Below the pieces are notes generated by a model. The model searched no databases. It had not been told where the DNA came from and saw only the letters and a program-made list of their open reading frames with translations. Source: Rhodopirellula sp. (lineage in GTDB: Bacteria > Planctomycetota > Planctomycetia > Pirellulales > Thermoguttaceae). Taken from it: a stretch of DNA of 64,000 bases. Made by a program: the position numbers and the translations under genes. Location: positions 1 through 64,000 of the forward strand of contig JAAYEH010000479.1 of assembly GCA_012728855.1 (NCBI GenBank), given 5' to 3'. Shown here one piece after another: positions 1 through 64,000 of this stretch. The number at the start of each line of letters is the position of its first letter. Positions within the stretch are counted from its first letter, which is position 1.

Positions 1-3000
1 CCTGCGCTTGCACGTTCTTGAGCGAATAGACCATCATCATGGGGGCCGTCTCCGCCGGTTCCGCCGCCGAGAGCTTATCGACCATTTCCCGGATCACCAA
101 GTGGTCGGCCGGTTTGGCATAGGCGACAAGTTGCTGCGGGTCCGTGCCGACGCTCAGCTTCGCGCTTGGCACGGCCGAAGTGACCATCGAGACAATGCTG
201 CTGGCCGTAGTCCCGGTGGCAACGGTGTAGACGACCGTTGTCGGAGTTTCTTCGGGTGGAAGTTCCTTGGAAAACTCCTCGACTAGTTGCTTGATTCGCT
301 CGTGCTGCTCCGGCTTCGCCCAAACGATCATTTGCGAGGCGTCGGCGCCGACCGTAAAGGTCGCCTCCGGAACGGCGGAGCGGAGAAAGGCCAGCGTGTA
401 GTAGGAGTTGGCGTAGGTCGCCTGGCCCTTCAAGGTGTACATCGCCACCGTCGCCGCGTTGTCCGCCGCATCGATCTTTTCCAGCGATGCTTTGATAACC
501 TCGTGGTCGGCGGGGCGTGCATAAGCGACCAATTGTTTGGAGTCCGAACCCTGATTGAGCTTCGCCTGGGGAACGAGCGGGCTGAGCATCCGCATGGCGT
601 CCGTTGCCTGCACGTTCTTGAGCGTATAGACGACCATCGTCGGGGCCGTCTCCACCGGTTCCGCCGCCGAAAGCTTGGCGAGGATTTCTTCGATGGTCTT
701 CTGGTCGTCGGGCGAGGCGAAGGCGATGAGTTGCTGCGGATCCGTGCCGGTGGTGAGCCTCGCCTCGGGAACGGCGGTGCTGAGCACCTGGGTGACGCCG
801 GAGTACGTCAGGGCGGAATCGAGCGTATACACCGCGACGGTCGGCGCCTGATCCGGCGGAAGCTCCGTGAGTTGCTTAACCAACTCGGCGATCTTCCGAT
901 GATCTTCCGGTTTCGCCCAAACGACCAGTTGATCCGCGCCGGTCCCGAGGGTATAGGTCGCGTCGGGAACCACGCCGCGGAGAAACTGCATCGTATAGTA
1001 CGCGCTGCCCGATTGCCGACCCTTGACCGTGTACACGACGACTTCCTCAGTCCGCTTATCGGGATCCTCAATGTCGACCTGGGCGAGCGACGCCTTGATG
1101 ACCTCGTGATCCGCCGGACGGGCATAGGCCACCAACAGATTGGGCGTGGAGCCGACACTCAACTGCGCTTGCGGGGCGACGGTCTGCAGCAAGGGGAGGA
1201 CCGACGACGCCGTTACCTCCTCCAGCGGATAGACAACGATCGAGGGGGCGTTTTCCGGCGGGCCCTGCTCGGTCAGTTTCGCCAGCGCCTCTTTGATTTT
1301 CTCGTGATCGGCGGGACGGCCCCAGGCGATCATCTGCCCCGGATTCACGCCCGGCGATACGATGGCCGACGGCGCCATCGCCCGCAGCGCGTAGCTCGCC
1401 CGAGTCGGGTCGAGCTTGCCGATGTCGTAGGTCTCGATCCGCGGGGCTGTCTCAGGCGGCCCGCCGGCGGCGATCCGTTCGACAAGTTCCTTGATGATGA
1501 GCTGATCGGACGGCTCCGCCCAGGCGACCAACTGCTGGGCATCGGCCCCTTGCGACAACTGCGCCTTGGGCACCGCGACCGCCAGGATCCGCTGGGCATC
1601 GGCGGCCGTCATGTTTTCGATCGAATAGGCGACCATCGTCGGCTTGTCGCCGGCCACGGATTCTTTCGACATTTCGTCGATGGTCGCCTGAATCGTCGCA
1701 TGGTCCTCCGGGACGGCGAAGGCCGCCAATCCGCCGGTCTTGGAATCGACGACAACGTTGGCCGCCGGCACGAGGGTGCGGAGTAGATAGGAGAGCGCCG
1801 TCGCGTCCATGTCGCCGGTGGGATAGACCACGAGTTTCGGGCCCAAACCGTCTTCGGTCTGCTGCATTTGTGCCAGCGTCTCGGCGATCCGTTTATGGTC
1901 GGCCGGGATCGCCCAGGCGATAATGCGATTGGAGGTCGGCTCTTGGATCAGCTTGGCGTCGGGCACCTGTTCCTGCAGAGCCTGCAACGCGATCTGCGGG
2001 GAGATCTTGGCAATTGGGTAGGACTTGTAGGTCTCGCGCGACTCGGCCGGCACGGCGGAGTCCATCTGCTCGATGGCGGCGCGGATCGCCTCCTGCTCTC
2101 GCGAGTGGGTCCAGACCATGATCCGCCGCGTCTTTTTATCGACGACGAACTGCACGTTGGGGAAGACGCTCTGAAGCGTCGCCATCACCGTTTCCGGATC
2201 GGCGGCCTTGATTGGGTAGGCGACCAGTTCATACTGGCCTTCCGCGGGCGCGTCGCGTTTCAACTCCTCGATCACTCCGGCGACCACCTGCTGCTGGGCC
2301 GGCTTGGCCCAGACCGAGAGTTCGCCCGGCGTGGCGTCGGTGATGACCTGCATCCCCGGCAACTGCGCGGTCAGGTTGGGCAGAATCGCCTGGAAGCGGG
2401 TTTTCTGGCTAGGGGTCACCTGGTAGACGGCCAGCTTGCTTTGCTCCTCGGGGCCGACGGTGGTTTCCACCTTCTCGATGGTCGCCTTGACGATGTCGTG
2501 CTCGGCGGGCGGGGCGACCACCATCATCTGAAGGCCGTCCTCGCTCAGCGTGATCTGCGCCGCGGGGGCGAGCGTCTGCAGGCCCGTGATCAGCGTGGCC
2601 GGCGGACGCTGCTTGAGCGTGTAATAACGCAATTCCGGCGCGTTGGGCGCCCGCTCGTCGGACTGCAACTGATCGAGCATCGCCCGGATTGTCTGCTGGT
2701 CCTCGGGGACCGCCAGAGCGACGAGGGTTCTTGCGGTCGCGTCGATGGTCAGTTGCGCGTTGGGCAAGAGGCCCTGGAGCAAGGTGACGATCGTACTCGG
2801 GTCCGCCTTCGTGAGCCGGTAAACTTCCAGTTGCGGCGTGGTTTCCAGGCTGACGGTCGCCTGAAGTTTTTCGATGGCGGCCTTGATCTGCTCGTGGTCG
2901 CTGGGGTTGCCCCAGGCGATCAGCTTGTCGCCCTGCGGGTCGAGCGTGAGGCGGGCGGTGGGAACGAGCGTTTGGAGCGTGGCGAGGATCTGGGCCGACT

Positions 3001-6000
3001 GGGATTTGGGGATCGGGTAGGCTTCGAAACGGGGCCGGCTGCCCGGCGCCGCATCGGTCTCGATCTGCGCCAGGGCTTTATGAATCGCCTCCTGCTCGCT
3101 CGGCAAGGCCCAAGCCAGCAGGCGATTCGTCTTGGCATCGACGACGAAGCGGGCCGTCGGCAACAAGCTCTCGAGCATCGTGACCGTGCTGGTGGGATCG
3201 GCCGACTGAAGCGGATAGGCCACCAATTGCCGCTCGTCGGCCGAGGTGGCGGCGATCTGATCCAGCGACGTCTTGATTGCCTCGTGCTGCGAAGGGGGCG
3301 CAACTACCATGATCCGCAGACCGTCCTCGCTCAGTGTGATCTGCGCCAGCGGCGCGAGCTGCTGCAGGCCGGGGATCAGTGTGGCGGGGGCGCGCTGCTT
3401 GAGCGTGTAGTAGCGCAGCTCGGGGGCGTCGGGCATGGGTTTGTCCGACTGCAATTGCTCCAGCGTCGCGCGGATCGTCTCCTGGTCTGCCGGCACGGCC
3501 AGGGCGACGAGCGTCCGCGTGGCCGGGTCGATCGAGAGCGTCGCATCGGGAACCAGCGGCTGAAGCGTTGCCACGGTCGCGCTGGGGTCGATCTTGCTGA
3601 GCCGGTAGACCTCCAATTGCGGACTGGTCTGCGGAGATGCCGTGACCTGGAGCTTTTCGATCGCCGTCTGGATCTGCTGGTGGTCGCTGGGCGTGCCCCA
3701 AGCGACGAGTTTCTCGCTCTTCGGGTCGAGCGACAGCCGCGCATTGGGGATGAGCGTCTGCAGCGTGGAGAGGATTTGCGCGGCTTGCGATTTCTGGATC
3801 GGGTAGACCTCGAAGCGGGGTTGACTGCCCGGGGCCGCGTCGGCCTGGATTTGAAGCAGCGCCGTCTTGACTGCCTCCTGCTCGCTCGGTCGTGCCCAAG
3901 CCAGCAGGCGATTCGTCTTCGGATCGAGCACGAACTGAACCGTCGGCAGAAGGCTCTGGAGCATCGAGAGCGCGCTGGTGGGATCGGCCGTGTCGATCGG
4001 ATAGGCGACCAGTTGCCTGGTGTTGGCCGGCGAATCGGTGGCCTGGTCGAGCGTCTTCTTGATCACTTCATGCTCGGCGGGCGTGGCGACGACCATCAGC
4101 CGTTTCTTTTCCGGCTCGGGAGTGACCTGGGCGTCGGGGACGAGCTGAGTCAGGGCCGCGAGCACGGCCGCCGAGGGCACCTCGTCGGCCGGGTAGAGCC
4201 GCAATTCGGGGACGTTCGAGCCCGGTTCGCCAGGCTGAAGCTGTTCGAGCGTGGCCTTGATCGTCTGTTGATCGGCGGCGGTGGCCAGGGCGATCAGGCT
4301 GTGGGTGCGGGTATCGACGGAGAGCCTGGCGTTGGGAACCAGGGTGGCCAGCAAGGTCTGGGCGCTGGTCGGATCGACGCGCGTCAGACGGTAGACCTGC
4401 AGTTGGCGGGTCTGATCCGGGGAGCCGAGGCCGCGGAGTTTTTCCAGTGTGTTCTTAATCGTCTCCTGATCGGCCGGTTTGGCCCAGGCCACGAGTTTGC
4501 CGGTGGTCGGGTCGATGGAAAGCTGCGCATCGGGGAGCATCGACTTGATCGTCGTGATCAGTTGGTCCGCCCCGGGCTGATCCACCGTGTAGACCTCCAG
4601 CTTGGGGCGTTTCTCTTCGGGAAGCTGGCCCTGCATCTGCTCCAGCACCTTTTTGATCGCTTCTTGCTGCGAAGGCGGGGCATAGGCGTTGATCTGCGCG
4701 ATCTTGGGATCGAGCACGATGTTGACGGTGGGGAACAGCGCCTTGAGCACTTCCATGACCGCCTGCGGATCGGCGCCGCCCACCGGATGCACCGTCAGCA
4801 CCGGCTTCTCAGCCGGTGTTTCCGGTTTCGGCTGAGGTTTTTGCGGCTCGGGAATCGACTCGATCACCTTGCCGATCGCCTGCATCGCGCCGGCGGTGGT
4901 GGTGACAAGCATCTGCTTCGTGGCCGGCAACAAGACCGCCTTGCCGTGCGGGCCCAGCAACGGCGCGATCTCCTTTTCGACCGCCTCGGCGTCTTTGGCG
5001 CCCAATGGGAAGAGGGTGTTCACCAATTCGAATTTGCCGCGCTGGTCGAGTTCCGCGGCTGCGACGCGGGGGATCATGTCTTCCGGCACACTCTGTTTGA
5101 GATCGACGACGACCAACATCCGATCGCGGCGGATCAACGCGTAGCCTTTCGTGATCAACACACTGTTCAACAGATCGATTGCTTCGGAGGGGGTGTACTC
5201 GCGAGTGTCGGTGTAGTTGAAGGTGCCGGGGGGCGGGGCGTCGACCACCAACGAGAGATCGGCCTGCTCGGCAATCCAGTCCATCACGTCGGCCCAACGC
5301 TGAAAGCGGAAATTGAACCGCAAGCGCGGCTCCGCCTGCTGCATGGCAAACTCCGTCGTTTGCTCCGCGGTGAGCACGGCAGCGAGTTTCTTGTCGCTTT
5401 CCTTTCGGACCGCGGCGCGCTCCGCCTCCGACGCCTTTGCCAATGCATCGGCCCTTTCGGAGAGCGCGGTGGTAATCTGCGCCTGTTGCGCCTCGGTGAG
5501 TTTCAAGCGTCGCACCACCGGCGGCCTGGCCAGTTCTTCGTAGTTGAAATCGGGAAGCGGCGGCTCCTCCGGGGCTTTGGGGGTAGGCGCGGGCTCGGCG
5601 GGCTTCTCCTCGGCCGGCTTGGCCGGCGCCGCTTCCGCGGGCTTGGTTTCGGCAGCCGGGGCCGGAGGTGTTTCGGCCGGTTTCAGCTCCGCGGGCTTCG
5701 CTTCGGCTGGCGCGGCGGCCGGGGTTTCGGCCGGCTTGGCTGCGGATGTCTCCGCCGGTTTCGGCTCGGCTGGCGGCGCTTCCGCCGGCTTGGCTTCCGC
5801 AGGCGTTGCCGGTGGCGGCGTTTCCGCCGGTTTCGTCTCGGCGGCAGGTGCCGGGCTGGCCGCCGGTGTCTCCGCCGGTTTGGGCTCGGCGGGGGGGGGC
5901 TCCGCCGGCTTGGATTCCGCAGGCGCCGCTGGTGGTGTCTCCGCGGGTTTCGTCTCCGCCACTGGGGCCGGCTTCGCTTCGGCCGGCTTCGCTTCGGCCG

Positions 6001-6145
6001 GCGCTTCCGCAGCTTTGGCTTCCGGTGCCGGTGGTTGGTTCGCATCCTGGGCGTGCAAAGTTGCGGCGGCGTAAACGATCACTCCGGCCGAGAAGACCGA
6101 GAGAAAACCAAATCGCCGGAGACAGCGAGCAATAGGGATCGCCAC
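1..6145 (-). CDS. Giant secretin-N repeat protein, exported (C-terminus beyond window)
   Basis: Open frame of at least 2048 codons that runs off the left edge. GTG start chosen because GGAG precedes it by about ten bases and a signal peptide follows (hydrophobic stretch ending ALHAQD near residue 33). Residues ~34-195 are a Pro/Ala/Glu/Lys linker of PAE/KPAE repeats. Around 197-265 is a helical LTEAQQ-type segment, then an STN/N0-like domain (~272-345) and a first secretin-N-like domain. From ~450 to the edge lie about 24 tandem units of ~66 residues with the pattern Y-x-L-x-x-A-D-P...LLP-x-A...D-x-x-x-x-x-L-x-A-W-A-x-P-x-x-x-x-x-I, matching short secretin N-domains (PF03958). GspD normally carries three or four such domains followed by a secretin pore. 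No pore domain is seen in the part present. Known for the family: ring-forming periplasmic domains. Inferred: an envelope scaffold or secretin-like assembly protein. Confidence 0.85.
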   Translation of the reverse strand, partial: MAIPIARCLRRFGFLSVFSAGVIVYAAATLHAQDANQPPAPEAKAAEAPAEAKPAEAKPAPVAETKPAETPPAAPAESKPAEPPPAEPKPAETPAASPAPAAETKPAETPPPATPAEAKPAEAPPAEPKPAETSAAKPAETPAAAPAEAKPAELKPAETPPAPAAETKPAEAAPAKPAEEKPAEPAPTPKAPEEPPLPDFNYEELARPPVVRRLKLTEAQQAQITTALSERADALAKASEAERAAVRKESDKKLAAVLTAEQTTEFAMQQAEPRLRFNFRFQRWADVMDWIAEQADLSLVVDAPPPGTFNYTDTREYTPSEAIDLLNSVLITKGYALIRRDRMLVVVDLKQSVPEDMIPRVAAAELDQRGKFELVNTLFPLGAKDAEAVEKEIAPLLGPHGKAVLLPATKQMLVTTTAGAMQAIGKVIESIPEPQKPQPKPETPAEKPVLTVHPVGGADPQAVMEVLKALFPTVNIVLDPKIAQINAYAPPSQQEAIKKVLEQMQGQLPEEKRPKLEVYTVDQPGADQLITTIKSMLPDAQLSIDPTTGKLVAWAKPADQETIKNTLEKLRGLGSPDQTRQLQVYRLTRVDPTSAQTLLATLVPNARLSVDTRTHSLIALATAADQQTIKATLEQLQPGEPGSNVPELRLYPADEVPSAAVLAALTQLVPDAQVTPEPEKKRLMVVATPAEHEVIKKTLDQATDSPANTRQLVAYPIDTADPTSALSMLQSLLPTVQFVLDPKTNRLLAWARPSEQEAVKTALLQIQADAAPGSQPRFEVYPIQKSQAAQILSTLQTLIPNARLSLDPKSEKLVAWGTPSDHQQIQTAIEKLQVTASPQTSPQLEVYRLSKIDPSATVATLQPLVPDATLSIDPATRTLVALAVPADQETIRATLEQLQSDKPMPDAPELRYYTLKQRAPATLIPGLQQLAPLAQITLSEDGLRIMVVAPPSQHEAIKTSLDQIAATSADERQLVAYPLQSADPTSTVTMLESLLPTARFVVDAKTNRLLAWALPSEQEAIHKALAQIETDAAPGSRPRFEAYPIPKSQSAQILATLQTLVPTARLTLDPQGDKLIAWGNPSDHEQIKAAIEKLQATVSLETTPQLEVYRLTKADPSTIVTLLQGLLPNAQLTIDATARTLVALAVPEDQQTIRAMLDQLQSDERAPNAPELRYYTLKQRPPATLITGLQTLAPAAQITLSEDGLQMMVVAPPAEHDIVKATIEKVETTVGPEEQSKLAVYQVTPSQKTRFQAILPNLTAQLPGMQVITDATPGELSVWAKPAQQQVVAGVIEELKRDAPAEGQYELVAYPIKAADPETVMATLQSVFPNVQFVVDKKTRRIMVWTHSREQEAIRAAIEQMDSAVPAESRETYKSYPIAKISPQIALQALQEQVPDAKLIQEPTSNRIIAWAIPADHKRIAETLAQMQQTEDGLGPKLVVYPTGDMDATALSYLLRTLVPAANVVVDSKTGGLAAFAVPEDHATIQATIDEMSKESVAGDKPTMVAYSIENMTAADAQRILAVAVPKAQLSQGADAQQLVAWAEPSDQLIIKELVERIAAGGPPETAPRIETYDIGKLDPTRASYALRAMAPSAIVSPGVNPGQMIAWGRPADHEKIKEALAKLTEQGPPENAPSIVVYPLEEVTASSVLPLLQTVAPQAQLSVGSTPNLLVAYARPADHEVIKASLAQVDIEDPDKRTEEVVVYTVKGRQSGSAYYTMQFLRGVVPDATYTLGTGADQLVVWAKPEDHRKIAELVKQLTELPPDQAPTVAVYTLDSALTYSGVTQVLSTAVPEARLTTGTDPQQLIAFASPDDQKTIEEILAKLSAAEPVETAPTMVVYTLKNVQATDAMRMLSPLVPQAKLNQGSDSKQLVAYARPADHEVIKASLEKIDAADNAATVAMYTLKGQATYANSYYTLAFLRSAVPEATFTVGADASQMIVWAKPEQHERIKQLVEEFSKELPPEETPTTVVYTVATGTTASSIVSMVTSAVPSAKLSVGTDPQQLVAYAKPADHLVIREMVDKLSAAEPAETAPMMMVYSLKNVQAQ

Positions 6146-6528
6146 GGCGTGTACTCCAGGTGGGTGGGGAGTTAGGCAGGAATGCTCTCTTCAATGCTAC
6201 CTCAGCGGATAGCCCAGGTAAAGGAAGCTTTTTGGGCAAAAAATAGCGGCAGTTGGCCCGGCCGACACGGAAAAGAGACTCACCGGACCACTTTCCCGCA
6301 GCGGTTTTCCGACAGTCGATCGCTCGCAGAGGCTCAGCCCGTTTCTGCCTCCGATGTATGGACGAGCGGTATTCCTCCTGCGTATCATAGGGTACGCAGA
6401 AAAGCTGCGGCCACAACTGCCGGCGAGTCTATGCGTATTCAACCATACTGGGCCGAATCCAACGCAAAACCGCGAATTGGCCCATCACTGCGCCACCCGA
6501 CACAAAACCCTAACGGAGGAACGGCTCA
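6146..6528. other. Divergent intergenic region, likely promoters both ways
   Basis: No credible gene. It separates the leftward secretin-N gene from the rightward small secreted protein, so it should carry both promoters, but I see no convincing -35/-10 pair. A perfect 7-bp inverted repeat (CTGCGTA / TACGCAG) lies at 6378-6399 and could be an operator or a short hairpin. The open frames across this stretch show no family features and overlap the gene starts. Confidence 0.4.
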
Positions 6529-7170
6529 ATGAAAACCATCGGCCTCAGCACCCTACTGATCTTACTCGGCTCGATGTGGGCGTATGGCCAGCGCGACTAT
6601 TTCGGGGGCGCCGTGATCGACATGCGCGCTTCGACGGCGGCCGAGGGCGCCGCCCGCGGCATGGCCGACGTGGCCCGTTCCGCCGGCCAGTACAACCTGA
6701 TGACGTCCAAAGCCGCGATCAACATGACCGAGGCCCAGCGCAACAACATCGAAAATCGCGAGCAGTGGACCGACACGTACTTCAAGATGCGGCAGGCCAA
6801 CAAGCAGTACCGCGCCACCGAACGCGCGCCGCGCGCGACGATGGAAGATCTCGTCCGCTTTGCCCAGGCCGGCAAGCCGCAACAACTCAGTCCCAGCGAG
6901 CTGGATATCGTGAGCGGCGCCGTTTCTTGGCCTACCGTGTTGAAAACGGAGCCGTTCCGCCAAGAGCGCGAGAAGCTCGATGCCTTGTTCGCCGCGCGTG
7001 CTCGGCAAGGAGTATTGAGTTTTGAGGAACAATCCGAGGCGGAAGCAGCCAAGGCGGCGATTCTCCGGCAGTTGCAGAGCCAAATCGACGCTCTCCCGCC
7101 CGCCCAATACATGCAATCCAAACGGTTCGTCGAAGGTCTCGTCTTTACTGCCAGACAGCCGACCGCGTAG
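6529..7170 (+). CDS. Small secreted protein of unknown function
   Basis: A 213-residue protein with a clear signal peptide (MKTIGLSTLLILLGSMWAYGQ) and a good AGGAG ribosome site nine bases before the ATG. The mature part is charged and mostly helical by composition (many Ala, Gln, Arg, Glu), with no Cys pairs, no membrane segment and no catalytic motif that I recognise. A segment near residues 90-105 (RATMEDLVRFAQAGKP) is followed by a hydrophobic patch and a long helix. The HEAT-repeat gene follows after 82 bp on the same strand, so the two may be co-transcribed. I do not recognise the family and assign only an envelope or periplasmic location. Confidence 0.75.
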   Translation: MKTIGLSTLLILLGSMWAYGQRDYFGGAVIDMRASTAAEGAARGMADVARSAGQYNLMTSKAAINMTEAQRNNIENREQWTDTYFKMRQANKQYRATERAPRATMEDLVRFAQAGKPQQLSPSELDIVSGAVSWPTVLKTEPFRQEREKLDALFAARARQGVLSFEEQSEAEAAKAAILRQLQSQIDALPPAQYMQSKRFVEGLVFTARQPTA

Positions 7171-7252
7171 CGACAGTCCCACTTAATCCAACCTCTGAAT
7201 CGCGCCGTCCACACCAATCGGGAACACCATTCATCCTGCGGGAGCAAGCAAT

Positions 7253-8911
7253 ATGACACCCTATCGGCACTGGCTTTTGATCCTGGCGACTGTCGCTGCA
7301 CTTTACGCGTCGGCCTCGCCGTTGTCCGCCGCGCCGCCCTGCGCCACGGAGTTGACCAAGCAACTGGATAGCTCCGATCTTTCGGCGCGGATCGAGGCGA
7401 TCGATCTGTTGGGTGAACGCGGAGAAGAGGCCGCCGCCGCGGTCCCGCGGTTGGCCGATCTACTCCAGGACCAATCGCCGCTGGTCCGTGCCCATGCCGC
7501 GCGAGCCCTCGGTCGCATCGGAGCGCCCGCCAAATCGGCGACGGAGCGATTGGTCGTTCTCGTCGGCGACGACGATGCTCATGTCCGCCGCGCTGCCATC
7601 CGAGCGCTGCGCGACATCCGGCCGGGCGCCGAGCGGGTTGTGCCGCTGTTCGTGAAACTGATGAAGGGGGCGGACGATTCGGTCCGGATTCACGCCATGG
7701 ATGCCGTGGCGGAGTCGGGAAACGAGGCCATGCCGTTTCTGGTCGAAGCGGTGAAGGACGATGCGGCGGCTTATTGGGCCTGTCTGGTGATCAGCGAGAT
7801 CGGCGCCGAGGCGGAAGAGGCCGTGCCGGCGCTTACCGAGCGTTTGAAGGATCGCAGGCCCGAGGTCCGGCGGGAAGCCATCCTCGCCCTGGCGGCGATC
7901 GGCAAGGCCGCCGCGCCGGCGGTTTCCCAACTGGTCGAGGCGCTGGATCATCCGGTTGATCGCATTCCCGCGACCTACGCCCTGGGCGCGATCGGCCAGG
8001 CCCCGCCCAGCGCCCAAATCGCGATTGAGAAGAACGCCGAAAGCGACGACGCGCTGCTGGCGGACGTGAGCCTCTTGACTCTGGCCCAGTTCCGTCCGGA
8101 CGACAAAGACTTGATGCGGAAAGCCGTTGAGAAACTTGTGCAAGACCTCAAGTCCGATGAAGCGCGGATTCGCGAGGCGGCGGCCCAGGCGTTGGTCGAA
8201 CTCGATCCCGATCCGGAAATCGCCCGGCCGATCTTTGCGAAGGCCATGGACACAGCCGGCCCCGATTCGCTCGACGCCATGATGGACGCCCTGGCCGGCC
8301 TGGGTGGGAAGGCGATACCGCGGCTGATCAAAGCATTGGGAATCGAGCAGACACGTGCCCGTGCGGCGGCCATCCTCGAGCGGATGGGACCGGCGGCCAA
8401 GGAGGCCGTGCCCGCGCTAATTGCCGCCCTGGGCGATAAGAATCCCGAAACCCGCAGCGAGGTGCTGCTGGCCTTGGGCGCGATCGGGCCGGAGGCGGCC
8501 CCGGCGGCCCCGGCGATCGCCGAATTGCTCACGGATGGGACGATGAAGGTCCGCTACGCCGCCTGTTACGCCCTCGGGCAGATCGGGCTGGCCGCGGCGA
8601 AATCGGCGCCGCAACTGGCATGTTGCCTCGGTGACGGCGATGAATTCCTCTGCATGGCCAGCGCTTGGGCGCTGGCGAAGATCGATTCCCAGTCGCCGGA
8701 AACCGCCGCCAAGGTAGCGCCCGTCCTCATCAAGGCGCTGGATACGCCCGACGCCATGACCCGCCTGCATGCCGCGGAGGCCCTGGGGCAACTCGGTGCC
8801 CCGGCCCGAGCCGCGATTGGCAAACTGGAGCAATTGGCCAAGGAAGATCCCAACGACGACGTGCGGGAAGTTGCCGCCGAATCGCTCAAGGCTATCGCGG
8901 CGCAGAAGTAG
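7253..8911 (+). CDS. Exported HEAT-repeat protein
   Basis: The 552-residue product has a signal peptide (hydrophobic residues 8-27, cleavage near SAA-PP) followed by about 14 HEAT/PBS-lyase-type repeats of 31-38 residues, seen as repeated AVPRL...DQSPLVRAHAARALGRIG and V-R-x-x-A-x-x-A-L-x-x-I-G motifs. A GGGAGC box precedes the ATG. HEAT arrays form curved helical solenoids that bind other proteins; no enzyme domain is present. Likely a periplasmic scaffold. Its stop codon is followed directly, in the same frame, by the tail of a glycosidase-like protein, which suggests that the junction arose by deletion. Confidence 0.85.
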   Translation: MTPYRHWLLILATVAALYASASPLSAAPPCATELTKQLDSSDLSARIEAIDLLGERGEEAAAAVPRLADLLQDQSPLVRAHAARALGRIGAPAKSATERLVVLVGDDDAHVRRAAIRALRDIRPGAERVVPLFVKLMKGADDSVRIHAMDAVAESGNEAMPFLVEAVKDDAAAYWACLVISEIGAEAEEAVPALTERLKDRRPEVRREAILALAAIGKAAAPAVSQLVEALDHPVDRIPATYALGAIGQAPPSAQIAIEKNAESDDALLADVSLLTLAQFRPDDKDLMRKAVEKLVQDLKSDEARIREAAAQALVELDPDPEIARPIFAKAMDTAGPDSLDAMMDALAGLGGKAIPRLIKALGIEQTRARAAAILERMGPAAKEAVPALIAALGDKNPETRSEVLLALGAIGPEAAPAAPAIAELLTDGTMKVRYAACYALGQIGLAAAKSAPQLACCLGDGDEFLCMASAWALAKIDSQSPETAAKVAPVLIKALDTPDAMTRLHAAEALGQLGAPARAAIGKLEQLAKEDPNDDVREVAAESLKAIAAQK

Positions 8912-9586
8912 TCGAAACCCCGGGAAGTGCTGCTGACGGGCATGGGAATCAGTCAGGACCAGCGGTTCGGCGAGCTTTTCGGCCTCAAGCTCCTTTCGTC
9001 TCCCCGCGGACCGGAAAGGCTCACCGCCAACGTCAACGGCACGGCGTATGAGTTCGACCATTGGTTCTTCAAGTTCGAAGCCGTCGGCGCGGAAACCTTG
9101 CTGGAAATCGAAGCGGCGAATGGTTCGCGGCATCCACTGCTCTCGTCCGCGAAGCTGGGCAAGGGGCGGCTCTACTGTGTGCCCTTTCCGCTGCTGAGCG
9201 ATCACGGCAAGCAGGCGGCGCCGCGTCCGCTGCTGGATGATATCTTCGAGAAGGTGCTGCCGCTGTCCGAGCGGCTGCTGGCCTCCGATGCGCCGGCAAC
9301 GGTCGAGGTGGTGCTGCGCCGGCAGGGCAATCGGCGCATCGTGCATCTGGTCAACATGGCCCCCGGTGAACGGGAAATCCTGCGAGCCGACCGGCGAAAC
9401 TATCCGCTGATCCACTCCCTTCCGCCCGTGCCTCCCTGCCGCGTTTCGGTGCGATTGACCGAGCGTCCCAGTGGCGTGAGGCTCGAACCGGAGGGTAAAC
9501 CGGTCGAGGATTGCCGCCACGAGGACGGGCGACTGACGGTCGACGTGCCGGGCTTCGCGGTGCATCGGATGGTGGTCATCGAGTAG
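8912..9586 (+). pseudogene. C-terminal remnant of a glycosidase-like protein
   Basis: An open stretch of ~224 codons in the same frame as, and directly after, the HEAT gene stop. The only start options are a GTG at 8927 and an ATG at 8941, and neither has a clear ribosome site. The residues begin mid-domain (REVLLTGMGISQDQRFGELFGLK), then a segment LGKGRLYCVPFPLLSD, then a small beta domain (VEVVLRRQGNRRIVHLVNMAPG). This arrangement resembles the glutaminase-like/trimerisation domain and C-terminal beta domain of large GH42-type or related glycosidases. The catalytic barrel is missing, so I call it a truncated gene. It could still be expressed as a 219-residue protein. Confidence 0.5.
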
Positions 9587-9611
9587 GTTTCTTTCGGTGA
9601 TATCTCCAAGC

Positions 9612-10472
9612 TCACCCCAACTCGAACGTGGTCACTCCGAATACTTTGTCCAGTGCGATCCTGGGCGCTGCTTGCGTGTACATGCGGACGGTGGCGAAGC
9701 AAGGCTTCATGCCGTGACGCTCTGCAAGAGCGACGGCGGCGGCGTTCGTTTCGGGTGTGTCGAGAAAGACCTCTTGGCCCTCGGCGCGAGCAGCCAACGT
9801 CAACAGCAGCCGCTGCGCCCCCGCCGCGTCGTCCGCGAAAAGCGGGCCGATTTTCCATCCGCTGCGGCACGAGCGAATCATGCCATAACCGCGGAGTGTT
9901 CCCTCCTCGATCAGCGCGGCGCCATACGCATTGGGCATGGCCAACCACGCGCGGAGAAAGGACTCGCGCGGCACCGCATGGCAGTGCGAGTCATAGTCGA
10001 GAATCGCGGCGAAGTCCGCCTCGGCGATGGGGATCGCGCCCTCTTGCCGCGACCCGTGTACTTTCCCGGCATAACGAACATTGCGATAGGCCAGTCGAAA
10101 GCCGGATTTCTCGTAATTCCGCTGCTGCGCGAGCACGCCGTCCAGTCCGATGGTCCGCGCGCCCATATGGTCCATTGCAGCGCGCCAAATGCGAATGCCA
10201 TATCCCCTGCCACGATGCTCGGGATGGACGATATAGAAGCCGATGAACCCATAGGTTTCGTCGTAGGCAACGGCAGAGATACAAGCGATCGGCCTGGCGT
10301 CCGACACGGCAACGAAGAATCCGCCCGGGTCCGTCGCGAGGAAGGGCGCCGCATCGCAGACGCCGGGGTTCCAACCCTCGGCGGCGGCCCAATCCACCGC
10401 CAAGTCGACCTCGGTCCGCTGCATCGGACGTATGTAGAAAGACGATTCGTCGTTCGGATCACGGATGCCCAT
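9612..10472 (-). CDS. GNAT N-acetyltransferase with YitH/HolE-type C-terminal domain
   Basis: A 286-residue protein with an N-terminal GNAT fold: the acetyl-CoA site HPEHRGRGYGIRIW (R-G-x-G-Y-G) falls near residues 85-98, followed by GLDGVLAQQRNYEKSGF, the usual beta4-alpha4-beta5 end of the first domain. The second half (from about 160) is a second GNAT-like domain of the type found in YitH/HolE acetyltransferases and ends in a beta strand segment. It should transfer an acetyl group from acetyl-CoA to an amine; the substrate cannot be told. It lies 13 bases behind the pseudopilin gene on the same strand, so the two are probably co-transcribed. Cytoplasmic. Confidence 0.85.
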   Translation of the reverse strand: MGIRDPNDESSFYIRPMQRTEVDLAVDWAAAEGWNPGVCDAAPFLATDPGGFFVAVSDARPIACISAVAYDETYGFIGFYIVHPEHRGRGYGIRIWRAAMDHMGARTIGLDGVLAQQRNYEKSGFRLAYRNVRYAGKVHGSRQEGAIPIAEADFAAILDYDSHCHAVPRESFLRAWLAMPNAYGAALIEEGTLRGYGMIRSCRSGWKIGPLFADDAAGAQRLLLTLAARAEGQEVFLDTPETNAAAVALAERHGMKPCFATVRMYTQAAPRIALDKVFGVTTFELG

Positions 10473-10485
10473 GATTCGTCAAGGC

Positions 10486-11424
10486 TCAGAACTCGCCGGT
10501 CACTTCTCCTGCCGCGCGCGTGGTGAGTGCCTTGACGATTCTCAGTTCGATCGTCTCGGAGATGAATTGCACGCTGCCGTCGGCCATGGCGAAGTGGCAG
10601 CCGCCGGGATGATAGCTCGCGGCGCCGGCGAGGCGGAAGTTGTAGGAAGCGGCCGATATGCCGCCCTGCCGGGTCGTGGGGCCGTTGATGCCGTTGGCCA
10701 TATCGATCAAGGTGAAATTGCTCCAGACAAAGCCTCTGTAGCTCCCCGGCCCTCCCCCCGTCACTTCGGCGATCATCAGCGTGTTGCTCGTGCCGTCGAG
10801 AACGTCGGCCAGACGGCAGCCGCGCCGATCGGCCATCACGCCGTTGGCAATCGTGAAGTGCTTGGCGTAGTTGAGGGTGCAGACCCAATTGTCGCTATCG
10901 GCCACGCCGGCCATGCTGACCATCGCATAGTCGTCGCTGGCGGTCGGACCGTTGTTCGTCCCGTCCGGCCGAAGCGCGCTGGTCCAGGAGATCAACTCAC
11001 CGCCCTGCGGATCGCTGGGGCAAAGGTAACCCTGGATCACATTGCCCTGCACGGCGTAGTTGGCCGGCCATGTTGCGGACTGCCGGAAATTGAGTTGGTC
11101 ATGCAGCGACCCTTGCTCCATGAAAGGAAGAATGAGCGTTGCCCAGCCGAACCCGCTGAAGCTGGTCTGCGATTGCGCCGGCGCACAATCGGTGGCGCCG
11201 TTCCAGGCAAAGGATCCCGACGGCAGGCAACGGTGCGTATCGTGGTAATTGTGGGCGGCCAGGCCCACTTGCTTGAAGTTGTTGGCGCAATTCGACCGCC
11301 GCGCCGCTTCGCGGGCAGCTTGCACGGCGGGCAACAATAACGCAATCAAGATGCCGATAATGGCGATTACGACCAACAGTTCCACCAAGGTAAAAGCGCG
11401 CACGCGCACGGAACGACTCTGCAT
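10486..11424 (-). CDS. DUF1559 pseudopilin-like protein (H-X9-DG)
   Basis: Starts with a type IV prepilin leader and helix (RAFTLVELLVVIAIIGIL, cleavage before Phe, Glu at +5) and ends with the DUF1559 signature HPGGCHFAMADGSVQFI (His, nine residues, Asp-Gly). I use the ATG eight bases after a strong GAGGAGAGG box; an ATG 27 bases upstream has no ribosome site. About 312 residues, typical for the family, which is greatly expanded in Planctomycetota. The protein should be processed by prepilin peptidase and inserted in the inner membrane as a pseudopilus or surface component. The exact role of DUF1559 proteins is not established. Confidence 0.92.
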   Translation of the reverse strand: MQSRSVRVRAFTLVELLVVIAIIGILIALLLPAVQAAREAARRSNCANNFKQVGLAAHNYHDTHRCLPSGSFAWNGATDCAPAQSQTSFSGFGWATLILPFMEQGSLHDQLNFRQSATWPANYAVQGNVIQGYLCPSDPQGGELISWTSALRPDGTNNGPTASDDYAMVSMAGVADSDNWVCTLNYAKHFTIANGVMADRRGCRLADVLDGTSNTLMIAEVTGGGPGSYRGFVWSNFTLIDMANGINGPTTRQGGISAASYNFRLAGAASYHPGGCHFAMADGSVQFISETIELRIVKALTTRAAGEVTGEF

Positions 11425-11649
11425 CACGACCTCTCCTCTTCTCTGGTCCAATCAAGGGGTAGCTTGCCTCCGGAAGAAGAGGCAGCGCAATATATTGACA
11501 ATCCAGTAAGTGTGTACCAAAACCGTGTGAGTGTCAAGTAACTCAAGAGGATTAGGCCTTGCCCTCCGCAGCACCGCCGGAACCCGATGTGGTATACTCC
11601 AGACATATTGCGACATTCCTGGTGCTCTCGATCCAACGGAGGTTTCCTG

Positions 11650-13203
11650 GTGCGTGCTATTGCCGGCGTAGGACTGCTGATATTCCTGGGTTTCGCGGTA
11701 GCGCCCCTCGCGGGCCAGGAGATTCGCATCACCGAGTTTCAAGTCGAGGGCAATCCCCCCGATGGCGAGATGAAGATCACCCTAAACACCCAGAGCAAGG
11801 GGATCGAACTGGGGAGCTTCTGCATTCGACTTGCCGATTATACCGCGCCGGCGCCGCCGCCGGGATTCGTCCGCCAGTCCAACGGTTACGAATACCTCCA
11901 AGACGCAGCGGGCGGACTGCCGCTGCCCAATCTGGCCGATAATGGTCCCCTGGACGAAGACCCTCGCAGCGGCGGCTTCGCAATAACGATCTCGACGACA
12001 ACTTGGCCACCGGGCAAGTACCTGCTCATGGTAGCTGCGCATAACCGTCCGGCCGGAGGCCCTTACGTCCAGGACAGCCGGCCCGTGGCCTTCCGGATCG
12101 GTGGCGACGGCGAACCGGCGGAAGCGGTTGGCAATGTGCCCGGCGCCAAGCACCGCGTGGTCTACGAGAAGCCGGGCGTCTATGCCTGTTTCCCCAGTCT
12201 CACCATCCGCCCGGACGGTCGCCTGACGACTTCCTTCGGCACCCGCACACGACGGAGTCACATCGACAACAGCGGCGGTTCGCTCACGCTCGACTCCGGC
12301 GACCGCGGTCTGACCTGGACTGCCGGCGAGCATCCGGTCGTTGACCGGCGATGGCAAACCCGCGACGGACTGCTGGCGACCGCCGCCGCCCGCGGCTGGA
12401 TCCAAACCGACGCGAAACAGCGGGAAGAGTTGGAGTCGCAGGGCAAGACGGTCCTGCCGGTTCGCGACGGTGTGATTGCTTATCTGGGTGGGGCGAGTTG
12501 GCGAGTCAGCCGCGACGGCGGCAAGTCGTGGGAGTCGCACGTAATCGACGTGCCGGAGTATGTCTCCGGACTGATGGGCTTCCATCATGCGGCCAGCGAA
12601 CTGGCCGCCGCGGACGGTCTGCGGCTCGTCGCCGTCTACGGCGCTCGCATTGCGGACGTCCTCGCCGGTCGTACCTCGCGCGACGAGGTCTTCCTGCTCC
12701 GTTCCGCCGACGACGGGCAGACCTGGCAATGCCTGCCGATGTTGCCCGAAGGGCTGGGCGATTCAAAGGTCGGCTTCAACGAAACGGCGCTGGTCGAAGC
12801 CGGCGACGGTCGCATCCTGGCCTTGATGCGAACGGCGCCGGAGACCAGTCTCTATCAAAGTTTTTCGTCCGACCGAGGACTCACCTGGACCAAACCGGCC
12901 GACAGTGGCATTTCGGGGCATCCGGCGCATCTGCTCTTGCTCAAGGACGGTCGCCTGTTGGCAACGTACGGTTACCGGAAACGCCCGATGGGAATCCGCG
13001 CCTGTTTCAGCGGCGACCACGGCCGGACCTGGCAGACCGACCGAGAATGGATCCTCCGCAACGACGGGTTCGGCAGCCCCGGCGACCTCGGTTATCCGCT
13101 CACCCACGCACTGGACGACGGCCGGCTGATGACCATCTACTACTTGACCACCGACGGCATGAACACTCATATCGCTACGACGCACTGGGAGCCGCCGAAG
13201 TAG
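11650..13203 (+). CDS. Exported sialidase-like BNR/Asp-box protein
   Basis: GTG start chosen because GGAGG lies seven bases upstream and the product then opens with a signal peptide (MRAIAGVGLLIFLGFAVAPLAGQ). Longer reading from an upstream ATG would bury the signal. About 517 residues. After a ~120-residue N-terminal beta domain come at least five Asp boxes (S-x-D-x-G-x-T-W type: DSGDRGLTW, SRDGGKSW, SADDGQTW, SSDRGLTW, SGDHGRTW), the mark of a six-bladed propeller of the sialidase/neuraminidase superfamily. Known for the family: glycan cleavage or binding outside the cytoplasm. Whether it hydrolyses sialic acid is not shown, since the arginine triad cannot be assigned by eye. The next gene starts 12 bases on and is likely co-transcribed. 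Confidence 0.82.
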   Translation: MRAIAGVGLLIFLGFAVAPLAGQEIRITEFQVEGNPPDGEMKITLNTQSKGIELGSFCIRLADYTAPAPPPGFVRQSNGYEYLQDAAGGLPLPNLADNGPLDEDPRSGGFAITISTTTWPPGKYLLMVAAHNRPAGGPYVQDSRPVAFRIGGDGEPAEAVGNVPGAKHRVVYEKPGVYACFPSLTIRPDGRLTTSFGTRTRRSHIDNSGGSLTLDSGDRGLTWTAGEHPVVDRRWQTRDGLLATAAARGWIQTDAKQREELESQGKTVLPVRDGVIAYLGGASWRVSRDGGKSWESHVIDVPEYVSGLMGFHHAASELAAADGLRLVAVYGARIADVLAGRTSRDEVFLLRSADDGQTWQCLPMLPEGLGDSKVGFNETALVEAGDGRILALMRTAPETSLYQSFSSDRGLTWTKPADSGISGHPAHLLLLKDGRLLATYGYRKRPMGIRACFSGDHGRTWQTDREWILRNDGFGSPGDLGYPLTHALDDGRLMTIYYLTTDGMNTHIATTHWEPPK

Positions 13204-13215
13204 TCTTGAAAAGCC

Positions 13216-15159
13216 GTGAGAAACAAGACCATGATATCGACCGATTCACGCGCGGGATCGTTTCTTCGAGTGGCAACCGCCTTCTGCCTAGCGCTGGCCG
13301 GCAGCGCTTCCGGCGAAGAGGAACGCTTCGAGCCCGGCTCCATCGCGCTGCCGGGCAACATGGTCTCCAATCCGTCGTTCGAAGCGGCGCGACAACGCAA
13401 AGACGTGCCCGATGACTGGCACTTTTATGCGAATCCTCGATACCTTTCGCTGGTCGAAGACGGCGCGCTACACGCGTCGCGCGCGGTTCTGGTCGACCGC
13501 CCGACGCTTGAGGGAATCGTGCATGTCGCGGCGAAACAGCTCGTGCCGATTCTCCCTGAGTGCCGGTACACGCTGAGCGTTTGGGTGAACGTGGAGCTTT
13601 CGGAAGGAGGACGAGTAAACCTCTATCTCGATTTCCTGGATGCGAATAGACAGCGGATCACGGTTCGGCAGGCGAGCCGGACGGAGCCGACCAAGGGATG
13701 GGAAAAGCTGAGTCTCACTGCCCATGCACCGGCCGGCGCGGCTTACGCACAGATCCTCGTCCCCTACGTCGACGGCCGGATGCGGGTGCGGACGGACTGC
13801 GTGGCGTTGGTCTCGGATGATGGGAGACGGCCCATCGCGGATGGGATCATCCGGGATTTTGCCGCGTCGCGCCCTATGTCGTCGTCGGTCTACCTGACGT
13901 GGAAGTCGGGATGGGAACACCATGAAATCGACTTCCGCGGCGGCCCGGAGGCGGAATGGACGACGATTGCCAACGTGTGGTCCGACTTCCACAACGTGAT
14001 CCAGCTCGAACCGCAGACGGCGTATCAGTTTCGGGTGCGAGCGTTGCCGCCGCGGAGAATCGATGAGAACGGCCATCTGGTGACTGCGGCGGAACCGGTG
14101 ACCTCGCAGGTGATTCACGCCGCGACGACCGCCGTGGAGCCCAAGGTTTGGCAGAGCCTGAAGCTCTGGCCGACGAAGCACGTGCCGACGTTTCCCGACG
14201 GTCAGGCCTACCCGTGCATCGAGTTCTACGAGGGCGCGTTCTACCTGGTCGAAGCCCGCGGCTATGCGATCTATCTCTCGAAGCTCCGCCGGTCGGATTT
14301 CGGCGTTGAGTGGACGAGGGAAATCGTGCCGCGTGTGAAAGAGGTTTCGTCGTACCAGGGGATCCCTGATACCTGCGTCTTCCAAGACCGGCTCTGGGTG
14401 ATGTGGAACCGGCAGGCGACCGGCGATCCGAACTACGCGATTATGGACTCGCGCCAGCACGTGCTCACCTACGAATTCGCCACGCAGCGGCTCTCCGAAC
14501 CGATGACCATCGAGGCCACCCAGCCCGGCTGCGGAACCTGGGAAGGCGGCCTGACCGTCTACCGCGGCAAGCTCTGGATGATGTGGCTGGAAGTGAAACT
14601 CGATGGCGAGAACCGCCGCAGGACGCGGATCGTCTTGCGCCCCTATGAGAACGGCCAGTTCACCGGCACGGTCGTTTTCGACCAGTGCCCGTCGGTTTAT
14701 CCTTACGGCCCCTCCGTGAACGTTTTTGATGACCGCATGATCCTCCTCTGGTCGGACCTGGCCGCCCTGGAAAAGAAAGCGGATCACGAGCCGCTGTACT
14801 GCACGTTCTTCGACGGCGAGTCGTTTTCGTCCAGTGTGCCGATCCACGAGAAAGGCCGATCGCGCTATGCCAAGGGAGCCCAGCTTGATGACGGCTTCTA
14901 CTGCGTCTACAAGTGCAACGCGCAGCATCCGAACTCTGAATACATGTACCACGATCTGGCCCTGACGCGGATCGGTCGCGACGCCGGGCAGATCGCGACG
15001 ACCTACTGGATCGACGACGTGAAATACAACTCTTCGCCGGACATGACGTTCGACGGCGACGGCCTGGTGGTCGTTTACGGCAAGTTCGAGCACGCCTATG
15101 GCAACCGTCACGACCCGGCAATCAATCACGGCACATTTCTGGGCCGGATCACACGGTAG
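13216..15159 (+). CDS. Exported carbohydrate-binding and propeller-type protein
   Basis: About 647 residues from a GTG start; an in-frame ATG at 13231 is an alternative and neither has a good ribosome site. A signal peptide (FLRVATAFCLALAGSASG) is followed by a jelly-roll module with the CBM4/9-like opening NMVSNPSFEAA...PDDWHFY, a fibronectin-III-like segment (~230-310, ending YQFRVRALPP), then a long beta-rich region with repeated W-x-x-W and VFDDR-type strands that looks like a five- or six-bladed propeller. It follows the sialidase-like gene by 12 bases. Probably a secreted protein acting on or binding polysaccharide; enzyme activity is unproven. Confidence 0.7.
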   Translation: MRNKTMISTDSRAGSFLRVATAFCLALAGSASGEEERFEPGSIALPGNMVSNPSFEAARQRKDVPDDWHFYANPRYLSLVEDGALHASRAVLVDRPTLEGIVHVAAKQLVPILPECRYTLSVWVNVELSEGGRVNLYLDFLDANRQRITVRQASRTEPTKGWEKLSLTAHAPAGAAYAQILVPYVDGRMRVRTDCVALVSDDGRRPIADGIIRDFAASRPMSSSVYLTWKSGWEHHEIDFRGGPEAEWTTIANVWSDFHNVIQLEPQTAYQFRVRALPPRRIDENGHLVTAAEPVTSQVIHAATTAVEPKVWQSLKLWPTKHVPTFPDGQAYPCIEFYEGAFYLVEARGYAIYLSKLRRSDFGVEWTREIVPRVKEVSSYQGIPDTCVFQDRLWVMWNRQATGDPNYAIMDSRQHVLTYEFATQRLSEPMTIEATQPGCGTWEGGLTVYRGKLWMMWLEVKLDGENRRRTRIVLRPYENGQFTGTVVFDQCPSVYPYGPSVNVFDDRMILLWSDLAALEKKADHEPLYCTFFDGESFSSSVPIHEKGRSRYAKGAQLDDGFYCVYKCNAQHPNSEYMYHDLALTRIGRDAGQIATTYWIDDVKYNSSPDMTFDGDGLVVVYGKFEHAYGNRHDPAINHGTFLGRITR

Positions 15160-15312
15160 CTTGACGATCAGGCTAGATCGGTACTGGAGACGCCGGAACT
15201 GCGCTGCGTTTGATCCGGCCTACTTTCCCGGATTGCCGCACTGCCGCTTGTTATCCTCCCAGCGGCTGGTTAGAATGGCGACGTCCGGGTTACCAATGCG
15301 ACGATCACTGCC

Positions 15313-17880
15313 ATGACCGTGCTGCTCGACCAGTTCGTCGAAACGCTCTCTCAAAGCGGCCTGATGGCCCGCGGCGAGATCGAGGCGTTTCTCGATGCGC
15401 TCGATGCCGACGCGCGGCCTGAAAACGGCGAGGCGTTGGCCAGACTGCTGGTCCGGCACGGCAAGCTGACAAGGTTTCAGGCGCAGTGCATCTACCAGGG
15501 CAAGACGCGCGGCCTGATGATGGGCGACTACGTCGTGCTGGACCGCATCGGTGCCGGCGGCATGGGCCAGGTCTACAAGGCGCGGCACAAGGTGATGAAC
15601 CGTGTGGTGGCGCTAAAGACCCTGCCGCCGGCGGCCACCGACTCGGACCAGGCCGTGAAGCGCTTCCACCGCGAGATCGAGGTGGCCGCGCGGCTCTCGC
15701 ATCCCAATATCGTCACGGCCTACGATGCCCGCGAGGACCACGGCGTCCACTTCCTGGTGATGGAGTGTGTCGAGGGGACGGACCTCGCCCGGCTGGTGAA
15801 ACAGCGTGGCCGGCTACCGTTGCAGACGGCGCTCGACTACATCCTCCAGGCGGCCCGAGGGCTGGAGTACGCCCACCATCAACAGGTCATTCATCGCGAC
15901 ATCAAGCCCTCGAACCTCGTCCTGGATCGCCAAGGGACGGTCAAGATCCTGGACATGGGCTTGGCCCGACTCAACGCCATGATCGGCGCCGCCGATGAGA
16001 CCGGCGAGGAGACGCTCACCGGCACGGGGCAGGCGATGGGCACGATCGACTACATGCCGCCCGAGCAAGCGGAGAACACCCGCTCCGTCGACCAGCGGGC
16101 GGACATCTACAGCCTCGGCTGCACGTTGTACACGCTCTTGACCGGGCGCATAGTCTACCCGGAGGACACGCAGGTGGCCAGGCTGCTGGCCCACCGCGAG
16201 GCCCCGATCCCCTCGCTCATCGACCATCGGGCCGACGTGCCGGAAGCCCTCGATGGCGTTTTCCGGAAGATGGTGGCCAAGCGGCCGGAAGACCGGTACG
16301 GGACGATGACCGAAGTGATCGCCGAATTGGAAGCAATTGCCACCTCGCGGCCCGACCAGCATGCCGAGACGACGGCCTTTGAGTCGGCGTCCCAGTCCCG
16401 CGCCGAAAGAGCCGCAAGTCACGAGGAGTCACTGGCGCTGGATCTTCCGGTCATCTCGCCGGTCGATGAGTTCCTTCGAGTGCATCGGAGGGTGAGCCCG
16501 AAGGAAAAGAAGATCGCTGCGGCCGTGGCGTCGGCAGCGGTGTTGCTGGTGCTTGTTTTCGGCGTTGTGTTCACGTTCCGGACAAGCGAAGGGACGCTGG
16601 TGGTCAGCGTCAGCGACCAGGACGCGGAGATCAGTGTCGACGGCGGGAAGTTCACGCTCATGGCGCCCGGCGACGAGGAGCCGGTGGAGATGGAATTGGC
16701 CGAGGGCGAGCACACGCTGAAGGTGACCAAGGGCGGATTCCAGACGTATACGCAGACGTTCCAGATCAAGTCGGGCGGCCGAGAGGTGTTCGATGTCAAG
16801 CTGATGCCGTGGGCGACGGCCGAAGCAGACAGCGGAGAGTCGAAACCAGCACCCTCGATTGCTGAGGCCGAAATCGGGCCGGTCGCGCCAGTGCCCCCGA
16901 GCGATCCGGCGGCGTGGAAGGCGATCCTGGCGGCCGACGCCCCTGCTCCTGCCATCGCTCCCTTTGACGCGGCCACGGCGAAGAAGCACCAGCAGGCCTG
17001 GGCCGATTACCTGGGCAAGCCGGTCGAGCAGGAGGTGGAGTTGGGCGGCGGTGTGAAGCTGACGATGGTGCTGATCCCGCCGGGCGAGTTCGTGATGGGC
17101 TCCTCCGCAGAAGAACGAACTCGTTTCCTCAAAGAGGCGAAGGCGACAGGCAACCAGTGGACCATCGGGCAGATTCCCACGGAAGGGCCGCAGCATCGCG
17201 TGCGAATCACCAGGCCCTTCCGGTTGGGCCGGCATGAAGTGACCGTGGGCCAGTTTCGCCAGTTCGTCGACCAGACGGGGTACAAGACGGACGCCGAGCG
17301 GGACGGCAAGGGTGGTTATGGCAGCGTCGACGGTAAGTGGTTTCAAGACCCGCGGTTCGTTTGGAATCTTGGCCCGGGCTTCGAGCAGACGGACGAGCAC
17401 CCAGTGGTGAACGTATCGTGGAACGATACGATAGCCTTCTGCGAGTGGCTGTCGGAGAAGCAAGGCGCCGAGTGTACACTGCCAACGGAAGCGCAATGGG
17501 AATATGCCTGCCGGGCGGGCACGACGACTTTCTGGCACAGTGGGGACGACGAGGCCAGGTTGCAGGAATATGCATGGTTCAGCGCGAATTCGCGCTTTAA
17601 GGCGTATCCGGTCGGGCAGTTGGCGTCGAACGCGTTTGGCCTTTACGACATGCACGGCAACGCGCGCGAGTGGTGTGCGGATTGGCAGGAACCCGGGTAT
17701 TATGCGAACTCACCGGTGAATGACCCGGCGGGGCCTTCAGCGGGCACGAACCGCGTGGGCCGCGGCGGTAGCTGGCGCCACGGCGCCAGGGACTGCCGGT
17801 CGGCGTACCGCGACGGGAACCCGCCGGGATACCGGAACAGCAACCTGGGCTTCCGCGTCTCCCGAGTTCTGGCGAAATAG
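15313..17880 (+). CDS. Membrane Ser/Thr protein kinase fused to SUMF1-type domain
   Basis: 855 residues in four parts. Residues ~1-70 are a helical N-terminus. A Hanks-type kinase spans ~72-340 with the glycine loop [12 protein letters not shown], Lys102 (VALK), catalytic HRDIKPSN (Asp196) and DMG in place of DFG (Asp214), so it should be active. One transmembrane helix lies at ~401-422, followed by a PEGA domain (~425-500) and a formylglycine-generating-enzyme (SUMF1/EgtB-type) domain from ~605, with typical blocks [65 protein letters not shown] and RGGSW. Inferred topology: kinase inside, PEGA and SUMF1 outside. In such fusions the SUMF1 fold may act as a ligand sensor rather than an oxidase. 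Confidence 0.93.
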
Positions 17881-17909
17881 GGAGGCAGAGAAGCAGAGCG
17901 AGCGGAGGT

Positions 17910-17975
17910 CGAACGGGGCTGGAGCCGTGGTGTGCGGAGCACACCCGAGCGGAGCGAGAGGTCCAGCCCCGTTCG
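17910..17975. repeat. Palindrome with 14-bp perfect arms just after the kinase gene
   Basis: Arms CGAACGGGGCTGGA and TCCAGCCCCGTTCG are exact reverse complements separated by 38 bases, and the spacer contains its own hairpin GTGTGC-GGA-GCACAC. It starts 30 bases after the kinase stop. It could fold as a cruciform-like RNA and act as a terminator, but lacks a T-run on either strand, so I class it as a dispersed palindromic repeat. Confidence 0.7.
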
Positions 17976-18085
17976 TACCGTAGCGAGCGAGGCGCGGGGG
18001 GCAAGGTGTTCCTGGGTCTGGGCGAAGCCTTAGCGCCAAACGCCCTTGAGGCAGTCTTGCATTAGGAATCGCAATTCACTAGCCC

Positions 18086-18131
18086 GACACGCGAGCGAGG
18101 GAAAACGCCGTAGAATCCTCGCTTGCGCGTC
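18086..18131. repeat. Imperfect 15-bp inverted repeat
   Basis: GACACGCGAGCGAGG at the left pairs with CCTCGCTTGCGCGTC at the right with two non-identical positions, around a 16-base loop. It lies between the kinase-proximal palindrome and the tandem repeat block. No coding potential. It looks like a member of a dispersed palindrome family rather than a gene-specific regulator. Confidence 0.55.
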
Positions 18132-18171
18132 GCACAAGTGACTTCACATAGTACGGGAGGCCGCGCGGTGT

Positions 18172-18771
18172 GCCACTGCTTGGAGTTGAACGGGCTGTCC
18201 ATCGGGACCGATGTTTCCACAACTCCAAGCAGTGCGACGTTGGGAGTCAAACGTCGCATCGCACTGCTTGTGATTGTGGTAAGCCTTACGCAAGTTGAGA
18301 ATCCGTCCAATCATAGCAGTGGCACACGGCAACCCGTTCTTCCAGAACCGTGCAAGGTCCGTCAGAGATGCCATACCGCTTGGAGTTGAACGGGCCCTCC
18401 ATCGGGACCGATGCTCCCACAACTCCAAGCAGTGCGGCGTTGGGAGTCAAGCGTCGCATCGCACTGCTTGTGATTGTGGTAAGCCTTACGCAAGTGGAGT
18501 ATCCGTCCAATCACAAGCAGTGGCACACGGCAACCCGTTCTTCCAGAACCGTGCAAGGTCCGTCAGAGATGCCAAACTGCTTGGAGTTGAACGGGCTGTC
18601 CATCGGGACCGATGTTTCCACAACTCCAAGCAGTGCGACGTTGGGAGTCAAACGTCGCATCGCACTGCTTGTGATTGTGGTAAGCCTTACGCAAGTGGAG
18701 TATCCGTCCAATCACAAGCAGTGGCACACGGCAATCGGTTCTCCCGGAATCGTGCAAGGTCAGTTAGAATC
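18172..18771. repeat. Three tandem ~200-bp units, each with several hairpins
   Basis: Units start at 18172, 18370 and 18571 (198, 201 and 201 bp; copies 2 and 3 about 90% identical). Each holds: a 14-bp stem ACTGCTTGGAGTTG / CAACTCCAAGCAGT with an inner CATCG-GGAC-CGATG hairpin; an 8-bp stem GCGACGTT / AACGTCGC; a 14-bp stem ACTGCTTGTGATTG / CAATCACAAGCAGT; and GTTCT-TCC-AGAAC. Several differences between copies keep pairing through G-U in the plus-strand RNA. Copy 1 has lost a base in the third stem and copy 2 has a mismatch in the first. The last bases overlap the UbiA gene stop. No spacers, so not CRISPR. Possible structured non-coding RNA array or mobile-element remnant. Confidence 0.8.
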
Positions 18772-19768
18772 GCCACAGCGACGGAAGCGGCGACGGCGCC
18801 ACGTTGAGCCATTCGCCCAAGCAAGGGATATCGACGAACATCAGCCCGACAAACACCGCCATGCATAGCGCCAGGTAGCCCATCAAGGGGCGATCCCGAT
18901 AGAGACGCTCGGGATGCTGGACCGGACTGTCCGGCCGCAGCGCCACGTGCAGGTAGTGGCAGAAGAACCCGGCGATCAGCGGCGTGCTGAGGATCAGCTC
19001 GAAATGATAGCGGATGATGAAGACGCCGAGAAACAGCCCGCAGAACACTGCGTAGAAAAGCATGCAGACCAGCAGCGTGCTCTCGCTGTAGTGGCGGAAA
19101 CTGCGGCGGTAGTCGCCGGCGCGGGCGGCGTCGGCGATCGATCGATACTCGGCGAACCGTTTGCTCGCCATGAAGAACGCTCCCAGCATCCAGTAGGCCA
19201 CCAGCAGGGAGACCGGCGGTATCTCGACCGGGTTGATCACCGCCCAGCCCATCAGCAAGCGGATCGGATTGTTGACCGATTCGCTCAGCACGTCCAGGTA
19301 GGGGAGATCCTTGGTCCGGACCGGCGGGATGTTGTAGAGCAGGCCCATCACCCACAATAGCGCCGCGGCGAAGAAAAACGGCCGATTCACGCTGCCGGCG
19401 ATCGATAGTCCCGCCGCCCCCAAGGCCGCCCATTCGACGTAAGCCGCCATCACCAGCACGCGACCGGCGGGAATGGGACGATGGCACTTGACCGGATGAT
19501 GGCGGTCGGTGGCGGCGTCGAGGATTTCGTTGAGCACGTAGTTGCTCGACGCGACCAGACAAGCGGCGACCAGGCCCACTGCCACCACGCCCAGCGATGC
19601 CCAGGTGAGCGTCTGCGGGTAACAGAAGACCGCCAGAACGACGCCCAAGAGCATGAACACATTCTTGAACCAGTGATCCAGCCGGGCGATCGATACATAA
19701 GGCAGGATTACGTCAAAGCGGCTGCCGGCCGTCAGGACAACGGGACGCGAAACGCTGACACTACTCAT
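18764..19768 (-). CDS. UbiA-family prenyltransferase, decaprenyl-phosphate phosphoribosyltransferase-like
   Basis: 334 residues with about eight hydrophobic segments. The first Asp-rich motif is NEILDAATDRHHPVK (residues 80-94, Asp84 and Asp88), followed by CHRPIPAG; the second loop carries ASKRFAEYRS. That combination is closest to DPPR synthases (Rv3806c type), which transfer phosphoribose to polyprenyl phosphate, rather than to quinone or haem enzymes, whose second motif differs. The ATG is preceded by GAGG at good distance. It follows a GT-C glycosyltransferase on the same strand after 44 bases, which fits a lipid-linked pentose donor and a membrane transferase using it. Its 3' end runs into the tandem repeat block. 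Confidence 0.8.
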   Translation of the reverse strand: MSSVSVSRPVVLTAGSRFDVILPYVSIARLDHWFKNVFMLLGVVLAVFCYPQTLTWASLGVVAVGLVAACLVASSNYVLNEILDAATDRHHPVKCHRPIPAGRVLVMAAYVEWAALGAAGLSIAGSVNRPFFFAAALLWVMGLLYNIPPVRTKDLPYLDVLSESVNNPIRLLMGWAVINPVEIPPVSLLVAYWMLGAFFMASKRFAEYRSIADAARAGDYRRSFRHYSESTLLVCMLFYAVFCGLFLGVFIIRYHFELILSTPLIAGFFCHYLHVALRPDSPVQHPERLYRDRPLMGYLALCMAVFVGLMFVDIPCLGEWLNVAPSPLPSLWRF

Positions 19769-19812
19769 GATAGAACTACCTCGAATGATGCCTGGCTCTC
19801 CACTCTCCACTC

Positions 19813-21447
19813 TCACAGCCCGGCATGGATGGCAAGCTTTTCCGCGGCGATGTCCGGTTGCGGGTGTTTCCGAACTCCGTAGACGGTGAAATCGCTGTTC
19901 GCGAAGACGAGTTCGAAGCGGTGGCGATGCCGGGCGACAAACTCGCGCAAGTAGCGGACGACGGCCGGGTCTTCGGCCTCGTCCATGGCTGCGTCGCGCT
20001 CGACAACGGCAACGTGGGTGGCGCCGATCCGCGTCAGGTAGTTCCAGAGGTCCGCATCCTTGGCGCCGGGTCGATAGATCGAACAGGTCCGACCGCCGAA
20101 CAGCGCCATCACCCGCGGCTTGACAAAGACCAGCACGTCCTCGGGCCGGGTACGGGTGGCAACGAATTCGAAGAGGGCTCGCGACTCGGCCTTGGCGATT
20201 CCTTCGCGAAACGGGCCGTAGTCGAGCGTCGTGTACCCCGACAAGTACGATCCGACCGTGGCCGCCGCCAGCAGGGCGGCAAAGACCGGAGTTCGATAGT
20301 CCCATGCCAATTGCAGAAAGCTTCCGGTCGTTCGATTGCAGGACGATTCTCGCTGGCTCTCGCGAACCGGGCGACCAGTCGCCCGCTGTGACACAAACCC
20401 CAGTCCTTTCAATGCATAGAGCAGCATGAGCGGAAACAGAGGATACAAGTAGCGTTCCCCCTGGTAACTCGGCCAAGCCAAAATCGCGACGAGGTAGAGC
20501 GGCCCGAAGACCTCCAGCACGGTCACCTCGCGGCGAATCGCGGAAAGGTAGCCGCCAACGGCCGCCAGGGCGACTGCCGCGAAAAGCAGCGCCGCGGGCA
20601 GCACTGCGTAGCCGTTGTGCCAGAACTTCGCCGCGCAGCCCAAGTAGCCGATGGCGTTGTGGAGGAACACTGCCGGCCCGACGTTGAATTGATCGAAGTA
20701 GCTCGCATCGCTGTGCAGCAGCAGCGACTGGGTCGCGGCGAGCACGGCGAAGAGTCCGCCAGCGGCCATCGGCCCGGCGGCAAGCCAGGGATAGCCGCGT
20801 CGGCGGCGACGCAGCGCGAGAGGACCATTCCACTCGGCGGCGAGCATGGCGGGCACGATGAGAACGCCAAGCGTCCGCGTGGCGAAGGCGGCATAGGCTA
20901 ACGCGCCGAAGCCCAGCCAGAGCCGCATTCGGCGGCGGCGCGGTGCGCGACTCGCCTTCATGCCGATCCATAATGCCAGGTACGTCCAGGCCAGGAAGGG
21001 CATGTCGGAGCCGATCCAGTTCTTGTCGACGATAAGGTAGTGGTTCAGCCCCAATAGCGCGACGGCCGCCAGCAGGGCGCCCGGCGTTAACTCGTCGCGG
21101 AAGCAGAGGGCGACAGCCAGGAGAAAGGCGATCAGACTGGCGATCATGGCGATCTTCATTGCCTCGATATCGACACCCAGCACCGCGTAGATCGGCGCCA
21201 ACAGCACCGCGACGCCGGGCGGATAGGTAGGCGGGCTGACAATCGGGTACTCGGGATTGTAGAGGTAGCCGGTCGCGGCGTAGGGATTGCTCTCGGCGAT
21301 GTTCTTGGCATGGCCGACGTAGAGGGCGAAATCGCCGCCCCAGCCGTGGCCGGGCCGCAGCGTAGCGACATGCACCGCGGCAATCGCCGCCAGCAGAAGC
21401 ACCAGACACGACCAGTAGACGCGCGGGCGATTGAGACGATTGAGCAC
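19813..21447 (-). CDS. GT-C-fold polytopic membrane glycosyltransferase
   Basis: 544 residues from a GTG with GGGAGG upstream. About ten transmembrane helices fill residues 10-410, and a soluble C-terminal part of ~130 residues follows. The first periplasmic loop holds GWGGDFALYVGHA (an acidic D-x-x-L-Y type motif typical of GT-C enzymes), followed by NPEYP and PPTYPPG. Such enzymes use polyprenyl-phosphate sugars on the outer face of the inner membrane. The partner UbiA-family gene directly downstream could make the donor. Substrate and acceptor are unknown. The C-terminal domain (FEFVATRTRPEDVLVFVKPR onward) is common in membrane mannosyl/arabinosyl-type transferases. Confidence 0.75.
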   Translation of the reverse strand: MLNRLNRPRVYWSCLVLLLAAIAAVHVATLRPGHGWGGDFALYVGHAKNIAESNPYAATGYLYNPEYPIVSPPTYPPGVAVLLAPIYAVLGVDIEAMKIAMIASLIAFLLAVALCFRDELTPGALLAAVALLGLNHYLIVDKNWIGSDMPFLAWTYLALWIGMKASRAPRRRRMRLWLGFGALAYAAFATRTLGVLIVPAMLAAEWNGPLALRRRRRGYPWLAAGPMAAGGLFAVLAATQSLLLHSDASYFDQFNVGPAVFLHNAIGYLGCAAKFWHNGYAVLPAALLFAAVALAAVGGYLSAIRREVTVLEVFGPLYLVAILAWPSYQGERYLYPLFPLMLLYALKGLGFVSQRATGRPVRESQRESSCNRTTGSFLQLAWDYRTPVFAALLAAATVGSYLSGYTTLDYGPFREGIAKAESRALFEFVATRTRPEDVLVFVKPRVMALFGGRTCSIYRPGAKDADLWNYLTRIGATHVAVVERDAAMDEAEDPAVVRYLREFVARHRHRFELVFANSDFTVYGVRKHPQPDIAAEKLAIHAGL

Positions 21448-21811
21448 TCAGCCGGCCTCCCACAAGGATCCGTTGCCAGAACAACCCCCGGACTCATGGT
21501 GCAATCTTCGTGCCGCGGCTTCCAGCGAGCGCAAGCCGGGTCGCCGCAGCGGCCAACTCGGCGGCGGCGTTGCCTTTTGTCAACATCCGCAGCGGTTTTC
21601 GCCTCAGGCGGTTGTACATTGGCAAGCTCATTTTCTGAGATAGGGCGAGTGGGGCATGGCAGAGGCTCCGGCTCTCAGGATATACTTAAATTACTTAAAT
21701 TGAATTGTCCGGTGGCGCTGCAACACCACGAAGGTGCGCCAGCGTCCCGACGCCACCTCTGGAAACCGCCCCTGTTCCAGCATCGCCTTACAGCGGCGAA
21801 AAGGACATGTG
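21448..21811. other. Divergent intergenic region between GT-C gene and toxin-antitoxin pair
   Basis: No credible gene; frames here have no family features. The AT-rich island near 21680-21705 stands out against the GC-rich surroundings and holds a perfect tandem 9-bp repeat, listed separately. Promoters for both flanking transcription units should lie here. Confidence 0.4.
21684..21701 (+). promoter_or_regulatory. Tandem 9-bp direct repeat, possible antitoxin operator
   Basis: ACTTAAATT occurs twice back to back in an AT-rich island about 110 bases before the UPF0175 antitoxin start. Antitoxins usually repress their own operon through repeats in this position. No experimental basis; it could equally be part of a -10 region. 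Confidence 0.35.
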
Positions 21812-22063
21812 ATGCCTGAAATCATCCTTAATGTTCCCGACTCGATGCCGATAGCGCTGAGAATCTCCCAGGATCGACTGGGTGGCGAACTGCTGTTGGC
21901 GGCAGCGGTCAAGCTGTTTGAAGCCGGGCGATTGTCCAGTGGAAGCGCTGCGGAATTAGCCGGCCTGCCCAAGCCCGTGTTCCTGCAGAAACTTGGCGAC
22001 TTCGGTGTGACGACCTTCAAGCAGAACACTGACGAACTGGCGGAAGAACTGGCCAATGCGTGA
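21812..22063 (+). CDS. UPF0175 family antitoxin
   Basis: 83 residues, matching UPF0175 in length and pattern: an N-terminal strand (IILNVPDSMPIAL) followed by RISQDRLGGELLLAAAVKLFEAGRLSSGSAAELAGLPKPVFLQKLGDFGV, the helix-turn-helix-like core, and an acidic tail. The ATG after AAGGACATGTG is used; a longer frame exists upstream but lacks family residues. The stop overlaps the start of the next gene by eight bases, the usual toxin-antitoxin coupling. UPF0175 proteins pair with DUF3368 PIN toxins, exactly as here. Confidence 0.85.
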   Translation: MPEIILNVPDSMPIALRISQDRLGGELLLAAAVKLFEAGRLSSGSAAELAGLPKPVFLQKLGDFGVTTFKQNTDELAEELANA

Positions 22064-22541
22064 GGTCGTTGTCGACACCGGCCCGCTGCAATATTTGCAC
22101 CAACTTGGCTAGCTGCACCTGCTGCGAGACTTCTACGGAAGAGTTCTGACGCCTCGAGCCGTGGCTGCCGAACTGGCCAAGGGCAGAGAACAAGGCGTCA
22201 ACGTGCCGGATCTGGCGGCACTCTCATGGATCGAAGTTCGCGACCTCCCCGCCCCACTTTGGCCCTTGCCTCGGGAGATCCATCGTGGCGAAGCGGAAGT
22301 CTTGGCTCTGGCCGCAGAGGCACCGGAATCGCTGGTTATCTTGGATGACACCGCGGCCCGCGCACACGCGAAAGCGCTCGGCCTGAAGGTCACCGGCACG
22401 CTCGGCATTTTGTTACGCGCGAAACAAGACGCCAGGATTCATGCCATGCGGCCGTTGTTGGATCAGTTGGAGCGATTGGGTTTCCGCCTGGCAGAGCACA
22501 CGCGCGCGGCGGTGCTCCGACTCGCCGACGAGGCCGATTAG
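22056..22541 (+). pseudogene. DUF3368 PIN-domain toxin with in-frame TAG
   Basis: Translation from the ATG overlapping the antitoxin stop gives MREVVVDTGPLQYLHQLG, then TAG at 22110, then an intact reading frame to the natural end (161 sense codons in all). The catalytic acids of a PIN nuclease are still there: Asp7 in VVVDTGPL, Glu in VAAEL, Glu in RGEAEVL and Asp in VILDDTAAR. The stop replaces what is normally a hydrophobic residue, consistent with TTG to TAG. A GTG at 22161 could restart translation but would omit the first catalytic Asp. I call it an inactivated toxin; recoding or a sequencing error are the alternatives. Confidence 0.8.
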
Positions 22542-22675
22542 GCCGTTCGAAGCTTCGGACAGTAGGGGCGTCGAAGTCAGCCCAGTAACGGGCAAATACC
22601 GGTTGCAATGCAACGGCGACGTTGACGCACTGCCGGTGATCGCTCACAATCGGTGTAGTGTATCGGCGGTTTGCT

Positions 22676-22734
22676 GTACGTCAGGCTTTTCAGCCTGACC
22701 GGGAAGCAAAGTCCGGCTGGAAAGCCTGACGTAC
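22676..22734. repeat. Long inverted repeat with T-run, before the exported glycan protein
   Basis: GTACGTCAGGCTTTTCAGCC pairs with GGCTGGAAAGCCTGACGTAC at all but one position (a G-U in RNA), with a 19-base loop, and is followed by CTTTTT on the plus strand. It could end leftover transcription from the toxin gene, but the symmetric GTACGTCAGGC ends suggest a dispersed planctomycete palindrome. It ends 24 bases before the next ATG. Confidence 0.65.
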
Positions 22735-22758
22735 CTTTTTCTGCCAAGGAATGCCTCG

Positions 22759-25275
22759 ATGATTTTCGCCTATGGCTTCAGTATCTTGCTCGCCATCGCC
22801 TCACCGCCCGATGCGGCGGACCTCGTGCCGGTCGACCGTCCTGTGATCCGAACGGTGACGGTTGCCGAGTGGAACTTCGACCGCGATACCGAGGGATGGT
22901 TAACCCAACACCGTTGCGACTTGTCCGCTCGCGAAGGCACGCTGGTGGTGGAGGCCACCGGGTACGATCCCTACTTCCACCGGCCAGTCGACCTGCCGGG
23001 CGGTCAAATCGTTCTCTCGCTGCGCGTCAAAACTCGCACGGCCGATCGAATCGCGCTGTACTGGACCACGGACCAGTCGCCCGAGCGCGGCGAAGACAAG
23101 GTCACCAGTTTTCCCGTCGAGGCGGATGGCCAGTGGCACGAGTGTTCCGTCCGCTTCAACGCTTTGGGCCGGCTGACGAATCTGCGGCTCGACCCGGGCA
23201 ACGACGTGGGAGAAACCCAAATCGATTCTGTACGGCTTACCCGCGAGGAACTGCACCCGATCTCCGTCGAGCGCGTCGAAACCGGTCCCGGCGCCGTGCG
23301 GTTTCTACTGAAGAACCACGGCCCAACGCCGCTGGCGGTGACCGCCGCCGGCAAGCCCTACACGATTCCCGGTGGGGGCGAGATCACTATCGAGCGCCCC
23401 ATCGAAGCATCGCATCCGTTGGAGGTAGCCGGGATCGAGGTGGCGGCGCCGGATCTGCCGCCGGTTCGCCGTGCGGTTTTCCTGCACCACGAAGCGGCCC
23501 AGACCGACTGGATCGAACGGCCGCTCGAAGGCGGGAAGCTCCAGATCGCTCGCGACGGTACCGTCGCCCGCATTCACCGCCAGGGGCAATTGGTCGCCGC
23601 CATCGCCCCGCTGGTGCGTTGCGGCGATGAGATCCCCGACCTGAAGATTGTCGCAGAAGAGCCGGCGATCCGCTTCGAGGCAGCGGGGGTGTCCCTGTCG
23701 ATCGGCACGGCCGACGACACGGTCGCCGTCTCGATCCGAAGCCAACGGGAGTGTGAGGGACCGGTCGTCCGCGCCCTAGGGCCGCTGGAACAGGGCCTCT
23801 TCGCCGGCCTCGAATATCTCGGCAAGGGTGAGCGGAGTTCGTCGAAGCTCGACGTGGAGACCAAGGAGCACATTCGTTTCGCTCCCGATCCGATGAACGT
23901 CACCTTTCCGCTGATGGCTTTCGTCACCGAACGCGGCAGCGTGGCCATGACCTGGACCGACATGAAGTTGCAGCCGGTCTACGCCACCCCCAATTTCCTC
24001 GACGCGACCGACGATCACCGCATGGCCATTCGGGGGCGGCGGATCGAGGCCACCGTGCGGGTTGCCAACGAGTCGCTGGAGGAGACGGTCTATTGGTACG
24101 TGAAAGGCCGTGGCCTGCCGCCTCTGCCCGAGCCGCCGCGCACGGAGCAAGACCAGTGGAGACTCTGCCTGGAAGGACTCAACGGACCGTTGCGCACCGA
24201 AGCCGGCTGGGGACACTGCGCCGAGGACCACTGGACACGGGCGCCGCACGCCGATCACGTGTCGACGATCTGGCGGCTCACAGGCAAGGCGCCGGAACTT
24301 CCGCGCCTCGTCCCCGGCGGCGCCCACGTGCCCAACGACGCCGTCTACTTCGTCACCGGCCGTGCCGCCGAGTGGCTGCAGGTCCAGAAACAGCGCGTCC
24401 GCGGAGTCCTCCAGCAGCAACGGCCCGACGGTTCATTCCGCTACGACGGCAAGTACCGCCGCGGTCATTTCGAGGATACGGCCAGCGGCTTCTGTGCCCG
24501 ATCCGCCTGGGTGCTGCTCGAATACGCGCATAAGACAGGCGACAAAGAATCGCTTGATGCCGGCGTCCGCACGCTGGAGTTCATGAAGCGATTTCGCACC
24601 CCTCGCGGCGCCCAGGTCTGGGAGGTGCCGCTCCACACGCCCGATCAGCTTGCCTCGGCCTATCTCGTTTGGGCGTACGTTCGCGGCTACGAGTTGACCG
24701 GTAAGGAGGACTACCTCGCCGAGGCCCGCCGCTGGGCCTTGTCGGGCATTCCCTTCACGTATCTCTGGAGCTGCAAGCCGGTGATGCTCTACGCAACGCC
24801 TCCGGTCTTCGGCGCGACCAACTGGGTGGCGCCCTGCTGGATCGGCCTGCCGGTGCAGTGGGTCGGGGGCGTCTACGCCTACGCCCTGACCAAACTCGCC
24901 CCCTACGACGATTCGCTCGACTGGAACCATCTGGCGCGCGGCATCCTCATTTCCGCCGAGCAGCAGCAATACCCCGACGGCAAGTGGATCGGCCTGCTGC
25001 CCGACTCGTTCGTCCTCGAGACCCAACAGCGGCGGCCTTGGAACATCAATCCCTGCGCGGTGGTCAGCCTCCGTATGGCGCTCGACGGGGAGTTGGACTC
25101 GCTGGCGGTCGCCGCCGTTGGCGAGCACCGCGTCGTGGCGCCTTTCCCCGTCACGCTCCGCGACGGCAAAGCGCACATTGTGGGCCGGGCCGGCGTCGCC
25201 TATCAGGCCCTCATCGACGGCGAAAGGATCGTCGAGGTGGCCTCGCAAGGGGACGATGTCGTGGCGGTACAGTGA
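22759..25275 (+). CDS. Exported protein with carbohydrate-binding N-terminus and alpha/alpha-barrel
   Basis: 838 residues. A short hydrophobic start (MIFAYGFSILLAIA) suggests export. Residues ~35-165 form a jelly-roll module (WNFDRDTEGWLTQH...QIDSVRLTREEL) like those attached to glycosidases. The middle is beta-rich. From ~480 the protein turns helical with the repeated pattern of six-hairpin glycosidases or lyases: DHVSTIWRLTGK, GVLQQQRPDGSFRYDGKYRRGHFEDTASGFCARSAW, DQLASAYLVWAYVRGYELTGKEDYL, and AEQQQYPDGKWIGLLPDS. Likely a polysaccharide-degrading or binding protein outside the cytoplasm. I cannot name the family or catalytic residues. A Tat-exported oxidoreductase follows on the same strand after 100 bp. 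Confidence 0.7.
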   Translation: MIFAYGFSILLAIASPPDAADLVPVDRPVIRTVTVAEWNFDRDTEGWLTQHRCDLSAREGTLVVEATGYDPYFHRPVDLPGGQIVLSLRVKTRTADRIALYWTTDQSPERGEDKVTSFPVEADGQWHECSVRFNALGRLTNLRLDPGNDVGETQIDSVRLTREELHPISVERVETGPGAVRFLLKNHGPTPLAVTAAGKPYTIPGGGEITIERPIEASHPLEVAGIEVAAPDLPPVRRAVFLHHEAAQTDWIERPLEGGKLQIARDGTVARIHRQGQLVAAIAPLVRCGDEIPDLKIVAEEPAIRFEAAGVSLSIGTADDTVAVSIRSQRECEGPVVRALGPLEQGLFAGLEYLGKGERSSSKLDVETKEHIRFAPDPMNVTFPLMAFVTERGSVAMTWTDMKLQPVYATPNFLDATDDHRMAIRGRRIEATVRVANESLEETVYWYVKGRGLPPLPEPPRTEQDQWRLCLEGLNGPLRTEAGWGHCAEDHWTRAPHADHVSTIWRLTGKAPELPRLVPGGAHVPNDAVYFVTGRAAEWLQVQKQRVRGVLQQQRPDGSFRYDGKYRRGHFEDTASGFCARSAWVLLEYAHKTGDKESLDAGVRTLEFMKRFRTPRGAQVWEVPLHTPDQLASAYLVWAYVRGYELTGKEDYLAEARRWALSGIPFTYLWSCKPVMLYATPPVFGATNWVAPCWIGLPVQWVGGVYAYALTKLAPYDDSLDWNHLARGILISAEQQQYPDGKWIGLLPDSFVLETQQRRPWNINPCAVVSLRMALDGELDSLAVAAVGEHRVVAPFPVTLRDGKAHIVGRAGVAYQALIDGERIVEVASQGDDVVAVQ

Positions 25276-25376
25276 GCCGCCGGGCATTGACACCGCTTGC
25301 GTCGCGGAGGACGATGGTGGGCAATGCAATATCGTCGACATCCCACTGGTGAAACCGCAGGCAAGGGAGAACCTCC

Positions 25377-26693
25377 ATGAACCCACAGATGACGCGACGG
25401 ACGTTCACGAAATCCGGCATGGCCGCCGCCCTGGGCGTGACCGCGCTGGGAGCGACCCGTGTGCTGGGAGCGAACGACCGCGTTCGCATGGGAGTGATCG
25501 GCACCGGCAATCGAGGCCGCCAGGTGATGGCTTTCTTCCAGAAGCATTCCGACTGTGAAATCGCCGCGGTCTGCGACGTCTCCAAGTCGACGGTGGATGA
25601 GGCCAATGAAAAACTATTGGGCGGCCGGGCGGACGCTTGTGGCGACTTCCGAAAGATCATCGATCGCAAAGACATCGATGCCGTGCTGATCGCCACGCCC
25701 GACCACTGGCACGCCATCCAAACCGTCATGTCCTGCCGGGCAGGCAAGGACGTTTACTGCGAGAAGCCGCTTTCCAAAACGATCCACGAGGGGCGAAAGA
25801 TGGTCGAGGTCGCGCGCGAGACCGGCCGCGTGGTCCAGGTGGGCACCCATCGCCGCTCCGGCCACTCCTACGCCGCCGCCGCCGGCTTGATTGCCGCGGG
25901 CAAGATCGGCAAAGTCACCGTCGCCCGGGCCTTTGATACGACGAATATGTTTCCGCTGGGCATCGGCAAAGCCGAGCCGAGCGATCCGCCCGCCGATCTC
26001 GACTGGGAGATGTGGCTCGGGCCGCGGCCTCTGCGCCCCTTTCAGGCCACCATCACACCGTTCAAGTTTCGCTGGTGGGATCTCTACGCCACGCGCTTTG
26101 CCGACAACGGCATCCACTTCCTCGACGTGATGCGTTGGCTGACCGGCGACGAACTCGGCCCTACGCGCGTCTCCGCGCTCGGCGGCCGTTTTGTCGTCGA
26201 CGACGACCGCACCGTGCCGGACGTCATGGAGGGGATGTTCCAGTTCGGCTCGGACCGGATTCTCATCTTCGGCCAGTATGAGACGAGCGGCAACCGCGCG
26301 CTGCCGCGCCAGTCGTTCGCCGAGTTCCGCGGCACCCAAGGGGCGCTCTACGCGAGCGACGCCGACTATGAAGTTCTCCCGGAACGCGGCGGACGCTACC
26401 AGGAGGATCGCGAATCGCGTCTGGAGCCGATCCGCAAGGAATTCGAGGACGGCTACGGCCAGCACGTCCGCGACCATACGCGGAATTTCCTGGACTGTAT
26501 CAAAACGCGAGACAAGCCGCGGGCGGACGTGGAGATCGGCCACCGGTCGACGTCGATGGCGCTATTGGCCAATATCTCGCTGGCCACGGAGTCGACGATC
26601 CATTGGGATCCCGAGCGAGAACAGATCACCAATAACCCCCAGGCCAACGACCTGCTGCACTACGAGTACCGCAAGCCCTGGACGTTGGATTAA
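25377..26693 (+). CDS. Tat-exported Gfo/Idh/MocA family oxidoreductase
   Basis: 438 residues with a twin-arginine signal (MTRRTFTKSGMAAALGVTALG) and a GGGAGA ribosome site. The NAD(P)-binding Rossmann motif GVIGTGNRGRQ begins near residue 37, and the family signature DVYCEKPLSK supplies the catalytic Lys near 126. The C-terminal half has the usual alpha/beta domain (FADNGIHFLDVMRWLTGDE, HVRDHTRNFLDCIKTRDKP). Such enzymes oxidise or reduce sugars, inositols and their derivatives; planctomycetes export many of them. It may act on sugars released by the preceding exported protein. Substrate unknown. Confidence 0.92.
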   Translation: MNPQMTRRTFTKSGMAAALGVTALGATRVLGANDRVRMGVIGTGNRGRQVMAFFQKHSDCEIAAVCDVSKSTVDEANEKLLGGRADACGDFRKIIDRKDIDAVLIATPDHWHAIQTVMSCRAGKDVYCEKPLSKTIHEGRKMVEVARETGRVVQVGTHRRSGHSYAAAAGLIAAGKIGKVTVARAFDTTNMFPLGIGKAEPSDPPADLDWEMWLGPRPLRPFQATITPFKFRWWDLYATRFADNGIHFLDVMRWLTGDELGPTRVSALGGRFVVDDDRTVPDVMEGMFQFGSDRILIFGQYETSGNRALPRQSFAEFRGTQGALYASDADYEVLPERGGRYQEDRESRLEPIRKEFEDGYGQHVRDHTRNFLDCIKTRDKPRADVEIGHRSTSMALLANISLATESTIHWDPEREQITNNPQANDLLHYEYRKPWTLD

Positions 26694-27472
26694 GGGTTGG
26701 CGAATAGACAACTGTCGTACTTACCGGTGGTGGCGGGGCCGAGGGGGGCGGGAGTCTTCGTTCTGCGGGCCCGTCCCTATGATCGCCGGTGCTTAAGACG
26801 CGGAACTGAGGCTACCAGGGAGGCTGCTGCCGATGCGTTTCTTCTTCGACCGACTGACTTTGACCGCGGCCCCGATGGTCGCCTTTCTCGCGGTTACCGG
26901 CAGGATTTCGGAAAGCCAGACGCCCCATGTACTTAGAGCCTATCCCAAAACCTTGGCGGAGAGGGGGACAGGCACATTTTGCTCCGAAGACTCCGCAAAA
27001 TGAGCCAGTCCCCGGCGGTTTTGGGATAGGCTCTTAGTGGGCTGTGACCGCAGGGTTCGTGCTGGGTCTCGTCGGACGGTGGATCAGTGCTCTAAAGCGT
27101 AATCGCCAGGGGGTCGGCGGCGCGTTTTCACAGGCGGCGGATGGGTGACGTTCAGTCGTCGATCAGAATGCATCATGCCGCGTTTGTTAGGGCATGTTTG
27201 TACGGCATGGCCTACGAGACCTTCCAGCGACTGCCGGCGCCGTTCTGGTGACCGCTCTCCCGTGACACAGTAGCCGGCGTGAGCATAATGGAGGGCTGAC
27301 AGGCTGGGCGATCGCCAATCCTTCGCTGCCGAGCCTCGCATCGCTTCGAAGGCTCCAAAGGAAGCTGCTGGTCCGCCTGCGAGCATGCACACCCTTGACT
27401 CCCCAATGCTTCGGGACTAGACTCGGCACGTGCGGGAAATCAATTCTCCTATCACTCAGTACAGACTACGCC
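26694..27472. other. Intergenic region carrying a palindromic element
   Basis: About 780 bases without a credible gene. The 96-bp palindrome listed separately sits in the middle. The rest shows only short frames lacking family features on both strands and no further repeat that I can see. The promoter of the downstream Tat-exported protein should be at its right end. Confidence 0.4.
26935..27034. repeat. Palindromic element, copy A
   Basis: Outer arms AGAGCCTATCCCAAAACC and GGTTTTGGGATAGGCTCT are perfect reverse complements; inside lie GGGGACAGGCAC and GAGCCAGTCCCC, then a nested CATTTTGC / GCAAAATG stem. Its first 96 bases are identical to the copy at 47676-47771. No coding capacity. Size, symmetry and exact identity of two distant copies indicate a recently mobile non-autonomous element, REPIN-like or MITE-like. 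No transposase gene is in the window. Confidence 0.85.
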
Positions 27473-28795
27473 ATGCAGTTCGATCACACGTTTCCCGGCA
27501 ACCAGATTAGTCGACGCCAAGCGCTCAGGGTGATGGGCGGCGCGAGCGCCGCCGCGGCGACCGCGTCGTTGACCGGAGCCATCGCCGCCGATTCCTCCGC
27601 TGCCAGCCAGCGCAGGTTGGTGGTGCTCAATCCCTACAGCGGCATCGACTGGCGAACGTGCGGGAGACACAAGGCGGCCCTCCATCTGCACACGCTCCAA
27701 AGCGACGGACAACACCCCGTGGTCGAGGTGGTCAACGCCTACCGCAAGGCCGGCTTTGAGATCATGTCGATTACAGACCACGACTGGAACTATCCCAACG
27801 CGCGGGTCGAATGGAAGATGCTGCCGCCCGAGAAGGCCAGCCCATATCCGAAAGGACCTTTCCGGCCGAACTTTCCGGCCGATCCCACGTGGCCCTGGAC
27901 CGACTACGGCTGCTCCGAGCCGCGTGCCCTGGGGATGGTCGGCATCCAGGGGAACGAACTGACCTTCCGTCATCACATCAACAGCTACTTCAGCGACTAT
28001 GGCGTGTGGTACACGCGCACCGGCAAACGGGCTCCCTACGGCGGCATCGTCGATGCAAACGGCAAGGAAGTCTGGGAGGACGACCAGCTCCTGGCGATCC
28101 GCGACAAGGGTGGGCTGGCGGTCATCAACCATCCGGGCATTCCCAACGTGCATGCTTGGTGGGAGCGAAAGCCCTTGAGCTGGTATGTGGATCGCTATCA
28201 AAAGCACCCGGCCAAGTACTTGATCGGCCTAGAGATGGCGAACAACGAGCCGAGCCAGTATCCGTACGACGAAGGGCTGTGGGATCAACTGTTGGCCCGG
28301 TTCATGCCGCGCCGTCCGATCTGGGGATTCGGCAACGACGACATGCACGAAATGAAAGGCGCCCGCCAGGCGTTTACGGTCTTCTTTCTCGACCAGCTCA
28401 CCGAATCGAGCGTGCGTAAGGCCATGGAATCCGGCCGATTCTGCGTCTGCACGTCCACGAAGAGGGTCGATTACGGCAACCAGCCTGCGGCCGTGTCGGT
28501 CTTTCCCAAGCTGGCGGCGGTCGAGGTGGACGAGACCGCGGGCACGATCCGCATTGAGGTGGCCGACTGCGATCAGGTGCGTTGGATCTCAGCACCCGAG
28601 GCGCTCGAGCCGGTCGCGGACTACAAGACCAGCGATCGCCCCTGGCAGCAGGGGCGCGTTGTGCATGTCGGCAACACCCTCCACTACCGCCAGGCGGCCG
28701 GGATCCACAACTACGTCAGGGCCGAACTCTCACGTACCGAAGGCCAAGATACGCATCGGACTCTCACCAATCCCTTCGGCATCGGTGGGGCTTGA
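27473..28795 (+). CDS. Tat-exported PHP-type metal hydrolase
   Basis: 440 residues. The ATG chosen gives a twin-arginine signal (ISRRQALRVMGGASAAAATASLTGAIA); an upstream in-frame start would place 26 odd residues ahead of it. The mature part carries PHP-domain landmarks: HKAALHLHTLQSDGQ (metal-binding H-x-H), ITDHDWNYP, GNELTFRHH, VINHPGIPN and GFGNDDMHE. PHP domains bind two or three metal ions and hydrolyse phosphoesters. The last ~100 residues are a beta domain. Exported PHP proteins are frequent in planctomycetes; the substrate is unknown. Confidence 0.85.
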   Translation: MQFDHTFPGNQISRRQALRVMGGASAAAATASLTGAIAADSSAASQRRLVVLNPYSGIDWRTCGRHKAALHLHTLQSDGQHPVVEVVNAYRKAGFEIMSITDHDWNYPNARVEWKMLPPEKASPYPKGPFRPNFPADPTWPWTDYGCSEPRALGMVGIQGNELTFRHHINSYFSDYGVWYTRTGKRAPYGGIVDANGKEVWEDDQLLAIRDKGGLAVINHPGIPNVHAWWERKPLSWYVDRYQKHPAKYLIGLEMANNEPSQYPYDEGLWDQLLARFMPRRPIWGFGNDDMHEMKGARQAFTVFFLDQLTESSVRKAMESGRFCVCTSTKRVDYGNQPAAVSVFPKLAAVEVDETAGTIRIEVADCDQVRWISAPEALEPVADYKTSDRPWQQGRVVHVGNTLHYRQAAGIHNYVRAELSRTEGQDTHRTLTNPFGIGGA

Positions 28796-29649
28796 GACGC
28801 AGTCGTGGGCGGAAATGAGCGTGACTCGGCGCGTCACTTGCCGGGGGGGCGCACGGAAGACGGCGACAAACGGAATGCGTCAAGACGTCGGTCGTTTTGA
28901 GACAGAAGAAAGACCCTGCTCGGCGGGAGCCTTCTTTGTTCCCAGGGCGATTGCACCATAAGTCATTGCCCGAAGAGCACTTGTTCGAGGTAAATAGACC
29001 CGAGGCATCGCTCCGAATTGCCTAAAACCTCGATTTTCATCCTACTCTGCGTCGCCTGCGACATCGGAGACTGCTTGACATAGCGCGCCGCATCGACCAT
29101 GCTCAGACAACGATAGTGGACACACGATCACGTTCATCCCCGCAGCCGCATCCCGCCGCTTTCGCTCACCCGGCTCCGGGCAGCTCATTGGCAATTTGGT
29201 TGATGATTCGAGGTTTCCCGGCGGCCGCAGGATAGGCGAGGTCGATCTTGCACCAGGGCATGTAGAGAAGCACGGCCATTGATTCATTCCTCACTTCCAT
29301 TTCCGCCCTGGAAATGGCACCTCGCGCGAAGTAATCCAGTTTTGTGCAGCTTCCCGAGGAGCCGTGTCTCTTGCTGTGGTCGGCCGTGCCGGTCCAGGGA
29401 GCGGCGGACGTACTTGCCGTCGGTCGTTCCCACTGGCGTCCGCACGCCGGGGAACTCGATCAGCAGGATTTCCCGCCCTTCCAGGTGGTAGAAAAGAAAA
29501 AGAAGATGGCAAGAACTCGTCTCCCCATCTTCTTTTCTGTCATTTTCTTTTCTACGGCCTGTCTCACGCCCCCTCCCACCCCGCACCCAAAAACGGAAGA
29601 GCCCTTTTCTTCACTTCCTTCTCTTGAACAGCCCTGCCGCAAAACGCCG
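28796..29649. other. Intergenic region with one palindrome, no clear gene
   Basis: About 850 bases. A minus-strand frame at 29042-29287 and several plus-strand frames show no conserved motifs and no ribosome sites. A long A/T-rich palindrome is listed separately. The block from ~29560 is C-rich (CCCCCTCCCACCCC). Possibly degenerate former coding DNA. Confidence 0.4.
29488..29555. repeat. Purine/pyrimidine palindrome
   Basis: GTAGAAAAGAAAA pairs with TTTTCTTTTCTAC, and inside it AGAAGATGG pairs with CCATCTTCT, leaving a 15-base loop. One strand is almost all purine on the left side. It looks like a dispersed repeat; a double-sided terminator for converging transcription is possible, since the PHP gene points right and the membrane-protein gene points left towards it. 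Confidence 0.6.
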
Positions 29650-30417
29650 TCAGGCTCCCGGAGACTTCTTGGACGACGAGGATGCCGTCGAACCGCTTGG
29701 CTGCTGCACGCCGCTCAGCGAGTGGAGGATCATGATCTTTTGCCAGATCTTCCGCGCCAGACCGGTCGAGAGCGATTCCACCTCGTTGGCGGAAGCCAGG
29801 GCGACCGGATCGTCGAAACTCTGGACGTACACGGCCGCGAGCTTACCGGTCAGGGAGAGCAATTCGGTGCAGTAGTCGAGGTAACGACTCAATTCGAAGA
29901 CGGTCATATCCTCGCGCGGCGAGGAAGCGGTCTCGCGTCCGCGATAGAGAATCCGCTCGGGATCCTTGGTCAACTGGTGCATGTCGATGATGTGGGCGAT
30001 GGACCGCAGTTCATGGATCGCGGCCAACGCGCGGCGGCGTTTGATCCTCGTCTCCAGAGTGACCAGGAAAAAGATCGCGGCGCCGATCAGCACGAGGTCG
30101 TTGATCGCCGCCTCCAGCAACTGGATGAACTCCAGCAGGTTGATCTGCCGCGACGGCAGTTCCAGCGCGCTGACGGTTCCGGCGGAGACGGCGAAGATTG
30201 CCAGGATGACCAGCAACGTCAGCAGACGCAAGCTCCAAACCGGCCGGGCGATGAGGATGGACCGCTGCTTAGCTTGCTGGGCAATCGCCAGCAATTGCCG
30301 GCACACGCCCGCGAGGCTCGAGCTGGGAAAGCGTTCGGCGATCCGCAGGCCGAGGCGCTGGATGGTGCGGACCACCTCTTCCGCTTCGAGAATCCGGTAG
30401 GGCGCCTTGTCGCTCAT
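29650..30417 (-). CDS. Membrane protein of unknown function downstream of the zinc-ribbon gene
   Basis: 255 residues from the ATG preceded by GCAGGAA. Two hydrophobic helices lie at ~64-84 and ~101-123 (LRLLTLLVILAIFAVSAGTV and DLVLIGAAIFFLVTLETRI), separated by a short loop, with a helical cytoplasmic N-terminus and C-terminal half rich in charged residues. No enzyme motif. It sits 20 bases behind the zinc-ribbon protein, so the two are probably co-transcribed. Resembles a planctomycete-specific conserved membrane protein; no function is assigned. Confidence 0.75.
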   Translation of the reverse strand: MSDKAPYRILEAEEVVRTIQRLGLRIAERFPSSSLAGVCRQLLAIAQQAKQRSILIARPVWSLRLLTLLVILAIFAVSAGTVSALELPSRQINLLEFIQLLEAAINDLVLIGAAIFFLVTLETRIKRRRALAAIHELRSIAHIIDMHQLTKDPERILYRGRETASSPREDMTVFELSRYLDYCTELLSLTGKLAAVYVQSFDDPVALASANEVESLSTGLARKIWQKIMILHSLSGVQQPSGSTASSSSKKSPGA

Positions 30418-30437
30418 CGGTGTTGTTCCTGCATCGG

Positions 30438-31166
30438 TTACCGTCGGTTGTACTCTTCCGGCAAATAGAGCATCCGGCCGCACGACTTGCACTGGATCGG
30501 AGTGGCCAGCATCAACGAGTTGATCATGTTGACCGGAATGTGCTGATTGCAGCCGCTGCAATAATCGCCGTTGACGACGGCCAGCGCGTCTTCGCCGCGG
30601 GCTTGCACGAGACGCTGGTACAGCACTTTGAAATCGCCGGGCAGTTCGCTCTCCACCTGACGCATTTCCTGCTGGATGCGATCGATGTCGCCACGAAGAA
30701 TCGGCTCCTGTTCCGCGATGCTTTTCGCCAGTTTTTCGGAATCCCGTGCGGCCTTTTCGACGGCCGCCTTCGCCTCGGCCACCTTGGCGGCCAATAGGTC
30801 GGCTTTTTCCATCGCCTCGAGAATTTCGTCGGCGAGCACGCTGTTGGTCATTTCATCGGCGGCAATCTGTTCTTTCAGCGCCTGGTACTCGCGATTGTCG
30901 GCTGCCTGCTGGAGTTGGAGGCGACGTTTGGCGACCTGGGCCTCGCCCGAACCGAGTTGGAGCTGTTTCTTATCGTTGGCTATGCGGAGCGTTTTGGCCT
31001 CGGCTTCCGCGGCGGCCAGCGCCTTGTTGGACTGCTCGATATTCACCTGCTGGGCGCGAAGCAGACGCGGCCCCCTCTCCAACCGTTCTCGGAGGTCTTC
31101 CAACTGTTGGTGAATGCGGTGCAGGGTTCGCAGGGTGTTGGTAACAAGATGAGCCTCAGTAGACAT
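30438..31166 (-). CDS. Coiled-coil protein with C4-type zinc ribbon (DUF164 type)
   Basis: 242 residues. The first ~180 are a long coiled coil (heptads of Leu, Ala, Glu, Gln, Lys), followed by a four-cysteine zinc ribbon: DYCSGCNQHIP and IQCKSCGRMLYLPEE. This is the architecture of the zf-RING_7/DUF164 family found in most bacteria and thought to bind nucleic acid or act in late growth. About 730 bases, as expected for the family. It follows the rpoD terminator on the same strand and is coupled to the membrane-protein gene. Confidence 0.88.
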   Translation of the reverse strand: MSTEAHLVTNTLRTLHRIHQQLEDLRERLERGPRLLRAQQVNIEQSNKALAAAEAEAKTLRIANDKKQLQLGSGEAQVAKRRLQLQQAADNREYQALKEQIAADEMTNSVLADEILEAMEKADLLAAKVAEAKAAVEKAARDSEKLAKSIAEQEPILRGDIDRIQQEMRQVESELPGDFKVLYQRLVQARGEDALAVVNGDYCSGCNQHIPVNMINSLMLATPIQCKSCGRMLYLPEEYNRR

Positions 31167-31234
31167 TTTTTTCCACGATTTGCTTTGCGGTTGCGAATTT
31201 GGTCAACAAAAAACAATTCTTGGCCGAACGCCAA

Positions 31235-31270
31235 CAAAAAAACCGCTGGCCTCTGCGAGGCCAGCGGTTT
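31235..31270 (-). terminator. Rho-independent terminator of rpoD
   Basis: On the minus strand AACCGCTGGCCTC and GAGGCCAGCGGTT form a perfect 13-bp stem with a 3-base loop, followed at once by a run of seven T. It begins twelve bases after the sigma-factor stop. This is the cleanest intrinsic terminator in the window. Confidence 0.93.
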
Positions 31271-31281
31271 GACGGCTTCGG

Positions 31282-32952
31282 TCAACCCGCCACACGTTCG
31301 AGGAATCCTTCCAGTTGTTTGCTCCGGACCGGGTGCTGGAGCTTCTTGACCGCCTTGGCTTCGATCTGCCGAACCCTCTCACGAGTGACCTTGAAGATCC
31401 GGCCCACCTCTTCGAGGGTATAGGTGTAGCCGTCTCCGAGGCCGTATCGCAAGCGGATAATCTCGCGCTCGCGATAGGTGAGCGTCTTGAGCAGGGCTTC
31501 GATGCGGTCGCGAAGCATTTCATTGGTGGCGGCCCTATCGGGCTTGAGGCTTCCGCTGTCTTCGATGAATTCGCCGAAACAGCTATCCTCGCTCTCTCCG
31601 ACCGGCCGGTCAAGGCTTACCGGATGCCGGCCCATGTTCAGCACCCGCCGGACCTCGTCGATACTCAATTCGGCGCTGGCGGCGAGTTCCTCTGTTGTCG
31701 GCTCTCGCCCGATTTCTTGCAAGAGCCTCTTGGAGGTGTTTTTCAGTTTGCTGAGCACGTCGATCATATGGACCGGGATACGAATCGTGCGGGCCTGATC
31801 GGCGATAGCCCGGGTGATGGCCTGGCGGATCCACCAAGTGGCGTAGGTGGAGAACTTGTAGCCGCGACGATACTCGTACTTATCTACGGCCCGCATCAGG
31901 CCGGTGTTCCCCTCCTGAATCAGATCCAGGAAGTTCATCCCCCGATTGCGGTACTTCTTGGCGATCGAGACCACCAGCCGCAGATTGCCGCCGGACAGTT
32001 CTCGTTTGGCGTCTTCGTATTCGCGATACTGGGCCCGCATCTGCTCGCAGCGGTGGCGCATGCTCGTCGGGCTTTCCTGGGTGAGGATCATCAGATCGCG
32101 GAGTTCGCGGCGGAGGTTGGCGCGCTCGTCCATGGGAGCGGGGGCATGCTGCAATTGCCGCAGACGGCTTTGGAGGAAATCCATCCGTTGCGAGATATCT
32201 TCCATTTGCCGCATCATCGCCTGGATGCGGCGAGTCCGCAGGCTCAACTCCTCGACCAGGATGAGGCATTTCCGGCGGTTGCGGATGAACCGCTTGCGAA
32301 CGGCGGCGCGCTGGTCGTCCGTGATCCGCTTGCGGATCAACGTGCGGAAGTCTTCTTCCGTCTGCCGGTTGAGCTGTTCGAGCGTTTTGAGGTTGTGCGG
32401 CATGCGAGCGATGATCTGCTCTTTGGTGAGCCGCTCGGTGAGCGACACTTTCACGGTGCGGTCGAAGGGGAGCCCTCCGCGATGCACCTTGGCCAGCGTG
32501 GCGATGGTGTTCCGCATGGCCAGATTGCAGCCGATGACGGTACGGCGGAATCGCTTCCGCGCGATCTCGATTCGCTTGGCCAGCGAGATCTCCTCATGGC
32601 GATCCAACAGAGGAATCTCGGCCATCTGGCTGAGATACAAGCGGATGGGATCGTTGCTCCACTTGGGGACGTCGGGTGCCGCAAGCACCTTCAGTTCGAC
32701 ATCGACGGGGAAGCCTTCCTTGTCGAGTTCGATGCCCGACTCGTCATCCGCGCCGGGTTCGAAGAACTCGGGCGCCGGCGGTTCGTTGAGCAGTGCGATG
32801 CCCCGCTCGTCCATGGCAATGAGAAGGTTGTCGAGTTTTTCGGGGTCGACGGCCTCGTCGGGCAGATAGCGAATGACCTCGTCGTACGTGAGGTATCCCT
32901 GGGCCTTGCCCTTGGCGACCAATTCCTGCAACTCGTTGTCGATATGGTCCAC
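31282..32952 (-). CDS. rpoD: RNA polymerase primary sigma factor (sigma-70)
   Basis: 556 residues from a GTG preceded by AAAGGAGAG. Region 1.1 occupies ~1-60; region 1.2 is near 98-130 ([16 protein letters not shown]). A long non-conserved spacer (~150-315) is followed by region 2 ([63 protein letters not shown] in parts, ~321-383), the -10 recognition and melting helix. Region 4 ([27 protein letters not shown] near the C-terminus) binds the -35 box. All features point to the essential housekeeping factor. Lies 110 bases behind dnaG, the classical dnaG-rpoD pair, here without rpsU. Confidence 0.97.
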
Positions 32953-33062
32953 CTATCTCTCCTTTGGCGCTTACTGCGCGCTAGGTGAAATGGATCGTTG
33001 GCCGCTAGCGCGGCGCGTCCACACGGGAATGGACGGCCGATGCGGCCGGCCCGGTCGCGGTC

Positions 33063-34883
33063 CTACCCTTCCGTGGGCAAGGAAATACCGTGGCGGGCCT
33101 GTAGTTCCCGGGCGATGCGAAAGAGCGATTCGTCTTCGATCTGTCCGGGAGCGGTTTGGACGACCATGCGTCGGCGGAAAGTCTGAAAAAAAGCCTCCAA
33201 CAGTTCCAAGGGCGCAGTCATTTGCTTGGCGCGCCCGGTTTCGTCCAGTTCGACCAACAGGCTTTTCACGGCCGATTCGTCGAACTCCAACATCAGCCGA
33301 TCGAAGGTGGGCGCGGCGCCCGCATCCGACAGCTCACAGAGTTTCTGATAGATCTTCCGGCACGGCGCGAAGGCCAGTTCGGACGGGTCGATCTCCGCCT
33401 GCGCCGTGACGACGTACTCGGGAAATAGCAGCAGGATTTCCAGCAACACTCGCTGCCAGGGGGCCGGATCGACCACCGGCGCCGCTTCGGGCTTGTCGCC
33501 CATTCTGGCCGGGGCCGCGGCGCGGCGCTGCCCGCTGCGACGCAGAGCCGTCAATCGATTGCGCACATCCTGCTCGGGCACCCGAAAACTCGACGCCAGT
33601 CGCTGGAGGATTTTCTCCTCGCGGAAGCGGTCGTCGCCGGTGCTGTCGGCGCGGAGTCGCGGCGCCTTGGCGACGATGGTCACCAGCCGCTCCAACGCTT
33701 CGGAGGCCCCGTGGACATCGCCCTCCAGATCGATGCCGCGTGTCTGGCTTTGGAAGGCGTGTTCCAGCGCGTCGACCGCCCCGTCGTTGAGAACCTGACG
33801 GAATGCCTCTGCGCCGTATTTGGCCAAAAAATCGCAGGGATCGAGGTTTTCCGGAAGGGTGACGATCCGCAGATCAACTTTGGCGGCGACAAACAACTCG
33901 AGAACTTGATCGGCGCGACGCCGCCCCGCTTCGTCGCCGTCGAGAACCAGCACGATCCGGTCGGCGAAGCGACTGAGGATCTTCACGTGCTGCTCGCCCA
34001 AGGCGGTTCCAAGCACGGCAACGGCATCTTCAAAACCGTGCTGGTGGGCGGCAATGCAGTCGGTGTAGCCTTCCATTACCAGGGCCGTGCCCGTGTGGCG
34101 CATCGCGTCGCGAGCGATGTCCAGCCCGTAGAGAAGGCGGTTCTTGGTGAATAGCGGGGTTTCCGGGGAATTCACGTACTTGGCAGGGCTGGTGTTGCCG
34201 GATTCGGGCAGCACACGGCCTCCGAGTCCTACCGGGCGGCCCTGGGCGTCGCGAATCGAGAAGAGGACTCGGCCGCGGAAGCGATCGTAGGACTTGCCGG
34301 GGCGGTCCGCCGACCTCGTCACGATGCCAATCTTTTCAAGGATTGCGGGCGTGAACCGGGTTCCACCGGCCCGCTGAAGGATCCAATCCCAATTCGGAGA
34401 ATAACCGAGATGGAATTTCTTGGCCATTGGGGACGGAATACCTCGGTCCGCGAGATAACGGCGTGCGAGGTCGCCTTCCGGCAGACGCATCAGGCACTCT
34501 TGGTACTGCGATTCGGCCCAGGCCATGGCCTGGTAGAGGGATCGCTTATCATCCGAACCGTGCGACCCCGCGGATTCGGATGAGAGGGACTGGATTTGAA
34601 CGCCCGCCTGCTCCGCGAGCATCGCCAGGGCCTCGGGGAAGGTCACCCCTTCGATCTTCTCGACGAAGGAGAAGATATCGCCGCCGATATCGCAGACCCA
34701 GCACTTGAACGATTGCCGCTCGGGATTGACCTGCAAGCTGGGGCGGGTGTCGTCGTGCCAGGGGCAGAGCCCCACGTAGCCGCGTCCTTGACGACGCAAC
34801 TGGATATGGCGACCGATGAGATCGACGATGTCGACCGCCTGCCGAACCACTTCTTTGGCATCTAACAACGAACCCAACGACAC
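33063..34883 (-). CDS. dnaG: DNA primase
   Basis: 606 residues from a GTG with AGAGGGAGC upstream; longer readings add ~70 residues with no primase character. The CHC2 zinc site is C40-P-W-H43...C61-W-V-C64, followed by the DnaG core with the Toprim acids in LVMEGYTDC and VLVLDGDEAGRRRAD (D-x-D). The C-terminal ~150 residues are the helicase-binding region. Synthesises RNA primers for Okazaki fragments on the replication fork with DnaB. Family length (~600) is normal. Pairs with rpoD downstream. Confidence 0.97.
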   Translation of the reverse strand: MSLGSLLDAKEVVRQAVDIVDLIGRHIQLRRQGRGYVGLCPWHDDTRPSLQVNPERQSFKCWVCDIGGDIFSFVEKIEGVTFPEALAMLAEQAGVQIQSLSSESAGSHGSDDKRSLYQAMAWAESQYQECLMRLPEGDLARRYLADRGIPSPMAKKFHLGYSPNWDWILQRAGGTRFTPAILEKIGIVTRSADRPGKSYDRFRGRVLFSIRDAQGRPVGLGGRVLPESGNTSPAKYVNSPETPLFTKNRLLYGLDIARDAMRHTGTALVMEGYTDCIAAHQHGFEDAVAVLGTALGEQHVKILSRFADRIVLVLDGDEAGRRRADQVLELFVAAKVDLRIVTLPENLDPCDFLAKYGAEAFRQVLNDGAVDALEHAFQSQTRGIDLEGDVHGASEALERLVTIVAKAPRLRADSTGDDRFREEKILQRLASSFRVPEQDVRNRLTALRRSGQRRAAAPARMGDKPEAAPVVDPAPWQRVLLEILLLFPEYVVTAQAEIDPSELAFAPCRKIYQKLCELSDAGAAPTFDRLMLEFDESAVKSLLVELDETGRAKQMTAPLELLEAFFQTFRRRMVVQTAPGQIEDESLFRIARELQARHGISLPTEG

Positions 34884-35214
34884 CGTATGCTCCCTCTGTG
34901 TCCAGATGTGTGAAATCCGTTCCACATCGACCGACACAGATCGGCAAGTCCTTTTGCCGCGCTGCCCCCTCAAGCAGGGGTGCCAGCAACCGCTGCTCCT
35001 CCCAATTCGGACAGCGTTCAAAATGGCACAGGCACCTAGATGAGTTGATCCCCTCAACGTCCTGTCGCAGGCCCGGCTCGGAGCCGGCCCCATCTTTGAA
35101 CCATAGCCCGGATTGGCAACGGCGGGTCGATTATAGCCCTCGGGCCAAAAAGAATCAATCTCGCGGAAAGTTTACTCAAGTCGCGAGGCAGATTACCCGA
35201 CATCGAACCGAAAA

Positions 35215-36429
35215 CTACCTCTGAAGCTGTATTTCCAGCGGCCGGGAGCCGACTTCGACAGTCAGTTTCTCTTCCTTGCCGTCGCGAAGCACCGTAACTT
35301 CCGCTTTTGTGTTCGGCTTGGTCCGAGCTACCGCCAGCGAGAGATCGCCCGGTTCGTTAATCGGGTCGGCATTCCAGCGAACGATCAGATCGCCCGGCTT
35401 GATCCCGGCCCGCTCGGCGGGGGAGCCTTCAATGACCGCGGCGACCAGCCCTCCCTCAATGGTGTTAAGGTTGAGCTGCTCAGCAAGTTGCGGGGTGACC
35501 GGGGTCATTTCAATTCCCAGCCAGCCGCGCTGTGTGATTTTGCCCGTGGCTTTAAGTTGGTCGTACACATCGCGGGCCATGCGGCTGGGAATCGCAAAAC
35601 TGATTCCCTGGTAGGCGCGGCCGTAGATCGCCGTATTGATGCCCACCACCTCGCCGCTCATGTTCACCAGCGGCCCGCCGCTGTTGCCCGGGTTCACCGC
35701 GGCGTCGGTCTGCAGAAAGTCCTGATAACCGACATTGCCCACGACTCCCCGGCGATCCTTCGCACTGATGATGCCGGCGGTAACCGTCCGCTCCAGACCG
35801 AAGGGGTTGCCGACAGCCAGGACCGGTGCCCCGACTTGGAGTTCATCGCTGTCGCCCCAAGGGGCCGCAGTGAGGCCGGAAGCCTCGATCTTCAGCACGG
35901 CGATGTCGGTGGGCGGATCGGCGCCGACAACCTGCACGTCGCGGATGACGCGGCCGTCGCTGAGCTTGACCGATGCTTCGCTGGCGCCGTCGATCACATG
36001 GAAGTTGGTAATGATATAGCCGGCTTCGTCGATGATGACTCCGGAGCCCTCACCCTGAGCCTCCAGTCTCGGTTGGCGGAACAGGAAGGCCATCTCGTCC
36101 CGCGATTGGACGATTCGGACGGTGTCGATGCCAACCACACTAGGGGCGATCGCCTGGGCCACTATTGTGTAGCGGCTTGCCGAATCCGGCATGTCGGCCA
36201 GAGCGGCGCGAGCGACCTCGGTCCTGGCTCGCTCTCGTCCGCGGTTGACGCCGTAAACGATCTTCTCGGCAATATACGGGGAGATCAGCAGTCCGAGCAG
36301 CAGCGCCAGGAGCACCAGCATGAATGGCAGGTGCGGGCTAGCCTGGCGATCGCGGCGAAGGACCGGCTCTGCCAGGACCGGTTCGGCCGGCGGGCGAGGC
36401 GGCTCGTGGGAGAGAGGGGAGTCTTCCAT
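35215..36429 (-). CDS. Membrane-anchored HtrA/DegS-type serine protease with PDZ domain
   Basis: 404 residues. A proline-rich cytoplasmic start is followed by a single transmembrane anchor (~35-53, FMLVLLALLLGLLISPYIA). The trypsin-like domain has the full triad: His144 (TNFHVID), Asp175 (PTDIAVLK) and Ser250 (NPGNSGGP). One PDZ domain (~305-395, with GLVAAVIEGSPAERAGIKPGDLIV) follows. One PDZ plus an anchor is the DegS layout rather than DegP. Known role of the family: periplasmic quality control or regulated cleavage of anti-sigma factors; no anti-sigma gene is visible nearby, so the target is open. Confidence 0.92.
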   Translation of the reverse strand: MEDSPLSHEPPRPPAEPVLAEPVLRRDRQASPHLPFMLVLLALLLGLLISPYIAEKIVYGVNRGRERARTEVARAALADMPDSASRYTIVAQAIAPSVVGIDTVRIVQSRDEMAFLFRQPRLEAQGEGSGVIIDEAGYIITNFHVIDGASEASVKLSDGRVIRDVQVVGADPPTDIAVLKIEASGLTAAPWGDSDELQVGAPVLAVGNPFGLERTVTAGIISAKDRRGVVGNVGYQDFLQTDAAVNPGNSGGPLVNMSGEVVGINTAIYGRAYQGISFAIPSRMARDVYDQLKATGKITQRGWLGIEMTPVTPQLAEQLNLNTIEGGLVAAVIEGSPAERAGIKPGDLIVRWNADPINEPGDLSLAVARTKPNTKAEVTVLRDGKEEKLTVEVGSRPLEIQLQR

Positions 36430-36636
36430 GGTGTGGCATCACAATCGGCGGTTTTCAGTACAAGAGCGTTTCCCCCGCATTATAGGAAACTCAGCGGCGA
36501 TGGAAAGGATCCGGTGATCTTGCCGGCGCCCACCCCGGTCTGGCATCCGCAGTTCCAGGCCGCCATAATTCCGCCATAAGAGCGATTGCGGTAAAACGAT
36601 GTGGTTTGTGACTCGGCCGTGGCAGGAGAAGCATCG

Positions 36637-37650
36637 ATGGTCCGAAGCAATCGACGCAGACAAGATAGCGATTATGACGGAGCATGGAAGGAAGCCCTCC
36701 ACCAGTACTTTCGGGAAATCCTGAAACAGTATTTCCCGGGCGTCGCCGAGGTTGTCGATTGGAACCACGAGCCGCAGTGGCACGACAAGGAACTGAGTCA
36801 GGTGCTGGCGCAGGCCGGTCATCGCGCAGGCTTGGTGGATATACTGGTCAAGGTGCGGTTACTCAACGGGAACGAGCAATGGATCTTCCTCCATTTCGAG
36901 GTACAGTCTGGGCGTGAAGAGAACTTTGAACTGCGCATCGCCCGCTACAACGGAGGCTTGTCCTGGATCTACAAGGAGCGAGTTGTCAGCCTGGTGATCT
37001 TGGCGGACTTGGACGAGCATTGGCGGCCCTCTGAGGACGTTTTTCGTTTGGCGGATTTCGAGAGCCGCCTGCGGTTCCCCGTATGCAAACTGGTCGACCG
37101 AGTCGATCACGAGTGGCGAGAGGATAATCCTTCGGTTGCCGTGCAGGTCGCGAGAGCGCAGATTGCCGCCCTCCGTACGGCGGGCAACCCGGAGGGACGA
37201 TACCTTGCCAAGTGGCAAATAGTACGCAATCTGTACAGTTTGGGATATAATGGGGATGAGTTGCGAGAGGTTTTTCGCTTGGTGGACTGGATGGTGCGTC
37301 TGCCCGAGAATTTGAGCCGAGAATTCGAGAAAGAGTTGACGGCCCTTGAGGAGAACTTGAACATGCCTTACATCACATCGGTTGAACGGATCGCGGAAGA
37401 GCGGGGCGAAGAGCGGGGCGAAGCGCGAGGTGAAGCGCGGGGTAGAGCTACGGGTAGGGTTGAGGGCAGCTCAGCGGTTCTTCGGAAGCAGCTTGCCAGA
37501 GTCTGTGGTCCGCTGCCCGTGGACATAGAGCAGCGAATCCAGCATTTGTCCATCGGGCGGCTAGAGCTTCTGGCGGAGGCGCTGTTGGATTTCCGCTCTC
37601 TGCAAGACTTGCGAGTTTGGCTCGACGCGCACGACGAGCTTGCCCAGTGA
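36637..37650 (+). CDS. Rpn-family PD-(D/E)XK nuclease / recombination-promoting protein
   Basis: 337 residues from the ATG preceded by AGGAG. The nuclease core has VDIL (Asp68) and FLHFEVQSGRE (Glu88, Gln90), the D...E-x-Q pattern of the Rpn/PDDEXK_2 group once called putative transposase. Then helices and a low-complexity stretch (EERGEERGEARGEARGRA, from a short DNA tandem repeat) before a C-terminal DUF4351-like domain. Rpn proteins cut DNA and raise RecA-independent recombination in E. coli; copies are numerous and variable between strains. Flanked by unrelated housekeeping genes, so it is probably an accessory gene. Confidence 0.85.
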   Translation: MVRSNRRRQDSDYDGAWKEALHQYFREILKQYFPGVAEVVDWNHEPQWHDKELSQVLAQAGHRAGLVDILVKVRLLNGNEQWIFLHFEVQSGREENFELRIARYNGGLSWIYKERVVSLVILADLDEHWRPSEDVFRLADFESRLRFPVCKLVDRVDHEWREDNPSVAVQVARAQIAALRTAGNPEGRYLAKWQIVRNLYSLGYNGDELREVFRLVDWMVRLPENLSREFEKELTALEENLNMPYITSVERIAEERGEERGEARGEARGRATGRVEGSSAVLRKQLARVCGPLPVDIEQRIQHLSIGRLELLAEALLDFRSLQDLRVWLDAHDELAQ

Positions 37651-37670
37651 CCTCCTTGTAAGCCACAATC

Positions 37671-38708
37671 ATGTTTTTCTCGTCGCGGATTTCGAAGAAG
37701 GAACTCGCCGGACTCTGCCGGCGATTGTCGACTTCTTTGGAAGCCGGAGTGGATCTGCGGACGACGTGGGCGCGCGAGGCCGAGCGCGCCGGGCGGGCGG
37801 CCACGCGGACCCGCATGAACCGGATCGGCAATGATCTGAATCGCGGCCAGAGCCTGCCCGATGCTTTGGAGGAGACCGGCGACTATTTCCCCGGCATTTT
37901 CCGCAGCCTGGTGGAGGTCGGTGATAAGACCGGGCACCTCGGTGAATCGCTAGGGCAACTCGCCGAGCACTACGAATACCAGCTCAGGCTTCGTCGCACG
38001 TTCCTGGCCGCGATCGCCTGGCCGATGCTTCAGCTTACCGTGGCGATCTTCGTGGTGGGATTTCTCATTTGGGTGCTGGGCGTGATCGGCGAATCGACCG
38101 GCACGACATTCGACATTCTCGGTTTCGGCCTGGTCGGCACTCGTGGTCTGGTGATGTACGCGACGTTCGTGTTCTTGGTAGCGGCGGCCGTGGCCTTGAT
38201 TGTTCGCGGCATTCAGCGAGGCTTGGTGTGGACGCGACCGATTCAGCGGGCCGTCATGAAGATTCCCGTGTTGGGCAACGTCGTCGAAACGATCGCCCTG
38301 TCGCGACTGGCCTGGACGCTTCATTTGACCTTCAACGCCGGCATGGACGTTCGGCGGGCATTGCGGATCAGCCTCGAGAGCGCCAACAACAGCCGCTACA
38401 CGGACCAGATTCCTGAAATCGAGGATTCCGTCCGCCGGGGCACTTCACTGTTCGAGACGTTCGCCGCAACCGAGGAATACCCGCCCGAGTTTCTCGACAC
38501 GCTACGCGTCGGCGAACAGAGCGGCAGAGTCGTCGAGTCGATGGAGCACCTGAGCGGGCAATACCGGGATCGCGCGGCGGCGGCGATGGGAACCCTCACC
38601 ATGCTCGCCGGCTTCGCTGTTTGGGCGATGGTGGCGGTGGTGATTATCCTGATGATTTTCCGGATCTTCTCTTTCTATCTCGGCGCGATTCAAGACGCGT
38701 TGCCGTAG
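37671..38708 (+). CDS. Type II secretion / type IV pilus inner-membrane platform protein (GspF/PilC)
   Basis: 345 residues with the duplicated T2SSF domain: cytoplasmic helices LAGLCRRLSTSLEAGVDL and FRSLVEVGDKTGHLGESL (first half), two hydrophobic segments around 120-180, then LSRLAWTLHLTFNAGMDVRRAL and FLDTLRVGEQSGRVVESM (second half), and a last membrane helix. It should sit in the inner membrane as the platform for pseudopilus assembly. It is alone here, without GspE/PilB or GspG next to it, so its partners lie elsewhere. DUF1559 pseudopilins in this window may be its clients. Confidence 0.9.
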   Translation: MFFSSRISKKELAGLCRRLSTSLEAGVDLRTTWAREAERAGRAATRTRMNRIGNDLNRGQSLPDALEETGDYFPGIFRSLVEVGDKTGHLGESLGQLAEHYEYQLRLRRTFLAAIAWPMLQLTVAIFVVGFLIWVLGVIGESTGTTFDILGFGLVGTRGLVMYATFVFLVAAAVALIVRGIQRGLVWTRPIQRAVMKIPVLGNVVETIALSRLAWTLHLTFNAGMDVRRALRISLESANNSRYTDQIPEIEDSVRRGTSLFETFAATEEYPPEFLDTLRVGEQSGRVVESMEHLSGQYRDRAAAAMGTLTMLAGFAVWAMVAVVIILMIFRIFSFYLGAIQDALP

Positions 38709-38746
38709 GGCAAGCGGGCGTCGCGGCATGAAAGCCCGACGTACTC

Positions 38747-39922
38747 TTAGCCGATGATCCGCTTCCACCGCTCCATGTTCCACTGGGCCTTTTCGGCCGG
38801 GGACATGCGGCTGAAATCGGGCTCTTCCACAAAACCGTTTGACGGCATCGCCGCCGTCGTCGGCGCCGCTTTCGGCGCGACTGCGGCGCCGCTCCCCCCA
38901 TAGCTCGTCATCGTCGCGGTCTGCTGGAGGTCGTCTTCCAGCGAGCGATAGGGCTTGATGCCGAGCTTGCGGATATCGGAGTGATAGGCGCGGACGGCTT
39001 CCTCCGGACCGACCTGATCGTCGGCTACCGCACGAAGGTACTTCACGAAGGTGAGCTGATCCTCGGCGCTGTTGATCTTCCGCCCGTAAAGGGCGACTCG
39101 CGCCCCGTACTTCTTTGCCTCCCAGAGCATATGGAAGGCGTCGTAGGTGGTGCCGGATGAACCGCCGAGAACCCCCACGACCAGAGAACGGTCGTAGCCG
39201 GCCAATGCCTCCATGGCGGCTGGTCCGAAGTACGGGATCTTCAAGAATAGAGGACGGCCCGAACGCGTCACACCGGCCAACGCCCGCACGATCTGGTCGT
39301 TGACGAAGCGGGCGACGTCCTTGGGCGGATGCTCGCCGGGCGCGTTGGGGGCAAAGACTTCGAGGAAATGCCGGAAGCCTTTGCTCTCCGCTTCCAGGCG
39401 AAAGGCGCGATAGGCTTCGAGTGTTTCGCGGTCGCGGTCGGTGTCGTTGTTGAACGTGCAGGAGTAGAGCCCCAGGTCGGCCCCGCGGCCTCGCTCGGCC
39501 GGTGCGCACTCGAGCTTCCCGCACATGATGTGGTCCAGCGTGGCAGTGCGGAACGGGCGAGAAGGCTGCGACGTGTAGCGCCCGCTGCCGGAGGCCAGCC
39601 AGATGTCGGTGGTGTCGTTGGCCCGAACCGCCGGAGTAATGTGGCTTGAGTCAAACAGCCGCTCCTGGATCGTCAGCACCTCGTTGGAGCTGGCGCTCAT
39701 CAGCATGATGTCGACCAGCCCCTGCCGTACGATGTCGCGCATCAACTGCCGATACTCGGACAAGTCTCGGAAGCGAGCTTCGTGGGCGTAGTGCTCGGGA
39801 CTCCGGCCGGGCGCCGCCAGGCCAAACGCCATGTCGGCATCTTTGGCGTCGGCAAGGATGAAGTCGCGGCAGGCCGAATCGGCCAGAATCCGCGCGAGTT
39901 TCAGATCCAACGACTTCTGCAT
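38747..39922 (-). CDS. Aldolase-like (TIM-barrel) protein
   Basis: 391 residues. The ATG is preceded by GGAG at about ten bases; the longer frame upstream is unlikely. The sequence shows alternating strand-helix segments of a TIM barrel: VDIMLMSASSNEVLT, RHFLEVFAPN, RPLFLKIPYFGPAAMEALA (a Lys that could form a Schiff base), LVVGVLGGSSGTTYDAFHMLWEAKKYGARVALYGRKI. This resembles class I/LacD-type aldolases but the family is not one I can name, and the substrate is unknown. Isolated between gspF and an esterase gene. Confidence 0.55.
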   Translation of the reverse strand: MQKSLDLKLARILADSACRDFILADAKDADMAFGLAAPGRSPEHYAHEARFRDLSEYRQLMRDIVRQGLVDIMLMSASSNEVLTIQERLFDSSHITPAVRANDTTDIWLASGSGRYTSQPSRPFRTATLDHIMCGKLECAPAERGRGADLGLYSCTFNNDTDRDRETLEAYRAFRLEAESKGFRHFLEVFAPNAPGEHPPKDVARFVNDQIVRALAGVTRSGRPLFLKIPYFGPAAMEALAGYDRSLVVGVLGGSSGTTYDAFHMLWEAKKYGARVALYGRKINSAEDQLTFVKYLRAVADDQVGPEEAVRAYHSDIRKLGIKPYRSLEDDLQQTATMTSYGGSGAAVAPKAAPTTAAMPSNGFVEEPDFSRMSPAEKAQWNMERWKRIIG

Positions 39923-40222
39923 AGCTGCCAGTCTCCAAAAAACCGGAATAATCCTGAAAGCCGCCACAGCAGCCGCGCCGGCCTCCGCCCCACGCGCGGC
40001 CCATTGGGCACTGCGGTTAAACGACCAATTCGCAACACCTTAGAACCTTTACAGGGGTGCGTAGTCTTCCTAAGCTTCCAAGTATAACCCACGGTTGAGT
40101 TTGCCGCCAGAACCCTACTTTGGGCTGGGGTGTCCGCAAGCCGCGTAGTCCTTGCCCGGAGCTTTCCGCCGAACTATCCTGGCATCCAGTCTTTGCGCTC
40201 CCCACTGCGAAGAGGAACTGCC
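39923..40222. other. Divergent intergenic region
   Basis: Three hundred bases between the aldolase-like gene (leftward) and the esterase gene (rightward). No credible gene, no clear hairpin or repeat. Promoters for both should lie here. Confidence 0.4.
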
Positions 40223-41125
40223 ATGATGTTGATGCACCGCTGCCGCTGTTCGATCTCCGTGTTGACGTTTGGGCTTCTCTTGACCGGAACCTGCCTGCTT
40301 GATGCAGCCGAGGAGCCCAAGACAGAACTGCTGTGGCCCGATGGCGCGCCGGGCGCCAAGGGGGATCAACCTCAAGACAAACCGATGCTGATTATCCATC
40401 TACCCCCCGCCGACAAGGCGAATGGTGTGGCGGTCGTCGTTTGTCCCGGCGGCGGCTATGGGCATCTGGCCATGGATCACGAAGGACAGCAGATTGCCGA
40501 TTGGTTCAACTCGTTCGGCGTGGCCGCTTTCATCTGCGACTATCGGCATCGCGGCAAGGGCTACGGCCACCCGGCCCCGCTGATGGACGCGCAGCAGGCG
40601 ATCCGCACCGCGCGAGCCCGCGCCAAGGAGTTTCGCCTGGATCCCAAACACATTGGAATCATGGGTTTCTCTGCCGGGGGCCATTTGGCCTCGACTGCGG
40701 GGACGCACTTCGACGCGGGCGACGCCGAATCAGCGGATCCGATCGCGCGAGTGAGCAGCCGTCCCGATTTCATGATCCTGTGTTATCCGGTCATTGCCTT
40801 CGACGAGCCGTTTTCGCATCGCGGTTCCCAGCGCAACCTGTTGGGGGAGAATCCCGAGGCGGCGTTGGTCCGCAGTCTCTCCAACGAAAAGCAGATCACG
40901 CCCGAAACGCCGCCCACTTTTCTCTTCCATACCGATGAAGACAAGGGTGTTCCCGCGGAAAACAGCGTGATGTTTTACTTGGCGCTGCGGCGCGCGGGCG
41001 TGCCGGCCGAGATGCACATCTACCGCGTCGGGCGTCACGGGTTGGGCCTGGCGGGCGAGACTCCCGGTGCGCGTCATTGGCCCAAGCAGTGCGAGGATTG
41101 GATGCGGAGTCTGCTGAAATTCTGA
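40223..41125 (+). CDS. Exported alpha/beta-hydrolase (BD-FAE / acetyl-esterase type)
   Basis: 300 residues. The ATG after GAGGA gives a signal peptide (ISVLTFGLLLTGTCLLDAAEE); a start 93 bases upstream would hide it. The oxyanion region is VVVCPGGGYGHLAMDHEG, the nucleophile elbow GFSAGGH gives Ser150, the acid lies in FHTDEDKGV and the base in VGRHGLGLAG. Length and motifs fit planctomycete xylan/acetyl esterases that remove acyl groups from polysaccharide. Convergent with the histidine-kinase gene, six bases away. Confidence 0.88.
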   Translation: MMLMHRCRCSISVLTFGLLLTGTCLLDAAEEPKTELLWPDGAPGAKGDQPQDKPMLIIHLPPADKANGVAVVVCPGGGYGHLAMDHEGQQIADWFNSFGVAAFICDYRHRGKGYGHPAPLMDAQQAIRTARARAKEFRLDPKHIGIMGFSAGGHLASTAGTHFDAGDAESADPIARVSSRPDFMILCYPVIAFDEPFSHRGSQRNLLGENPEAALVRSLSNEKQITPETPPTFLFHTDEDKGVPAENSVMFYLALRRAGVPAEMHIYRVGRHGLGLAGETPGARHWPKQCEDWMRSLLKF

Positions 41126-41131
41126 GCGCCG

Positions 41132-42604
41132 CTACGATTCGCAATCGCGCCGCCTCTCGGCAAACAACTCGTTCAACCTCTCCAGGTCGACCGGTTTGAC
41201 GAGGTGGGCGTCGAAGCCGGCGTCGAGGGCTTGGCGCCGGTCGTCCGGCTGTCCGTATCCGGTCAGTGCCACCAGGAAAACACCGTCGTTCTGCGGATTT
41301 TTTCGGACGGCGCGGGCAACCTGGTAGCCGTCGAGTCCCGGCAGGCCGATGTCGACCAGGGCGACCTCGGGGCGTTGGAATTCGATCATCTCCAGTCCCT
41401 GCAAGCCGGATTCGGCTACGGCGACTTCGTGGCCGTCGAGTTCCAGTACGGTCTGGAGCATTTCCCGGGCGTTGGGGTTATCTTCGACGACGAGGATCCG
41501 CATCTCCGAAACGTTGGACTCGGGCGCGGAATGCCTTGCCGTGCGCCGCGCGGGAGTCGTCAGGGGCAGTCGGACCGTGAAGGTGCTGCCACGGCCGAGG
41601 CCCTTGCTCTCCGCCACGACCGTGCCGCCATGGAAGCCGACCAGGCTTCGCACCAGGGCCAAGCCAATCCCCATTCCGCCGTTGGACTTGGCCAGCGAAC
41701 TTCCCTCCTGGACGAACGGCTCGAAGATGAAGTCGAGCTTATCGGGGTCGATGCCGATGCCGTCATCTCGGATGCGGACGATCACTTCCGATCGATCGTG
41801 TTCGGCAATCAACCGGATGTGCCCGCCCGGTTCGGTGTACTTTGCGGCGTTGGTCAACAGATTGGCGAAGATCTGGTGGAGGCGCGTCGGATCCCCTTGT
41901 ACGTAGATCGGGCAGCGTGGAACGTCGAGATCGAATCCAAGTCGGTTTTCACCGATCAACGGCAGCACGACCTGCACCGCCTGATGGATTGTCTCGCGGA
42001 GGTCAATGGCTTCCTTGCGAAGTTCGATTTTGCCTTCGCAGATCCGGGAGACGTCGAGGAGGTCGTCCAAGAGGCGGGTCATCTGGCGGCTTTGCGTGTC
42101 GATGACGTCGCGGGCGCGGCTGAGTACCCTCTGGTCGTCCGCGGCGCGCTGCAAGATGCGGGACGCATTGACGATGGCCGCCAAGGGGGTGCGCAGTTCG
42201 TGGGAGAGAACGGCGAGAAACTGATCGCGTCGCCGCAGGGCTTTGCGGTTCTCCTCTTCGCGCCGCTTTCGCTGCGTGATGTCGCGAAGCGTGGCCAGAT
42301 GCGCGCGATTCCCCTGCCATTGGATTTCGACCGCCCGCATCTCCGCAACACGGCGCTCGCCATCGGGGGCGAGGTAGTCGATCTCCGTCGCCACGTCTTT
42401 GGCGATGGAGATTTCGAGTCGATTGCCCCGCAACTGCGCGCAGGTACGCCCCAACATGACCGCTGCCTGCTGATTCACGAAACGAATCGTCAAATCGTCG
42501 CCGACGACAAGGATCCCGTCCGCGCATTGTTCGACGATCGCCTGGAACCGGGCATCGCTCGCTTCAAGTCCGCGTTGCAGAACCTCTTTCGTCTGGACGC
42601 TCAT
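41132..42604 (-). CDS. Soluble PAS hybrid histidine kinase with receiver domain
   Basis: 490 residues with no membrane segment. A PAS domain covers ~15-110 (FQAIVEQCADGILVVGDD). The H-box LAVLSHELRTPLAAIVN gives phospho-acceptor His135. The ATPase has the N-box FANLLTNAAKYTEPGG, DDGIGID and GGMGIGLALVRSL. A C-terminal receiver (~367-485) has VVEDN, phospho-acceptor Asp418 (VALVDIGLPGLDGY) and VKPVD. A classic sensor with a built-in receiver. It lies 30 bases behind the CsrA-receiver gene on the same strand, so the two almost certainly work together: the kinase may phosphorylate the CsrA fusion. Confidence 0.93.
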   Translation of the reverse strand: MSVQTKEVLQRGLEASDARFQAIVEQCADGILVVGDDLTIRFVNQQAAVMLGRTCAQLRGNRLEISIAKDVATEIDYLAPDGERRVAEMRAVEIQWQGNRAHLATLRDITQRKRREEENRKALRRRDQFLAVLSHELRTPLAAIVNASRILQRAADDQRVLSRARDVIDTQSRQMTRLLDDLLDVSRICEGKIELRKEAIDLRETIHQAVQVVLPLIGENRLGFDLDVPRCPIYVQGDPTRLHQIFANLLTNAAKYTEPGGHIRLIAEHDRSEVIVRIRDDGIGIDPDKLDFIFEPFVQEGSSLAKSNGGMGIGLALVRSLVGFHGGTVVAESKGLGRGSTFTVRLPLTTPARRTARHSAPESNVSEMRILVVEDNPNAREMLQTVLELDGHEVAVAESGLQGLEMIEFQRPEVALVDIGLPGLDGYQVARAVRKNPQNDGVFLVALTGYGQPDDRRQALDAGFDAHLVKPVDLERLNELFAERRRDCES

Positions 42605-42634
42605 CGGATATCAGCCCAACCGATGTTGAACACT

Positions 42635-43414
42635 TTACCTGTCCGCCGAGCAGGTACATGTTTCCTGAAGTTCGCGCGAAATCTCGTGGACCAGGGATTC
42701 CGGGTTTACCGGCTTGGGGAACCATCGATCGATGCCCCGTGGACCGGTGGCCACCCCGAGTTCGCTCGGCGATGTACCGCTGATGGCAAACACCTTGAGG
42801 TCGGCAAGCCGCGGATTGTCGCGGATCGAAGCGATGGTAGCGCGGCCGTCCAGCCGCGGCATCATCATGTCCAACAGGACGACGTCCGGCCGCTCGTGCG
42901 TGGCGAGGTAATCCATCGCGGCGGAACCGTCGCCGGAGGTGGCCACGTCGAACCCGCTCACCCGCAGGAAGCCAGCCAGTAGTTCGCACTCATTGGCGTC
43001 GTCTTCCACAACGAGCGTGCGGCAAGCGCGGGGCGGCCCCGTCGCGGCGCTGGGCTCGGACTTGATCGCGGCGGCCTCGGCTTCCAGGGCTTCGAACTCA
43101 TGCAGGATCTTCTGGTACGTCTCTTCCGCCTGTTCGACCATGCCGCGATCCAGCAGCTTTCGGAACAGGTGCAAGGCGAGATTGGCCGCATGCAGCCGAT
43201 TGCGCACCGCATGCGACAGGCGGCGAGTGGGCGAGATCACGCCGGAACCCGGCAGCGCTTCGTCGTCGACGAGTTCTTCGCGCAGGATGCGAACGTCTTT
43301 CGGGGCTTTCACTCCCAAACGGGCCGTGTTTCCCTTGATCCGCAACACCTCGAGTGTTACGCCGAGATTGGGGAAAACGAGCTTCTCGCCTTCGCGGCGG
43401 GAAAGAACTAACAT
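42635..43414 (-). CDS. CsrA domain fused to helical segment and response-regulator receiver
   Basis: 259 residues from the ATG preceded by a perfect AAAGGAGG; a frame reading further upstream adds residues with no CsrA character. Residues 1-50 are a full CsrA RNA-binding domain: MLVLSRREGEK with Leu4, Arg6 and Arg7, then LGVKAPKDVRILREEL with the Arg equivalent to E. coli Arg44. A helical region (~62-118) has SHAVRNRLHAANLALHLF, like a DHp or H-box pair. Then a receiver domain with VVEDDANE, phospho-acceptor Asp182 (LLDMMMPRLDG), Ser in AISGTSP and Lys in FPKPVNP. A CsrA under direct phosphorelay control is unusual. Co-transcribed with the hybrid kinase. Confidence 0.93.
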   Translation of the reverse strand: MLVLSRREGEKLVFPNLGVTLEVLRIKGNTARLGVKAPKDVRILREELVDDEALPGSGVISPTRRLSHAVRNRLHAANLALHLFRKLLDRGMVEQAEETYQKILHEFEALEAEAAAIKSEPSAATGPPRACRTLVVEDDANECELLAGFLRVSGFDVATSGDGSAAMDYLATHERPDVVLLDMMMPRLDGRATIASIRDNPRLADLKVFAISGTSPSELGVATGPRGIDRWFPKPVNPESLVHEISRELQETCTCSADR

Positions 43415-43746
43415 GGTGGCCTCCTTTCCAACATTACGCGCAGAGCGGCTTGGGTCAACGCGCGCTCCGTCTCCAAGGATTTGCTTCACGCCGGACAACA
43501 CCGCTTCATCGGACCCGCCTGCAGGGCAGGCGGAACCGCATGACCATTGCTCGACATCCTTGTCGGAAAGGACTCCACACGGGGAGAAAGGGCTTCCTGC
43601 CCATACAATTCTCCGGTCGTCCGCTATCGTTCTACTCAAAGAACGGATTTTCGACAAGCCCAACTGTTGTCGTTCCCCTCCGCTGGGTAGTTCGGCGAGT
43701 GGAAGGCTGCGACGAGATTGACGCCGCTGGCGGAACGAATGACAGG
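43415..43746. other. Intergenic region with hairpin CCGCCTGC-AGG-GCAGGCGG
   Basis: No credible gene. A perfect 8-bp stem with a 3-base loop lies at 43515-43533; without a T-run it is a weak terminator at best. The promoter for the CsrA-receiver operon should be here, but no clear -35/-10 pair is visible. Confidence 0.4.
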
Positions 43747-45444
43747 CTATCCCGCGACTGAAGCGATGGTCCGCGACGACGACCGTTGCGACGAGGTGGG
43801 GGCGCAGAGCCGTTCGACGTCGCCCAAGTCGTTGAGCAGGCAGGGGTGCTTGTATTGTTCCATGTTGCCGCCCAACCCGGAGGTTCGCTGCAGGCGAAGA
43901 CGTTCCCAGGCGCCGTGCGGTATCTTGCGGAGTTGAAGTGGGCGGAGACGCCCGGACTCGAGTCGTTCGGCATACTCGCGGTTCATCAGCGACAGATGCC
44001 GATCGATGCTTCCGGGCAGAACCTCGTCCGCCACCGCACCTATACCCCCTTCGAGCAGTAGCTCGTAGCCCGCGGGATCACCGAAAACCGGAGCGACGCT
44101 GAATGTCTCCATAGGCAGACCGACTTCGAGGAAGCCGCTGCGGACCGCGGAGACGACCTGGAACTCGCTCAACTTCTCTCCGGTAATGTTAGAGTAGTGC
44201 GCCCCTTTGTTGAGAAATTCGAGGATCGGCACTGTGCCTTCAAAACCGACGCACCGGATCAGGTCGTGAATGTCGTAGCGATAGAACCCGCTGGAAGTTG
44301 TCAGCACGATAAAATAGTTCTGGTTCTCCTCCAGTTCGTGGGCTTCCAAAACCGTGGGATGCGGTTTTCCGTACTCGGCTTCGGGGATGAACTCGAAAAA
44401 GCTGTGAACATAGTCGAGCATCCCGGCGGGTGTGCCGTCCCGGAAAGGCAGCGTCATACGGCCCTCGCTGGCCGACAGACCGTGGTCGCGAATCGCCGTA
44501 TCGCCATAGTACTTCCGCAGGCACGGAAGATAGGCGCCGGCCGAACCGCCCGTCCAAATGGCGAGGACCGACAATGCCGGCCAGAAGTCGCGGGGAAAAA
44601 GTGCGCCGGTTCGCTCGACGATCCGCTCCAGTTCCCTCGCCCGCGCCGGGTCGCGACGTGCGATCCAGCGGCGAAGGCTGTCGCGGACTTCGCCGGGCAT
44701 ATCTACCCAGTCGGAGAGGGCGCCGTCGAAAAGGTCGCGGATCAGGGATTCCCGGCGACCGTCGGCCAATCGCGCCAATTCGACCAGGGTGCTTGGGTTG
44801 GCGGTGACGATCATCCCGACGCTGCGGTCGGCAAGGGACAGACGTAAGGCCGTGTAACGCTTAGCGATAGGATCGCAAATCTTCGTCAATGCGCGGGGTA
44901 GGAGAAAAATCGGCCGGCTGATCCAGGGTGCGGTCTCGGCCGCCAGCCCGCTGATGTTGCCGCAGGGAGTGCCCCCCTCGGTGGCGAACTGCCGCCAGTT
45001 ACTGCTGAACTGCAGCGTTCTCTTGCGCAGCAGATCCGTATGGTCCGCATAGGTCCGCAGACCCCACAGGTTCCACCCCTTGCGATATTCGTTGAAGAAT
45101 TCGCGGGTGACCGGGATGTACTTGGCGTCGCCGGTTGTTCCGGAGGTGAGGGCAAACATCAGCAAACGCGTACCGGGCCCGAATAACGCGCGCAGGTCGC
45201 CTCGCTTCAGCCGTTCGATGTAGGGCCGGTAGTCGTCGTACGAGGTGATCGGCACCTCTCTGCGAAAATCCTCCACCGTACGAATTCGCGCGAAATGGTG
45301 GCGGCGGCCGAAAACGCTCTGGGTGTGACGGCGAATTTTCTCCAAGAGAACCTGCCGCTGGATTTCACGCCCCCGATCAGCCGCCGACAGAAACTGCCGG
45401 ACCTGGAGGCCCCGCGCCAGAAGATAGCTCCTTTGAACGATCAT
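43747..45444 (-). CDS. GH3-family acyl-amide synthetase (adenylate-forming)
   Basis: About 565 residues, typical of bacterial GH3 proteins. Adenylate-forming motifs: LTSGTTGDAKYIPVT (phosphate-binding loop), then TSSGFYRYDIHDLIRCVGF near 390, which matches the plant GH3 block preceding the hinge. GH3 enzymes adenylate a carboxylic acid (jasmonate, auxin, fatty-acid-like) and join it to an amino acid or amine. I chose the ATG at 45444; a GTG at 45558 would add 38 residues that overlap a repeat-like sequence, so it is less likely. Last gene of the biosynthetic cluster; probable tailoring step that makes an amide. Confidence 0.85.
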   Translation of the reverse strand: MIVQRSYLLARGLQVRQFLSAADRGREIQRQVLLEKIRRHTQSVFGRRHHFARIRTVEDFRREVPITSYDDYRPYIERLKRGDLRALFGPGTRLLMFALTSGTTGDAKYIPVTREFFNEYRKGWNLWGLRTYADHTDLLRKRTLQFSSNWRQFATEGGTPCGNISGLAAETAPWISRPIFLLPRALTKICDPIAKRYTALRLSLADRSVGMIVTANPSTLVELARLADGRRESLIRDLFDGALSDWVDMPGEVRDSLRRWIARRDPARARELERIVERTGALFPRDFWPALSVLAIWTGGSAGAYLPCLRKYYGDTAIRDHGLSASEGRMTLPFRDGTPAGMLDYVHSFFEFIPEAEYGKPHPTVLEAHELEENQNYFIVLTTSSGFYRYDIHDLIRCVGFEGTVPILEFLNKGAHYSNITGEKLSEFQVVSAVRSGFLEVGLPMETFSVAPVFGDPAGYELLLEGGIGAVADEVLPGSIDRHLSLMNREYAERLESGRLRPLQLRKIPHGAWERLRLQRTSGLGGNMEQYKHPCLLNDLGDVERLCAPTSSQRSSSRTIASVAG

Positions 45445-45696
45445 CTCCCTGCGTACCCTTACTCCAACAATCGCCCTTGTACCGGTCAGGATATCATACG
45501 CTGGTCGAAAAGCCCAACTCGGATATTGGCGAAACGCATCAACGAGTGGGGCTGGCACCCTCGTTTTTCAGTGTTTCGCCACTACTGAATGCCAAGAGAC
45601 GCTCGGGTTGTGGCGGAGCCAACAGCACACACGGCGCCGTCCTGGCAACCCCCATGCCGGTGACGCTCGGCAGGGTGTCTGCCAGGATCGCCAAAG

Positions 45697-47667
45697 TCAT
45701 GACACCGGCCCCGGTTTCTCGACGTCGGGCGGAGGCAAGTCCGCGAGGCTTCGATCGATGTAGGTGCAGTGCCACAGTTGCGTGGAAATCACGCCGACCA
45801 GGCCCATCTCGATGAACAGCCGCCGGAAGCCCTTCCGAATGCCCCGGAACTCATCCCGCCACCGCCCGACCGCCTCGGGGTCGAAATAGCCCGCCTTGCG
45901 AAGCGAAGACTCGCTTAACAACTGCTCGCCCCACGGTGGAATCGGCGCCTCGTGGAAGGCGTCCAACGGTGCGTGGAGCAGTTGTTTGCGACCCTCGGTG
46001 ACGGCCGGCGGAAGCCATCGCCCGGCCAGCTTGCGTTGGAGATACTTGTCGACCAGTCCTCGCAACTTCCAGCGGGGATGGAGCCGCGCCAAAAACCCGA
46101 CCAGGTCTTCGTCGAGGAAGGGATACCGCGGCTGGACGGAGGCATGCATCGCCGAGCGGTCGCCGCGAGCCGTGAGGTGCAATCCGGCCAGGTGGATTTT
46201 CGCCCCCATGTAAACGCCCCGATTCAACGGATGCCACTTCCGCATCCGCGCACCGTCCAGCCCCAGATCTTCATAGCCCAGATAGTCGCCGGTCGCGTCG
46301 AGCATTGCGTCGCTAAAAAATCGGTGTTTCGTCGTGCTCGTCAGGTGATAGACCAAGAGCCAGGCGTTATGGCCTCCAGCAAGCTCCTCCGCTTGCGCGA
46401 TCTTTGCCCAGGGATAGTCCCGCCAGTGACGAACCTGCAAATAGCGCCGGAAGCCGCGGCGGTTTAGCGCCAGTCCCGGTATCAGATCGAGGTAGCCGAG
46501 CTTCTTGTCGATGCGAAACCAGGGATAGCCCGCCTGCCATTCGTCGGCGCCTTCGCCGGTCAGCACGACTTTGCCGCCGGCCGTGTGGACCGCCTCCGCC
46601 AGGCGAAACAGCGCAGCCGCCGACGTATCGATCACGGGGCTTTCGGCTGCCCGCACGAGGCGAGGGAAGACGCCCAGGATGTCCGACGGGGTGCAGTGCA
46701 CTACCGTCGGCGATGATGTGCCGACGTGCTTCGCGACGACATCGGCACCCGCCGATTCGCGGAGATGGGGATGTTCGATCCGGAACGTACAGGTCGGCAG
46801 CGGTTCGCCCCGAATCCGGCGGGCCATGGCCACGATCATGCTTGAATCCAGGCCGCCGCTTGAATAGGCCATCACCGGAACATCGGTCCTCAATCGGCGG
46901 CGAATCGCCTCGAACAATAACGCATCGTACCGGTCGACCAGCTTCGACGCTTCCCCGTCCTCCTCCTGCCCACGATCGGGGAAATCCATTTGCCACCAGG
47001 TTCGCTCGCGAGGCTCGGAGGCTTCCTTCGAGCGATCGATGGTGAGAGAGCGACCGGGCAAGAGCGAATAAACCCCCTTGAAGCACGTCAGCGGGCCGGG
47101 CAGGCCGAAGAACGTGAAGATCTGGCTGATGCCGCGCAGTTCCGGCCGCGGCTCGACCATCCCGGAGGCGAGAAGAACCTTGATTTCCGAAGCGAACAAA
47201 AGCCAATCGCCTTGGCGCGTCCAGTGCAGTGGGCAGACCCCAAACCGGTCGCGAGCCAGCAGCAACCGCCGCCGGCGCCGGTCCCACAAGGCCAGCGCGA
47301 ACTGTCCGCTGAGCGCGTCGAGCATTTCCTCCCCATGGTCTTCCCAGAGGTGTGGCAGCAGGGCTTCGTCCGCGGCGCCGGAAATGCGGTGCCCGTGGCT
47401 CTCGAGGCGGTTCCGCAACTGCGGAGCGTTGGACAAGGCGCCGTCGAACGCGGCGACTACGGTGCCGTCCTCGCCCGCCGGCAAAGGGCGAGGCATGTTC
47501 GGGCCGACCAGTCGAAGCCGCCGCACGACGAGCCCAAACCCCGGCTCCTCCGCGCCGACTTCGTCATCCGGTCCGCGATGGCGCATCGCCGCGGCCATGC
47601 GACCGAGAATACCGCCGGGGACCGAACGCCGCTGCTGCAAATCGATAATGCCGGCGATACCGCTCAT
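45697..47667 (-). CDS. Asparagine-synthetase-like amidoligase lacking the glutaminase cysteine
   Basis: 656 residues with the AsnB layout: N-terminal Ntn glutaminase-like domain (~2-210, with RHRGPDDE, RLRLVG, AAFDGALSN, LARDRFGVCPLHW) and C-terminal ATP-pyrophosphatase domain (PP-loop YSSGGLDSSMIV, ~268-279; GEGADEWQAGYPWF). The residue after Met is Ser instead of the catalytic Cys (MSGIAG against MCGIAG), so glutamine hydrolysis should be lost, as in beta-lactam and carbapenam synthetases. It probably makes an amide using ammonia or an internal amine on a pathway intermediate. A palindromic element lies nine bases before the start, and no good ribosome site is seen. Confidence 0.88.
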   Translation of the reverse strand: MSGIAGIIDLQQRRSVPGGILGRMAAAMRHRGPDDEVGAEEPGFGLVVRRLRLVGPNMPRPLPAGEDGTVVAAFDGALSNAPQLRNRLESHGHRISGAADEALLPHLWEDHGEEMLDALSGQFALALWDRRRRRLLLARDRFGVCPLHWTRQGDWLLFASEIKVLLASGMVEPRPELRGISQIFTFFGLPGPLTCFKGVYSLLPGRSLTIDRSKEASEPRERTWWQMDFPDRGQEEDGEASKLVDRYDALLFEAIRRRLRTDVPVMAYSSGGLDSSMIVAMARRIRGEPLPTCTFRIEHPHLRESAGADVVAKHVGTSSPTVVHCTPSDILGVFPRLVRAAESPVIDTSAAALFRLAEAVHTAGGKVVLTGEGADEWQAGYPWFRIDKKLGYLDLIPGLALNRRGFRRYLQVRHWRDYPWAKIAQAEELAGGHNAWLLVYHLTSTTKHRFFSDAMLDATGDYLGYEDLGLDGARMRKWHPLNRGVYMGAKIHLAGLHLTARGDRSAMHASVQPRYPFLDEDLVGFLARLHPRWKLRGLVDKYLQRKLAGRWLPPAVTEGRKQLLHAPLDAFHEAPIPPWGEQLLSESSLRKAGYFDPEAVGRWRDEFRGIRKGFRRLFIEMGLVGVISTQLWHCTYIDRSLADLPPPDVEKPGPVS

Positions 47668-47675
47668 TGGTTGTT

Positions 47676-47771
47676 AGAGCCTATCCCAAAACCTTGGCGG
47701 AGAGGGGGACAGGCACATTTTGCTCCGAAGACTCCGCAAAATGAGCCAGTCCCCGGCGGTTTTGGGATAGG
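47676..47771. repeat. Palindromic element, copy B, directly before the AsnB-like gene
   Basis: Identical over 96 bp to copy A at 26935, including core GGGGACAGGCAC and GAGCCAGTCCCC. TTGTTAG flanks it on both sides as a 7-bp direct repeat, as expected for a target-site duplication. It starts nine bases before the AsnB-like ATG, where a ribosome site would normally be. Confidence 0.85.
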
Positions 47772-47777
47772 TTGTTA

Positions 47778-47894
47778 GTCATTTGTCATTTGTTGTTTGT
47801 TGTTGTACTAAAGCCGCCCGGTTGCTGCTACCGGCCCACGCGTTGGCACGCTACGTAGGTCGGGCCGGCGAAGTCTTGGCAAATGACAAATGAC
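47778..47894. repeat. 15-bp inverted repeat GTCATTTGTCATTTG / CAAATGACAAATGAC
   Basis: Perfect arms separated by ~87 bases. The arms themselves consist of the heptamer TCATTTG repeated. The right arm lies just after the LeuA-like stop. Could be a remnant terminator or a dispersed repeat. Confidence 0.65.
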
Positions 47895-47896
47895 AA

Positions 47897-49135
47897 CTAC
47901 CTGTGAAAGACTTCGTTGAGCAACTGATCTAGTTCGGCGTCGGATTCGTAGCAGGCGAGCTTGGGATGGGCTTTCAGGTGCGCGAGGATTTGGGCGACTT
48001 GATCGTCGTCTAGCGTTATGCCGTGCTCTTCGAAGCGGTGGCGGACCGCGCGGCGCCCGCTGTGCTTGCCGAGGACAAGCCGCAGCGGCGGTGCGCCGGT
48101 CTGTTCGGGCAGGAAGGGAAGATAGGAAAGGGGATCTTTCAACAGCCCGTCCTGATGCACGCCCGACTCGGTGACAAACAGATTATCGCCGACGACCGGC
48201 TTGTTCGCTGCCGGTTGCACGCCGGTGAGCCGGGCTACCAGGCGGCTCAGCGCGTAAAGCTGGCCGGTGTCGACATGGCAATGGCGTCGATACTGGTCCT
48301 GGTGGAGTTCGACGGCCATCGCGACTTCTTCCAGCGGCGTGTTGCCGGCCCGCTCGCCGATGCCGTTGATCGTCCCCTGGACGATGTTGACCCCCTCGGC
48401 CACACAGGCTAGGGCGTTGGCCGTGCCCAGGCCCAGGTCGTTGTGGAAGTGGACGGCCACGAGCGCCGCGTCGATGTTGGGCACGTTGTCCTGCACCGCC
48501 TTGATCCGATCGGCGGCCTTCTCGGGGGTGAGGATGCCGACGGTGTCGGCGAAGCCGATCGTGGTGGCTCCTGCGTCGATCGCCTCGCGGTAGATCTCGT
48601 GCAGGTAGTCGGGCTCCGTGCGGCCGGCGTCCTCGGGTCCGAAGGTGACGATGCTGAAACACCGTTTGGCGTACTGGATGGCGTCGACCGCGATTTGAAT
48701 AATCTCGGCCTTGGACTTACGGTGCTTCTGCTCGCGATGGACCGGGCTGACGCCGATGTAAACGGTGATGCCTCGCTTTAGCCGGCTCGCTTCCTCCAGC
48801 GCCTCGGCCACCCGATCGATGTCCTGGGGCAACGTGCGGCAATGGGCGGTGATCACCGGGCCGTGGACCTCCCGGACAATGCGACGAATGGCTTCGACCT
48901 CTTCGGGCGAGGCGGCCGGCGAACCCGCGTCGATCGAGTGCATGCCCGCCGCGGCCAAGGCTTTCGCAATCGTCACCTTGGCTTCGGGGTTTAGGCGCAC
49001 GCCGGACATCTGTTCGCCGTCGCGGAGGGTTGTGTCCGAAAGGAACAAGAGACCCTGCCGCTTGTGCCGCCAAATCGCGGCGCGCTCGACCTGCCGGATG
49101 ACTCGGGCCAGCATCGGGAGTCTCGCTTCCCCCAT
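47897..49135 (-). CDS. 2-isopropylmalate/homocitrate-synthase-like DRE-TIM enzyme without regulatory domain
   Basis: 412 residues. Catalytic TIM barrel with LSDTTLRDGEQMSG (~32-45), HFHNDLGLGTANA (~229), IGERAGNTPLEEV; then an IPMS-type linker (NKPVVGDNLFVTESGVHQDGLLKDP, LVLGKHSGRRAV). The leucine-sensing C-terminal domain of LeuA is missing, so feedback control by leucine is not expected. Known family chemistry: Claisen condensation of acetyl-CoA with a 2-oxo acid. Its ATG directly follows the polyketide-synthase stop (TAGATG), so it is translationally coupled and belongs to the pathway. It may make a branched or lengthened acid precursor. Substrate unknown. Confidence 0.9.
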   Translation of the reverse strand: MGEARLPMLARVIRQVERAAIWRHKRQGLLFLSDTTLRDGEQMSGVRLNPEAKVTIAKALAAAGMHSIDAGSPAASPEEVEAIRRIVREVHGPVITAHCRTLPQDIDRVAEALEEASRLKRGITVYIGVSPVHREQKHRKSKAEIIQIAVDAIQYAKRCFSIVTFGPEDAGRTEPDYLHEIYREAIDAGATTIGFADTVGILTPEKAADRIKAVQDNVPNIDAALVAVHFHNDLGLGTANALACVAEGVNIVQGTINGIGERAGNTPLEEVAMAVELHQDQYRRHCHVDTGQLYALSRLVARLTGVQPAANKPVVGDNLFVTESGVHQDGLLKDPLSYLPFLPEQTGAPPLRLVLGKHSGRRAVRHRFEEHGITLDDDQVAQILAHLKAHPKLACYESDAELDQLLNEVFHR

Positions 49136-52100
49136 CTAGCCGTCTTCCTTCAATGCCGGGTCGTCTTTGCTTGCCAGCCGCGTCATGAGGCGCTCCGCCA
49201 ATTGTCGGACATTTTCCCCGGCCATCATCGTGAAGTGGTCGCCCGGCACGGTCTCGACCAACAGGGTCAGGCCGGGGATTTGCTTCCAGCCTAAATCCGC
49301 CTCCAACTCCTGGCCAGACGCATCTTCCAAGACTCGGGTCACCGTGGGCCGGAAGAGCCAGACGGGATGGTCCAGCCGCACGGGCGCGTAATTGACCAGG
49401 GCCTGCACATTCGCCCGGCTGGCCTCCACAAGTCGTTCGATGTGGTCCACCGAGACGTCGGCTTTCATCACTCCGTGCCGCTTGGCCTCCTCCAACGCCA
49501 TCGTCAGCCGCTGTTCGGGAGCCTGGGATCGCAACTGCTCGTAGGACAAGCTCATGTTGCTGTTGGCAAAATAGTTGGAAAAGCTCACCAGGTCGTAGAG
49601 GAAACGGGCTTCATCGTCCAAGTCGACATTCTTGAAAATCGTCGGCGTGGGAGTGTCGAACATCGCCAGGCCGCCCAGTTCATCTTCGTCTCGCAGACGA
49701 CAGGCGATTTCGTAGGCGTAGATCCCACCGGTCGACCAGCCCGCCAGGTAATAGGGCCCCGCCGGTTGCACTTCCCGGATGCTGCGTATAAAATCGTTGG
49801 CCAAATCGTACATGTTGCCGTGCGGTTCTTGACCGGCTTCCAGGCCACGGCCGCGCAATGCGTAGACAGGCCGGCTGCCGGCCATGTTTCGAGCCAACTC
49901 GAGATAGCAGCGCACATCGCCGCCGATCGGATGGACACAGAACAAGGGGGGCCCGTCTCCGTCGCGCTGAAGCGGAACGATCGCTGTCCATTCGGCTGTT
50001 TTGCTTGGGGGTGAAACCACGGCTCGCGCCGTCTCATCGCGCTGGGGCGCGGCCGACTCACCACCCGCGAATGCGTCGGCGGCGGCCTCCGCCAGCCCGG
50101 TCACACTGGGGCCTTCCAGGAACCGTGCCATCGGCAGGGTCAGATCCAATCGTTGCTCGAGGTTGTTCTTCAATTCGATCACCATCAGCGAGTCGAGGCC
50201 GAGCATGCTCAGCGGCTGGTGTACATCGACGCCCGACGGATCGACTTGCATGATGCGGGCCAACTCTCCGGCGAAGTAGTCGCGGAGCCGTTCGACGCGC
50301 TGCTGGGAATTCAATCCCGCCAACACATTGCGGAAAGCATGGTCGACCTTGTCCTCGCCGGCGGTGTTGGATTCCGCGCCTTCCCCTTCCATCCGTTGGA
50401 GCATCGGCGGCCTGCGGCCGCGGAATTGCCCGATCAGGGCCGGCCAATCCGCGTCGATCACGGCGGCCGCGGCCAGTTCCGACTTGAGCAGTGCCGTGAG
50501 GGCGTCCAGCCCTTTGCCGGCCGGGATCAGGCCCATCCCCCTCGCGGTCATCTGGCCGCCACGGTCGGCTTGCACTGCCATTCCGGAATCAGCCCAGGGC
50601 CCCCACTGGATCGACACGGCGGGTAAGCCCAGAGCGCGGCGATAGTGAGCCAGTGCATCGAGAAATGCGTTGCCCGCGGCATAATTTGCCTGCCCCGGCG
50701 AACCGAGCACGCCGGCGATCGAGGAGAACAGCACAAAGAAGTCCAGCGGTGCATCGAGCGTCGCCGCGTGCAGGTTCCAGGCGCCTTCGACCTTGGGGGT
50801 CATGGCCTTGTCGAGTCGGGCCAGGTCCATGTCGAACATCACTCCATCGGCGAGCACGCCGGCGGCGTGAACCACGCCGCGAAGCGGTGGAAAGTCTCGC
50901 GGAACCTGCGCCAACGCGTCGTCCAGCGAATCTCGCGAACCGACGTCGCCCTGGACAGCCACCGCGCGCACTCCCTGCTCGTGCAGGGCGTCGATCGCCG
51001 CGGCGGCTTCCTCCGACGGATCTCGGCGGCCCATCAGCACCAGGTATTTCGCGCCTTCGGAGGCCAGCCAACCGGCGACCCGCAGCCCCAACGCCCCCAA
51101 ACCGCCGGTGACCAGGTAGGCGCCGTCGGAGCGGACCAGGGCGGGAGTCGCCTGGACTTCGTCCACTTCGTCGACTTCGTCCGCGCGTTCGAGCGACACG
51201 ACCACTTTGCCGATATTCTTCCGCTGTGCCATGTAGCGAAAGGCCCCAACAACGTCGTCGATGGGGAAAACCGTCATCGGCAGCGGCTGGTAGACGCCCG
51301 ACTCGAAGTGCGTCATCAGTTCCGCGAACAGATCGCGAATGTCGTCGGGGCGCTGGCGGAGCATGCGGTCCAGATCGATGGCGGAGTAGCTCAAATTGTC
51401 CTGGAAGGGCAACAATCCAATCATGCGATTCTGGTAGATGTCGGTCTTACCGATTTCCAGGAAACGGCCGTAGGCCGCCAGGACGGAAAGACTCTTGCTG
51501 ATCGCATCGCCGGGGAGTGAGTTGAGGACAATGTCCACGCCCTGCCGATCGGTTGCATCGAGGATCTCCGCGGCGAAATCGAGCGTGCGGGAGTTCATCA
51601 CGTGCGGCACGCCCAGCGACTGGAGAAACTCCCGCTTGGCATCGCTTCCGGCCGTGGCGAAAACCTCGCCGCCGATGTGGTGGGCGATCTGGATGGCGGC
51701 CAGCCCGACGCCGCCCGCACCGGCGTGGATCAGCACCCGCTCGCCCGGGCGCATGGCCGCCAGGCGGACGAGGGCGTAATAGGCCGTCAGGAACGTGATC
51801 GGGATCGTGGCGGCTTCTTCGTCGCTGAGGAAGGACGGCTTGGGAACCAGCGCGTATTCGGCTGTGATCGCATGAGAGGCGAAGCTGTACGGGGCCACGC
51901 CCATCACCGCATCGCCCACCTGGAAACGGTTTGCGCCTTCGCCCACCGCAGTGACCACTCCCGAGCACTCGATGCCCAGCGGGATGACTTCATCGGTGAT
52001 GCCCGGATAAAGTCCCATCGCCTTGAGCACGTCGCTGAAGTTGAGCCCGGCGGCGCGAACCTCGATCTCCACCTGGCCGGCTCCGGGGCTGCGCCGCGGA

Positions 52101-55100
52101 TTGGCCTCGAACCAGAGCGAGTCGAAACTGCCGGAACTGCCGGTCCGCAACCGGAACGCAGCGCCGCGCGGCGCCCGCTTCGCCGCAGGGTCGTCCGTCG
52201 CGATCGCGACGGCATCCGCGGCGGACGTGAGGCGAGCGACGAGACGATCGTCGCCGCGATAGGCCACCTGCGACTCCTCCGCGGGCGCAGCCAGTTCCGC
52301 GAGCAGGCAGCGGGCGTTCTCTCCGCCACTAGCATTCGGGTCGAGGTCGAGAAGGCGACATCGCATCTCGGGATGCTCCAGCGCGGCCACCCGGCCCATG
52401 CCCCACAGGGGCGTCTGCACGGGGGAAATCGCTTCTTCCTCGCCGGCCGCTTGGGCGCCTTGCGTCACCAGCCAGAGGCCGGGCGGGCGGGCGAACTTGG
52501 ACCGCGCCAGTTGCTGCACCAGCCGCAACACACTCGCGCAGCCCAGGCGGCGCGACTCGGCCAGCGGCGGGTCGCCGCCGTCGGCCGGCATTCCCAGGTC
52601 GAGGCTCCAGAGATGCACCACGCCGGCGCATTGTCCGCCCGCCTGAAACGCCGCCTCGAGCAACTGCCGATAGTCGTCGCCTTCCAGCGGATCGATCGTC
52701 AAAGTCTCGCGCTTCGCGGTTGCGCCGTTGCCCTGGGCGACCGAACTACTCCCGGGGCGCACCACAATGCACCGCCGGCCTTGCGCCGTGAGGCTTTCGA
52801 CGAGCTTCTCTCCGGTGCCGCCTCGATCCGAGAAGATCAGCCAATCGCCTTGCGGCGCTTCGGTCGCCGTCTCGATCGCTTGCGATTGCCAGTCGACGCG
52901 GTAGAGCCATGAGCGAATATCGCCTTGCCTGTCCTGGCCCTGCGATCGCCCCACGCGCTGGACGCGAACGCCTTCCAGTTCCACCAATACCCGACCGCCG
53001 TCGTCGATCAGAAGGACATTGCCTTCCACCGTCTCCGGGCTGGGGCGGCTGTCGCTGGACGTGCGGACCGCGTAGGTCCACATCCGCTCGGCCAAATCCG
53101 CATGCATCCGCACCGCCCGGACGAACACCGGCATGTACGTATAAGAACTGTCGCTCCCATCCGTCTCACGCGGCACGATGCCGGCCATCGACTGAAAACA
53201 AGCGTCCAATAGCGCCGGGTGCAAGTGGTACTGCCCCAGTTCTTTCGCCACTTCCGGGGAAAGTTCCACCCGCGCCAGGGCATCGTGGTCGCTGCGGCGC
53301 AGGTCATCGAGCACTTGGAAAGCCGGACCGTAAGCCAGTCCGCGGGCGGCGATCTGATCGTAGAACTCCTGCCGAGTCCGCCGGTCGACCGCCCGCCGGC
53401 GAACCTCGTCGCGATCGATGCGAAGCGGTTCGTCGATTGCCGGAGCGTGGCGGATCTTCCCGCACGCATGCATCGACCAGCGGATAGCCGTATCGGCCGA
53501 GTCGGCCGGAGCGCTGTAGACCTCGAAAATCGATTCGCCGCCCAATTCCGGCGACACGGTCACCTGCACGATACGGCCGCCGCCGTCCGGCAAGAACATC
53601 GCCTGCTGGATGGCCACGTTTTCGACCGTGTGCCTGCCGGGGCCGAACATCTGCTCGGCCGCCGCCATACCTTGTTCCACGTAGGCCGCGGCGGGCGTCA
53701 CGGGAGAGCCCTGCACCTGGTGGTCGACCAGATACTTCGGCGAACGATTGCTCAGCCGGCCCTCGAAGAGCGATTTTTCCACGGCCGTTGGGATGGGGCT
53801 TCCCAAGAGCGGGTGAACCGCAGGACCGCGCCCGCCGGCGAAATCGCGGCGGCTCCCCTTGCGGTTGTCGTCGAACCAATAGTGTTTTCGCTCAAAGGGA
53901 TAGTTCGGCAAGACTAGCCGGCGACGAGGCCACGGCCGGTCGAACCCCTGCCAATCGATCTTGGCGCCCAGCAGGTAGAGCTTCGACAAGGAGCCCGAGA
54001 GCACCTGCCAGTCGTCCTGACCTTTTCGTAGCGAGGGGAGCCAGAGCGTGTTCAGTTCGGGCATGACGCGGCGGCCCATGCCCAACAGGCTCGGCGTCGG
54101 TCCCACCTCGACCATCGCGTGGACCTGCTGACCGGCCGCGGTTCGAAACCCATCGGCAAAGCGGACGGCGTTGCGGACGTGGCGGCGCCAATAGGCGGCG
54201 TCCGGAGGCCCGGCGAGAAGATCGCCGGAAAGGTTCGACACCAGCGGTACGCGGGGCGCCTGGTAGGCGATCTCGCCGGCCAATCGCTCGAATTCATCGA
54301 GCATCGGCTCCATCAGCGGGGAATGGAACGCATGAGAAACCGTCAACTGCCGCGAAGCGATTCCTTCTGCTTCGAAGTCGGCGACGAGTTCACGCACTAC
54401 CGCCGAGGCGCCGGAAATCACCGTGTTTTCCGGGCCGTTCGCCGCGGCGATCGATACGCAATCCGAGTAGGGCTCGATCGCTTCGGCCACCACGTCGGCA
54501 TCGGCGAAGATCACCGCCATGAGGCCGTCGTGGGGCAATTGCTGCATCAACCGCGAACGGTGGGCGATCAGTTTCAGGCCGTCTTCCAGGCTGAATACGC
54601 CCGCCACACAGGCGGCCACGTATTCGCCGACGCTGTGCCCAAGCACCACGTCCGGCTCGACGCCCCAGGACCGCCACAGTGCGGCCAAGGCGTATTCGAT
54701 TGCGAACAGAGACGGCTGCGTGTACGCCGTCTCGTCCAGCGGCGAATCGCCACCCGGCTGCGGGTAGATCACCGACAGAAGCGGAAGCTCAAGCTCACCG
54801 CGAAGGATCTCGTCGCATTGCGCGAGCGCCTGGCGAAACACGGGCTGGGTCTCGTACAGCGCGCGGCCCATGCCAACGTGCTGCGACCCCTGACCGGTGA
54901 AGAGAAACGCCAGCTTGGCGCGCGGCACGACCTTCACCTGGCCGTAGCCCTCGGAGGTCTCGCCGTTGGCATAGGCCGCCAGCTTCCGTCGCAGCGAGGG
55001 GCGGTTGGCGGCCGGCAGCGCCAGCCGATGGTTGAAATGCGAACGCCCGGCATTGGCCGAGAAACCGACATCGGCGATCGCGGCCTCCGGATGGCTGTCG

Positions 55101-56584
55101 AGCCAGTCGACATAGTTGCCTGCCAGGCTCTTCAACGCCGACGGCGTCTTGGCCGACAAGGCGATTAGGTCGAGAGGCCGGTCCGTCGCCGCCGCGGCCG
55201 GTTCCGCCGCGGATGCCTCCTCGAGTACGACGTGGGTGTTAGTGCCGCCGAATCCGTAGGAGCTGACCCCTGCGATTCGCGGACCTTGAGCTTGCCAGGA
55301 AGCAAGCTCCCGCGGAATCACCAGCCGTGTGCCGGCGAGCTGGATATTCGGGTTGAGCGATTCGAAATACGCTTGCGGGAGGATCTGCCGGTGTTGCATC
55401 ATCAACACGACCTTGATCAACCCGGCGATGCCGGCGGCGGTCTCCAGATGGCCGATGTTTCCCTTGACTGATCCCAGGTAGCACGGCCCCGCGGTCTCGG
55501 AAGCGCCGCGGAAGATCTTGGTCAAAGCCTGCACCTCGATGGGATCACCCAGCGGGGTTCCGGTACCGTGGGCTTCGATGTAGCCCACTTCGTCGGGCGA
55601 GAGCCCGGCCGATTGCAGGGCTGCGCGGATCGCCGCTTGCTGCGAGATGCTGTTCGGTGCGGTGATGCCCGAAGTGCGGCCGTCCTGATTCACCGCGACG
55701 CCGCGGATGACGGCCAGGACGCGATCGCCGGCCTCAACCGCGTCGGTCAACCGCTTCAGCACGACAATCCCGCATCCTTCGCCGCGGATATAGCCGTTGG
55801 CCGAGGCGTCGAACGGCCGGCAGTGGCCATCGGGGGAGAGCATGTGGGCGTTGGAGAAGGCGATGGTGGTCTCGGGGCCGAGGATCAGGTTCACTCCGCC
55901 CGCCAAGGCCGCGTCGGTTTCGCGGCTGTGCAGGCTGGCCACCGCCAGATGCAAAGCGACCAGCGCCGACGAACACGCCGTGTCGACGGCCAAACTCGGG
56001 CCGCGGAGGTCGAGGATATAGGAGAGCCGGTTGGCGGCGATGCTCAGCGCGTTGCCGGTGCCGCCGTAGGCGTCGATGTGCTCGAAGTAGTTGTCGTAGT
56101 GGGCCGGCAGCTTCGAGTAGTCGGTGCCGCCAATGCCGATATACACGCCCGTGTTCGAACCGGCCATCCGCTCCGGCGCCAGGCAACCGTTCTCCAACGC
56201 CTCCCAGGCGACTTCCAAGAGGAGCCGCTGCTGCGGGTCCATCTTACCCGCCTCGCGCGGCGTGATGCCGAAAAAGAGCGGATCGAACTCGCCCACCCGC
56301 TCGACGAATCCGCCCCAACGGCTGTTGATCTTGCCGGGAATATCCGGGCGGGGATCGTAGAAGGCGTCGATGTCCCAGCGGTCGGTCGGAACCTCGAGGA
56401 TCGCACTGCGTCGTTCGACGAGCAGGCGCCAGTACGCGTCGAGATCCGGTGCGCCCGGCAACCGGCATGCCATGCCGATGATTGCAATCGGCTCGGCGGC
56501 TTCGGGCTTCTTCTGTAAACGCTGTTCCAGCAACCTCCGCTTTTCCGGCGAGAGGTTGGCCAGTCGCTGGGAAAGCTCGGCCAT
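49136..56584 (-). CDS. Fully reducing type I polyketide synthase with thioesterase
   Basis: 2482 residues, one module. KS (~33-455): Cys204 (VDTACSS), His339 (EAHGTGT) and His379 (GNIGH). AT (~557-870): GHSVGE (Ser651) and HAFH at 751-754, which points to malonyl-CoA. DH (~924-1205): H955-QVQGSPVTP and Asp1127. A long linker/pseudo-KR (~1225-1530) precedes ER (from ~1535, with HAGAGGVGLAAIQIAHHIG). KR (~1890-2070): TGGLGALG, HAAGVLADG (LDD-like, B-type) and Ser/Tyr site. ACP with GLDSLM (~2165). TE (~2230-2480) with GWSTGG and a catalytic His in VPGDHF. All reductive steps are present, so it should make saturated chains, probably iteratively. Downstream of a fatty acyl-AMP ligase with ACP; upstream of a coupled LeuA-like gene. 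Confidence 0.95.
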   Translation of the reverse strand: MAELSQRLANLSPEKRRLLEQRLQKKPEAAEPIAIIGMACRLPGAPDLDAYWRLLVERRSAILEVPTDRWDIDAFYDPRPDIPGKINSRWGGFVERVGEFDPLFFGITPREAGKMDPQQRLLLEVAWEALENGCLAPERMAGSNTGVYIGIGGTDYSKLPAHYDNYFEHIDAYGGTGNALSIAANRLSYILDLRGPSLAVDTACSSALVALHLAVASLHSRETDAALAGGVNLILGPETTIAFSNAHMLSPDGHCRPFDASANGYIRGEGCGIVVLKRLTDAVEAGDRVLAVIRGVAVNQDGRTSGITAPNSISQQAAIRAALQSAGLSPDEVGYIEAHGTGTPLGDPIEVQALTKIFRGASETAGPCYLGSVKGNIGHLETAAGIAGLIKVVLMMQHRQILPQAYFESLNPNIQLAGTRLVIPRELASWQAQGPRIAGVSSYGFGGTNTHVVLEEASAAEPAAAATDRPLDLIALSAKTPSALKSLAGNYVDWLDSHPEAAIADVGFSANAGRSHFNHRLALPAANRPSLRRKLAAYANGETSEGYGQVKVVPRAKLAFLFTGQGSQHVGMGRALYETQPVFRQALAQCDEILRGELELPLLSVIYPQPGGDSPLDETAYTQPSLFAIEYALAALWRSWGVEPDVVLGHSVGEYVAACVAGVFSLEDGLKLIAHRSRLMQQLPHDGLMAVIFADADVVAEAIEPYSDCVSIAAANGPENTVISGASAVVRELVADFEAEGIASRQLTVSHAFHSPLMEPMLDEFERLAGEIAYQAPRVPLVSNLSGDLLAGPPDAAYWRRHVRNAVRFADGFRTAAGQQVHAMVEVGPTPSLLGMGRRVMPELNTLWLPSLRKGQDDWQVLSGSLSKLYLLGAKIDWQGFDRPWPRRRLVLPNYPFERKHYWFDDNRKGSRRDFAGGRGPAVHPLLGSPIPTAVEKSLFEGRLSNRSPKYLVDHQVQGSPVTPAAAYVEQGMAAAEQMFGPGRHTVENVAIQQAMFLPDGGGRIVQVTVSPELGGESIFEVYSAPADSADTAIRWSMHACGKIRHAPAIDEPLRIDRDEVRRRAVDRRTRQEFYDQIAARGLAYGPAFQVLDDLRRSDHDALARVELSPEVAKELGQYHLHPALLDACFQSMAGIVPRETDGSDSSYTYMPVFVRAVRMHADLAERMWTYAVRTSSDSRPSPETVEGNVLLIDDGGRVLVELEGVRVQRVGRSQGQDRQGDIRSWLYRVDWQSQAIETATEAPQGDWLIFSDRGGTGEKLVESLTAQGRRCIVVRPGSSSVAQGNGATAKRETLTIDPLEGDDYRQLLEAAFQAGGQCAGVVHLWSLDLGMPADGGDPPLAESRRLGCASVLRLVQQLARSKFARPPGLWLVTQGAQAAGEEEAISPVQTPLWGMGRVAALEHPEMRCRLLDLDPNASGGENARCLLAELAAPAEESQVAYRGDDRLVARLTSAADAVAIATDDPAAKRAPRGAAFRLRTGSSGSFDSLWFEANPRRSPGAGQVEIEVRAAGLNFSDVLKAMGLYPGITDEVIPLGIECSGVVTAVGEGANRFQVGDAVMGVAPYSFASHAITAEYALVPKPSFLSDEEAATIPITFLTAYYALVRLAAMRPGERVLIHAGAGGVGLAAIQIAHHIGGEVFATAGSDAKREFLQSLGVPHVMNSRTLDFAAEILDATDRQGVDIVLNSLPGDAISKSLSVLAAYGRFLEIGKTDIYQNRMIGLLPFQDNLSYSAIDLDRMLRQRPDDIRDLFAELMTHFESGVYQPLPMTVFPIDDVVGAFRYMAQRKNIGKVVVSLERADEVDEVDEVQATPALVRSDGAYLVTGGLGALGLRVAGWLASEGAKYLVLMGRRDPSEEAAAAIDALHEQGVRAVAVQGDVGSRDSLDDALAQVPRDFPPLRGVVHAAGVLADGVMFDMDLARLDKAMTPKVEGAWNLHAATLDAPLDFFVLFSSIAGVLGSPGQANYAAGNAFLDALAHYRRALGLPAVSIQWGPWADSGMAVQADRGGQMTARGMGLIPAGKGLDALTALLKSELAAAAVIDADWPALIGQFRGRRPPMLQRMEGEGAESNTAGEDKVDHAFRNVLAGLNSQQRVERLRDYFAGELARIMQVDPSGVDVHQPLSMLGLDSLMVIELKNNLEQRLDLTLPMARFLEGPSVTGLAEAAADAFAGGESAAPQRDETARAVVSPPSKTAEWTAIVPLQRDGDGPPLFCVHPIGGDVRCYLELARNMAGSRPVYALRGRGLEAGQEPHGNMYDLANDFIRSIREVQPAGPYYLAGWSTGGIYAYEIACRLRDEDELGGLAMFDTPTPTIFKNVDLDDEARFLYDLVSFSNYFANSNMSLSYEQLRSQAPEQRLTMALEEAKRHGVMKADVSVDHIERLVEASRANVQALVNYAPVRLDHPVWLFRPTVTRVLEDASGQELEADLGWKQIPGLTLLVETVPGDHFTMMAGENVRQLAERLMTRLASKDDPALKEDG

Positions 56585-56611
56585 CGGCGGTCTCGTTAGG
56601 TTTGTCTTAAA

Positions 56612-56705
56612 GGCCCGAACAAAACGGGGACTGGCTCCCGGTCATTCCCGAGAATACCGGACATCGGTGAAGTGCGAGGGTGCCTGTCCCCGTTTTGTTC
56701 GGGCC
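56612..56705. repeat. Palindromic element, copy C, between FAAL and polyketide-synthase genes
   Basis: GGCCCGAACAAAACGGGGAC and GTCCCCGTTTTGTTCGGGCC are perfect 20-bp arms. The core GGGGACTGGCTC ... GTGCCTGTCCCC is the same as in copies A and B read on the other strand, but outer arms and loop differ. It begins two bases beyond the FAAL stop. A stable RNA hairpin within the operon. Confidence 0.8.
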
Positions 56706-56707
56706 TC

Positions 56708-59005
56708 TTACGGGTTTTGGGGCTCGCGCTCCAGCGCGGCCGCGACGTCGTCGTCGCTGAGGTTCTCGATCTCCGCCAAGAGCTTCTCGAAGTCGCTCTC
56801 GGCCGATGGAGACTCCTCCGCTTCCCCCCCGGTCGGTTCCTCATGTCCCGAGACTTTGCCAGCGACCTCGTGTGCCAGATATCCTGCCAGCGATGCAGCC
56901 GTGGGATAGTTCCAAGCCACGACCGGTGTAATCTCGACGTCCAGCCACTCTTCCAATTCGCGGCTCAATTCTACGGCGGTCATCGAATCCAGACCATACT
57001 CGGCAAACGGCTTGTTCCGGTCGAAATCGCTCGTCCGCAGCCCGGCGCGTTCGACCAGCCAGTCCAGCAGACGCGTCTCGATTTGCTCGGCAAGCCGCTC
57101 GATTTCATCCTCCCGCAACGCCCGATCGAAGGGGCCTATTTTGGGCAAAATCTCCATCCCGGTCTTGCCCGACCGCTCGCGGCTTTCTGGGCGGACGGTA
57201 GCCCTGTCGGCCGTTGGCCCTCGCGTCGGCGCCTGCCACAGCGCCAGCACCTTCAACTCCTTGTCCAAGTACTGTTGCCGGCAGAGATTCCGCTGCACTT
57301 TGCCGCTGGTGGTGCGGGGAAGGCTTGCCTGCCTAATCAGGACTACCGCCAGAACGTCGAGTTCGTGCTCTTCCGCCACCGCAGCGCGGACTCGTTGGGC
57401 CACGTCATCCAAATCGGTGTTGCGATACTGGCGATCGACCTCGTTGACCACCACCAGCCGCTCGCCCCCCTGGTGATCTACGGCAAAGGTCGCTCCGGCG
57501 TTCGCAATCAGGGCGGGATGAGCACGGTTGACGGTCAGTTCAATGTCTTGCGGATAGTGGTTCCTGCCCCGGATGATGATCACTTCTTTGAGCCGTGCCA
57601 CGACAAAGAGGTTGCCGTCGCGAATAAACCCGAGATCTCCCGTTCGCAGGTACGGGCCCTCGCCCGTGTCCGCCAGCAATCCGCCGAAGGCCGACGCGTT
57701 TTCCTCCACGCGATTCCAGTATCCGCGGGCGACGGCAGAACCCTTGATCCAGACTTCCCCGACGCGGTCGGCCTCGGAACGGAGTTGTGTTTCCGGGTCG
57801 ACAATCTCGATCGCCTGATCCAGTCGCGGTCTGCCGCATCCGATCACCCGTTGCCCTTCTTCTGCCGGATGGCCGTTGGTCGGCTCGATGCGGAGTTCGG
57901 CCAAGGCAGACCGCCGGAAGGAGCGGATCACCGGCCGGCCGGGACCTTTGCCGCCCGCGGCCAGCAGCGTTGATTCGGCCAGCCCGTAGCAGGGGTAAAA
58001 GGCATCGTCGCGAAATCCGCAGGACGCAAAGGTTTCGGCAAAACGTTCGAGGGTTTCCGGCCGGATCGGTTCGGCCCCGCAGAAGGCGAGCCTCCAACTG
58101 CTCAGATCGAGTTCCGCCCGCTGCTCGGGTGAGATCTTCTCAACACACAATTCATAGGCGAAATTCGGAGCGCCGCTGATCACGGCGCCGTAATCGGAAA
58201 TCGTCTTCAACCACCGCAGGGGACGCTGGAGAAAGGCGGCCGGCGACATCAGCACGCTGCGACCACCGACAAAAAACGGTTCCAGGATTCCGCCGATCAG
58301 TCCCATGTCGTGATAGGCCGGCAGCCAGGAAACGCCCGTCCCTTCCACCGGATCGGCGCAGATTCCGGCGATGTTGAACCCTTCGTAGATCATCGCCAGG
58401 TTCGACATCAGGTTGGCATGGGTGACCATGACTCCCTTGGGGTCACCGATCGAACCGGAGGTGTACTGGAGGAAGGCCAGGTGGTCGGGACCGATACCGG
58501 GGCGCCGCCAATCCGCGGCGCAAGAGGGATCAAGCGTGTCAGTCGCGAGCCATCCGACCGATTTCAGTTCCGGGGCGCTACGTGCCAGATCGAGTGTGGA
58601 GAGAGTCTGCGCGGCCGTCAATGCGAATGAAGCCCGCGAATCGGCGGCGATGGTGGAAAGCCGAGGCAGCGGCCGCCGCGGTTTCGGATACGTGGCCGGA
58701 ACCGGCAGCACTCCGGCCGCCACGCATCCCAGAAACGCCGCGATGAATTCCAATCCGGCGGGATAGACCAGCAAGGCGCGGTCGCCGACTTGTGCCCGTC
58801 GCTGTAGCGTTGCCGCGATGGACTTGGCACGCGTTTCCAGTTCGGAAAAAGTCAACGAACTCTCGACGCCGTCATCGCCCCGGAAAAGGTACGCACAACG
58901 ATCGGCTTTCGTTCGAGCCTGGTATTCCAGCAGTTCCAGGAGCGTGCGGGGCGCACTCTCCTCGCGAAAAACCAATTGAGACATCGGCTTGTAATCAGTT
59001 CCCAT
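56708..59005 (-). CDS. Fatty acyl-AMP ligase fused to acyl carrier domain
   Basis: 765 residues. Adenylate-forming enzyme of the FAAL group: YTSGSIGDPKGVMVTH (~181-196), SWLPAYHDMGLIGG, SGAPNFAYELC, YGLAES and LRTGDLGF. FAALs activate fatty acids to acyl-AMP and hand them to a carrier protein without using CoA. Residues ~630-710 are that carrier domain, with the phosphopantetheine Ser674 in YGLDSMTAVEL. An acidic tail (~715-765) follows. First gene of the cluster; it likely loads the fatty starter unit onto the polyketide synthase. A second in-frame ATG seven codons in is a possible start. Confidence 0.92.
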   Translation of the reverse strand: MGTDYKPMSQLVFREESAPRTLLELLEYQARTKADRCAYLFRGDDGVESSLTFSELETRAKSIAATLQRRAQVGDRALLVYPAGLEFIAAFLGCVAAGVLPVPATYPKPRRPLPRLSTIAADSRASFALTAAQTLSTLDLARSAPELKSVGWLATDTLDPSCAADWRRPGIGPDHLAFLQYTSGSIGDPKGVMVTHANLMSNLAMIYEGFNIAGICADPVEGTGVSWLPAYHDMGLIGGILEPFFVGGRSVLMSPAAFLQRPLRWLKTISDYGAVISGAPNFAYELCVEKISPEQRAELDLSSWRLAFCGAEPIRPETLERFAETFASCGFRDDAFYPCYGLAESTLLAAGGKGPGRPVIRSFRRSALAELRIEPTNGHPAEEGQRVIGCGRPRLDQAIEIVDPETQLRSEADRVGEVWIKGSAVARGYWNRVEENASAFGGLLADTGEGPYLRTGDLGFIRDGNLFVVARLKEVIIIRGRNHYPQDIELTVNRAHPALIANAGATFAVDHQGGERLVVVNEVDRQYRNTDLDDVAQRVRAAVAEEHELDVLAVVLIRQASLPRTTSGKVQRNLCRQQYLDKELKVLALWQAPTRGPTADRATVRPESRERSGKTGMEILPKIGPFDRALREDEIERLAEQIETRLLDWLVERAGLRTSDFDRNKPFAEYGLDSMTAVELSRELEEWLDVEITPVVAWNYPTAASLAGYLAHEVAGKVSGHEEPTGGEAEESPSAESDFEKLLAEIENLSDDDVAAALEREPQNP

Positions 59006-59407
59006 CGTGGCTCAGGTGGGTCGGCTGCTTAAGGGAGCAGACATGGGGCCGTGGTTCGACTACTATGGCATCGGCCAAACCGACCCGAAAGCGAGCCGAT
59101 TCCGCGCCGAATCCGGATAGTCTGCCTAGGCGTCAGAGCAGGAAATTCCGTTAAAGTCCAGCACGAGTAAAACCCCGCGCTTCTCTATCTTACTAAGCAC
59201 GCTGGCAAAACGGAATACTTCCCTCTCCAGGGTGGATTTTTGCCATTCCTGGATTGTCCGCATTACGGAATCGCAGAATCGTAGGTTCCGCCTGCCGGGT
59301 GGAACCTTGTCGCGGATCCCCCCTCGGCAAGAGGGAGCTACGCTACGGTGCTACTCTACGCCGGCCCGAAAGCCCGCAGTTGTCCACTCAGATGCTGAAC
59401 CACCTCG
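59006..59407. other. Intergenic region before the FAAL gene
   Basis: Four hundred bases without a credible gene. A small hairpin GGTTCC...GGAACC lies at 59284-59306. The promoter of the whole biosynthetic cluster is expected here; I see no convincing box. Confidence 0.4.
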
Positions 59408-60391
59408 TTACGGAACCTGAACCACCTCATTGCCTTGGATCGTTCCCATGTAGAACCAGGTGTTGCCTTCAATGGTCTCGGAGATGAACCTCACGCTGCC
59501 ATCGAGAAACGCCACGTTGCAGCCGCCGGGGTGAAAGCTGGTGGCAGTCGCATAATTCGACAACAGGTATCCCCCCAACTTGCTGTTGGGCGTTCCGAGT
59601 CGGTTGACAGTGAAAAACGTGCTCCAGTGATGCGGATCCGCCCAGCCTCGGCCTCGATAATACTGGTTGTACGCAGTGCCAGTGTCGCCGAATGTCGGTC
59701 GGCCCTGCGCGGTCTCCGCGAAGGCCATCGTGTTGCTCGTGCCGTCCCTGACGGAGGCAAGCCTTAGCCGCGGATCCGCACGGGTTCCCGCCTCTTCCAG
59801 GATCCCCCAACGCTCGGCAAATACGCCGTTGGTCGTGGCGGCGCCGTGTCGGCCGCAGCCGCCGTAGCCGTGCGATGATCCGGCGGCGGGGTAATTGTGC
59901 GGGAAGACCTCCCGTGCCGGCGACGGCGCCGTGAAAGCCGTGCCGCCCGGTATCGAGGATGGATACGCCGTGCATGTCTGCACTCGCCACTCGACCGCGC
60001 TCGGGCAGAGATAGGCCTGGATGCGCTGGTCGATGACACCGGGCTGCTGCAGAAACGGCGGCACATTCATGTTGTATTTGTCGTACAACGGTTGCTGTTC
60101 GATGAACGGCAGGAGCATCGTATGCACCGTATGCCCCGGGTGGAAATTGAGACTGTCGCAGCAGCAGCTTCGGCCCTGATAGACTTCCGTCCCGCGGGGA
60201 AGGGCTTCCGCGTGCGTGTCGATGTAATTGTGCAACCCCAGCGTGATCTGCTTCAAATTGTTGTTGCATTGCGAACGTCGAGCCGCCTCGCGGGCCGCCT
60301 GTACCGCGGGCAGCAGCAGCGCAATCAAGATCCCGATGATGGCAATGACCACCAGCAATTCCACCAATGTGAACCCTCGTAACCTCTTCAT
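59408..60391 (-). CDS. DUF1559 pseudopilin-like protein (H-X9-DG)
   Basis: 327 residues from the ATG after GGGGG. Prepilin leader and helix (RGFTLVELLVVIAIIGIL) with the DUF1559 signature HPGGCNVAFLDGSVRFI. Similar to the family member near 10.5 kb but otherwise divergent in the middle, where Cys residues are frequent (SCCCD, GGCGRHG). Likely processed by prepilin peptidase and anchored in the inner membrane. It follows a lipoprotein gene on the same strand after 79 bases; the pair of DUF1559 protein plus small lipoprotein is common in planctomycetes. Confidence 0.92.
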   Translation of the reverse strand: MKRLRGFTLVELLVVIAIIGILIALLLPAVQAAREAARRSQCNNNLKQITLGLHNYIDTHAEALPRGTEVYQGRSCCCDSLNFHPGHTVHTMLLPFIEQQPLYDKYNMNVPPFLQQPGVIDQRIQAYLCPSAVEWRVQTCTAYPSSIPGGTAFTAPSPAREVFPHNYPAAGSSHGYGGCGRHGAATTNGVFAERWGILEEAGTRADPRLRLASVRDGTSNTMAFAETAQGRPTFGDTGTAYNQYYRGRGWADPHHWSTFFTVNRLGTPNSKLGGYLLSNYATATSFHPGGCNVAFLDGSVRFISETIEGNTWFYMGTIQGNEVVQVP

Positions 60392-60470
60392 CGCAAGTAC
60401 CCCCAAAAACAATACTTTAAGAACAGGAATATGCGAGACAACCTCGCTGTCTCGCGTCCGCAATCCTCAT

Positions 60471-60884
60471 TCATTGGACTCGCTTCAATGCGATGTCGAA
60501 TTCGGCGGGCTCCGTAGAGATCGTGACCTCGAGCTTCTTGCCGTCGGCGGGTTGAAGCGGATTGCCCGCGACAACGTTCTCCGTGCTGCCGGCCTCTGGC
60601 GAGCTTCCGGAGTCGACGACAATCACCTCATATTTGCCCGGGTAGATGGTTTCGATCTTGTATTGGCCGCCACTGTCGGTCATCGCGGTAAAGGTGCGAA
60701 ACTCGGCCGGCACTTCTCCAACGGCATGAAAGGCGATGGGCGCACTTGCAAAGGGCTGGTCGTCCACGGTCACTGTTCCACTGACGGAAGTCGGCTGACC
60801 CAAGTTTGGCCCGCAGCCAACGAGCAACAGAGAACAACATGAAAACACGCCGGACCAGAGAAGTCGTGTCAACAGATCGCGCAT
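60471..60884 (-). CDS. Lipoprotein with transthyretin-like / carboxypeptidase-regulatory domain
   Basis: 137 residues. Lipobox LLLVGC makes Cys24 the lipidated residue. The mature part is a small beta sandwich: VSGTVTVDDQPFASAPIAFH, GGQYKIETIYPGKYEVIVV, FDIALKRV, the pattern of carboxypeptidase regulatory-like domains found in many planctomycete lipoproteins. GGGAG lies seven bases before the ATG. Probably co-transcribed with the DUF1559 gene and located in the envelope. Function unknown. Confidence 0.85.
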   Translation of the reverse strand: MRDLLTRLLWSGVFSCCSLLLVGCGPNLGQPTSVSGTVTVDDQPFASAPIAFHAVGEVPAEFRTFTAMTDSGGQYKIETIYPGKYEVIVVDSGSSPEAGSTENVVAGNPLQPADGKKLEVTISTEPAEFDIALKRVQ

Positions 60885-61335
60885 GATTGGACTCCCGTCG
60901 GGTTCTATCGTAGAGCCAGCGAATTCCGGCTCGATACAGGTACCTGTGCGACATCCTCAGGAAAAGAAAAGCAAAAAGCGAGGAGTACCGGCCTAATGAG
61001 GAGAGAGTTGGCTTGAAACCATCTCCTACGCCCCCCAACAAGCCCCCTTAGTATATTCATCATCGTGAGCCAGTCAAGTAAATCGATCGGTGAGGGTTTC
61101 TCGAAAATGCAACATCCGCCACCTTTCGGCTTTGGCGGGTCAGCACGCCAAGCAGGCCCTGTGCCAAACTCCCACGGCAGTCGCCCCGAGAATATCGCTC
61201 GCAGGTACAACCACAAGACATAGCAGAGCTTATGGCGCCGGCTTCCTGCTCGGAATTCTCTCTAACCCGTTTGGTGGTAGTCGTCTGAAAAGGCACATCC
61301 TGCGCAGAGAATAGGCGTTTTCTGCGTTGTCGCCT
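60885..61335. other. Intergenic region without clear gene
   Basis: About 450 bases. Short minus-strand frames here lack conserved motifs. It contains a moderately AT-rich stretch around 61040-61085, which may be the promoter of the lipoprotein-pseudopilin operon. No strong hairpin seen. Confidence 0.35.
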
Positions 61336-61683
61336 CTACTGCGGAATGCGGATGCCATTGGAACGAGAGATGTTCCTGGTCTTGCTTCTGTCTCGGTCGC
61401 AGCCGACTCGGCGGTTCTGGCTCCGCTCCGGCGACGAACCCGGATGTCTCCGATCGGAACTGCCGGTGGGCTTTGACGGCGCTTGCGCCTTCTTGCCCGG
61501 AATCGGTTCGACCGCGTCCTCGCGCTGTTCGATGGCAACGGCGATCTCACCGCGGAGAACCTGGACCGTCTCCGGTGCTTCGATCCCGATTTGCACGCTC
61601 CGCCCTCGGATCCGCAAGACGGTGATCGTGATGTTCGGCGCGATCTGAATCCGTTCGTCGATTTTCCGTGTCAAAACCAGCAT
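61336..61683 (-). CDS. csrA: CsrA carbon-storage regulator with long basic tail
   Basis: 115 residues from an ATG preceded by AAGGGAG. The first ~55 residues match CsrA: MLVLTRKIDERIQI with Leu4 and Arg6, GRSVQIGIEAPETVQVLRGEI with the Arg equivalent to Arg44. E. coli CsrA ends near residue 61; here a further ~60 residues follow, rich in Ser, Arg, Pro and Gly (PSKPTGSSDRRHPGSSPERSQNRR), likely disordered and nucleic-acid binding. CsrA binds GGA-containing mRNA leaders and blocks or changes translation. Second CsrA domain in this window beside the receiver fusion, so both could compete for the same RNAs. Confidence 0.88.
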   Translation of the reverse strand: MLVLTRKIDERIQIAPNITITVLRIRGRSVQIGIEAPETVQVLRGEIAVAIEQREDAVEPIPGKKAQAPSKPTGSSDRRHPGSSPERSQNRRVGCDRDRSKTRNISRSNGIRIPQ

Positions 61684-61875
61684 GGCACACTCCCTTCTGC
61701 CAAGAGTTCAGTCTCTTCCGTTGGATGGAAGGGTTTGCATACCGTGTGCCGAATTCGGCACGACGCAAAGTAATTTGACTGAAAGGCTTTCAGCGAAAGA
61801 TGTTACGCGCCAAGCCCCGCGCGAGCCGGATCGGATACTGTACAAGTTTACAAGAAGAAGTTACAAGCATCCGCC

Positions 61876-62616
61876 TCACTGACCCTTCGGTCGGCGAGAC
61901 AACTCATCGCGGAGTTGGGCGGCCAACTCGTACTGTTCGGAAGCCACGGCGTCGGCCAGTTGCTCCCGCAGTGTGCGGCCGACGCTGTAGTTCTCCCGAA
62001 TCCACTCCTGAAGGCGGCGAAGTTGCTCCGCCAACTCATCCTCGCTGAACTCCTCCTCCGCCTCGAACCGCGAATAGACCTCGCGGATTCGCTCCAGTCC
62101 GGCGTTGATCTCCTCCACCGCTTCCTCGGGGCCCTCTTCGGTAAGCCGAAACAAGGCCGCTGCTTGCGTGCGGTGAAAGAGGACGAAGGGGCGGTACTGC
62201 TCGTGGGAAACCACCCACTCCTCGTCGCCGGAATGCGCGGCGGCAAAATCCATCAGCCGCAGCGTGTGGTCGGCATCGCCGACCGCCCGGTCGAACTCCC
62301 GCAGCGCCAGCCAGCAGATCCGGCGGTGATAGTATTGAATGAACTCGCGGTCCAGCTCTTCGGCCTGCTCGTCGGACAACTCGAACTTCTCGCCTTCCGC
62401 CAAAGCCGCTTGATCCATCAGGTCGAGATAGGTGGGCGCCCCCCCCGGTTGCTGGCCGTCGGGGCGATGCTCCGTCTCCATTTGCAGCAATCCCAACTCC
62501 ACTCGGAGCTGAATCACGTCGCGGCCATCGGCCGCGGCGACGAGACGGGCGCTGACTACCCCCGGTTGGTAGGGCCAATCCGCGAGAACGGCGGTAATGT
62601 CTTGATGGTCGGCCAT
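61876..62616 (-). CDS. Protein with C-terminal UVR motif
   Basis: 246 residues, acidic and mostly helical. The last ~35 residues (LREQLADAVASEQYELAAQLRDEL) match the UVR motif of UvrB/UvrC and McsA, which mediates protein contacts. The N-terminal ~50 residues (LVAAADGRDVIQLRVELGLLQMETEH) are strand-rich and conserved in planctomycete homologues as far as I recall. No nuclease or helicase domain. It may be a partner in protein quality control or repair. Function unassigned. Confidence 0.75.
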   Translation of the reverse strand: MADHQDITAVLADWPYQPGVVSARLVAAADGRDVIQLRVELGLLQMETEHRPDGQQPGGAPTYLDLMDQAALAEGEKFELSDEQAEELDREFIQYYHRRICWLALREFDRAVGDADHTLRLMDFAAAHSGDEEWVVSHEQYRPFVLFHRTQAAALFRLTEEGPEEAVEEINAGLERIREVYSRFEAEEEFSEDELAEQLRRLQEWIRENYSVGRTLREQLADAVASEQYELAAQLRDELSRRPKGQ

Positions 62617-62691
62617 GGCTGTAGAGTCAATTATAGCGTCGGGCGGAAACCGGCGCAGAGACGGCCGATGGTAGGGGCGGGAAAAGAGACG

Positions 62692-63147
62692 CTACGGCTC
62701 GGGACGCTGTCGTAATTGCTTCTTCTGCGACTGCTGTCGCTTATCTTCCAGACGCCGCCGCACGGAACCGGCGCTCGGTCGGGTCCGTTTTCGCTTTTTT
62801 GGCGGCAGGGCCGTCTCGAGGAGCATCTGCCGCAGTTTCTCCACGCAGTCGCCCGCGTTGCGTCCCGCATCGCGAAATCGCTGGCTGGTGAGCACCAGGT
62901 CTCCCTCCGTCGTGATGCGCTTGCGATAGCGAGCGACGAATCGCTCACGCACGTCGTCGGGCAGGGCAGGGCTCGCCGCGACCGGCCAACGAAGCGTCGC
63001 CTTGGTATTCACTTTATTGACGTTCTGCCCGCCCGGACCGGAACTCCGAGAAAAGGTGAATTGAAATTCACTAAGCGGAATCTGAATGCGGGAATCGACA
63101 ACGAGCGTCACTGGGAGATCGCAAAACTCTCGAGAATTCATTGCCAT
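62692..63147 (-). CDS. arfB: Alternative ribosome-rescue factor, peptidyl-tRNA hydrolase ArfB type
   Basis: 151 residues. GGQ at 39-41 in FSRSSGPGGQNVNKVNTKATLRW, the release-factor motif that hydrolyses peptidyl-tRNA, and a basic tail (KKRKRTRPSAGSVRRRLEDKRQQSQKKQLRQR) that enters the empty mRNA channel in ArfB/YaeJ. The codon-recognition domains of RF1/RF2 are absent. It rescues ribosomes stalled at mRNA ends. The ATG at 63147 has no strong ribosome site, and the next in-frame ATG six bases on is possible. Confidence 0.9.
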   Translation of the reverse strand: MAMNSREFCDLPVTLVVDSRIQIPLSEFQFTFSRSSGPGGQNVNKVNTKATLRWPVAASPALPDDVRERFVARYRKRITTEGDLVLTSQRFRDAGRNAGDCVEKLRQMLLETALPPKKRKRTRPSAGSVRRRLEDKRQQSQKKQLRQRPEP

Positions 63148-63228
63148 GCCGACGGTGTTAGCGTAACATCTTCTGCGGGTCTTGTCACCTTGCTGACGCC
63201 TGTGTTTCCGATTCGGAATCAAGCCCTC

Positions 63229-64000
63229 ATGAAACGAGCGCTTTGTGCCGCACTTGCCATTGTCTCCCTCCTCTCCTCTGCCGAGGCGCTTCTTGCCAGA
63301 GAGCAGCATCCGCCCGATTTGACGCTGGTCCAAGACGGCCGCGCGACCGCCGTGATCGTCACGAACGGACGGCCGAAGGAAGCGCAGGCGCTGGCCGCGC
63401 TCGAACTCCAAGAACACCTGCGTCTGATGACCGGCGCCTTGCTGCCGATCGAAAAGGAAAACCAGTGGCAGCGCGGCCCGTCGCAAGCGATGATTCTCGT
63501 CGGCCCCGGCAATCTCGCCCGAGAGCGCGGTTTCGATGAAAAGGGTTTGGAGCCGGAGTCGTTCGTCGTCAAGACAACCGAGGATGCCCTGGTTCTGGCC
63601 GGCGACGACGCCGAAGGGAGCAACCCCCGTATGGGAACGCTCTGGGCCGTGTACGATTTTCTGCAGGATCAGCTCGGTTGCCGATGGATCTGGCCCGGCG
63701 AGATCGGGCGAGTCGTTCCGCGCCGAGCGACCATCACGGTGGGTGCCTTGAGCGTTCGGGAAACACCCACGATTAAGATACGCGACTTTCGCATGGCGGC
63801 CCAAGAGAAGCACAGAGCCGCGTACGAGAAGGAAGGGCTGGGCCGTTTCCTCGATCTCGGCGCGACCTACGACCGTGTTTCCGAGGACGAGCGGGTCTGG
63901 CTGCGGAGGATGCGAATGGGGCGGTCGTTCAAGCTCTCCTACGGCCATGCCTTCACCGATTGGTGGGAGAAACACAAGGACGACAGCCCGGACATTTTCG
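63229..64000 (+). CDS. Exported DUF4838-like protein (N-terminal part, cut by window edge)
   Basis: 257 codons to the right edge with no stop. Signal peptide MKRALCAALAIVSLLSSAEALLA. The next part (VIVTNGRPKEAQALAALELQEHLRLMTGALLPI, MILVGPGNLARERGF, GTLWAVYDFLQDQLGCRWIWPGEIGRVVP) is the alpha-glucuronidase-like N-terminal domain that precedes DUF4838 and related glycosidase barrels. Probably a secreted glycoside hydrolase; the catalytic part is outside the window. Divergent from arfB, 81 bases apart. Confidence 0.8.
   Translation, partial: MKRALCAALAIVSLLSSAEALLAREQHPPDLTLVQDGRATAVIVTNGRPKEAQALAALELQEHLRLMTGALLPIEKENQWQRGPSQAMILVGPGNLARERGFDEKGLEPESFVVKTTEDALVLAGDDAEGSNPRMGTLWAVYDFLQDQLGCRWIWPGEIGRVVPRRATITVGALSVRETPTIKIRDFRMAAQEKHRAAYEKEGLGRFLDLGATYDRVSEDERVWLRRMRMGRSFKLSYGHAFTDWWEKHKDDSPDIF

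Follow-up and report, generated by a model that had tools for sequence, protein, structure and literature searches.

The described systems closest to the element reported here are non-autonomous repeats and the insertion sequences associated with them. The repeat unit of pneumococcus (RUP) is an IS630-Spn1-associated MITE of 107 bp with 108 intergenic copies; it has terminal inverted repeats, inserts at TA, and has been proposed to be mobilised in trans by an IS630-type transposase (PMC2229807). IS630 and ISY100, of the Tc1-mariner type, insert at TA and duplicate it (PMC2170065), and the reference list of that paper includes a report whose title states that IS630 prefers the TA in 5'-CTAG-3' (Tenzen and Ohtsubo 1991). 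The REPINs and BIMEs are intergenic, with inverted conserved ends around a variable middle, hairpins with compensatory changes and tandem clusters; in Pseudomonas fluorescens SBW25 these clusters are tandem repeats of near-identical units that include their flanks (PMC3116915). Finally, the REPs tagged with GTAG or CGTC are palindromic dimers reported also in Planctomycetes (PMC3733652).

The planctomycete element described here resembles each of these systems in part. Like RUP, it is short and gene-less, carries terminal inverted repeats and inserts at TA; unlike RUP, it targets CTAG, often at a stop codon, its interior is a long palindrome that varies by genus, and no partner IS was found for it. 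It shares TA insertion and TA duplication with IS630/ISY100, and the target CTAG with IS630, but these encode a transposase and the planctomycete element does not, nor do DDE_3 genes track its frame. The likeness to REPINs and BIMEs extends to all the features listed above, and the tandem, near-identical units of our locus recall the SBW25 clusters, but here a complete 59-nt hairpin makes up each half, no RAYT lies nearby and the pair is nested in an outer frame. Compared with the tagged REPs, also palindromic dimers, it has larger hairpins and a foot, GTGTGSC, instead of a tag tetranucleotide. Our literature search, in part over excerpts, found no description of this planctomycete element, and the consulted text of a review of prokaryotic MITEs (PMC10969869) does not mention Planctomycet, stop codon, CTAG, IS630 or nested. 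The element is best filed as a variant of the MITE/REPIN-type non-autonomous elements, with an unusual target, CTAG, that is compatible with stop codons, and a genus-specific palindromic cargo.

Results

A tandem hairpin array has the stop codon of a UbiA-family gene at its end

In the window, that is, the whole stretch of 64,000 nt that was analysed, positions 18175-18768 are taken up by three units of 200/201 nt that follow one another head to tail (TRF: period 201, 3.0 copies, 93% matches, 0% indels, score 1055). The first-pass annotation of this DNA had described three tandem hairpin-rich units of about 200 nt with four stem-loops each, and both statements hold. By direct reading, each unit has two 14-bp stems, A (ACTGCTTGGAGTTG/CAACTCCAAGCAGT) and B (ACTGCTTGTGATTG/CAATCACAAGCAGT), an 8-bp stem in the spacer (GCGACGTT/AACGTCGC) and a weak, terminal 5-bp stem (GTTCT/AGAAC). 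The differences between copies that had been listed are also there, namely two A-to-G changes in the 8-bp stem of copy 2, the GGAAT variant in copy 3, the mismatch in copy 2 (a C.A in stem A) and the deletion in copy 1 (short, in stem B). The sole reported detail that we did not find is a change from G-U to G-C in the first stem, read here as the 14-bp stem A. The features are as follows.

18168..18174, plus strand: GTGTGCC, the left foot of the module that the inner hairpin pair forms (from the sequence and the consensus of left arms)
18175..18233, plus strand: unit 1 hairpin A, 59 nt (profile match, 57.1 bits)
18263..18319, minus strand: unit 1 hairpin B, inverted, with a small deletion in the outer arm (profile match, 39.7 bits)
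18321..18363, minus strand: unit 1 right frame arm (arm profile, 19.5 bits)
18375..18433, plus strand: unit 2 hairpin A, with one C.A mismatch (profile match at 18378-18433, 48.0 bits, extended to the full model ends)
18463..18521, minus strand: unit 2 hairpin B (profile match, 55.8 bits)
18522..18564, minus strand: unit 2 right frame arm (arm profile, 19.5 bits)
18576..18634, plus strand: unit 3 hairpin A (profile match, 57.1 bits)
18664..18722, minus strand: unit 3 hairpin B (profile match, 55.8 bits)
18723..18767, minus strand: intact right frame arm of unit 3, with the end CTAA (read on the minus strand as CTAACTGACCTTGCACGATTCCGGGAG; arm profile, 32.4 bits)
18764..18766, minus strand: TAA stop codon of the UbiA-family gene, inside the CTAA frame end (ORF list)
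18764..19768, minus strand: UbiA-family gene (Pfam UbiA, E 1e-22; the protein ends ...LWRF*)

A decayed left frame arm lies upstream of the left foot, and the intact right arm of unit 3 has a single mismatch to the order-wide pattern of terminal inverted repeats. The UbiA gene ends TGG CGA TTC TAA, in which CTAA is the frame end; judged from this layout, the array would form the 3' untranslated region of that gene. At the unit junctions, GTCAGAGATGCCA[T/A] is followed directly by hairpin A, and GTGTGCC precedes hairpin A of unit 1. Because the junction AGAGATGCCA shares TGCCA, we infer that the three units may have arisen by unequal exchange or slippage at this short match beside the right arm. 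The array probably arose when the inner and right-hand part of an element of about 235 bp was duplicated locally in tandem, and we place good confidence in the explanation to which this belongs.

Upstream of the array, a different long palindrome is found at 17914-17980 (CGAACGGGGCTGGA...TCCAGCCCCGTTCG), just past the gene of a fusion protein (15313-17880, plus strand) with Ser/Thr kinase, PEGA and C-terminal FGE-sulfatase domains. An imperfect inverted repeat at 18073-18125 (CTAGCCCGACACGCGAGCGAGGG...CCTCGCTTGCGCGTCG) adjoins the array.

The hairpin pair is a dispersed repeat

With unit 3 as query, the window's own Pirellulales genome (721 contigs that total 11.3 Mb, with contamination estimated at 8.9%) gave 51 matches at E<=1e-3, which correspond to about 42 places after overlapping self-reverse matches were merged by manual reading. 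The units had been proposed as a possible RNA array; this search shows dispersed repeats instead. The exact pattern ACTGCTTGNNNTTG..CAANNNCAAGCAGT has 58 sites in this genome, and the reversed-pattern control has none. A 59-nt hairpin profile run on the fetched loci detected 45 pairs and 15 singles, and 43 convergent pairs were left when two duplicate loci were dropped (15 singles, 58 sites). The pairing step demanded a plus match and then a minus match; in the raw profile list no other order of neighbours was seen, except across the units of the array. Hairpins A (triplet GAG) and B (mostly TGA) match one and the same profile, and are therefore paralogous, facing each other.

The whole element, of about 235 bp, consists of the two paralogous 59-nt hairpins inside an outer inverted-repeat frame that ends CTAAATGACCTTGCACGATTCCGGGAG. 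Its inverted, conserved palindromes around a variable spacer are those of a REPIN doublet. The imperfect terminal inverted repeats of the frame, the small size, the lack of coding capacity and the dispersal over about 42 places beside unrelated genes are those of a MITE. The proteins flanking the elements are mostly unrelated, since comparing all against all gave just 12 pairs, including 4 in which a locus that had been fetched twice met itself, which rules out segmental duplication together with genes.

The exact hairpin pattern is present in 2 of 119 genomes of the family. It also occurs in nine stretches of GTDB contigs, seven of which belong to Pirellulales MAG_21 and have contig coordinates identical to those of genome G001; stretches in Bacillus xiamenensis and Photorhabdus heterorhabditis lie inside coding genes with non-complementary triplets, and were taken as chance. 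No IMG/VR contig has the exact pattern, by which viral spread was ruled out.

Several variants were seen among the copies. Five loci (L061, L064, L070, L072 and L073) form a subfamily of hairpin pairs with a spacer of 81-91 nt and mostly different outer arms (GGGTGGCMCTGCTTGCG...TGCGATYSGTGTGSC), which contain the GTGGCNCTGCTTG motif again. Loci L203 (C669) and L063 (C33) have 124 identical bases in common and different flanks, suggesting recent spread. A further repeat, AGAGCCTATCCCAAAACC..GGTTTTGGGATAGGCTCT, adjoins the hairpin elements at L019 and L021.

The frame is shared among genera and its interior is not

Alignment of the flanks revealed outer inverted arms on the left and right, CTRAATGACCTTGCACGATTCCGGGAG..GTGTGSC. 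A copy in the sister species (L130) is a frame without the hairpin pair, with the apex GTGTGCCACAC, and a 98-bp stretch of it, used as query, had matches in 10 of 99 relatives. The frame end pattern was found in 12 of 396 genomes of the order, covering 9 genera, and one genome (G063) has 87 sites. In ten complete frames, drawn from nine genomes, the ends are CTAA..TTAG or differ slightly from it, and of the 45 pairs of interiors only 2 are similar: the ends persist and the interior changes wholly. Long perfect palindromes occur as cargo in other genera; the cargo in the genus of G019 is related to ours, with the same foot, GTGTGSCACTGCTTG, and a different remaining stem. The copies of genus g13 (G013 and G063) are 81-97% alike over about 178 bp, and the match stops at the element boundaries, the flanks being otherwise different. 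Two sister-species frames (L149:1046-1190 and L280) hold a long near-perfect hairpin, CTGTAGGGAACGC..GCGTTCCCTACAG, a motif found also in the frame of a different family (G058, L265).

Within the window's own genus, the frame ends are much more decayed than the inner stems: over 31 copies, identity is 96-99.5% in the stems, 74-76% in the loops, 68% in the spacer and 61% in the right arm. When the window copies are compared with L004, the inner 147 nt are 87-89% identical and the arms 43-51%, about the 44% obtained with shuffled arms, so the hairpin pair is not always carried along by its frame. That the inner stems outlast the frame ends, which transposition should require, points either to a pair that itself moves or converts between frames, as REPINs do, or to selection at gene ends.

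The frame inserts into CTAG and duplicates TA

Among 31 rows of complete frame candidates, two of which are spurious second partners, the left flank reads CTA in 16, the right flank TAG in 21, and both in 13. One clean empty/filled pair was found (L286 vs L294), in which the empty site reads CGACTAGGCGG and the filled one CGACTA[element]TAGGCGG. At greater length, the empty site in G013 is CCGCTCGACTAGGCGGCG, and the filled site in G063 is CCGCTCGACTA[AATGAGC...GGTCGATT]TAGGCGGCG. The flanks are identical at 118 of 124 positions, the insertion lies in CTAG, and TA is duplicated; the upstream gene natively stops at this TAG, and the filled site has TAA at the same codon. This pair and the conservation of the flanks demonstrate CTAG insertion with TA duplication, the duplication being seen at one site, in genus g13; the window's own genus gave no precise pair. 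A second contiguous empty site (flanks identical at 106/124) reads CCGG, not CTAG, and so supports the empty site and not the target sequence. CTAA itself was ruled out as a target-site duplication, as the two ends read CTAA and TTAG.

CTAG is scarce in the sister species, where 1.34 Mb of DNA has 368 sites against 4417 expected; stop codons account for 35 of these, the interior of genes for 155 and intergenic DNA for 178. Since only 35 of the 213 CTAG outside genes are at stops, target choice alone may not explain the frequency with which elements meet stop codons.

Elements meet gene 3' ends, and copies turn over

With gene ends called by a simple codon-model gene finder, the distance to the hairpin is 37-48 nt, which is where the frame ends, for 21 of 60 gene 3' ends and for 4 of 52 gene 5' ends (p 5e-4, Fisher test). 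The window array, with the UbiA stop within its CTAA, follows this rule. At L017, the upstream gene stops with a TGA inside the frame end, and its sister-species ortholog stops at the same codon with TAG; the gene at L005, where the frame end is truncated, also stops at the same codon as its sister-species ortholog.

Six element loci have one or more orthologous flanks (>80% protein identity) in the 1.34 Mb fetched from the sister genome, namely L005, L012, L017, L019, L021 and L071. At none of the six does the matching place in the sister species carry the hairpins; copies therefore turn over. L005 and L017 are syntenic on both sides, L021 and L071 have the 5'-side ortholog only, and L019/L173 (gene C-terminus unaligned) and L012/L187 (element 76 nt past the stop) are weaker cases of empty sites.

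Searches for a partner transposase

A DDE_3 search of the own genome and 60 relatives found no transposase with the frame ends, which, in draft genomes, is weak evidence. Multi-copy ISs are often lost from draft assemblies, and all the genomes used here are drafts. The own genome contains a single match to DDE_3 (IS630-type), and G001 and G013 carry the frame and have none. Scored against the frame ends, the terminal repeats at 31 DDE_3 loci reached at best 17/24, within noise, so that no IS630-type partner with matching ends emerged from these genomes. The own genome also has 20 Y1_Tnp matches; a significant hairpin was present in the fetched 1.5-kb flanks of 0/20, so no RAYT partner was recognised at these loci. 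Open reading frames between neighbouring copies in L061, L062 and L065 were read by eye as cellular genes, not a transposase.

Pairing is conserved, with a modest plus-strand lean in the spacer

Complementary triplets, of six sequence types, are kept in 88 of 99 distinct hairpins and missing in 11, in agreement with the earlier claim that pairing is preserved through change. In the 31-copy alignment, the 8-bp stem (helix 3) is paired in 70.7% of cells, and the 5-bp stem (helix 5), paired in 24.7%, is not conserved. The first-pass annotation had also held that changes favour pairing on the plus strand. The spacer hairpin leans that way, and the 14-bp stems show no clear bias: their G.T and A.C cells over 43 pairs number 11/6 in stem A and 7/7 in stem B (18 vs 13 in total, p 0.47). 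The spacer has 38 G.T and 8 A.C cells, where column shuffles give 39.5 and 13.5, and its 133 Watson-Crick cells exceed all 500 shuffles. In 26 of the 31 copies it is the plus strand that gives the spacer its stabler fold; base composition predicts 20.1 +/- 2.3, and 200 composition shuffles reach a maximum of 26. The plus-strand lean of the spacer hairpin is a real but modest point for an RNA reading.

Where the flanking genes are in tandem, 17 elements share their orientation and 10 oppose it; when the array is taken as one element, the ratio is 15:10 (p 0.42). The side facing a nearby stop codon is A in 12 cases and B in 11. A stretch of 603 nt over the array folds better than its shuffles on both strands (plus, z -7.2; minus, z -15.9; 0/20 shuffles as good in each). 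The whole window has no match to a curated RNA family in Rfam at the gathering threshold, and no tRNA or tmRNA.

Discussion

We consider it likely that the locus belongs to a non-autonomous, nested-palindrome mobile element of about 235 bp, made of a MITE frame with a REPIN-like cargo, whose three units arose by local duplication. The outer layer, the frame, would insert into CTAG and duplicate the central TA, giving C-TA-[AATGACC...GGTCATT]-TA-G, in a mode like that of IS630/Tc1-mariner transposases, and a transposase, probably of IS630 type, is presumed to act in trans. Where the CTAG holds a TAG stop, the stop would become TAA and the protein would be unchanged. The second layer, the cargo, would in the own genus consist of two paralogous 59-nt hairpins, inverted in the manner of a REPIN, on the foot GTGTGSCACTGCTTG; its stems are nearly invariant, its triplets covary and its loops drift. 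Selection presumably keeps the hairpin DNA, or a 3'-UTR RNA, and the hairpin pair appears to be exchangeable between frames.

The reading as a dedicated RNA, in which a plus-strand transcript of the three units would fold into a functional array, draws on stems far more conserved than loops, on the triplets, and on the spacer, with its Watson-Crick excess and a plus-strand stability beyond composition. We nevertheless find it very improbable: the copies are dispersed between genes, beside unrelated ones, at insertion sites that the two species do not have in common; the long stems show no G.U/A.C bias, the elements show no orientation bias, the 5-bp stem is not conserved, Rfam has no match and the minus strand folds equally well. 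A role at mRNA 3' ends fares better, although we put it below an even chance. Here a hairpin cassette of whatever origin would be kept because it works in the 3' end, as a bidirectional terminator, for RNA-end protection or for the insulation of convergent genes. This would account for the position of the frames at stop codons and for stems that remain perfect as the terminal repeats decay. The proximity to stop codons, the long perfect palindromes carried by other genera and the convergent genes that meet at several elements fit this role; yet many copies are located upstream of genes or have the nearest stop hundreds of nt away, and the orthologous gene ends of the sister species do without copies.

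The pair may instead be a REPIN proper, moved as single-stranded DNA by a RAYT (Y1 HuH transposase), with the outer frame incidental. Its inverted doublets with conserved ends and variable middle, its singlets and its clusters of near-identical tandem units are as in the REPINs of PMC3116915, the genome has Y1_Tnp matches, and other outer arms are found around the hairpin pair as well. We think this less likely than not, however, as no Y1 locus has a significant hairpin in the fetched flanks, there is no GTAG or CGTC tag, and a 14-bp stem with a 31-nt loop is larger than the REPs of 20-40 bp in PMC3733652.

Beyond the mobile nested element that we favour, we entertain, tentatively and with more doubt than belief, a broader proposal: the Pirellulales frame would dock preferentially at TAG stops, converting the CTAG-borne TAG to TAA and leaving the protein unaltered, with an exchangeable palindrome inside that is long, unrelated from genus to genus and here an inverted hairpin pair. 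It would so deliver to 3' UTRs hairpins that are kept by their hosts as structures of the gene end, the inner stems staying perfect after the transposon ends decay. Conserved and compensating tandem hairpins alone are no evidence of an RNA. If the proposal is true, bacterial 3' ends would be rewritable in one step, by a harmless landing on the stop codon with interchangeable hairpins, and IS630-type MITEs and REPIN-like palindromes would be linked in one nested structure.

Follow-up and report, generated by a model that had tools for sequence, protein, structure and literature searches.

As a rule the dimeric protein CsrA is regulated through sequestering RNAs or through the protein FliW. In the BarA/UvrY (GacS/GacA)-CsrB/C-CsrA cascade a hybrid kinase ends in the control of CsrA activity, but this control is indirect, via transcription of the sequestering sRNAs. 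Response regulators whose receiver is coupled to RNA-binding output, be it a CsrA or an ANTAR domain, are already listed in the literature, those with CsrA output as a class (Galperin 2006, cited in PMC2222644). The relays CckA-ChpT-CtrA (PMC3433190, PMC9981736) and Spo0F-Spo0B-Spo0A each combine a receiver donor that lacks an HPt of its own, a dimeric DHp-type phosphotransferase and a terminal receiver with DNA-binding output; phosphotransferases can belong to the HPt proteins or be pseudo-kinases like ChpT (PMC9981736, PMC3433190).

The locus described here, within a window of 64,000 nucleotides (the whole stretch of DNA analysed), shares features with each of these systems. It encodes a receiver joined to CsrA and, next to it, a hybrid kinase. 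As far as the listing in PMC2222644 describes CsrA-output regulators, the fusion differs from them in that CsrA is N-terminal and a DHp-like hairpin with a near-invariant histidine precedes the receiver, and in that its gene is usually paired with one lineage of hybrid kinase, although the examples listed there may overlap with ours. The hairpin differs from Spo0B and ChpT in being joined to the terminal regulator and in lacking an ATPase-like domain, and the output is RNA binding. In contrast to the BarA/UvrY cascade, the phosphoryl group would here reach the CsrA polypeptide itself.

The CsrA-X-REC gene and its kinase neighbour

An earlier note on this DNA had described the CsrA fusion and the hybrid kinase as soluble proteins encoded 30 bases apart on one strand, and our gene calls agree, with the kinase gene 3' of the fusion gene (Table 1). 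Neither protein has a 19-residue stretch with the hydrophobicity of a membrane span (Kyte-Doolittle values peak at 0.87 and 1.49), and residues 135 and 418 of the kinase and 182 of the fusion are H, D and D as reported, with a Pfam receiver in both proteins. In a genome of the same genus (G001; matching record L049, a Pirellulales MAG) the fusion is 87% identical, and in this sister species the kinase lies 4 bases downstream of it, in the order of the window. Because L049 has the same pair, the pair is genuine despite an estimated contamination of 8.9% in the 11.3 Mb draft genome from which the window comes. A gene of the GH3 family (auxin-amido-synthetase-like; 43747-45558, minus strand) lies 332 bases upstream of the pair on the same strand, and an alpha/beta hydrolase gene lies downstream, convergent to it. 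A promoter scan gave no signal above chance.

Table 1 Features of the two-gene locus and the free CsrA gene in the window.
Feature	Position	Strand	Evidence
CsrA-X-REC fusion, 259 aa, ATG start	42635..43414	minus	Pfam CsrA and Response_reg; 68 full-length or near full-length homologues
CsrA RNA-binding domain, residues 1-50	43265..43414	minus	Pfam 4.6e-15; residue conservation
X domain, residues 62-119, DHp-like helical hairpin with His68 and Asn72	43058..43231	minus	
Receiver domain of the fusion, residues 134-245, with D182, S212 and K234	42680..43015	minus	Pfam Response_reg 1.4e-17
Intergenic gap, 30 bases	42605..42634	minus	
PAS-HisKA-HATPase_c-REC hybrid histidine kinase, 490 aa	41132..42604	minus	Pfam
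Free CsrA	61336..61683	minus	Pfam

When 84,980 species genomes were scanned with a DNA pattern taken from the receiver, so that distant members could be missed, 68 further CsrA-X-REC loci emerged (L049-L116; N-termini are incomplete in L111 and L113). Their record titles are nearly all planctomycete (Pirellulales, Gemmataceae, Gimesia, Thalassoglobus, Planctomicrobium and others), one (L057) reading only 'bacterium', and the next matches, from other phyla, covered the receiver only. Among sampled genomes the architecture was found in 51/296 of the order and, at a stricter threshold, 24/391 of the phylum, always within the same class. CsrA-X-REC is spread through the Planctomycetia, where post-transcriptional control has been little studied. 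Cultured planctomycetes with the unit include Lacipirellula limnantheis (L112) and Bythopirellula polymerisocia (L058).

The earlier note had proposed co-occurrence in related genomes as the check on its gene pair. CsrA-X-REC has a histidine kinase no more than 700 bp away in 44 of the 68 loci, and the core of the proposal, that the kinase and the CsrA-receiver protein form one signalling unit, survives this comparison. In the 43 paired loci that remain when L049 is left out, to which all further tallies of orientation, hybrid kinases and CheB-CheR refer, the adjacent kinase scored as hybrid in 40, and the arrangement is convergent in 22, tandem with the kinase first in 10, tandem with CsrA first in 9 and divergent in 2. 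What is conserved is therefore adjacency and not an operon: the operon that had been proposed stands within the genus, given the short gap in the sister species, and falls as a general description. The persistence of adjacency through four orientations argues for selection. By chance, a HisKA kinase would be expected among the two neighbours at about 1% of loci (49 HisKA matches in 11.3 Mb); a binomial probability calculated from this rate is not to be taken literally, because the loci are related.

That the two neighbours are functionally unrelated, their adjacency being inherited or accidental, would fit the roughly 20 of 68 loci that have no adjacent kinase, but seems to us very improbable, as adjacency survives inversions and changes of order, mostly with one kinase lineage, and another hybrid kinase takes the place in L053 and L065. 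Among the loci without a counted kinase, several (L055, L068 and L083) are cut by contig ends and the tail of a REC protein stands at the start of L080; in L074 and L100 a CheB-CheR protein adjoins CsrA-X-REC. Two CsrA-X-REC genes flank CheB-CheR proteins in L074 and in G104:C6, G208:C274, G231:C1 and G302:C1; in L074 the first copy lacks H68, and CheB-CheR is encoded separately from the kinase-REC part.

Lineage and domains of the kinase

The window kinase is a hybrid histidine kinase composed of PAS (residues ~18-110), HisKA (126-188), HATPase_c (237-349) and REC (370-479) domains according to Pfam, with PAS as the only sensory domain found, and its phospho-sites are kept in every partner kinase compared (H135 in 46/46, D418 in 45/45). 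No HPt follows the C-terminal receiver, nor is there room for one, and the partner kinases scanned with Pfam likewise end in a receiver, with no HPt match. The position four residues after the phospho-histidine is T139 in the window kinase and N in 45 partners.

The usual partner is a protein of ~1350 aa with the order CheB-CheR-PAS-PAS-HisKA-HATPase-REC, as seen in examples scanned with Pfam, and CheB and CheR are present on the partner in 31/43 loci. In a tree of kinase cores, one clade (support 100/99) holds the kinases of the window and of L049, almost every partner and the CheB-CheR kinase of the window genome itself, apart from 15 other kinases from that genome; the partners in L053 and L065 are a different hybrid kinase and fall outside it. 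The window kinase thus belongs, as a short version, to the clade of CheB-CheR hybrid kinases, from whose CheB-CheR-PAS members it differs in having neither CheB nor CheR. Its core shares 50% identity with the L079 core. The genome's own CheB-CheR hybrid kinase is apparently split over contig ends (G000:C206:32494-33815 and G000:C313:70497-73206), which suggests that both contigs adjoin.

A DHp-like hairpin between CsrA and the receiver

Both ends of the fusion protein are readily classified. Its CsrA domain (PF02599) scores 55.7 bits, above the cut-off of 27, and the RNA-binding residues R6 and R45 are kept in 67/69 and 69/69 homologues, which makes it a member of the CsrA domain family with predicted RNA binding. 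At 48.1 and 44.3 bits it lies below the equivalog cut-offs for free CsrA (73 and 70.1 bits; NCBIfam PRK01712/TIGR00202), so the fusion carries a CsrA domain but is no equivalog of free CsrA. At the other end, D138, D182, S/T212 and K234 are present in all 69 homologues, as expected of a response regulator.

Between these ends lies a region that had not been described in the earlier note, here called X, which the AlphaFold2 model of the fusion (mean pLDDT 87.5) shows as two helices (residues 62-89 and 93-119) forming a hairpin. Its most conserved residues among 69 sequences are H68 (65/69), L74 (64/69) and N72 (59/69), within an H-x-x-R-N-x-L box around the histidine. When single X sequences were searched against Pfam, that of the window gave no match, while HisKA was found in 14 of 54 members (best 2.9e-5) and SPOB_a in 2. 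A profile-profile comparison of X with the DHp domain of the partner kinases gave a probability of 97% (E 1.2e-10) with H68 aligned on the phospho-histidine, whereas none of 40 column-shuffled versions exceeded 7.6%. With its two-helix hairpin, its H-box histidine and this profile match, X has the features of a DHp/HisKA domain.

Structural comparison adds weak evidence, since helical hairpins are common. Alignment of the modelled X (VIA-align) reached a top Z of 8.9, and its best matches include the DHp hairpins of DesK (Z 8.8) and HK853 (Z 7.1) alongside many hairpins from unrelated proteins; Foldseek with X alone returned no match below E 1.7, and the list from a fold search with the full fusion model was filled by receiver matches. 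A search of PDB sequences with X found only TPR, designed or coiled helices, and some members have weak TPR matches in Pfam, as would be the case if X were a coiled-coil linker or a TPR-like helical pair whose histidine has no phosphate role. We regard this as improbable, because the top conserved residues, H68, L74 and N72, fit neither a heptad nor a TPR pattern, Pfam matches among members are most often to HisKA and the DHp profile match stands far above its shuffled controls.

Kinases keep an acidic residue directly after the phospho-histidine. In X the residue following H68 is variable (A in 20, E in 17 and D in 9 homologues) and no HATPase match exists in the fusion, the hairpin passing straight into the receiver in both Pfam and the AlphaFold2 model. 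X is for these reasons not a kinase, nor the fusion a histidine kinase, and the same two features argue against autophosphorylation of X. HPt motifs read HxxKG. The X motif reads HxxRN, and HPt (PF01627) is not among the 25 Pfam families listed for X members. X is, on its sequence, DHp-like and may work like a phosphotransferase of the Spo0B/ChpT type, although we do not file it as a member of that family, as a receiver and no ATPase-like C-terminal domain follows the hairpin.

A candidate phosphorelay ending on CsrA

The signal path of the earlier note ran from PAS through His135 and Asp418 to Asp182. All of these sites are intact, but the path is chemically incomplete, since the step from one aspartate to the other needs a histidine between them; to our knowledge, the receiver of a hybrid kinase does not pass phosphate to another receiver without such an intermediate. 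A candidate, His68, is supplied by the fusion itself, and in calling the pair self-contained the note was probably more right than it knew, if phosphotransfer takes place as we infer.

The cytosolic PAS hybrid kinase would autophosphorylate on His135 and pass the phosphoryl group to Asp418 in its own receiver, of the Rec-inter type. From there it would move to His68 of X, which would serve as a phosphotransferase that lacks a catalytic domain, comparable to a Spo0B or ChpT reduced to its hairpin. The last step would take it to Asp182 in the fusion's terminal receiver. X should dimerise as a four-helix bundle, and phosphorylation of the receiver would reposition or occlude the paired RNA-binding faces of CsrA, so that the changed dimer would alter translation or stability of target mRNAs. 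In this scheme we infer the direction of transfer, the geometry of the dimer, the effect on RNA binding, the targets and the signal. A four-step relay His135-Asp418-His68-Asp182 ending on an RNA-binding CsrA protein is the economical and, in our view, best reading of the four sites, and we judge it just on the probable side.

The receiver of the kinase carries an (S/T)-G-aromatic motif, the aromatic residue being present in 42/45 partners (Y 36, W 4, F 2); the receiver of the fusion lacks this motif. The (S/T)-G-Y form has been linked to Rec domains that hand phosphate on to DHp/HPt partners (PMC9981736). Against the relay stand T139 of the window kinase, the absence of H68 from 4/69 homologues and the loci that have no adjacent kinase. 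Loss of H68 may go with a missing kinase neighbour (p = 0.024), but this value ignores kinship and counts L074 and L100 as lacking a neighbour, although both have adjacent CheB-CheR proteins.

The main rival is direct two-component transfer from His135 to Asp182, in which the kinase receiver would be a regulatory side domain and X a DHp-derived dimeriser and phosphatase (H-x-x-x-N) that resets Asp182. N72 stands where HisKA kinases carry the phosphatase T/N residue, a dimerising hairpin would suit a dimeric CsrA, and in L105, where alanine replaces H68, the fusion adjoins a kinase without a receiver. We nevertheless consider direct transfer rather unlikely, as H68 is, alongside N72, the most conserved residue of X, and the aspartate of the kinase receiver is intact in all 45 partners, together with its Rec-inter-like motif. 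A further alternative is that a free HPt encoded elsewhere carries phosphate from the kinase receiver to Asp182, X being structural only. Most HPt matches of the window genome lie in long open frames with other domains, but some are in short open reading frames (122, 124 and 219 aa) that could do the job of His68 instead. However, no HPt gene was found alongside the pair, and the conservation of H68 across the class would be left unexplained, which makes a free HPt improbable too.

Should the four-step relay be correct, direct phosphorelay control of CsrA would link sensing to translation by a route of its own, and a hairpin alone would constitute a minimal phosphotransferase. The most novel form of this reading, which we consider slightly less likely than not, has a catalytic-domain-free DHp phosphotransferase inside an RNA-binding regulator, placed between CsrA and the receiver, such that one polypeptide would hold the second histidine and the final aspartate, and CheB-CheR-type kinases, in some lineages with a KaiB-KaiC module, would control translation without a transcription step. 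A literature search of limited range found no paper joining CsrA and a receiver in planctomycetes, nor one describing the DHp-like module, its histidine or the pairing with the CheB-CheR kinase lineage.

The free CsrA gene to which the earlier note had pointed is present in the window, but the role suggested for it, as a competitor or heterodimer partner of the fusion, is unsupported: the genome has a large set of 18 CsrA-domain matches, which give this one no special claim, and we rejected it as a dedicated competitor. A standalone CsrA gene elsewhere (G000:C48:176) lies just upstream of another kinase gene and a regulator gene.

Kai genes within related units are a lead that lies outside our claim for the window, in whose genome no full-length relative of the Kai-unit KaiC was found. 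In four loci (L084:931-6092, L085:6001-11001, L098:6001-10375 and L115:6001-10957) the genes for CsrA-X-REC, an unknown protein of ~160 aa, KaiB, KaiC and a PAS-kinase(-REC) follow one another on one strand, and the kinase belongs to the partner-kinase clade. The presence of KaiB and KaiC inside the unit makes a link from clock to translation testable. In L054 a KaiB gene (7160-7468; Pfam 4.2e-18) separates the CsrA fusion from a PAS hybrid kinase and touches the open reading frame of the kinase.

Follow-up and report, generated by a model that had tools for sequence, protein, structure and literature searches.

A gene at positions 42635–43414 (minus strand) of the window, the whole 64,000-nucleotide stretch of Rhodopirellula sp. 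DNA that was analysed, encodes a 259-aa protein in which an RNA-binding CsrA domain, a DHp-like helical pair and a terminal receiver lie on one chain. This CsrA-DHp-like-REC arrangement is no oddity and defines a conserved family. We lean, by a modest margin, towards a bolder reading in which the family combines a phosphotransfer histidine, a terminal receiver and a CsrA output on a single chain, and in which a hybrid-kinase relay would lead to post-transcriptional control.

The gene runs from an ATG at 43412–43414 to a stop at 42635–42637, as supported by the translation, the Pfam matches and relatives of the same length. Direct reading of the sequence identifies a ribosome-binding site (GGAAAGGAGG, 43420–43429, minus strand) whose AGGAGG lies 5 nt upstream of the ATG. 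A longer form starting at a TTG at 43663 (342 aa) was rejected: relatives begin at the CsrA methionine, preceded by AGGAGG. A stop or frameshift between the CsrA and receiver parts had been named by the first-pass annotation as what would refute the fusion, and none is present in the minus-strand ORF (43414–42635). Full-length relatives also exclude a mis-assembled fusion, because one of them, a same-genus relative from an independent assembly, is 86–87% identical across the whole length. A GH3-family gene lies 333 nt upstream; no sigma-54 promoter was matched in 43415–43750 on the minus strand, and the total of such matches across the whole window is at chance level. Elsewhere in the window, a 406-aa ORF (38747–39967, minus strand) has no Pfam match.

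Residues 1–50 (43265–43414, minus strand) match the CsrA family PF02599 with an E-value of 4.6e-15 and 55.7 bits, against a curated cut-off of 27, and a genome search agrees on the position. Leu4, Arg6 and Arg7 are present, and Arg45 stands for E. coli Arg44 because of a one-residue insertion. With the cut-off passed and the RNA-contact residues (Leu4, Arg6 and the Arg44 equivalent) in place, the protein meets the criteria for CsrA; that it binds RNA as a dimer is inferred. Residues 134–245 (42680–43015, minus strand) match Response_reg (PF00072, E 1.4e-17, above the curated cut-off) and meet the criteria for a receiver, with an acidic pair (Glu137/Asp138), the phosphoacceptor Asp182 (codon 42869–42871, minus strand), Ser212 and Lys234; its phosphorylation by the partner kinase is inferred from adjacency only. 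Pfam found no HATPase domain on the chain itself, so by this criterion the protein is not a histidine kinase. Thus, the CsrA-receiver architecture at 42635–43414, the key residues (Leu4, Arg6, Arg7, the Arg44 equivalent, Asp182, Ser and Lys) and the neighbouring kinase claimed by the first-pass annotation all held; the strand was absent from it.

A first search of 60 relatives returned full-length homologues from several of the order's families, and a profile built from 12 homologues was then searched against phylum and order genomes. This profile matched at least 16 of 392 phylum-wide genomes, all within the same class, and, within the order, at least 53 of 297 genomes, both counts being lower bounds as few candidates were scored per genome. 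After fetching 3–20 kb around most matches, we kept 76 members with CsrA at the start and a receiver at the end; thus, the survey of Planctomycetota proposed by the first-pass annotation yielded 76 CsrA-REC copies, from 53 of 297 Pirellulales genomes plus two other families in that class. No plasmid-borne copies were found. Leu2, Arg6, Gly34 and Asp182 are invariant across the 76 members, and Arg45, Trp231, Pro235 and Pro186 (75/76 each), Lys234 (73/76) and Asp138 (73/76) nearly so. Leu4 is found in 66 of 76, and position 7 is variable (Arg in 37, Lys in 15, Gly in 14). Two members, L160 (12351–12932, minus strand) and L166 (4740–5309, plus strand), join CsrA to the receiver without the DHp-like linker; they are 186–190 aa long and adjoin non-hybrid kinases. 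A related pair, L123 (4950–5819, plus strand) and L172 (2414–3238, plus strand), has degenerate receivers lacking the acidic pair and the lysine.

What is the linker? The first-pass annotation had noted that its SHAVRNRL segment resembles an H-box, and this claim held and is strengthened by an in-register DHp profile match and an invariant histidine. The two-helix linker (residues 60–116; 43067–43237, minus strand) carries a motif, H68-x-x-R71-N72-x-L74, that falls in register with the H-box when aligned to the neighbouring kinases. When compared by hhalign with the DHp of these kinases, it scored about 41.6 (probability 94.5%, P about 8e-8), placing His on His and H-x-L-R-N-x-L over H-E-L-R-N-P-L; the controls were far lower, at 9.5 for the reversed linker and no more than 15.2 across 40 column shuffles. 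In sliding windows along 31 long CheB-CheR-PAS kinases (64 windows), scores of 42–47 were reached only in the four windows containing the H-box, and the best score without it was 14.5. Run against the ORFs nearby, the family profile likewise matched kinases at their receivers and also at their DHp domains.

Conservation was computed on a core set of 62 members, which excludes a clade of 11 members and three degenerate copies. His68 (codon 43211–43213, minus strand), the candidate phosphotransfer histidine, is the one linker residue that never varies (62/62, and 43/43 after thinning to below 60% identity) and is as conserved in this set as Asp182 and Lys234; Arg71 and Asn72 reach 97%, Leu74 95% and the next-best linker residue 85%. 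L123, L172 and L174, whose receivers are degenerate, have lost the motif. At one locus, L138, the CsrA-receiver gene and the kinase are separated by a 92-aa ORF (5256–5531, minus strand) that looks like a linker hairpin on its own (E 3.7e-10) but lacks the histidine.

Individual linkers remained below the Pfam threshold for HisKA (best E 0.0019, 18.7 bits against a cut-off of 26.9), which was the top match, below cut-off, for two of ten; we therefore call the linker DHp-like and do not file it as HisKA. A search of PDB sequences with the linker profile gave no DHp match, and the acidic residue that typically follows the histidine in HisKA is variable here (Ala 15, Asp 14, Gln 12 and Glu 10 of 74). 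A low-confidence AlphaFold model (two sequences, pLDDT 58) shows two helices, 68–89 and 93–116, with His68 near the start of the first. An Hpt identity (PF01627) was rejected, its profile score of 14.5 (P 0.04) being no better than shuffles, and no Hpt domain was found at the CsrA-REC locus. A TPR-like helical repeat was not preferred either: the evidence consists of weak PDB matches to designed helical proteins and one TPR_19 match (E 0.044), confined to the second part of the linker and without the H-box. Thus, in-register profile similarity, with shuffle, reversal, window and Hpt controls, establishes the linker as DHp-like; that it transfers phosphate is inferred.

The partner gene (41132–42604, minus strand; 490 aa), assigned from Pfam matches, domain order and the intergenic sequence, encodes a hybrid histidine kinase, PAS-HisKA-HATPase-REC. 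It begins 30 nt past the CsrA-REC stop on the same strand, so the two genes likely form one operon. Across the family, a HATPase kinase lies within 4 kb of 61 of 76 members and within 1.5 kb of 59. Since the genomes (6.6–11.3 Mb) carry 29–79 HATPase domains each, we estimate chance adjacency at roughly 5–8%. The 59 nearest kinases are found on the same strand in 37 cases and on the opposite strand in 22, a mixed orientation indicating that the neighbourhood outlasted rearrangement. Hybrid partners come in two kinds, the short PAS-HisKA-HATPase-REC form of the window and a long CheB-CheR-PAS-PAS-HisKA-HATPase-REC form, and all 48 have both an intact receiver and a canonical H-box DHp.

Does His68 go with a particular type of kinase? 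Among members with a nearby kinase, those bearing His68 adjoin 48 hybrid and 3 non-hybrid kinases, and those lacking it adjoin 0 hybrid and 8 non-hybrid kinases (Fisher p 7e-8, a value that ignores kinship). The three exceptions are L135 and L167, which have stand-alone receivers close by, and L157_2742, which has no HxxRN motif and whose histidine is aligned only by accident. In a tree of the CsrA and receiver columns, the His-less members form a supported clade of 11, the pair L123/L172 and L174; L164_7488, in the clade of 11, was counted as His-less, its aligned histidine lying outside any HxxRN motif. The His-less clade keeps its CsrA and receiver residues intact, and the kinases beside it are of a different class, having HDLQ-type DHps and stand-alone receivers that look Rcp1-like to us. 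Hybrid status is thus confounded with kinase class because the kinases of this clade are also HDLQ-type, and with few independent events there are too few contrasts for a test. The association of His68 with hybrid partners is therefore possible and no more than suggestive. Both kinds of locus occur in one genome in several cases (for example, L155, L157, L158 and L175), and paired loci with and without His68 sometimes lie within about 12 kb of each other.

The two sets of receivers also differ at the switch position three residues before the lysine (Lys-3), which is His in 46 of 48 partner-kinase receivers versus Trp in 75 of 76 CsrA-linked receivers. This position has been described as variable in CckA, an intermediate receiver, and as a conserved aromatic in CtrA, a terminal one (PMC9981736); Trp in place of Tyr or Phe is unusual. 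Without transfer data, the pattern is in agreement with a kinase receiver that passes phosphate on and a CsrA-linked receiver that is terminal.

What could be the mechanism of signalling to CsrA? The best explanation, which we hold with slight rather than strong preference, is a four-step relay that would feed CsrA control: (i) the hybrid kinase would autophosphorylate on its own DHp histidine; (ii) the phosphate would pass to the aspartate of the kinase's C-terminal receiver; (iii) from there it would move to His68 on the DHp-like hairpin of the CsrA protein; and (iv) His68 would pass it on to Asp182 in that protein's C-terminal receiver, on the same or the partner chain. Because CsrA is an obligate dimer, two hairpins would pair into a four-helix DHp/Spo0B-like bundle next to the CsrA dimer, and the phosphorylated terminal receiver may then alter binding of this dimer to mRNA targets. 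The domains, the conserved residues, the DHp-like linker profile, the kinase neighbourhood and the kinase types found with His68 are observed; the individual transfers of phosphate, the pairing into a four-helix bundle and any effect on RNA binding are inferred, with no experiment behind them and no RNA target known. The claim of the first-pass annotation that the receiver would couple mRNA repression to phosphorylation accordingly remains an inference, no biochemistry having been found for the transfer from His68 to Asp182 or for an effect on RNA.

Alternatively, the system could be a direct two-component pair, in which the kinase phosphorylates the CsrA-linked receiver, the linker merely dimerises or spaces the domains and His68 is structural. 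Kinases do adjoin CsrA-REC genes, and direct transfer is likely in the His-less clade, where the CsrA and receiver residues are intact. However, conservation at His68, Arg71 and Asn72 greatly exceeds that of the remaining linker positions, loss of the motif coincides with a non-hybrid kinase or a degenerate receiver, and a pure spacer would not need an invariant histidine; we consider this alternative unlikely. Somewhat less likely still in our view is a DHp-derived phosphatase or brake, with Asn72 and His68 dephosphorylating the protein's own receiver or that of the kinase. In its favour, Asn72 occupies the T/N position of the E/DxxT/N motif of HisKA and is conserved in 97% of the core set, and isolated DHp domains are able to dephosphorylate receivers; yet this reading leaves the link between His68 and hybrid partners unexplained, and the acidic residue beside the histidine is not conserved. 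Least credible is a phosphorylation-independent receiver that serves CsrA as a docking or masking module: degenerate receivers in a few members (L123, L172 and L174) would suit it, but Asp182 (76/76), Asp138 (73/76) and Lys234 (73/76) are conserved and kinases lie next door.

The bare CsrA-REC architecture is not new, and the first-pass annotation needs correcting on this point: CsrA is already catalogued as a response-regulator output, "ANTAR and CsrA" having been listed as RNA-binding outputs in 2007, citing Galperin 2006 (PMC2222644). The regulators listed there resemble the window protein in having a receiver and CsrA on one chain, but CsrA appears only as an output type, and the accessible text mentions no linker histidine, hybrid partner or mechanism. 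A recent review names E. coli CsrA an orphan response regulator (PMC12471899); this entry lends no support because E. coli CsrA has no receiver. In the open-access literature that we searched, nothing was found on the mechanism of CsrA-receiver proteins. Thus, the category is known; what appears to be new is the DHp-like histidine built into the chain, together with the conserved hybrid partner.

Several known systems share parts of this design. Like the proposed linker, the dimeric phosphotransferases Spo0B and ChpT are built on DHp-type hairpins whose histidine relays phosphate between two receivers (for ChpT, PMC3433190); unlike them, the CsrA protein has no degenerate ATPase domain, and its hairpin is fused between CsrA and a terminal receiver. 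ANTAR response regulators such as PdtaR likewise couple a receiver to an RNA-binding output, but their RNA-binding domain is unrelated and acts by antitermination, not on translation or stability. Free CsrA/RsmA, controlled by FliW or decoy RNAs, has the same fold, Leu4, Arg6 and Arg44 equivalent, whereas the window protein lacks the CsrA C-terminal tail and is fused to signalling domains.

The same genome also has separate canonical CsrAs, and FliW adjoins one of them. In all, this genome (G000) has 18 CsrA-domain matches, of which one adjoins FliW on contig C303; with 8.9% contamination in the assembly, some of the 18 may be foreign. A second CsrA domain with a long C-terminal tail lies in the window itself (61340–61683, minus strand; ORF of about 115 aa). 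Two further fusions were observed in this genome: CsrA followed by a HATPase_c domain (L067, 278 aa; CsrA at 11842–11991 of contig C369, plus strand) and CsrA joined to an Mrr-type restriction endonuclease domain (L066, 276 aa; CsrA at 37632–37787 of contig C432, minus strand).

In well-studied bacteria, CsrA is either held by FliW or receives kinase signals only indirectly, by way of decoy RNAs. In GacS/GacA-Rsm and BarA/UvrY-Csr, as in the system proposed here, a kinase signal ends at CsrA, but the link runs through transcription of decoy RNAs, whereas here it would act on the protein. If the relay is correct, CsrA itself would be the direct target of a sensed signal. The paired loci, with or without His68 and with hybrid or non-hybrid kinases, offer a ready-made comparison for asking under which conditions a phosphorelay requires an intermediate histidine.

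Follow-up and report, generated by a model that had tools for sequence, protein, structure and literature searches.

What does an enzyme of the asparagine synthetase family do within a polyketide synthase (PKS) cluster once its catalytic cysteine has become a serine? This question is raised by a gene located at 45697..47667 on the minus strand of the window, the whole 64,000-nucleotide stretch of Rhodopirellula sp. DNA (contig JAAYEH010000479.1) analysed here. Its product, an AsnB-family protein of 656 aa with the Pfam domains GATase_7/GATase_6 and Asn_synthase, comprises a degenerate glutaminase domain (residues ~1-215) and an intact synthetase domain. With 298.9 bits it exceeds the cut-off of the NCBIfam asparagine synthase model TIGR01536 (267.1 bits), and standard annotation would name it accordingly. 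It falls below the curated cut-offs of both the lasso peptide cyclase model NF033535 (155.4 bits, cut-off 525) and the XrtA/PEP-CTERM amidotransferase model TIGR03108 (310.6 bits, cut-off 816.9).

The open reading frame begins with Met-Ser-Gly-Ile-Ala-Gly, encoded by ATG AGC GGT for the first three residues, so that the original prediction, which gave no strand, had read the start correctly; it lies on the minus strand, as do all features of the cluster given below. The AGC codon (47662..47664) replaces the Cys codon at position 2. An upstream start yielding a normal Cys2 had been named as the observation that would speak against the prediction. Such a start was looked for and is absent: the codons in frame before the ATG are TAA-CAA-CCA, and the TAA stop (47674-47676), two codons 5′ of the ATG, makes it impossible for an earlier start to supply Cys2. 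The next in-frame Met is residue 24 and is not followed by Cys. A sequencing error is likewise ruled out by two further Ser2 orthologues, one of which comes from an independent assembly.

The latter, a same-genus protein (ATGAGCGGC; loci L004, L033 and L040), is 78% identical to the window protein; it also turned up as contig JABWBD010000009.1, from a Pirellulales metagenome-assembled genome (MAG). The third Ser2 protein (ATGAGTGCA; L125) belongs to a different taxonomic family, shares ~56% identity with the window protein and starts with Met-Ser-Ala. Its locus, contig 403 of genome G518, emerged when the neighbouring HMGL gene, which encodes an isopropylmalate/homocitrate-synthase-like enzyme, was used as query across the order. 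The L125 gene carries a frameshift near the C-terminus, at about 5850, in a fragmentary MAG, which could reflect either an assembly error or real decay. Ser2 members, whose codons are AGC, AGC and AGT, thus number three among the genomes sampled, including the frameshifted one. The remaining 44 distinct close orthologues, which come from across the class and show about 42-54% identity, all have Cys2, as do the two paralogues within the window's own genome.

In a quick tree search with support given as SH-aLRT, the three Ser2 proteins form a single clade (SH-aLRT 100) nested inside the planctomycete Cys2 family, with which the window protein aligns over its full length; the nesting is also seen in a tree lacking L125. 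The Cys2 branches closest to the Ser2 clade come from another family of the class. Since the clade is nested in this way, Ser2 is its derived state, and it represents a separate loss within the planctomycete Cys2 family.

Has only the cysteine been exchanged, or the glutaminase as a whole? (AsnB sites are numbered here as in E. coli AsnB, Met not counted, so that the cysteine is Cys1.) According to the original prediction the other glutaminase landmarks remain. This holds for the H-R-G-P-D motif and for the Arg49, Gly75 and Asp98 equivalents, but not for Asn74 of the oxyanion hole, replaced by Asp (residue 75; 47443..47445), nor for Glu76, replaced by Ala (residue 77; 47437..47439), and several further family-invariant residues within positions 52-101 have also changed. 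The Asn74 position is Asn in 43 of the 44 Cys2 orthologues and Asp in all three Ser2 members; the Glu76 position is Glu in all 44, Ala in the window protein and its sister L004, and Gln in L125. The Arg30, Gly75 and Asp98 equivalents are kept in all three Ser2 proteins and Arg49 in two of them, L125 being without both Arg49 and the GPD motif.

The changes are concentrated in this half. When invariant columns are defined as those with 43 or 44 of the 44 Cys2 family members identical, 10 of the 33 in residues 1-105 are changed in all Ser2 proteins versus 6 of the 87 in residues 106-590 (Fisher p 0.0018). Between the window protein and L125, identity is lowest over residues 1-120, at 39%; it reaches 70% over 121-215 and 56% over 216-590. 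A comparison pair of Cys2 proteins gives 68, 75 and 63% for the same segments. The equivalents of human ASNS Glu414 and Leu415, which form part of the gate network and tunnel (PMC11615228), are, as taken from the alignments, Q512 and P513 in the window protein and its sister and Glu and Thr in L125. Without Cys1, Asn74 and Glu76, the protein is very unlikely to hydrolyse glutamine, and its glutaminase chemistry has very probably been lost.

The ATP site, by comparison, has been retained. The PP-loop SGGLDSS that the original prediction pointed out is intact at residues 270-276 (46840..46860), and the equivalents of Asp351, Glu352, Glu348 and Lys449 are present in the Ser2 proteins. In the window protein, Glu348 corresponds to residue 372 (46552..46554), a position occupied by Tyr in the beta-lactam and carbapenam synthetases (BLS and CarA, respectively), and Lys449, which is Lys443 of BLS, to residue 561 (45985..45987). 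Changes common to all three Ser2 proteins are L269S, K385R, L497H, K501R, R559G, M563L and F564L. Residue 559 (Gly; 45991..45993) replaces AsnB Arg447, which an alignment of the RxK motif equates with Arg441 of BLS and CarA. Because this Arg, conserved across the Cys2 family, AsnB and (by alignment) BLS and CarA, is changed in every Ser2 member, the acceptor site or the synthetase chemistry may be altered.

Purifying selection acts on the gene, whose dN/dS against its same-genus orthologue is 0.11 (N-domain 0.117, C-domain 0.107), with dS near saturation; its neighbours in the same genome pair give 0.10 for the fatty acyl-AMP ligase (FAAL), 0.12 for HMGL and 0.14 for the PKS. An AlphaFold2 model covers the full length of the protein with a mean pLDDT of 86.9 and low confidence at 54-57 in the glutamine loop. 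The solved structures nearest to it are, in order, TsnB9 (Z-score 34.7), AsnB (33.4), human ASNS, BLS (28.6) and CarA (26.9).

TsnB9, the trichostatin hydroxyamidotransferase (PDB 7YLZ), is thus nearest by fold and also by sequence, and its substrate is a polyketide-type acid (PMC13418202). Unlike the window protein, it keeps Met-Cys-Gly and the Glu76 equivalent and obtains its nitrogen group from glutamyl hydroxamate. With E. coli AsnB (PDB 1CT9; TIGR01536) the window protein shares the two-domain fold, the PP-loop, Glu348, Lys449, Asp98 and Arg49; it differs in lacking the N-terminal Cys (Cys1 to Ser) and the Asn74/Glu76 pair (to Asp and Ala), in the changes Glu398 to Gln and Arg447 to Gly, and in being encoded in a PKS cluster. 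The planctomycete Cys2 amidotransferases (e.g., L041, L035 and L043) show about 42-54% full-length identity to it, but their glutaminase residues are intact and none of the 24 loci examined lies beside a PKS.

The original prediction had drawn a parallel with BLS (1JGT) and CarA (1Q15). The likeness is real in so far as both enzymes have lost Cys1, a loss seen here for BLS, and keep the ATP site. A closer kinship does not stand: in place of the LTGYG(A/S)D motif with its Tyr, the window protein has LTGEGADE, with Glu348 kept in all Ser2 proteins, and its structure is nearer to TsnB9 and AsnB. BLS and CarA are moreover shorter and of separate origin, and BLS keeps the Glu76 equivalent (LAGEIYN), which the window protein does not. 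Since it groups within a different family in the tree and does not have the Tyr, the protein was placed outside the BLS group. Taken together, the missing Tyr, the structure and the tree make ring closure one option among the amide-forming reactions, possible but not favoured.

The polyketide synthase neighbourhood, also part of the original prediction, is borne out: the gene belongs to a PKS cluster, and the order PKS-HMGL-AsnB(Ser2) recurs in a second taxonomic family. In the window the order is FAAL-PKS-HMGL-AsnB-GH3, all on the minus strand. The FAAL (56708..59005) is fused to an acyl carrier protein; the type I PKS module (49136..56584) has the composition KS-AT-DH-ER-KR-ACP-TE, with intact motifs for KS, AT (HAFH, malonyl type), ER, ACP and TE. 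The HMGL protein (47897..49135), at 412 aa, is shorter than full-length LeuA, and the last gene (43747..45558) encodes a GH3-family acyl-amide synthetase. OlsH, a characterised GH3-like lyso-ornithine lipid synthetase, makes N-acyl ornithine (PMC12493201) and so exemplifies ATP-dependent acyl-amide formation in a planctomycete; the window GH3 protein is of the same family, but its 109.5 bits lie far below the curated OlsH cut-off of 620, and its orthologues follow a PKS.

HMGL adjoins the Ser2 AsnB gene at all three loci. In the sister genome the gene order matches that of the window up to a contig end that cuts GH3, and on G518 contig 403 the Ser2 AsnB gene comes directly after HMGL (69% identity) and the PKS (49%). 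In G518, whose genome is 66% complete, there is no GH3 gene beside HMGL and AsnB and none among the matches listed in a GH3 search that appears to have included this genome. Near the Cys2 homologues (26 stretches, representing 24 distinct places) neither FAAL, PKS, HMGL nor GH3 was found; several of these loci adjoin exporter genes (FtsX/ABC/HlyD) or a gene for an SDR. Elsewhere in the order, at least eight genomes possess a conserved PKS-GH3 set, in several cases with FAAL, that is devoid of HMGL and AsnB (L109, L110, L111, L112, L115, L116, L118 and L120). As this set occurs on its own, HMGL and the Ser2 AsnB seem to have been added together to a lipopolyketide cluster that is older, and the FAAL-PKS-GH3 set of related genomes suggests a product of the acyl-amide type.

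HMGL was also considered as a class-wide marker of the cluster and rejected: its homologues of 48-60% identity, from one other family, do not neighbour PKS or AsnB genes at the 18 loci examined and consequently added no members to the cluster. One of them, at L160 (about 7098-10599; 51% identity), lies beside a GH3 homologue (39%) without a PKS. In three of the PKS-GH3 genomes an enolase-superfamily (MR_MLE) gene is found nearby, together with an alpha/beta hydrolase gene or ApbA and epimerase genes. Elsewhere in the window, a 94-base repeat with inverted ends occurs at 26937-27030 and, between the HMGL and AsnB genes, at 47678-47771; with ~41 mostly identical copies in the genome, it resembles a MITE- or REP-like element that has spread recently. 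An unusual fusion of a CsrA domain (84-133) to a response-regulator receiver domain (217-328) is encoded by a single ORF at 42635-43663 (minus strand), which adjoins a gene for a hybrid histidine kinase (41132-42604).

What, then, might this protein make? The explanation that we find rather probable is that of a glutaminase-dead, ATP-dependent amide synthetase in a lipopolyketide cluster, which would join a carboxylate to a directly supplied amine. A planctomycete Cys2 amidotransferase would have been recruited together with the HMGL enzyme into a FAAL-PKS(-GH3) cluster. There, the FAAL would charge its carrier protein with a fatty acid, which the fully reducing PKS would lengthen by malonyl units, and the thioesterase would free the chain. 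To judge from its family, the HMGL enzyme may provide a branched or homologated hydroxy-acid or hydroxy-diacid, or an amino acid if it works together with the housekeeping leucine enzymes. The AsnB-like enzyme would use ATP to adenylate a carboxylate; an amine entering the synthetase site directly would then yield the amide without ammonia tunnelled from glutamine. Acyl-adenylate chemistry is argued for because the ATP site is kept; if glutamine is not hydrolysed, the nucleophile would have to be either external or part of the substrate molecule itself. An external amine, such as an amino acid, is favoured because enzymes of the GH3 family (OlsH) produce N-acyl amino acids in planctomycetes and the Tyr of BLS and CarA is missing. 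Three points can be held against this reading: the adjoining GH3 enzyme could itself make the amide, which would put the role of the AsnB-like protein in doubt; Ser can act as the Ntn nucleophile in other enzymes; and the change of Arg 559 in all three Ser2 members may mean that the synthetase chemistry is altered.

A further-reaching proposal, which we regard as tentative and short of an even chance, sees in the Ser2 clade a glutamine amidotransferase that became, by a separate route, an amide or lactam synthetase specific to polyketides, paired with HMGL, re-tooled at the acceptor site (R559G, L497H, K385R, K501R and L269S in all three members) and making an undescribed lipid-like amide or lactam. 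AsnB-like reactions in natural products include lactam formation, lasso closure, C-terminal amidation and nitrile formation (PMC13060819) as well as hydroxamate transfer (PMC13418202). As this chemistry is already so varied, a further amide-forming variant would be plausible and not unprecedented.

Intramolecular ring closure, in which a chain that carries an amino acid is adenylated at one end and its own amine then attacks to form a lactam, the type of reaction known from BLS and CarA, would fit the intact ATP site and the loss of Cys1, shared with BLS, and the adjoining GH3 enzyme could first attach an amine-bearing unit. It nonetheless seems unlikely in view of the absent LTGYG Tyr, the separate origin, the structure closer to AsnB and TsnB9, and a single reduced PKS module that predicts a flexible chain instead of a pre-organised ring precursor. 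The original suggestion of ring closure or amide formation thus keeps its basis in a glutaminase very probably lost, a retained ATP domain and a PKS cluster, and loses the kinship with ring closers. The protein might instead produce a primary amide from free ammonia, its glutaminase half serving as scaffold only, since AsnB-type enzymes, both the canonical ones and PesC, accept free ammonia (PMC13060819) and the Glu348 equivalent is kept. We consider this quite unlikely: the surrender of a high-affinity nitrogen source would need explaining, and the tunnel-side positions Q512 and P513 (ASNS Glu414 and Leu415) are changed in the same-genus pair, though not in L125.

We hold two further explanations to be very improbable. 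Serine Ntn hydrolases exist, and the retention of Ser2 in all three proteins while the glutamine pocket decays could indicate a new hydrolase of this kind acting on another amide; against this, all three carry Asp at the position of the oxyanion Asn, Arg49 and the GPD motif are additionally gone from L125, and Ser and Cys codons are one base apart. That the gene is simply decaying or inactive might be read from the numerous conserved residues gone from the N-terminal half and from the L125 frameshift. It is contradicted by the dN/dS values, both overall and in the N-domain (synonymous sites near saturation), by frames that are open in two genomes and by the conserved synteny.

The Ser2 protein that would pass for an asparagine synthase thus probably forms an amide bond in a lipid-like natural product rather than asparagine. 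Loss of the glutaminase was part of the path that led from AsnB-type enzymes to the beta-lactam synthetases, and the Ser2 clade represents a separate case. Its Cys2 relatives, at about 42-54% identity, still have the whole glutamine site, which makes it possible to test in what order the changes came and what they do. For the planctomycetes, the finding flags an uncharacterised PKS cluster that is likely to yield acyl amides or lactams.
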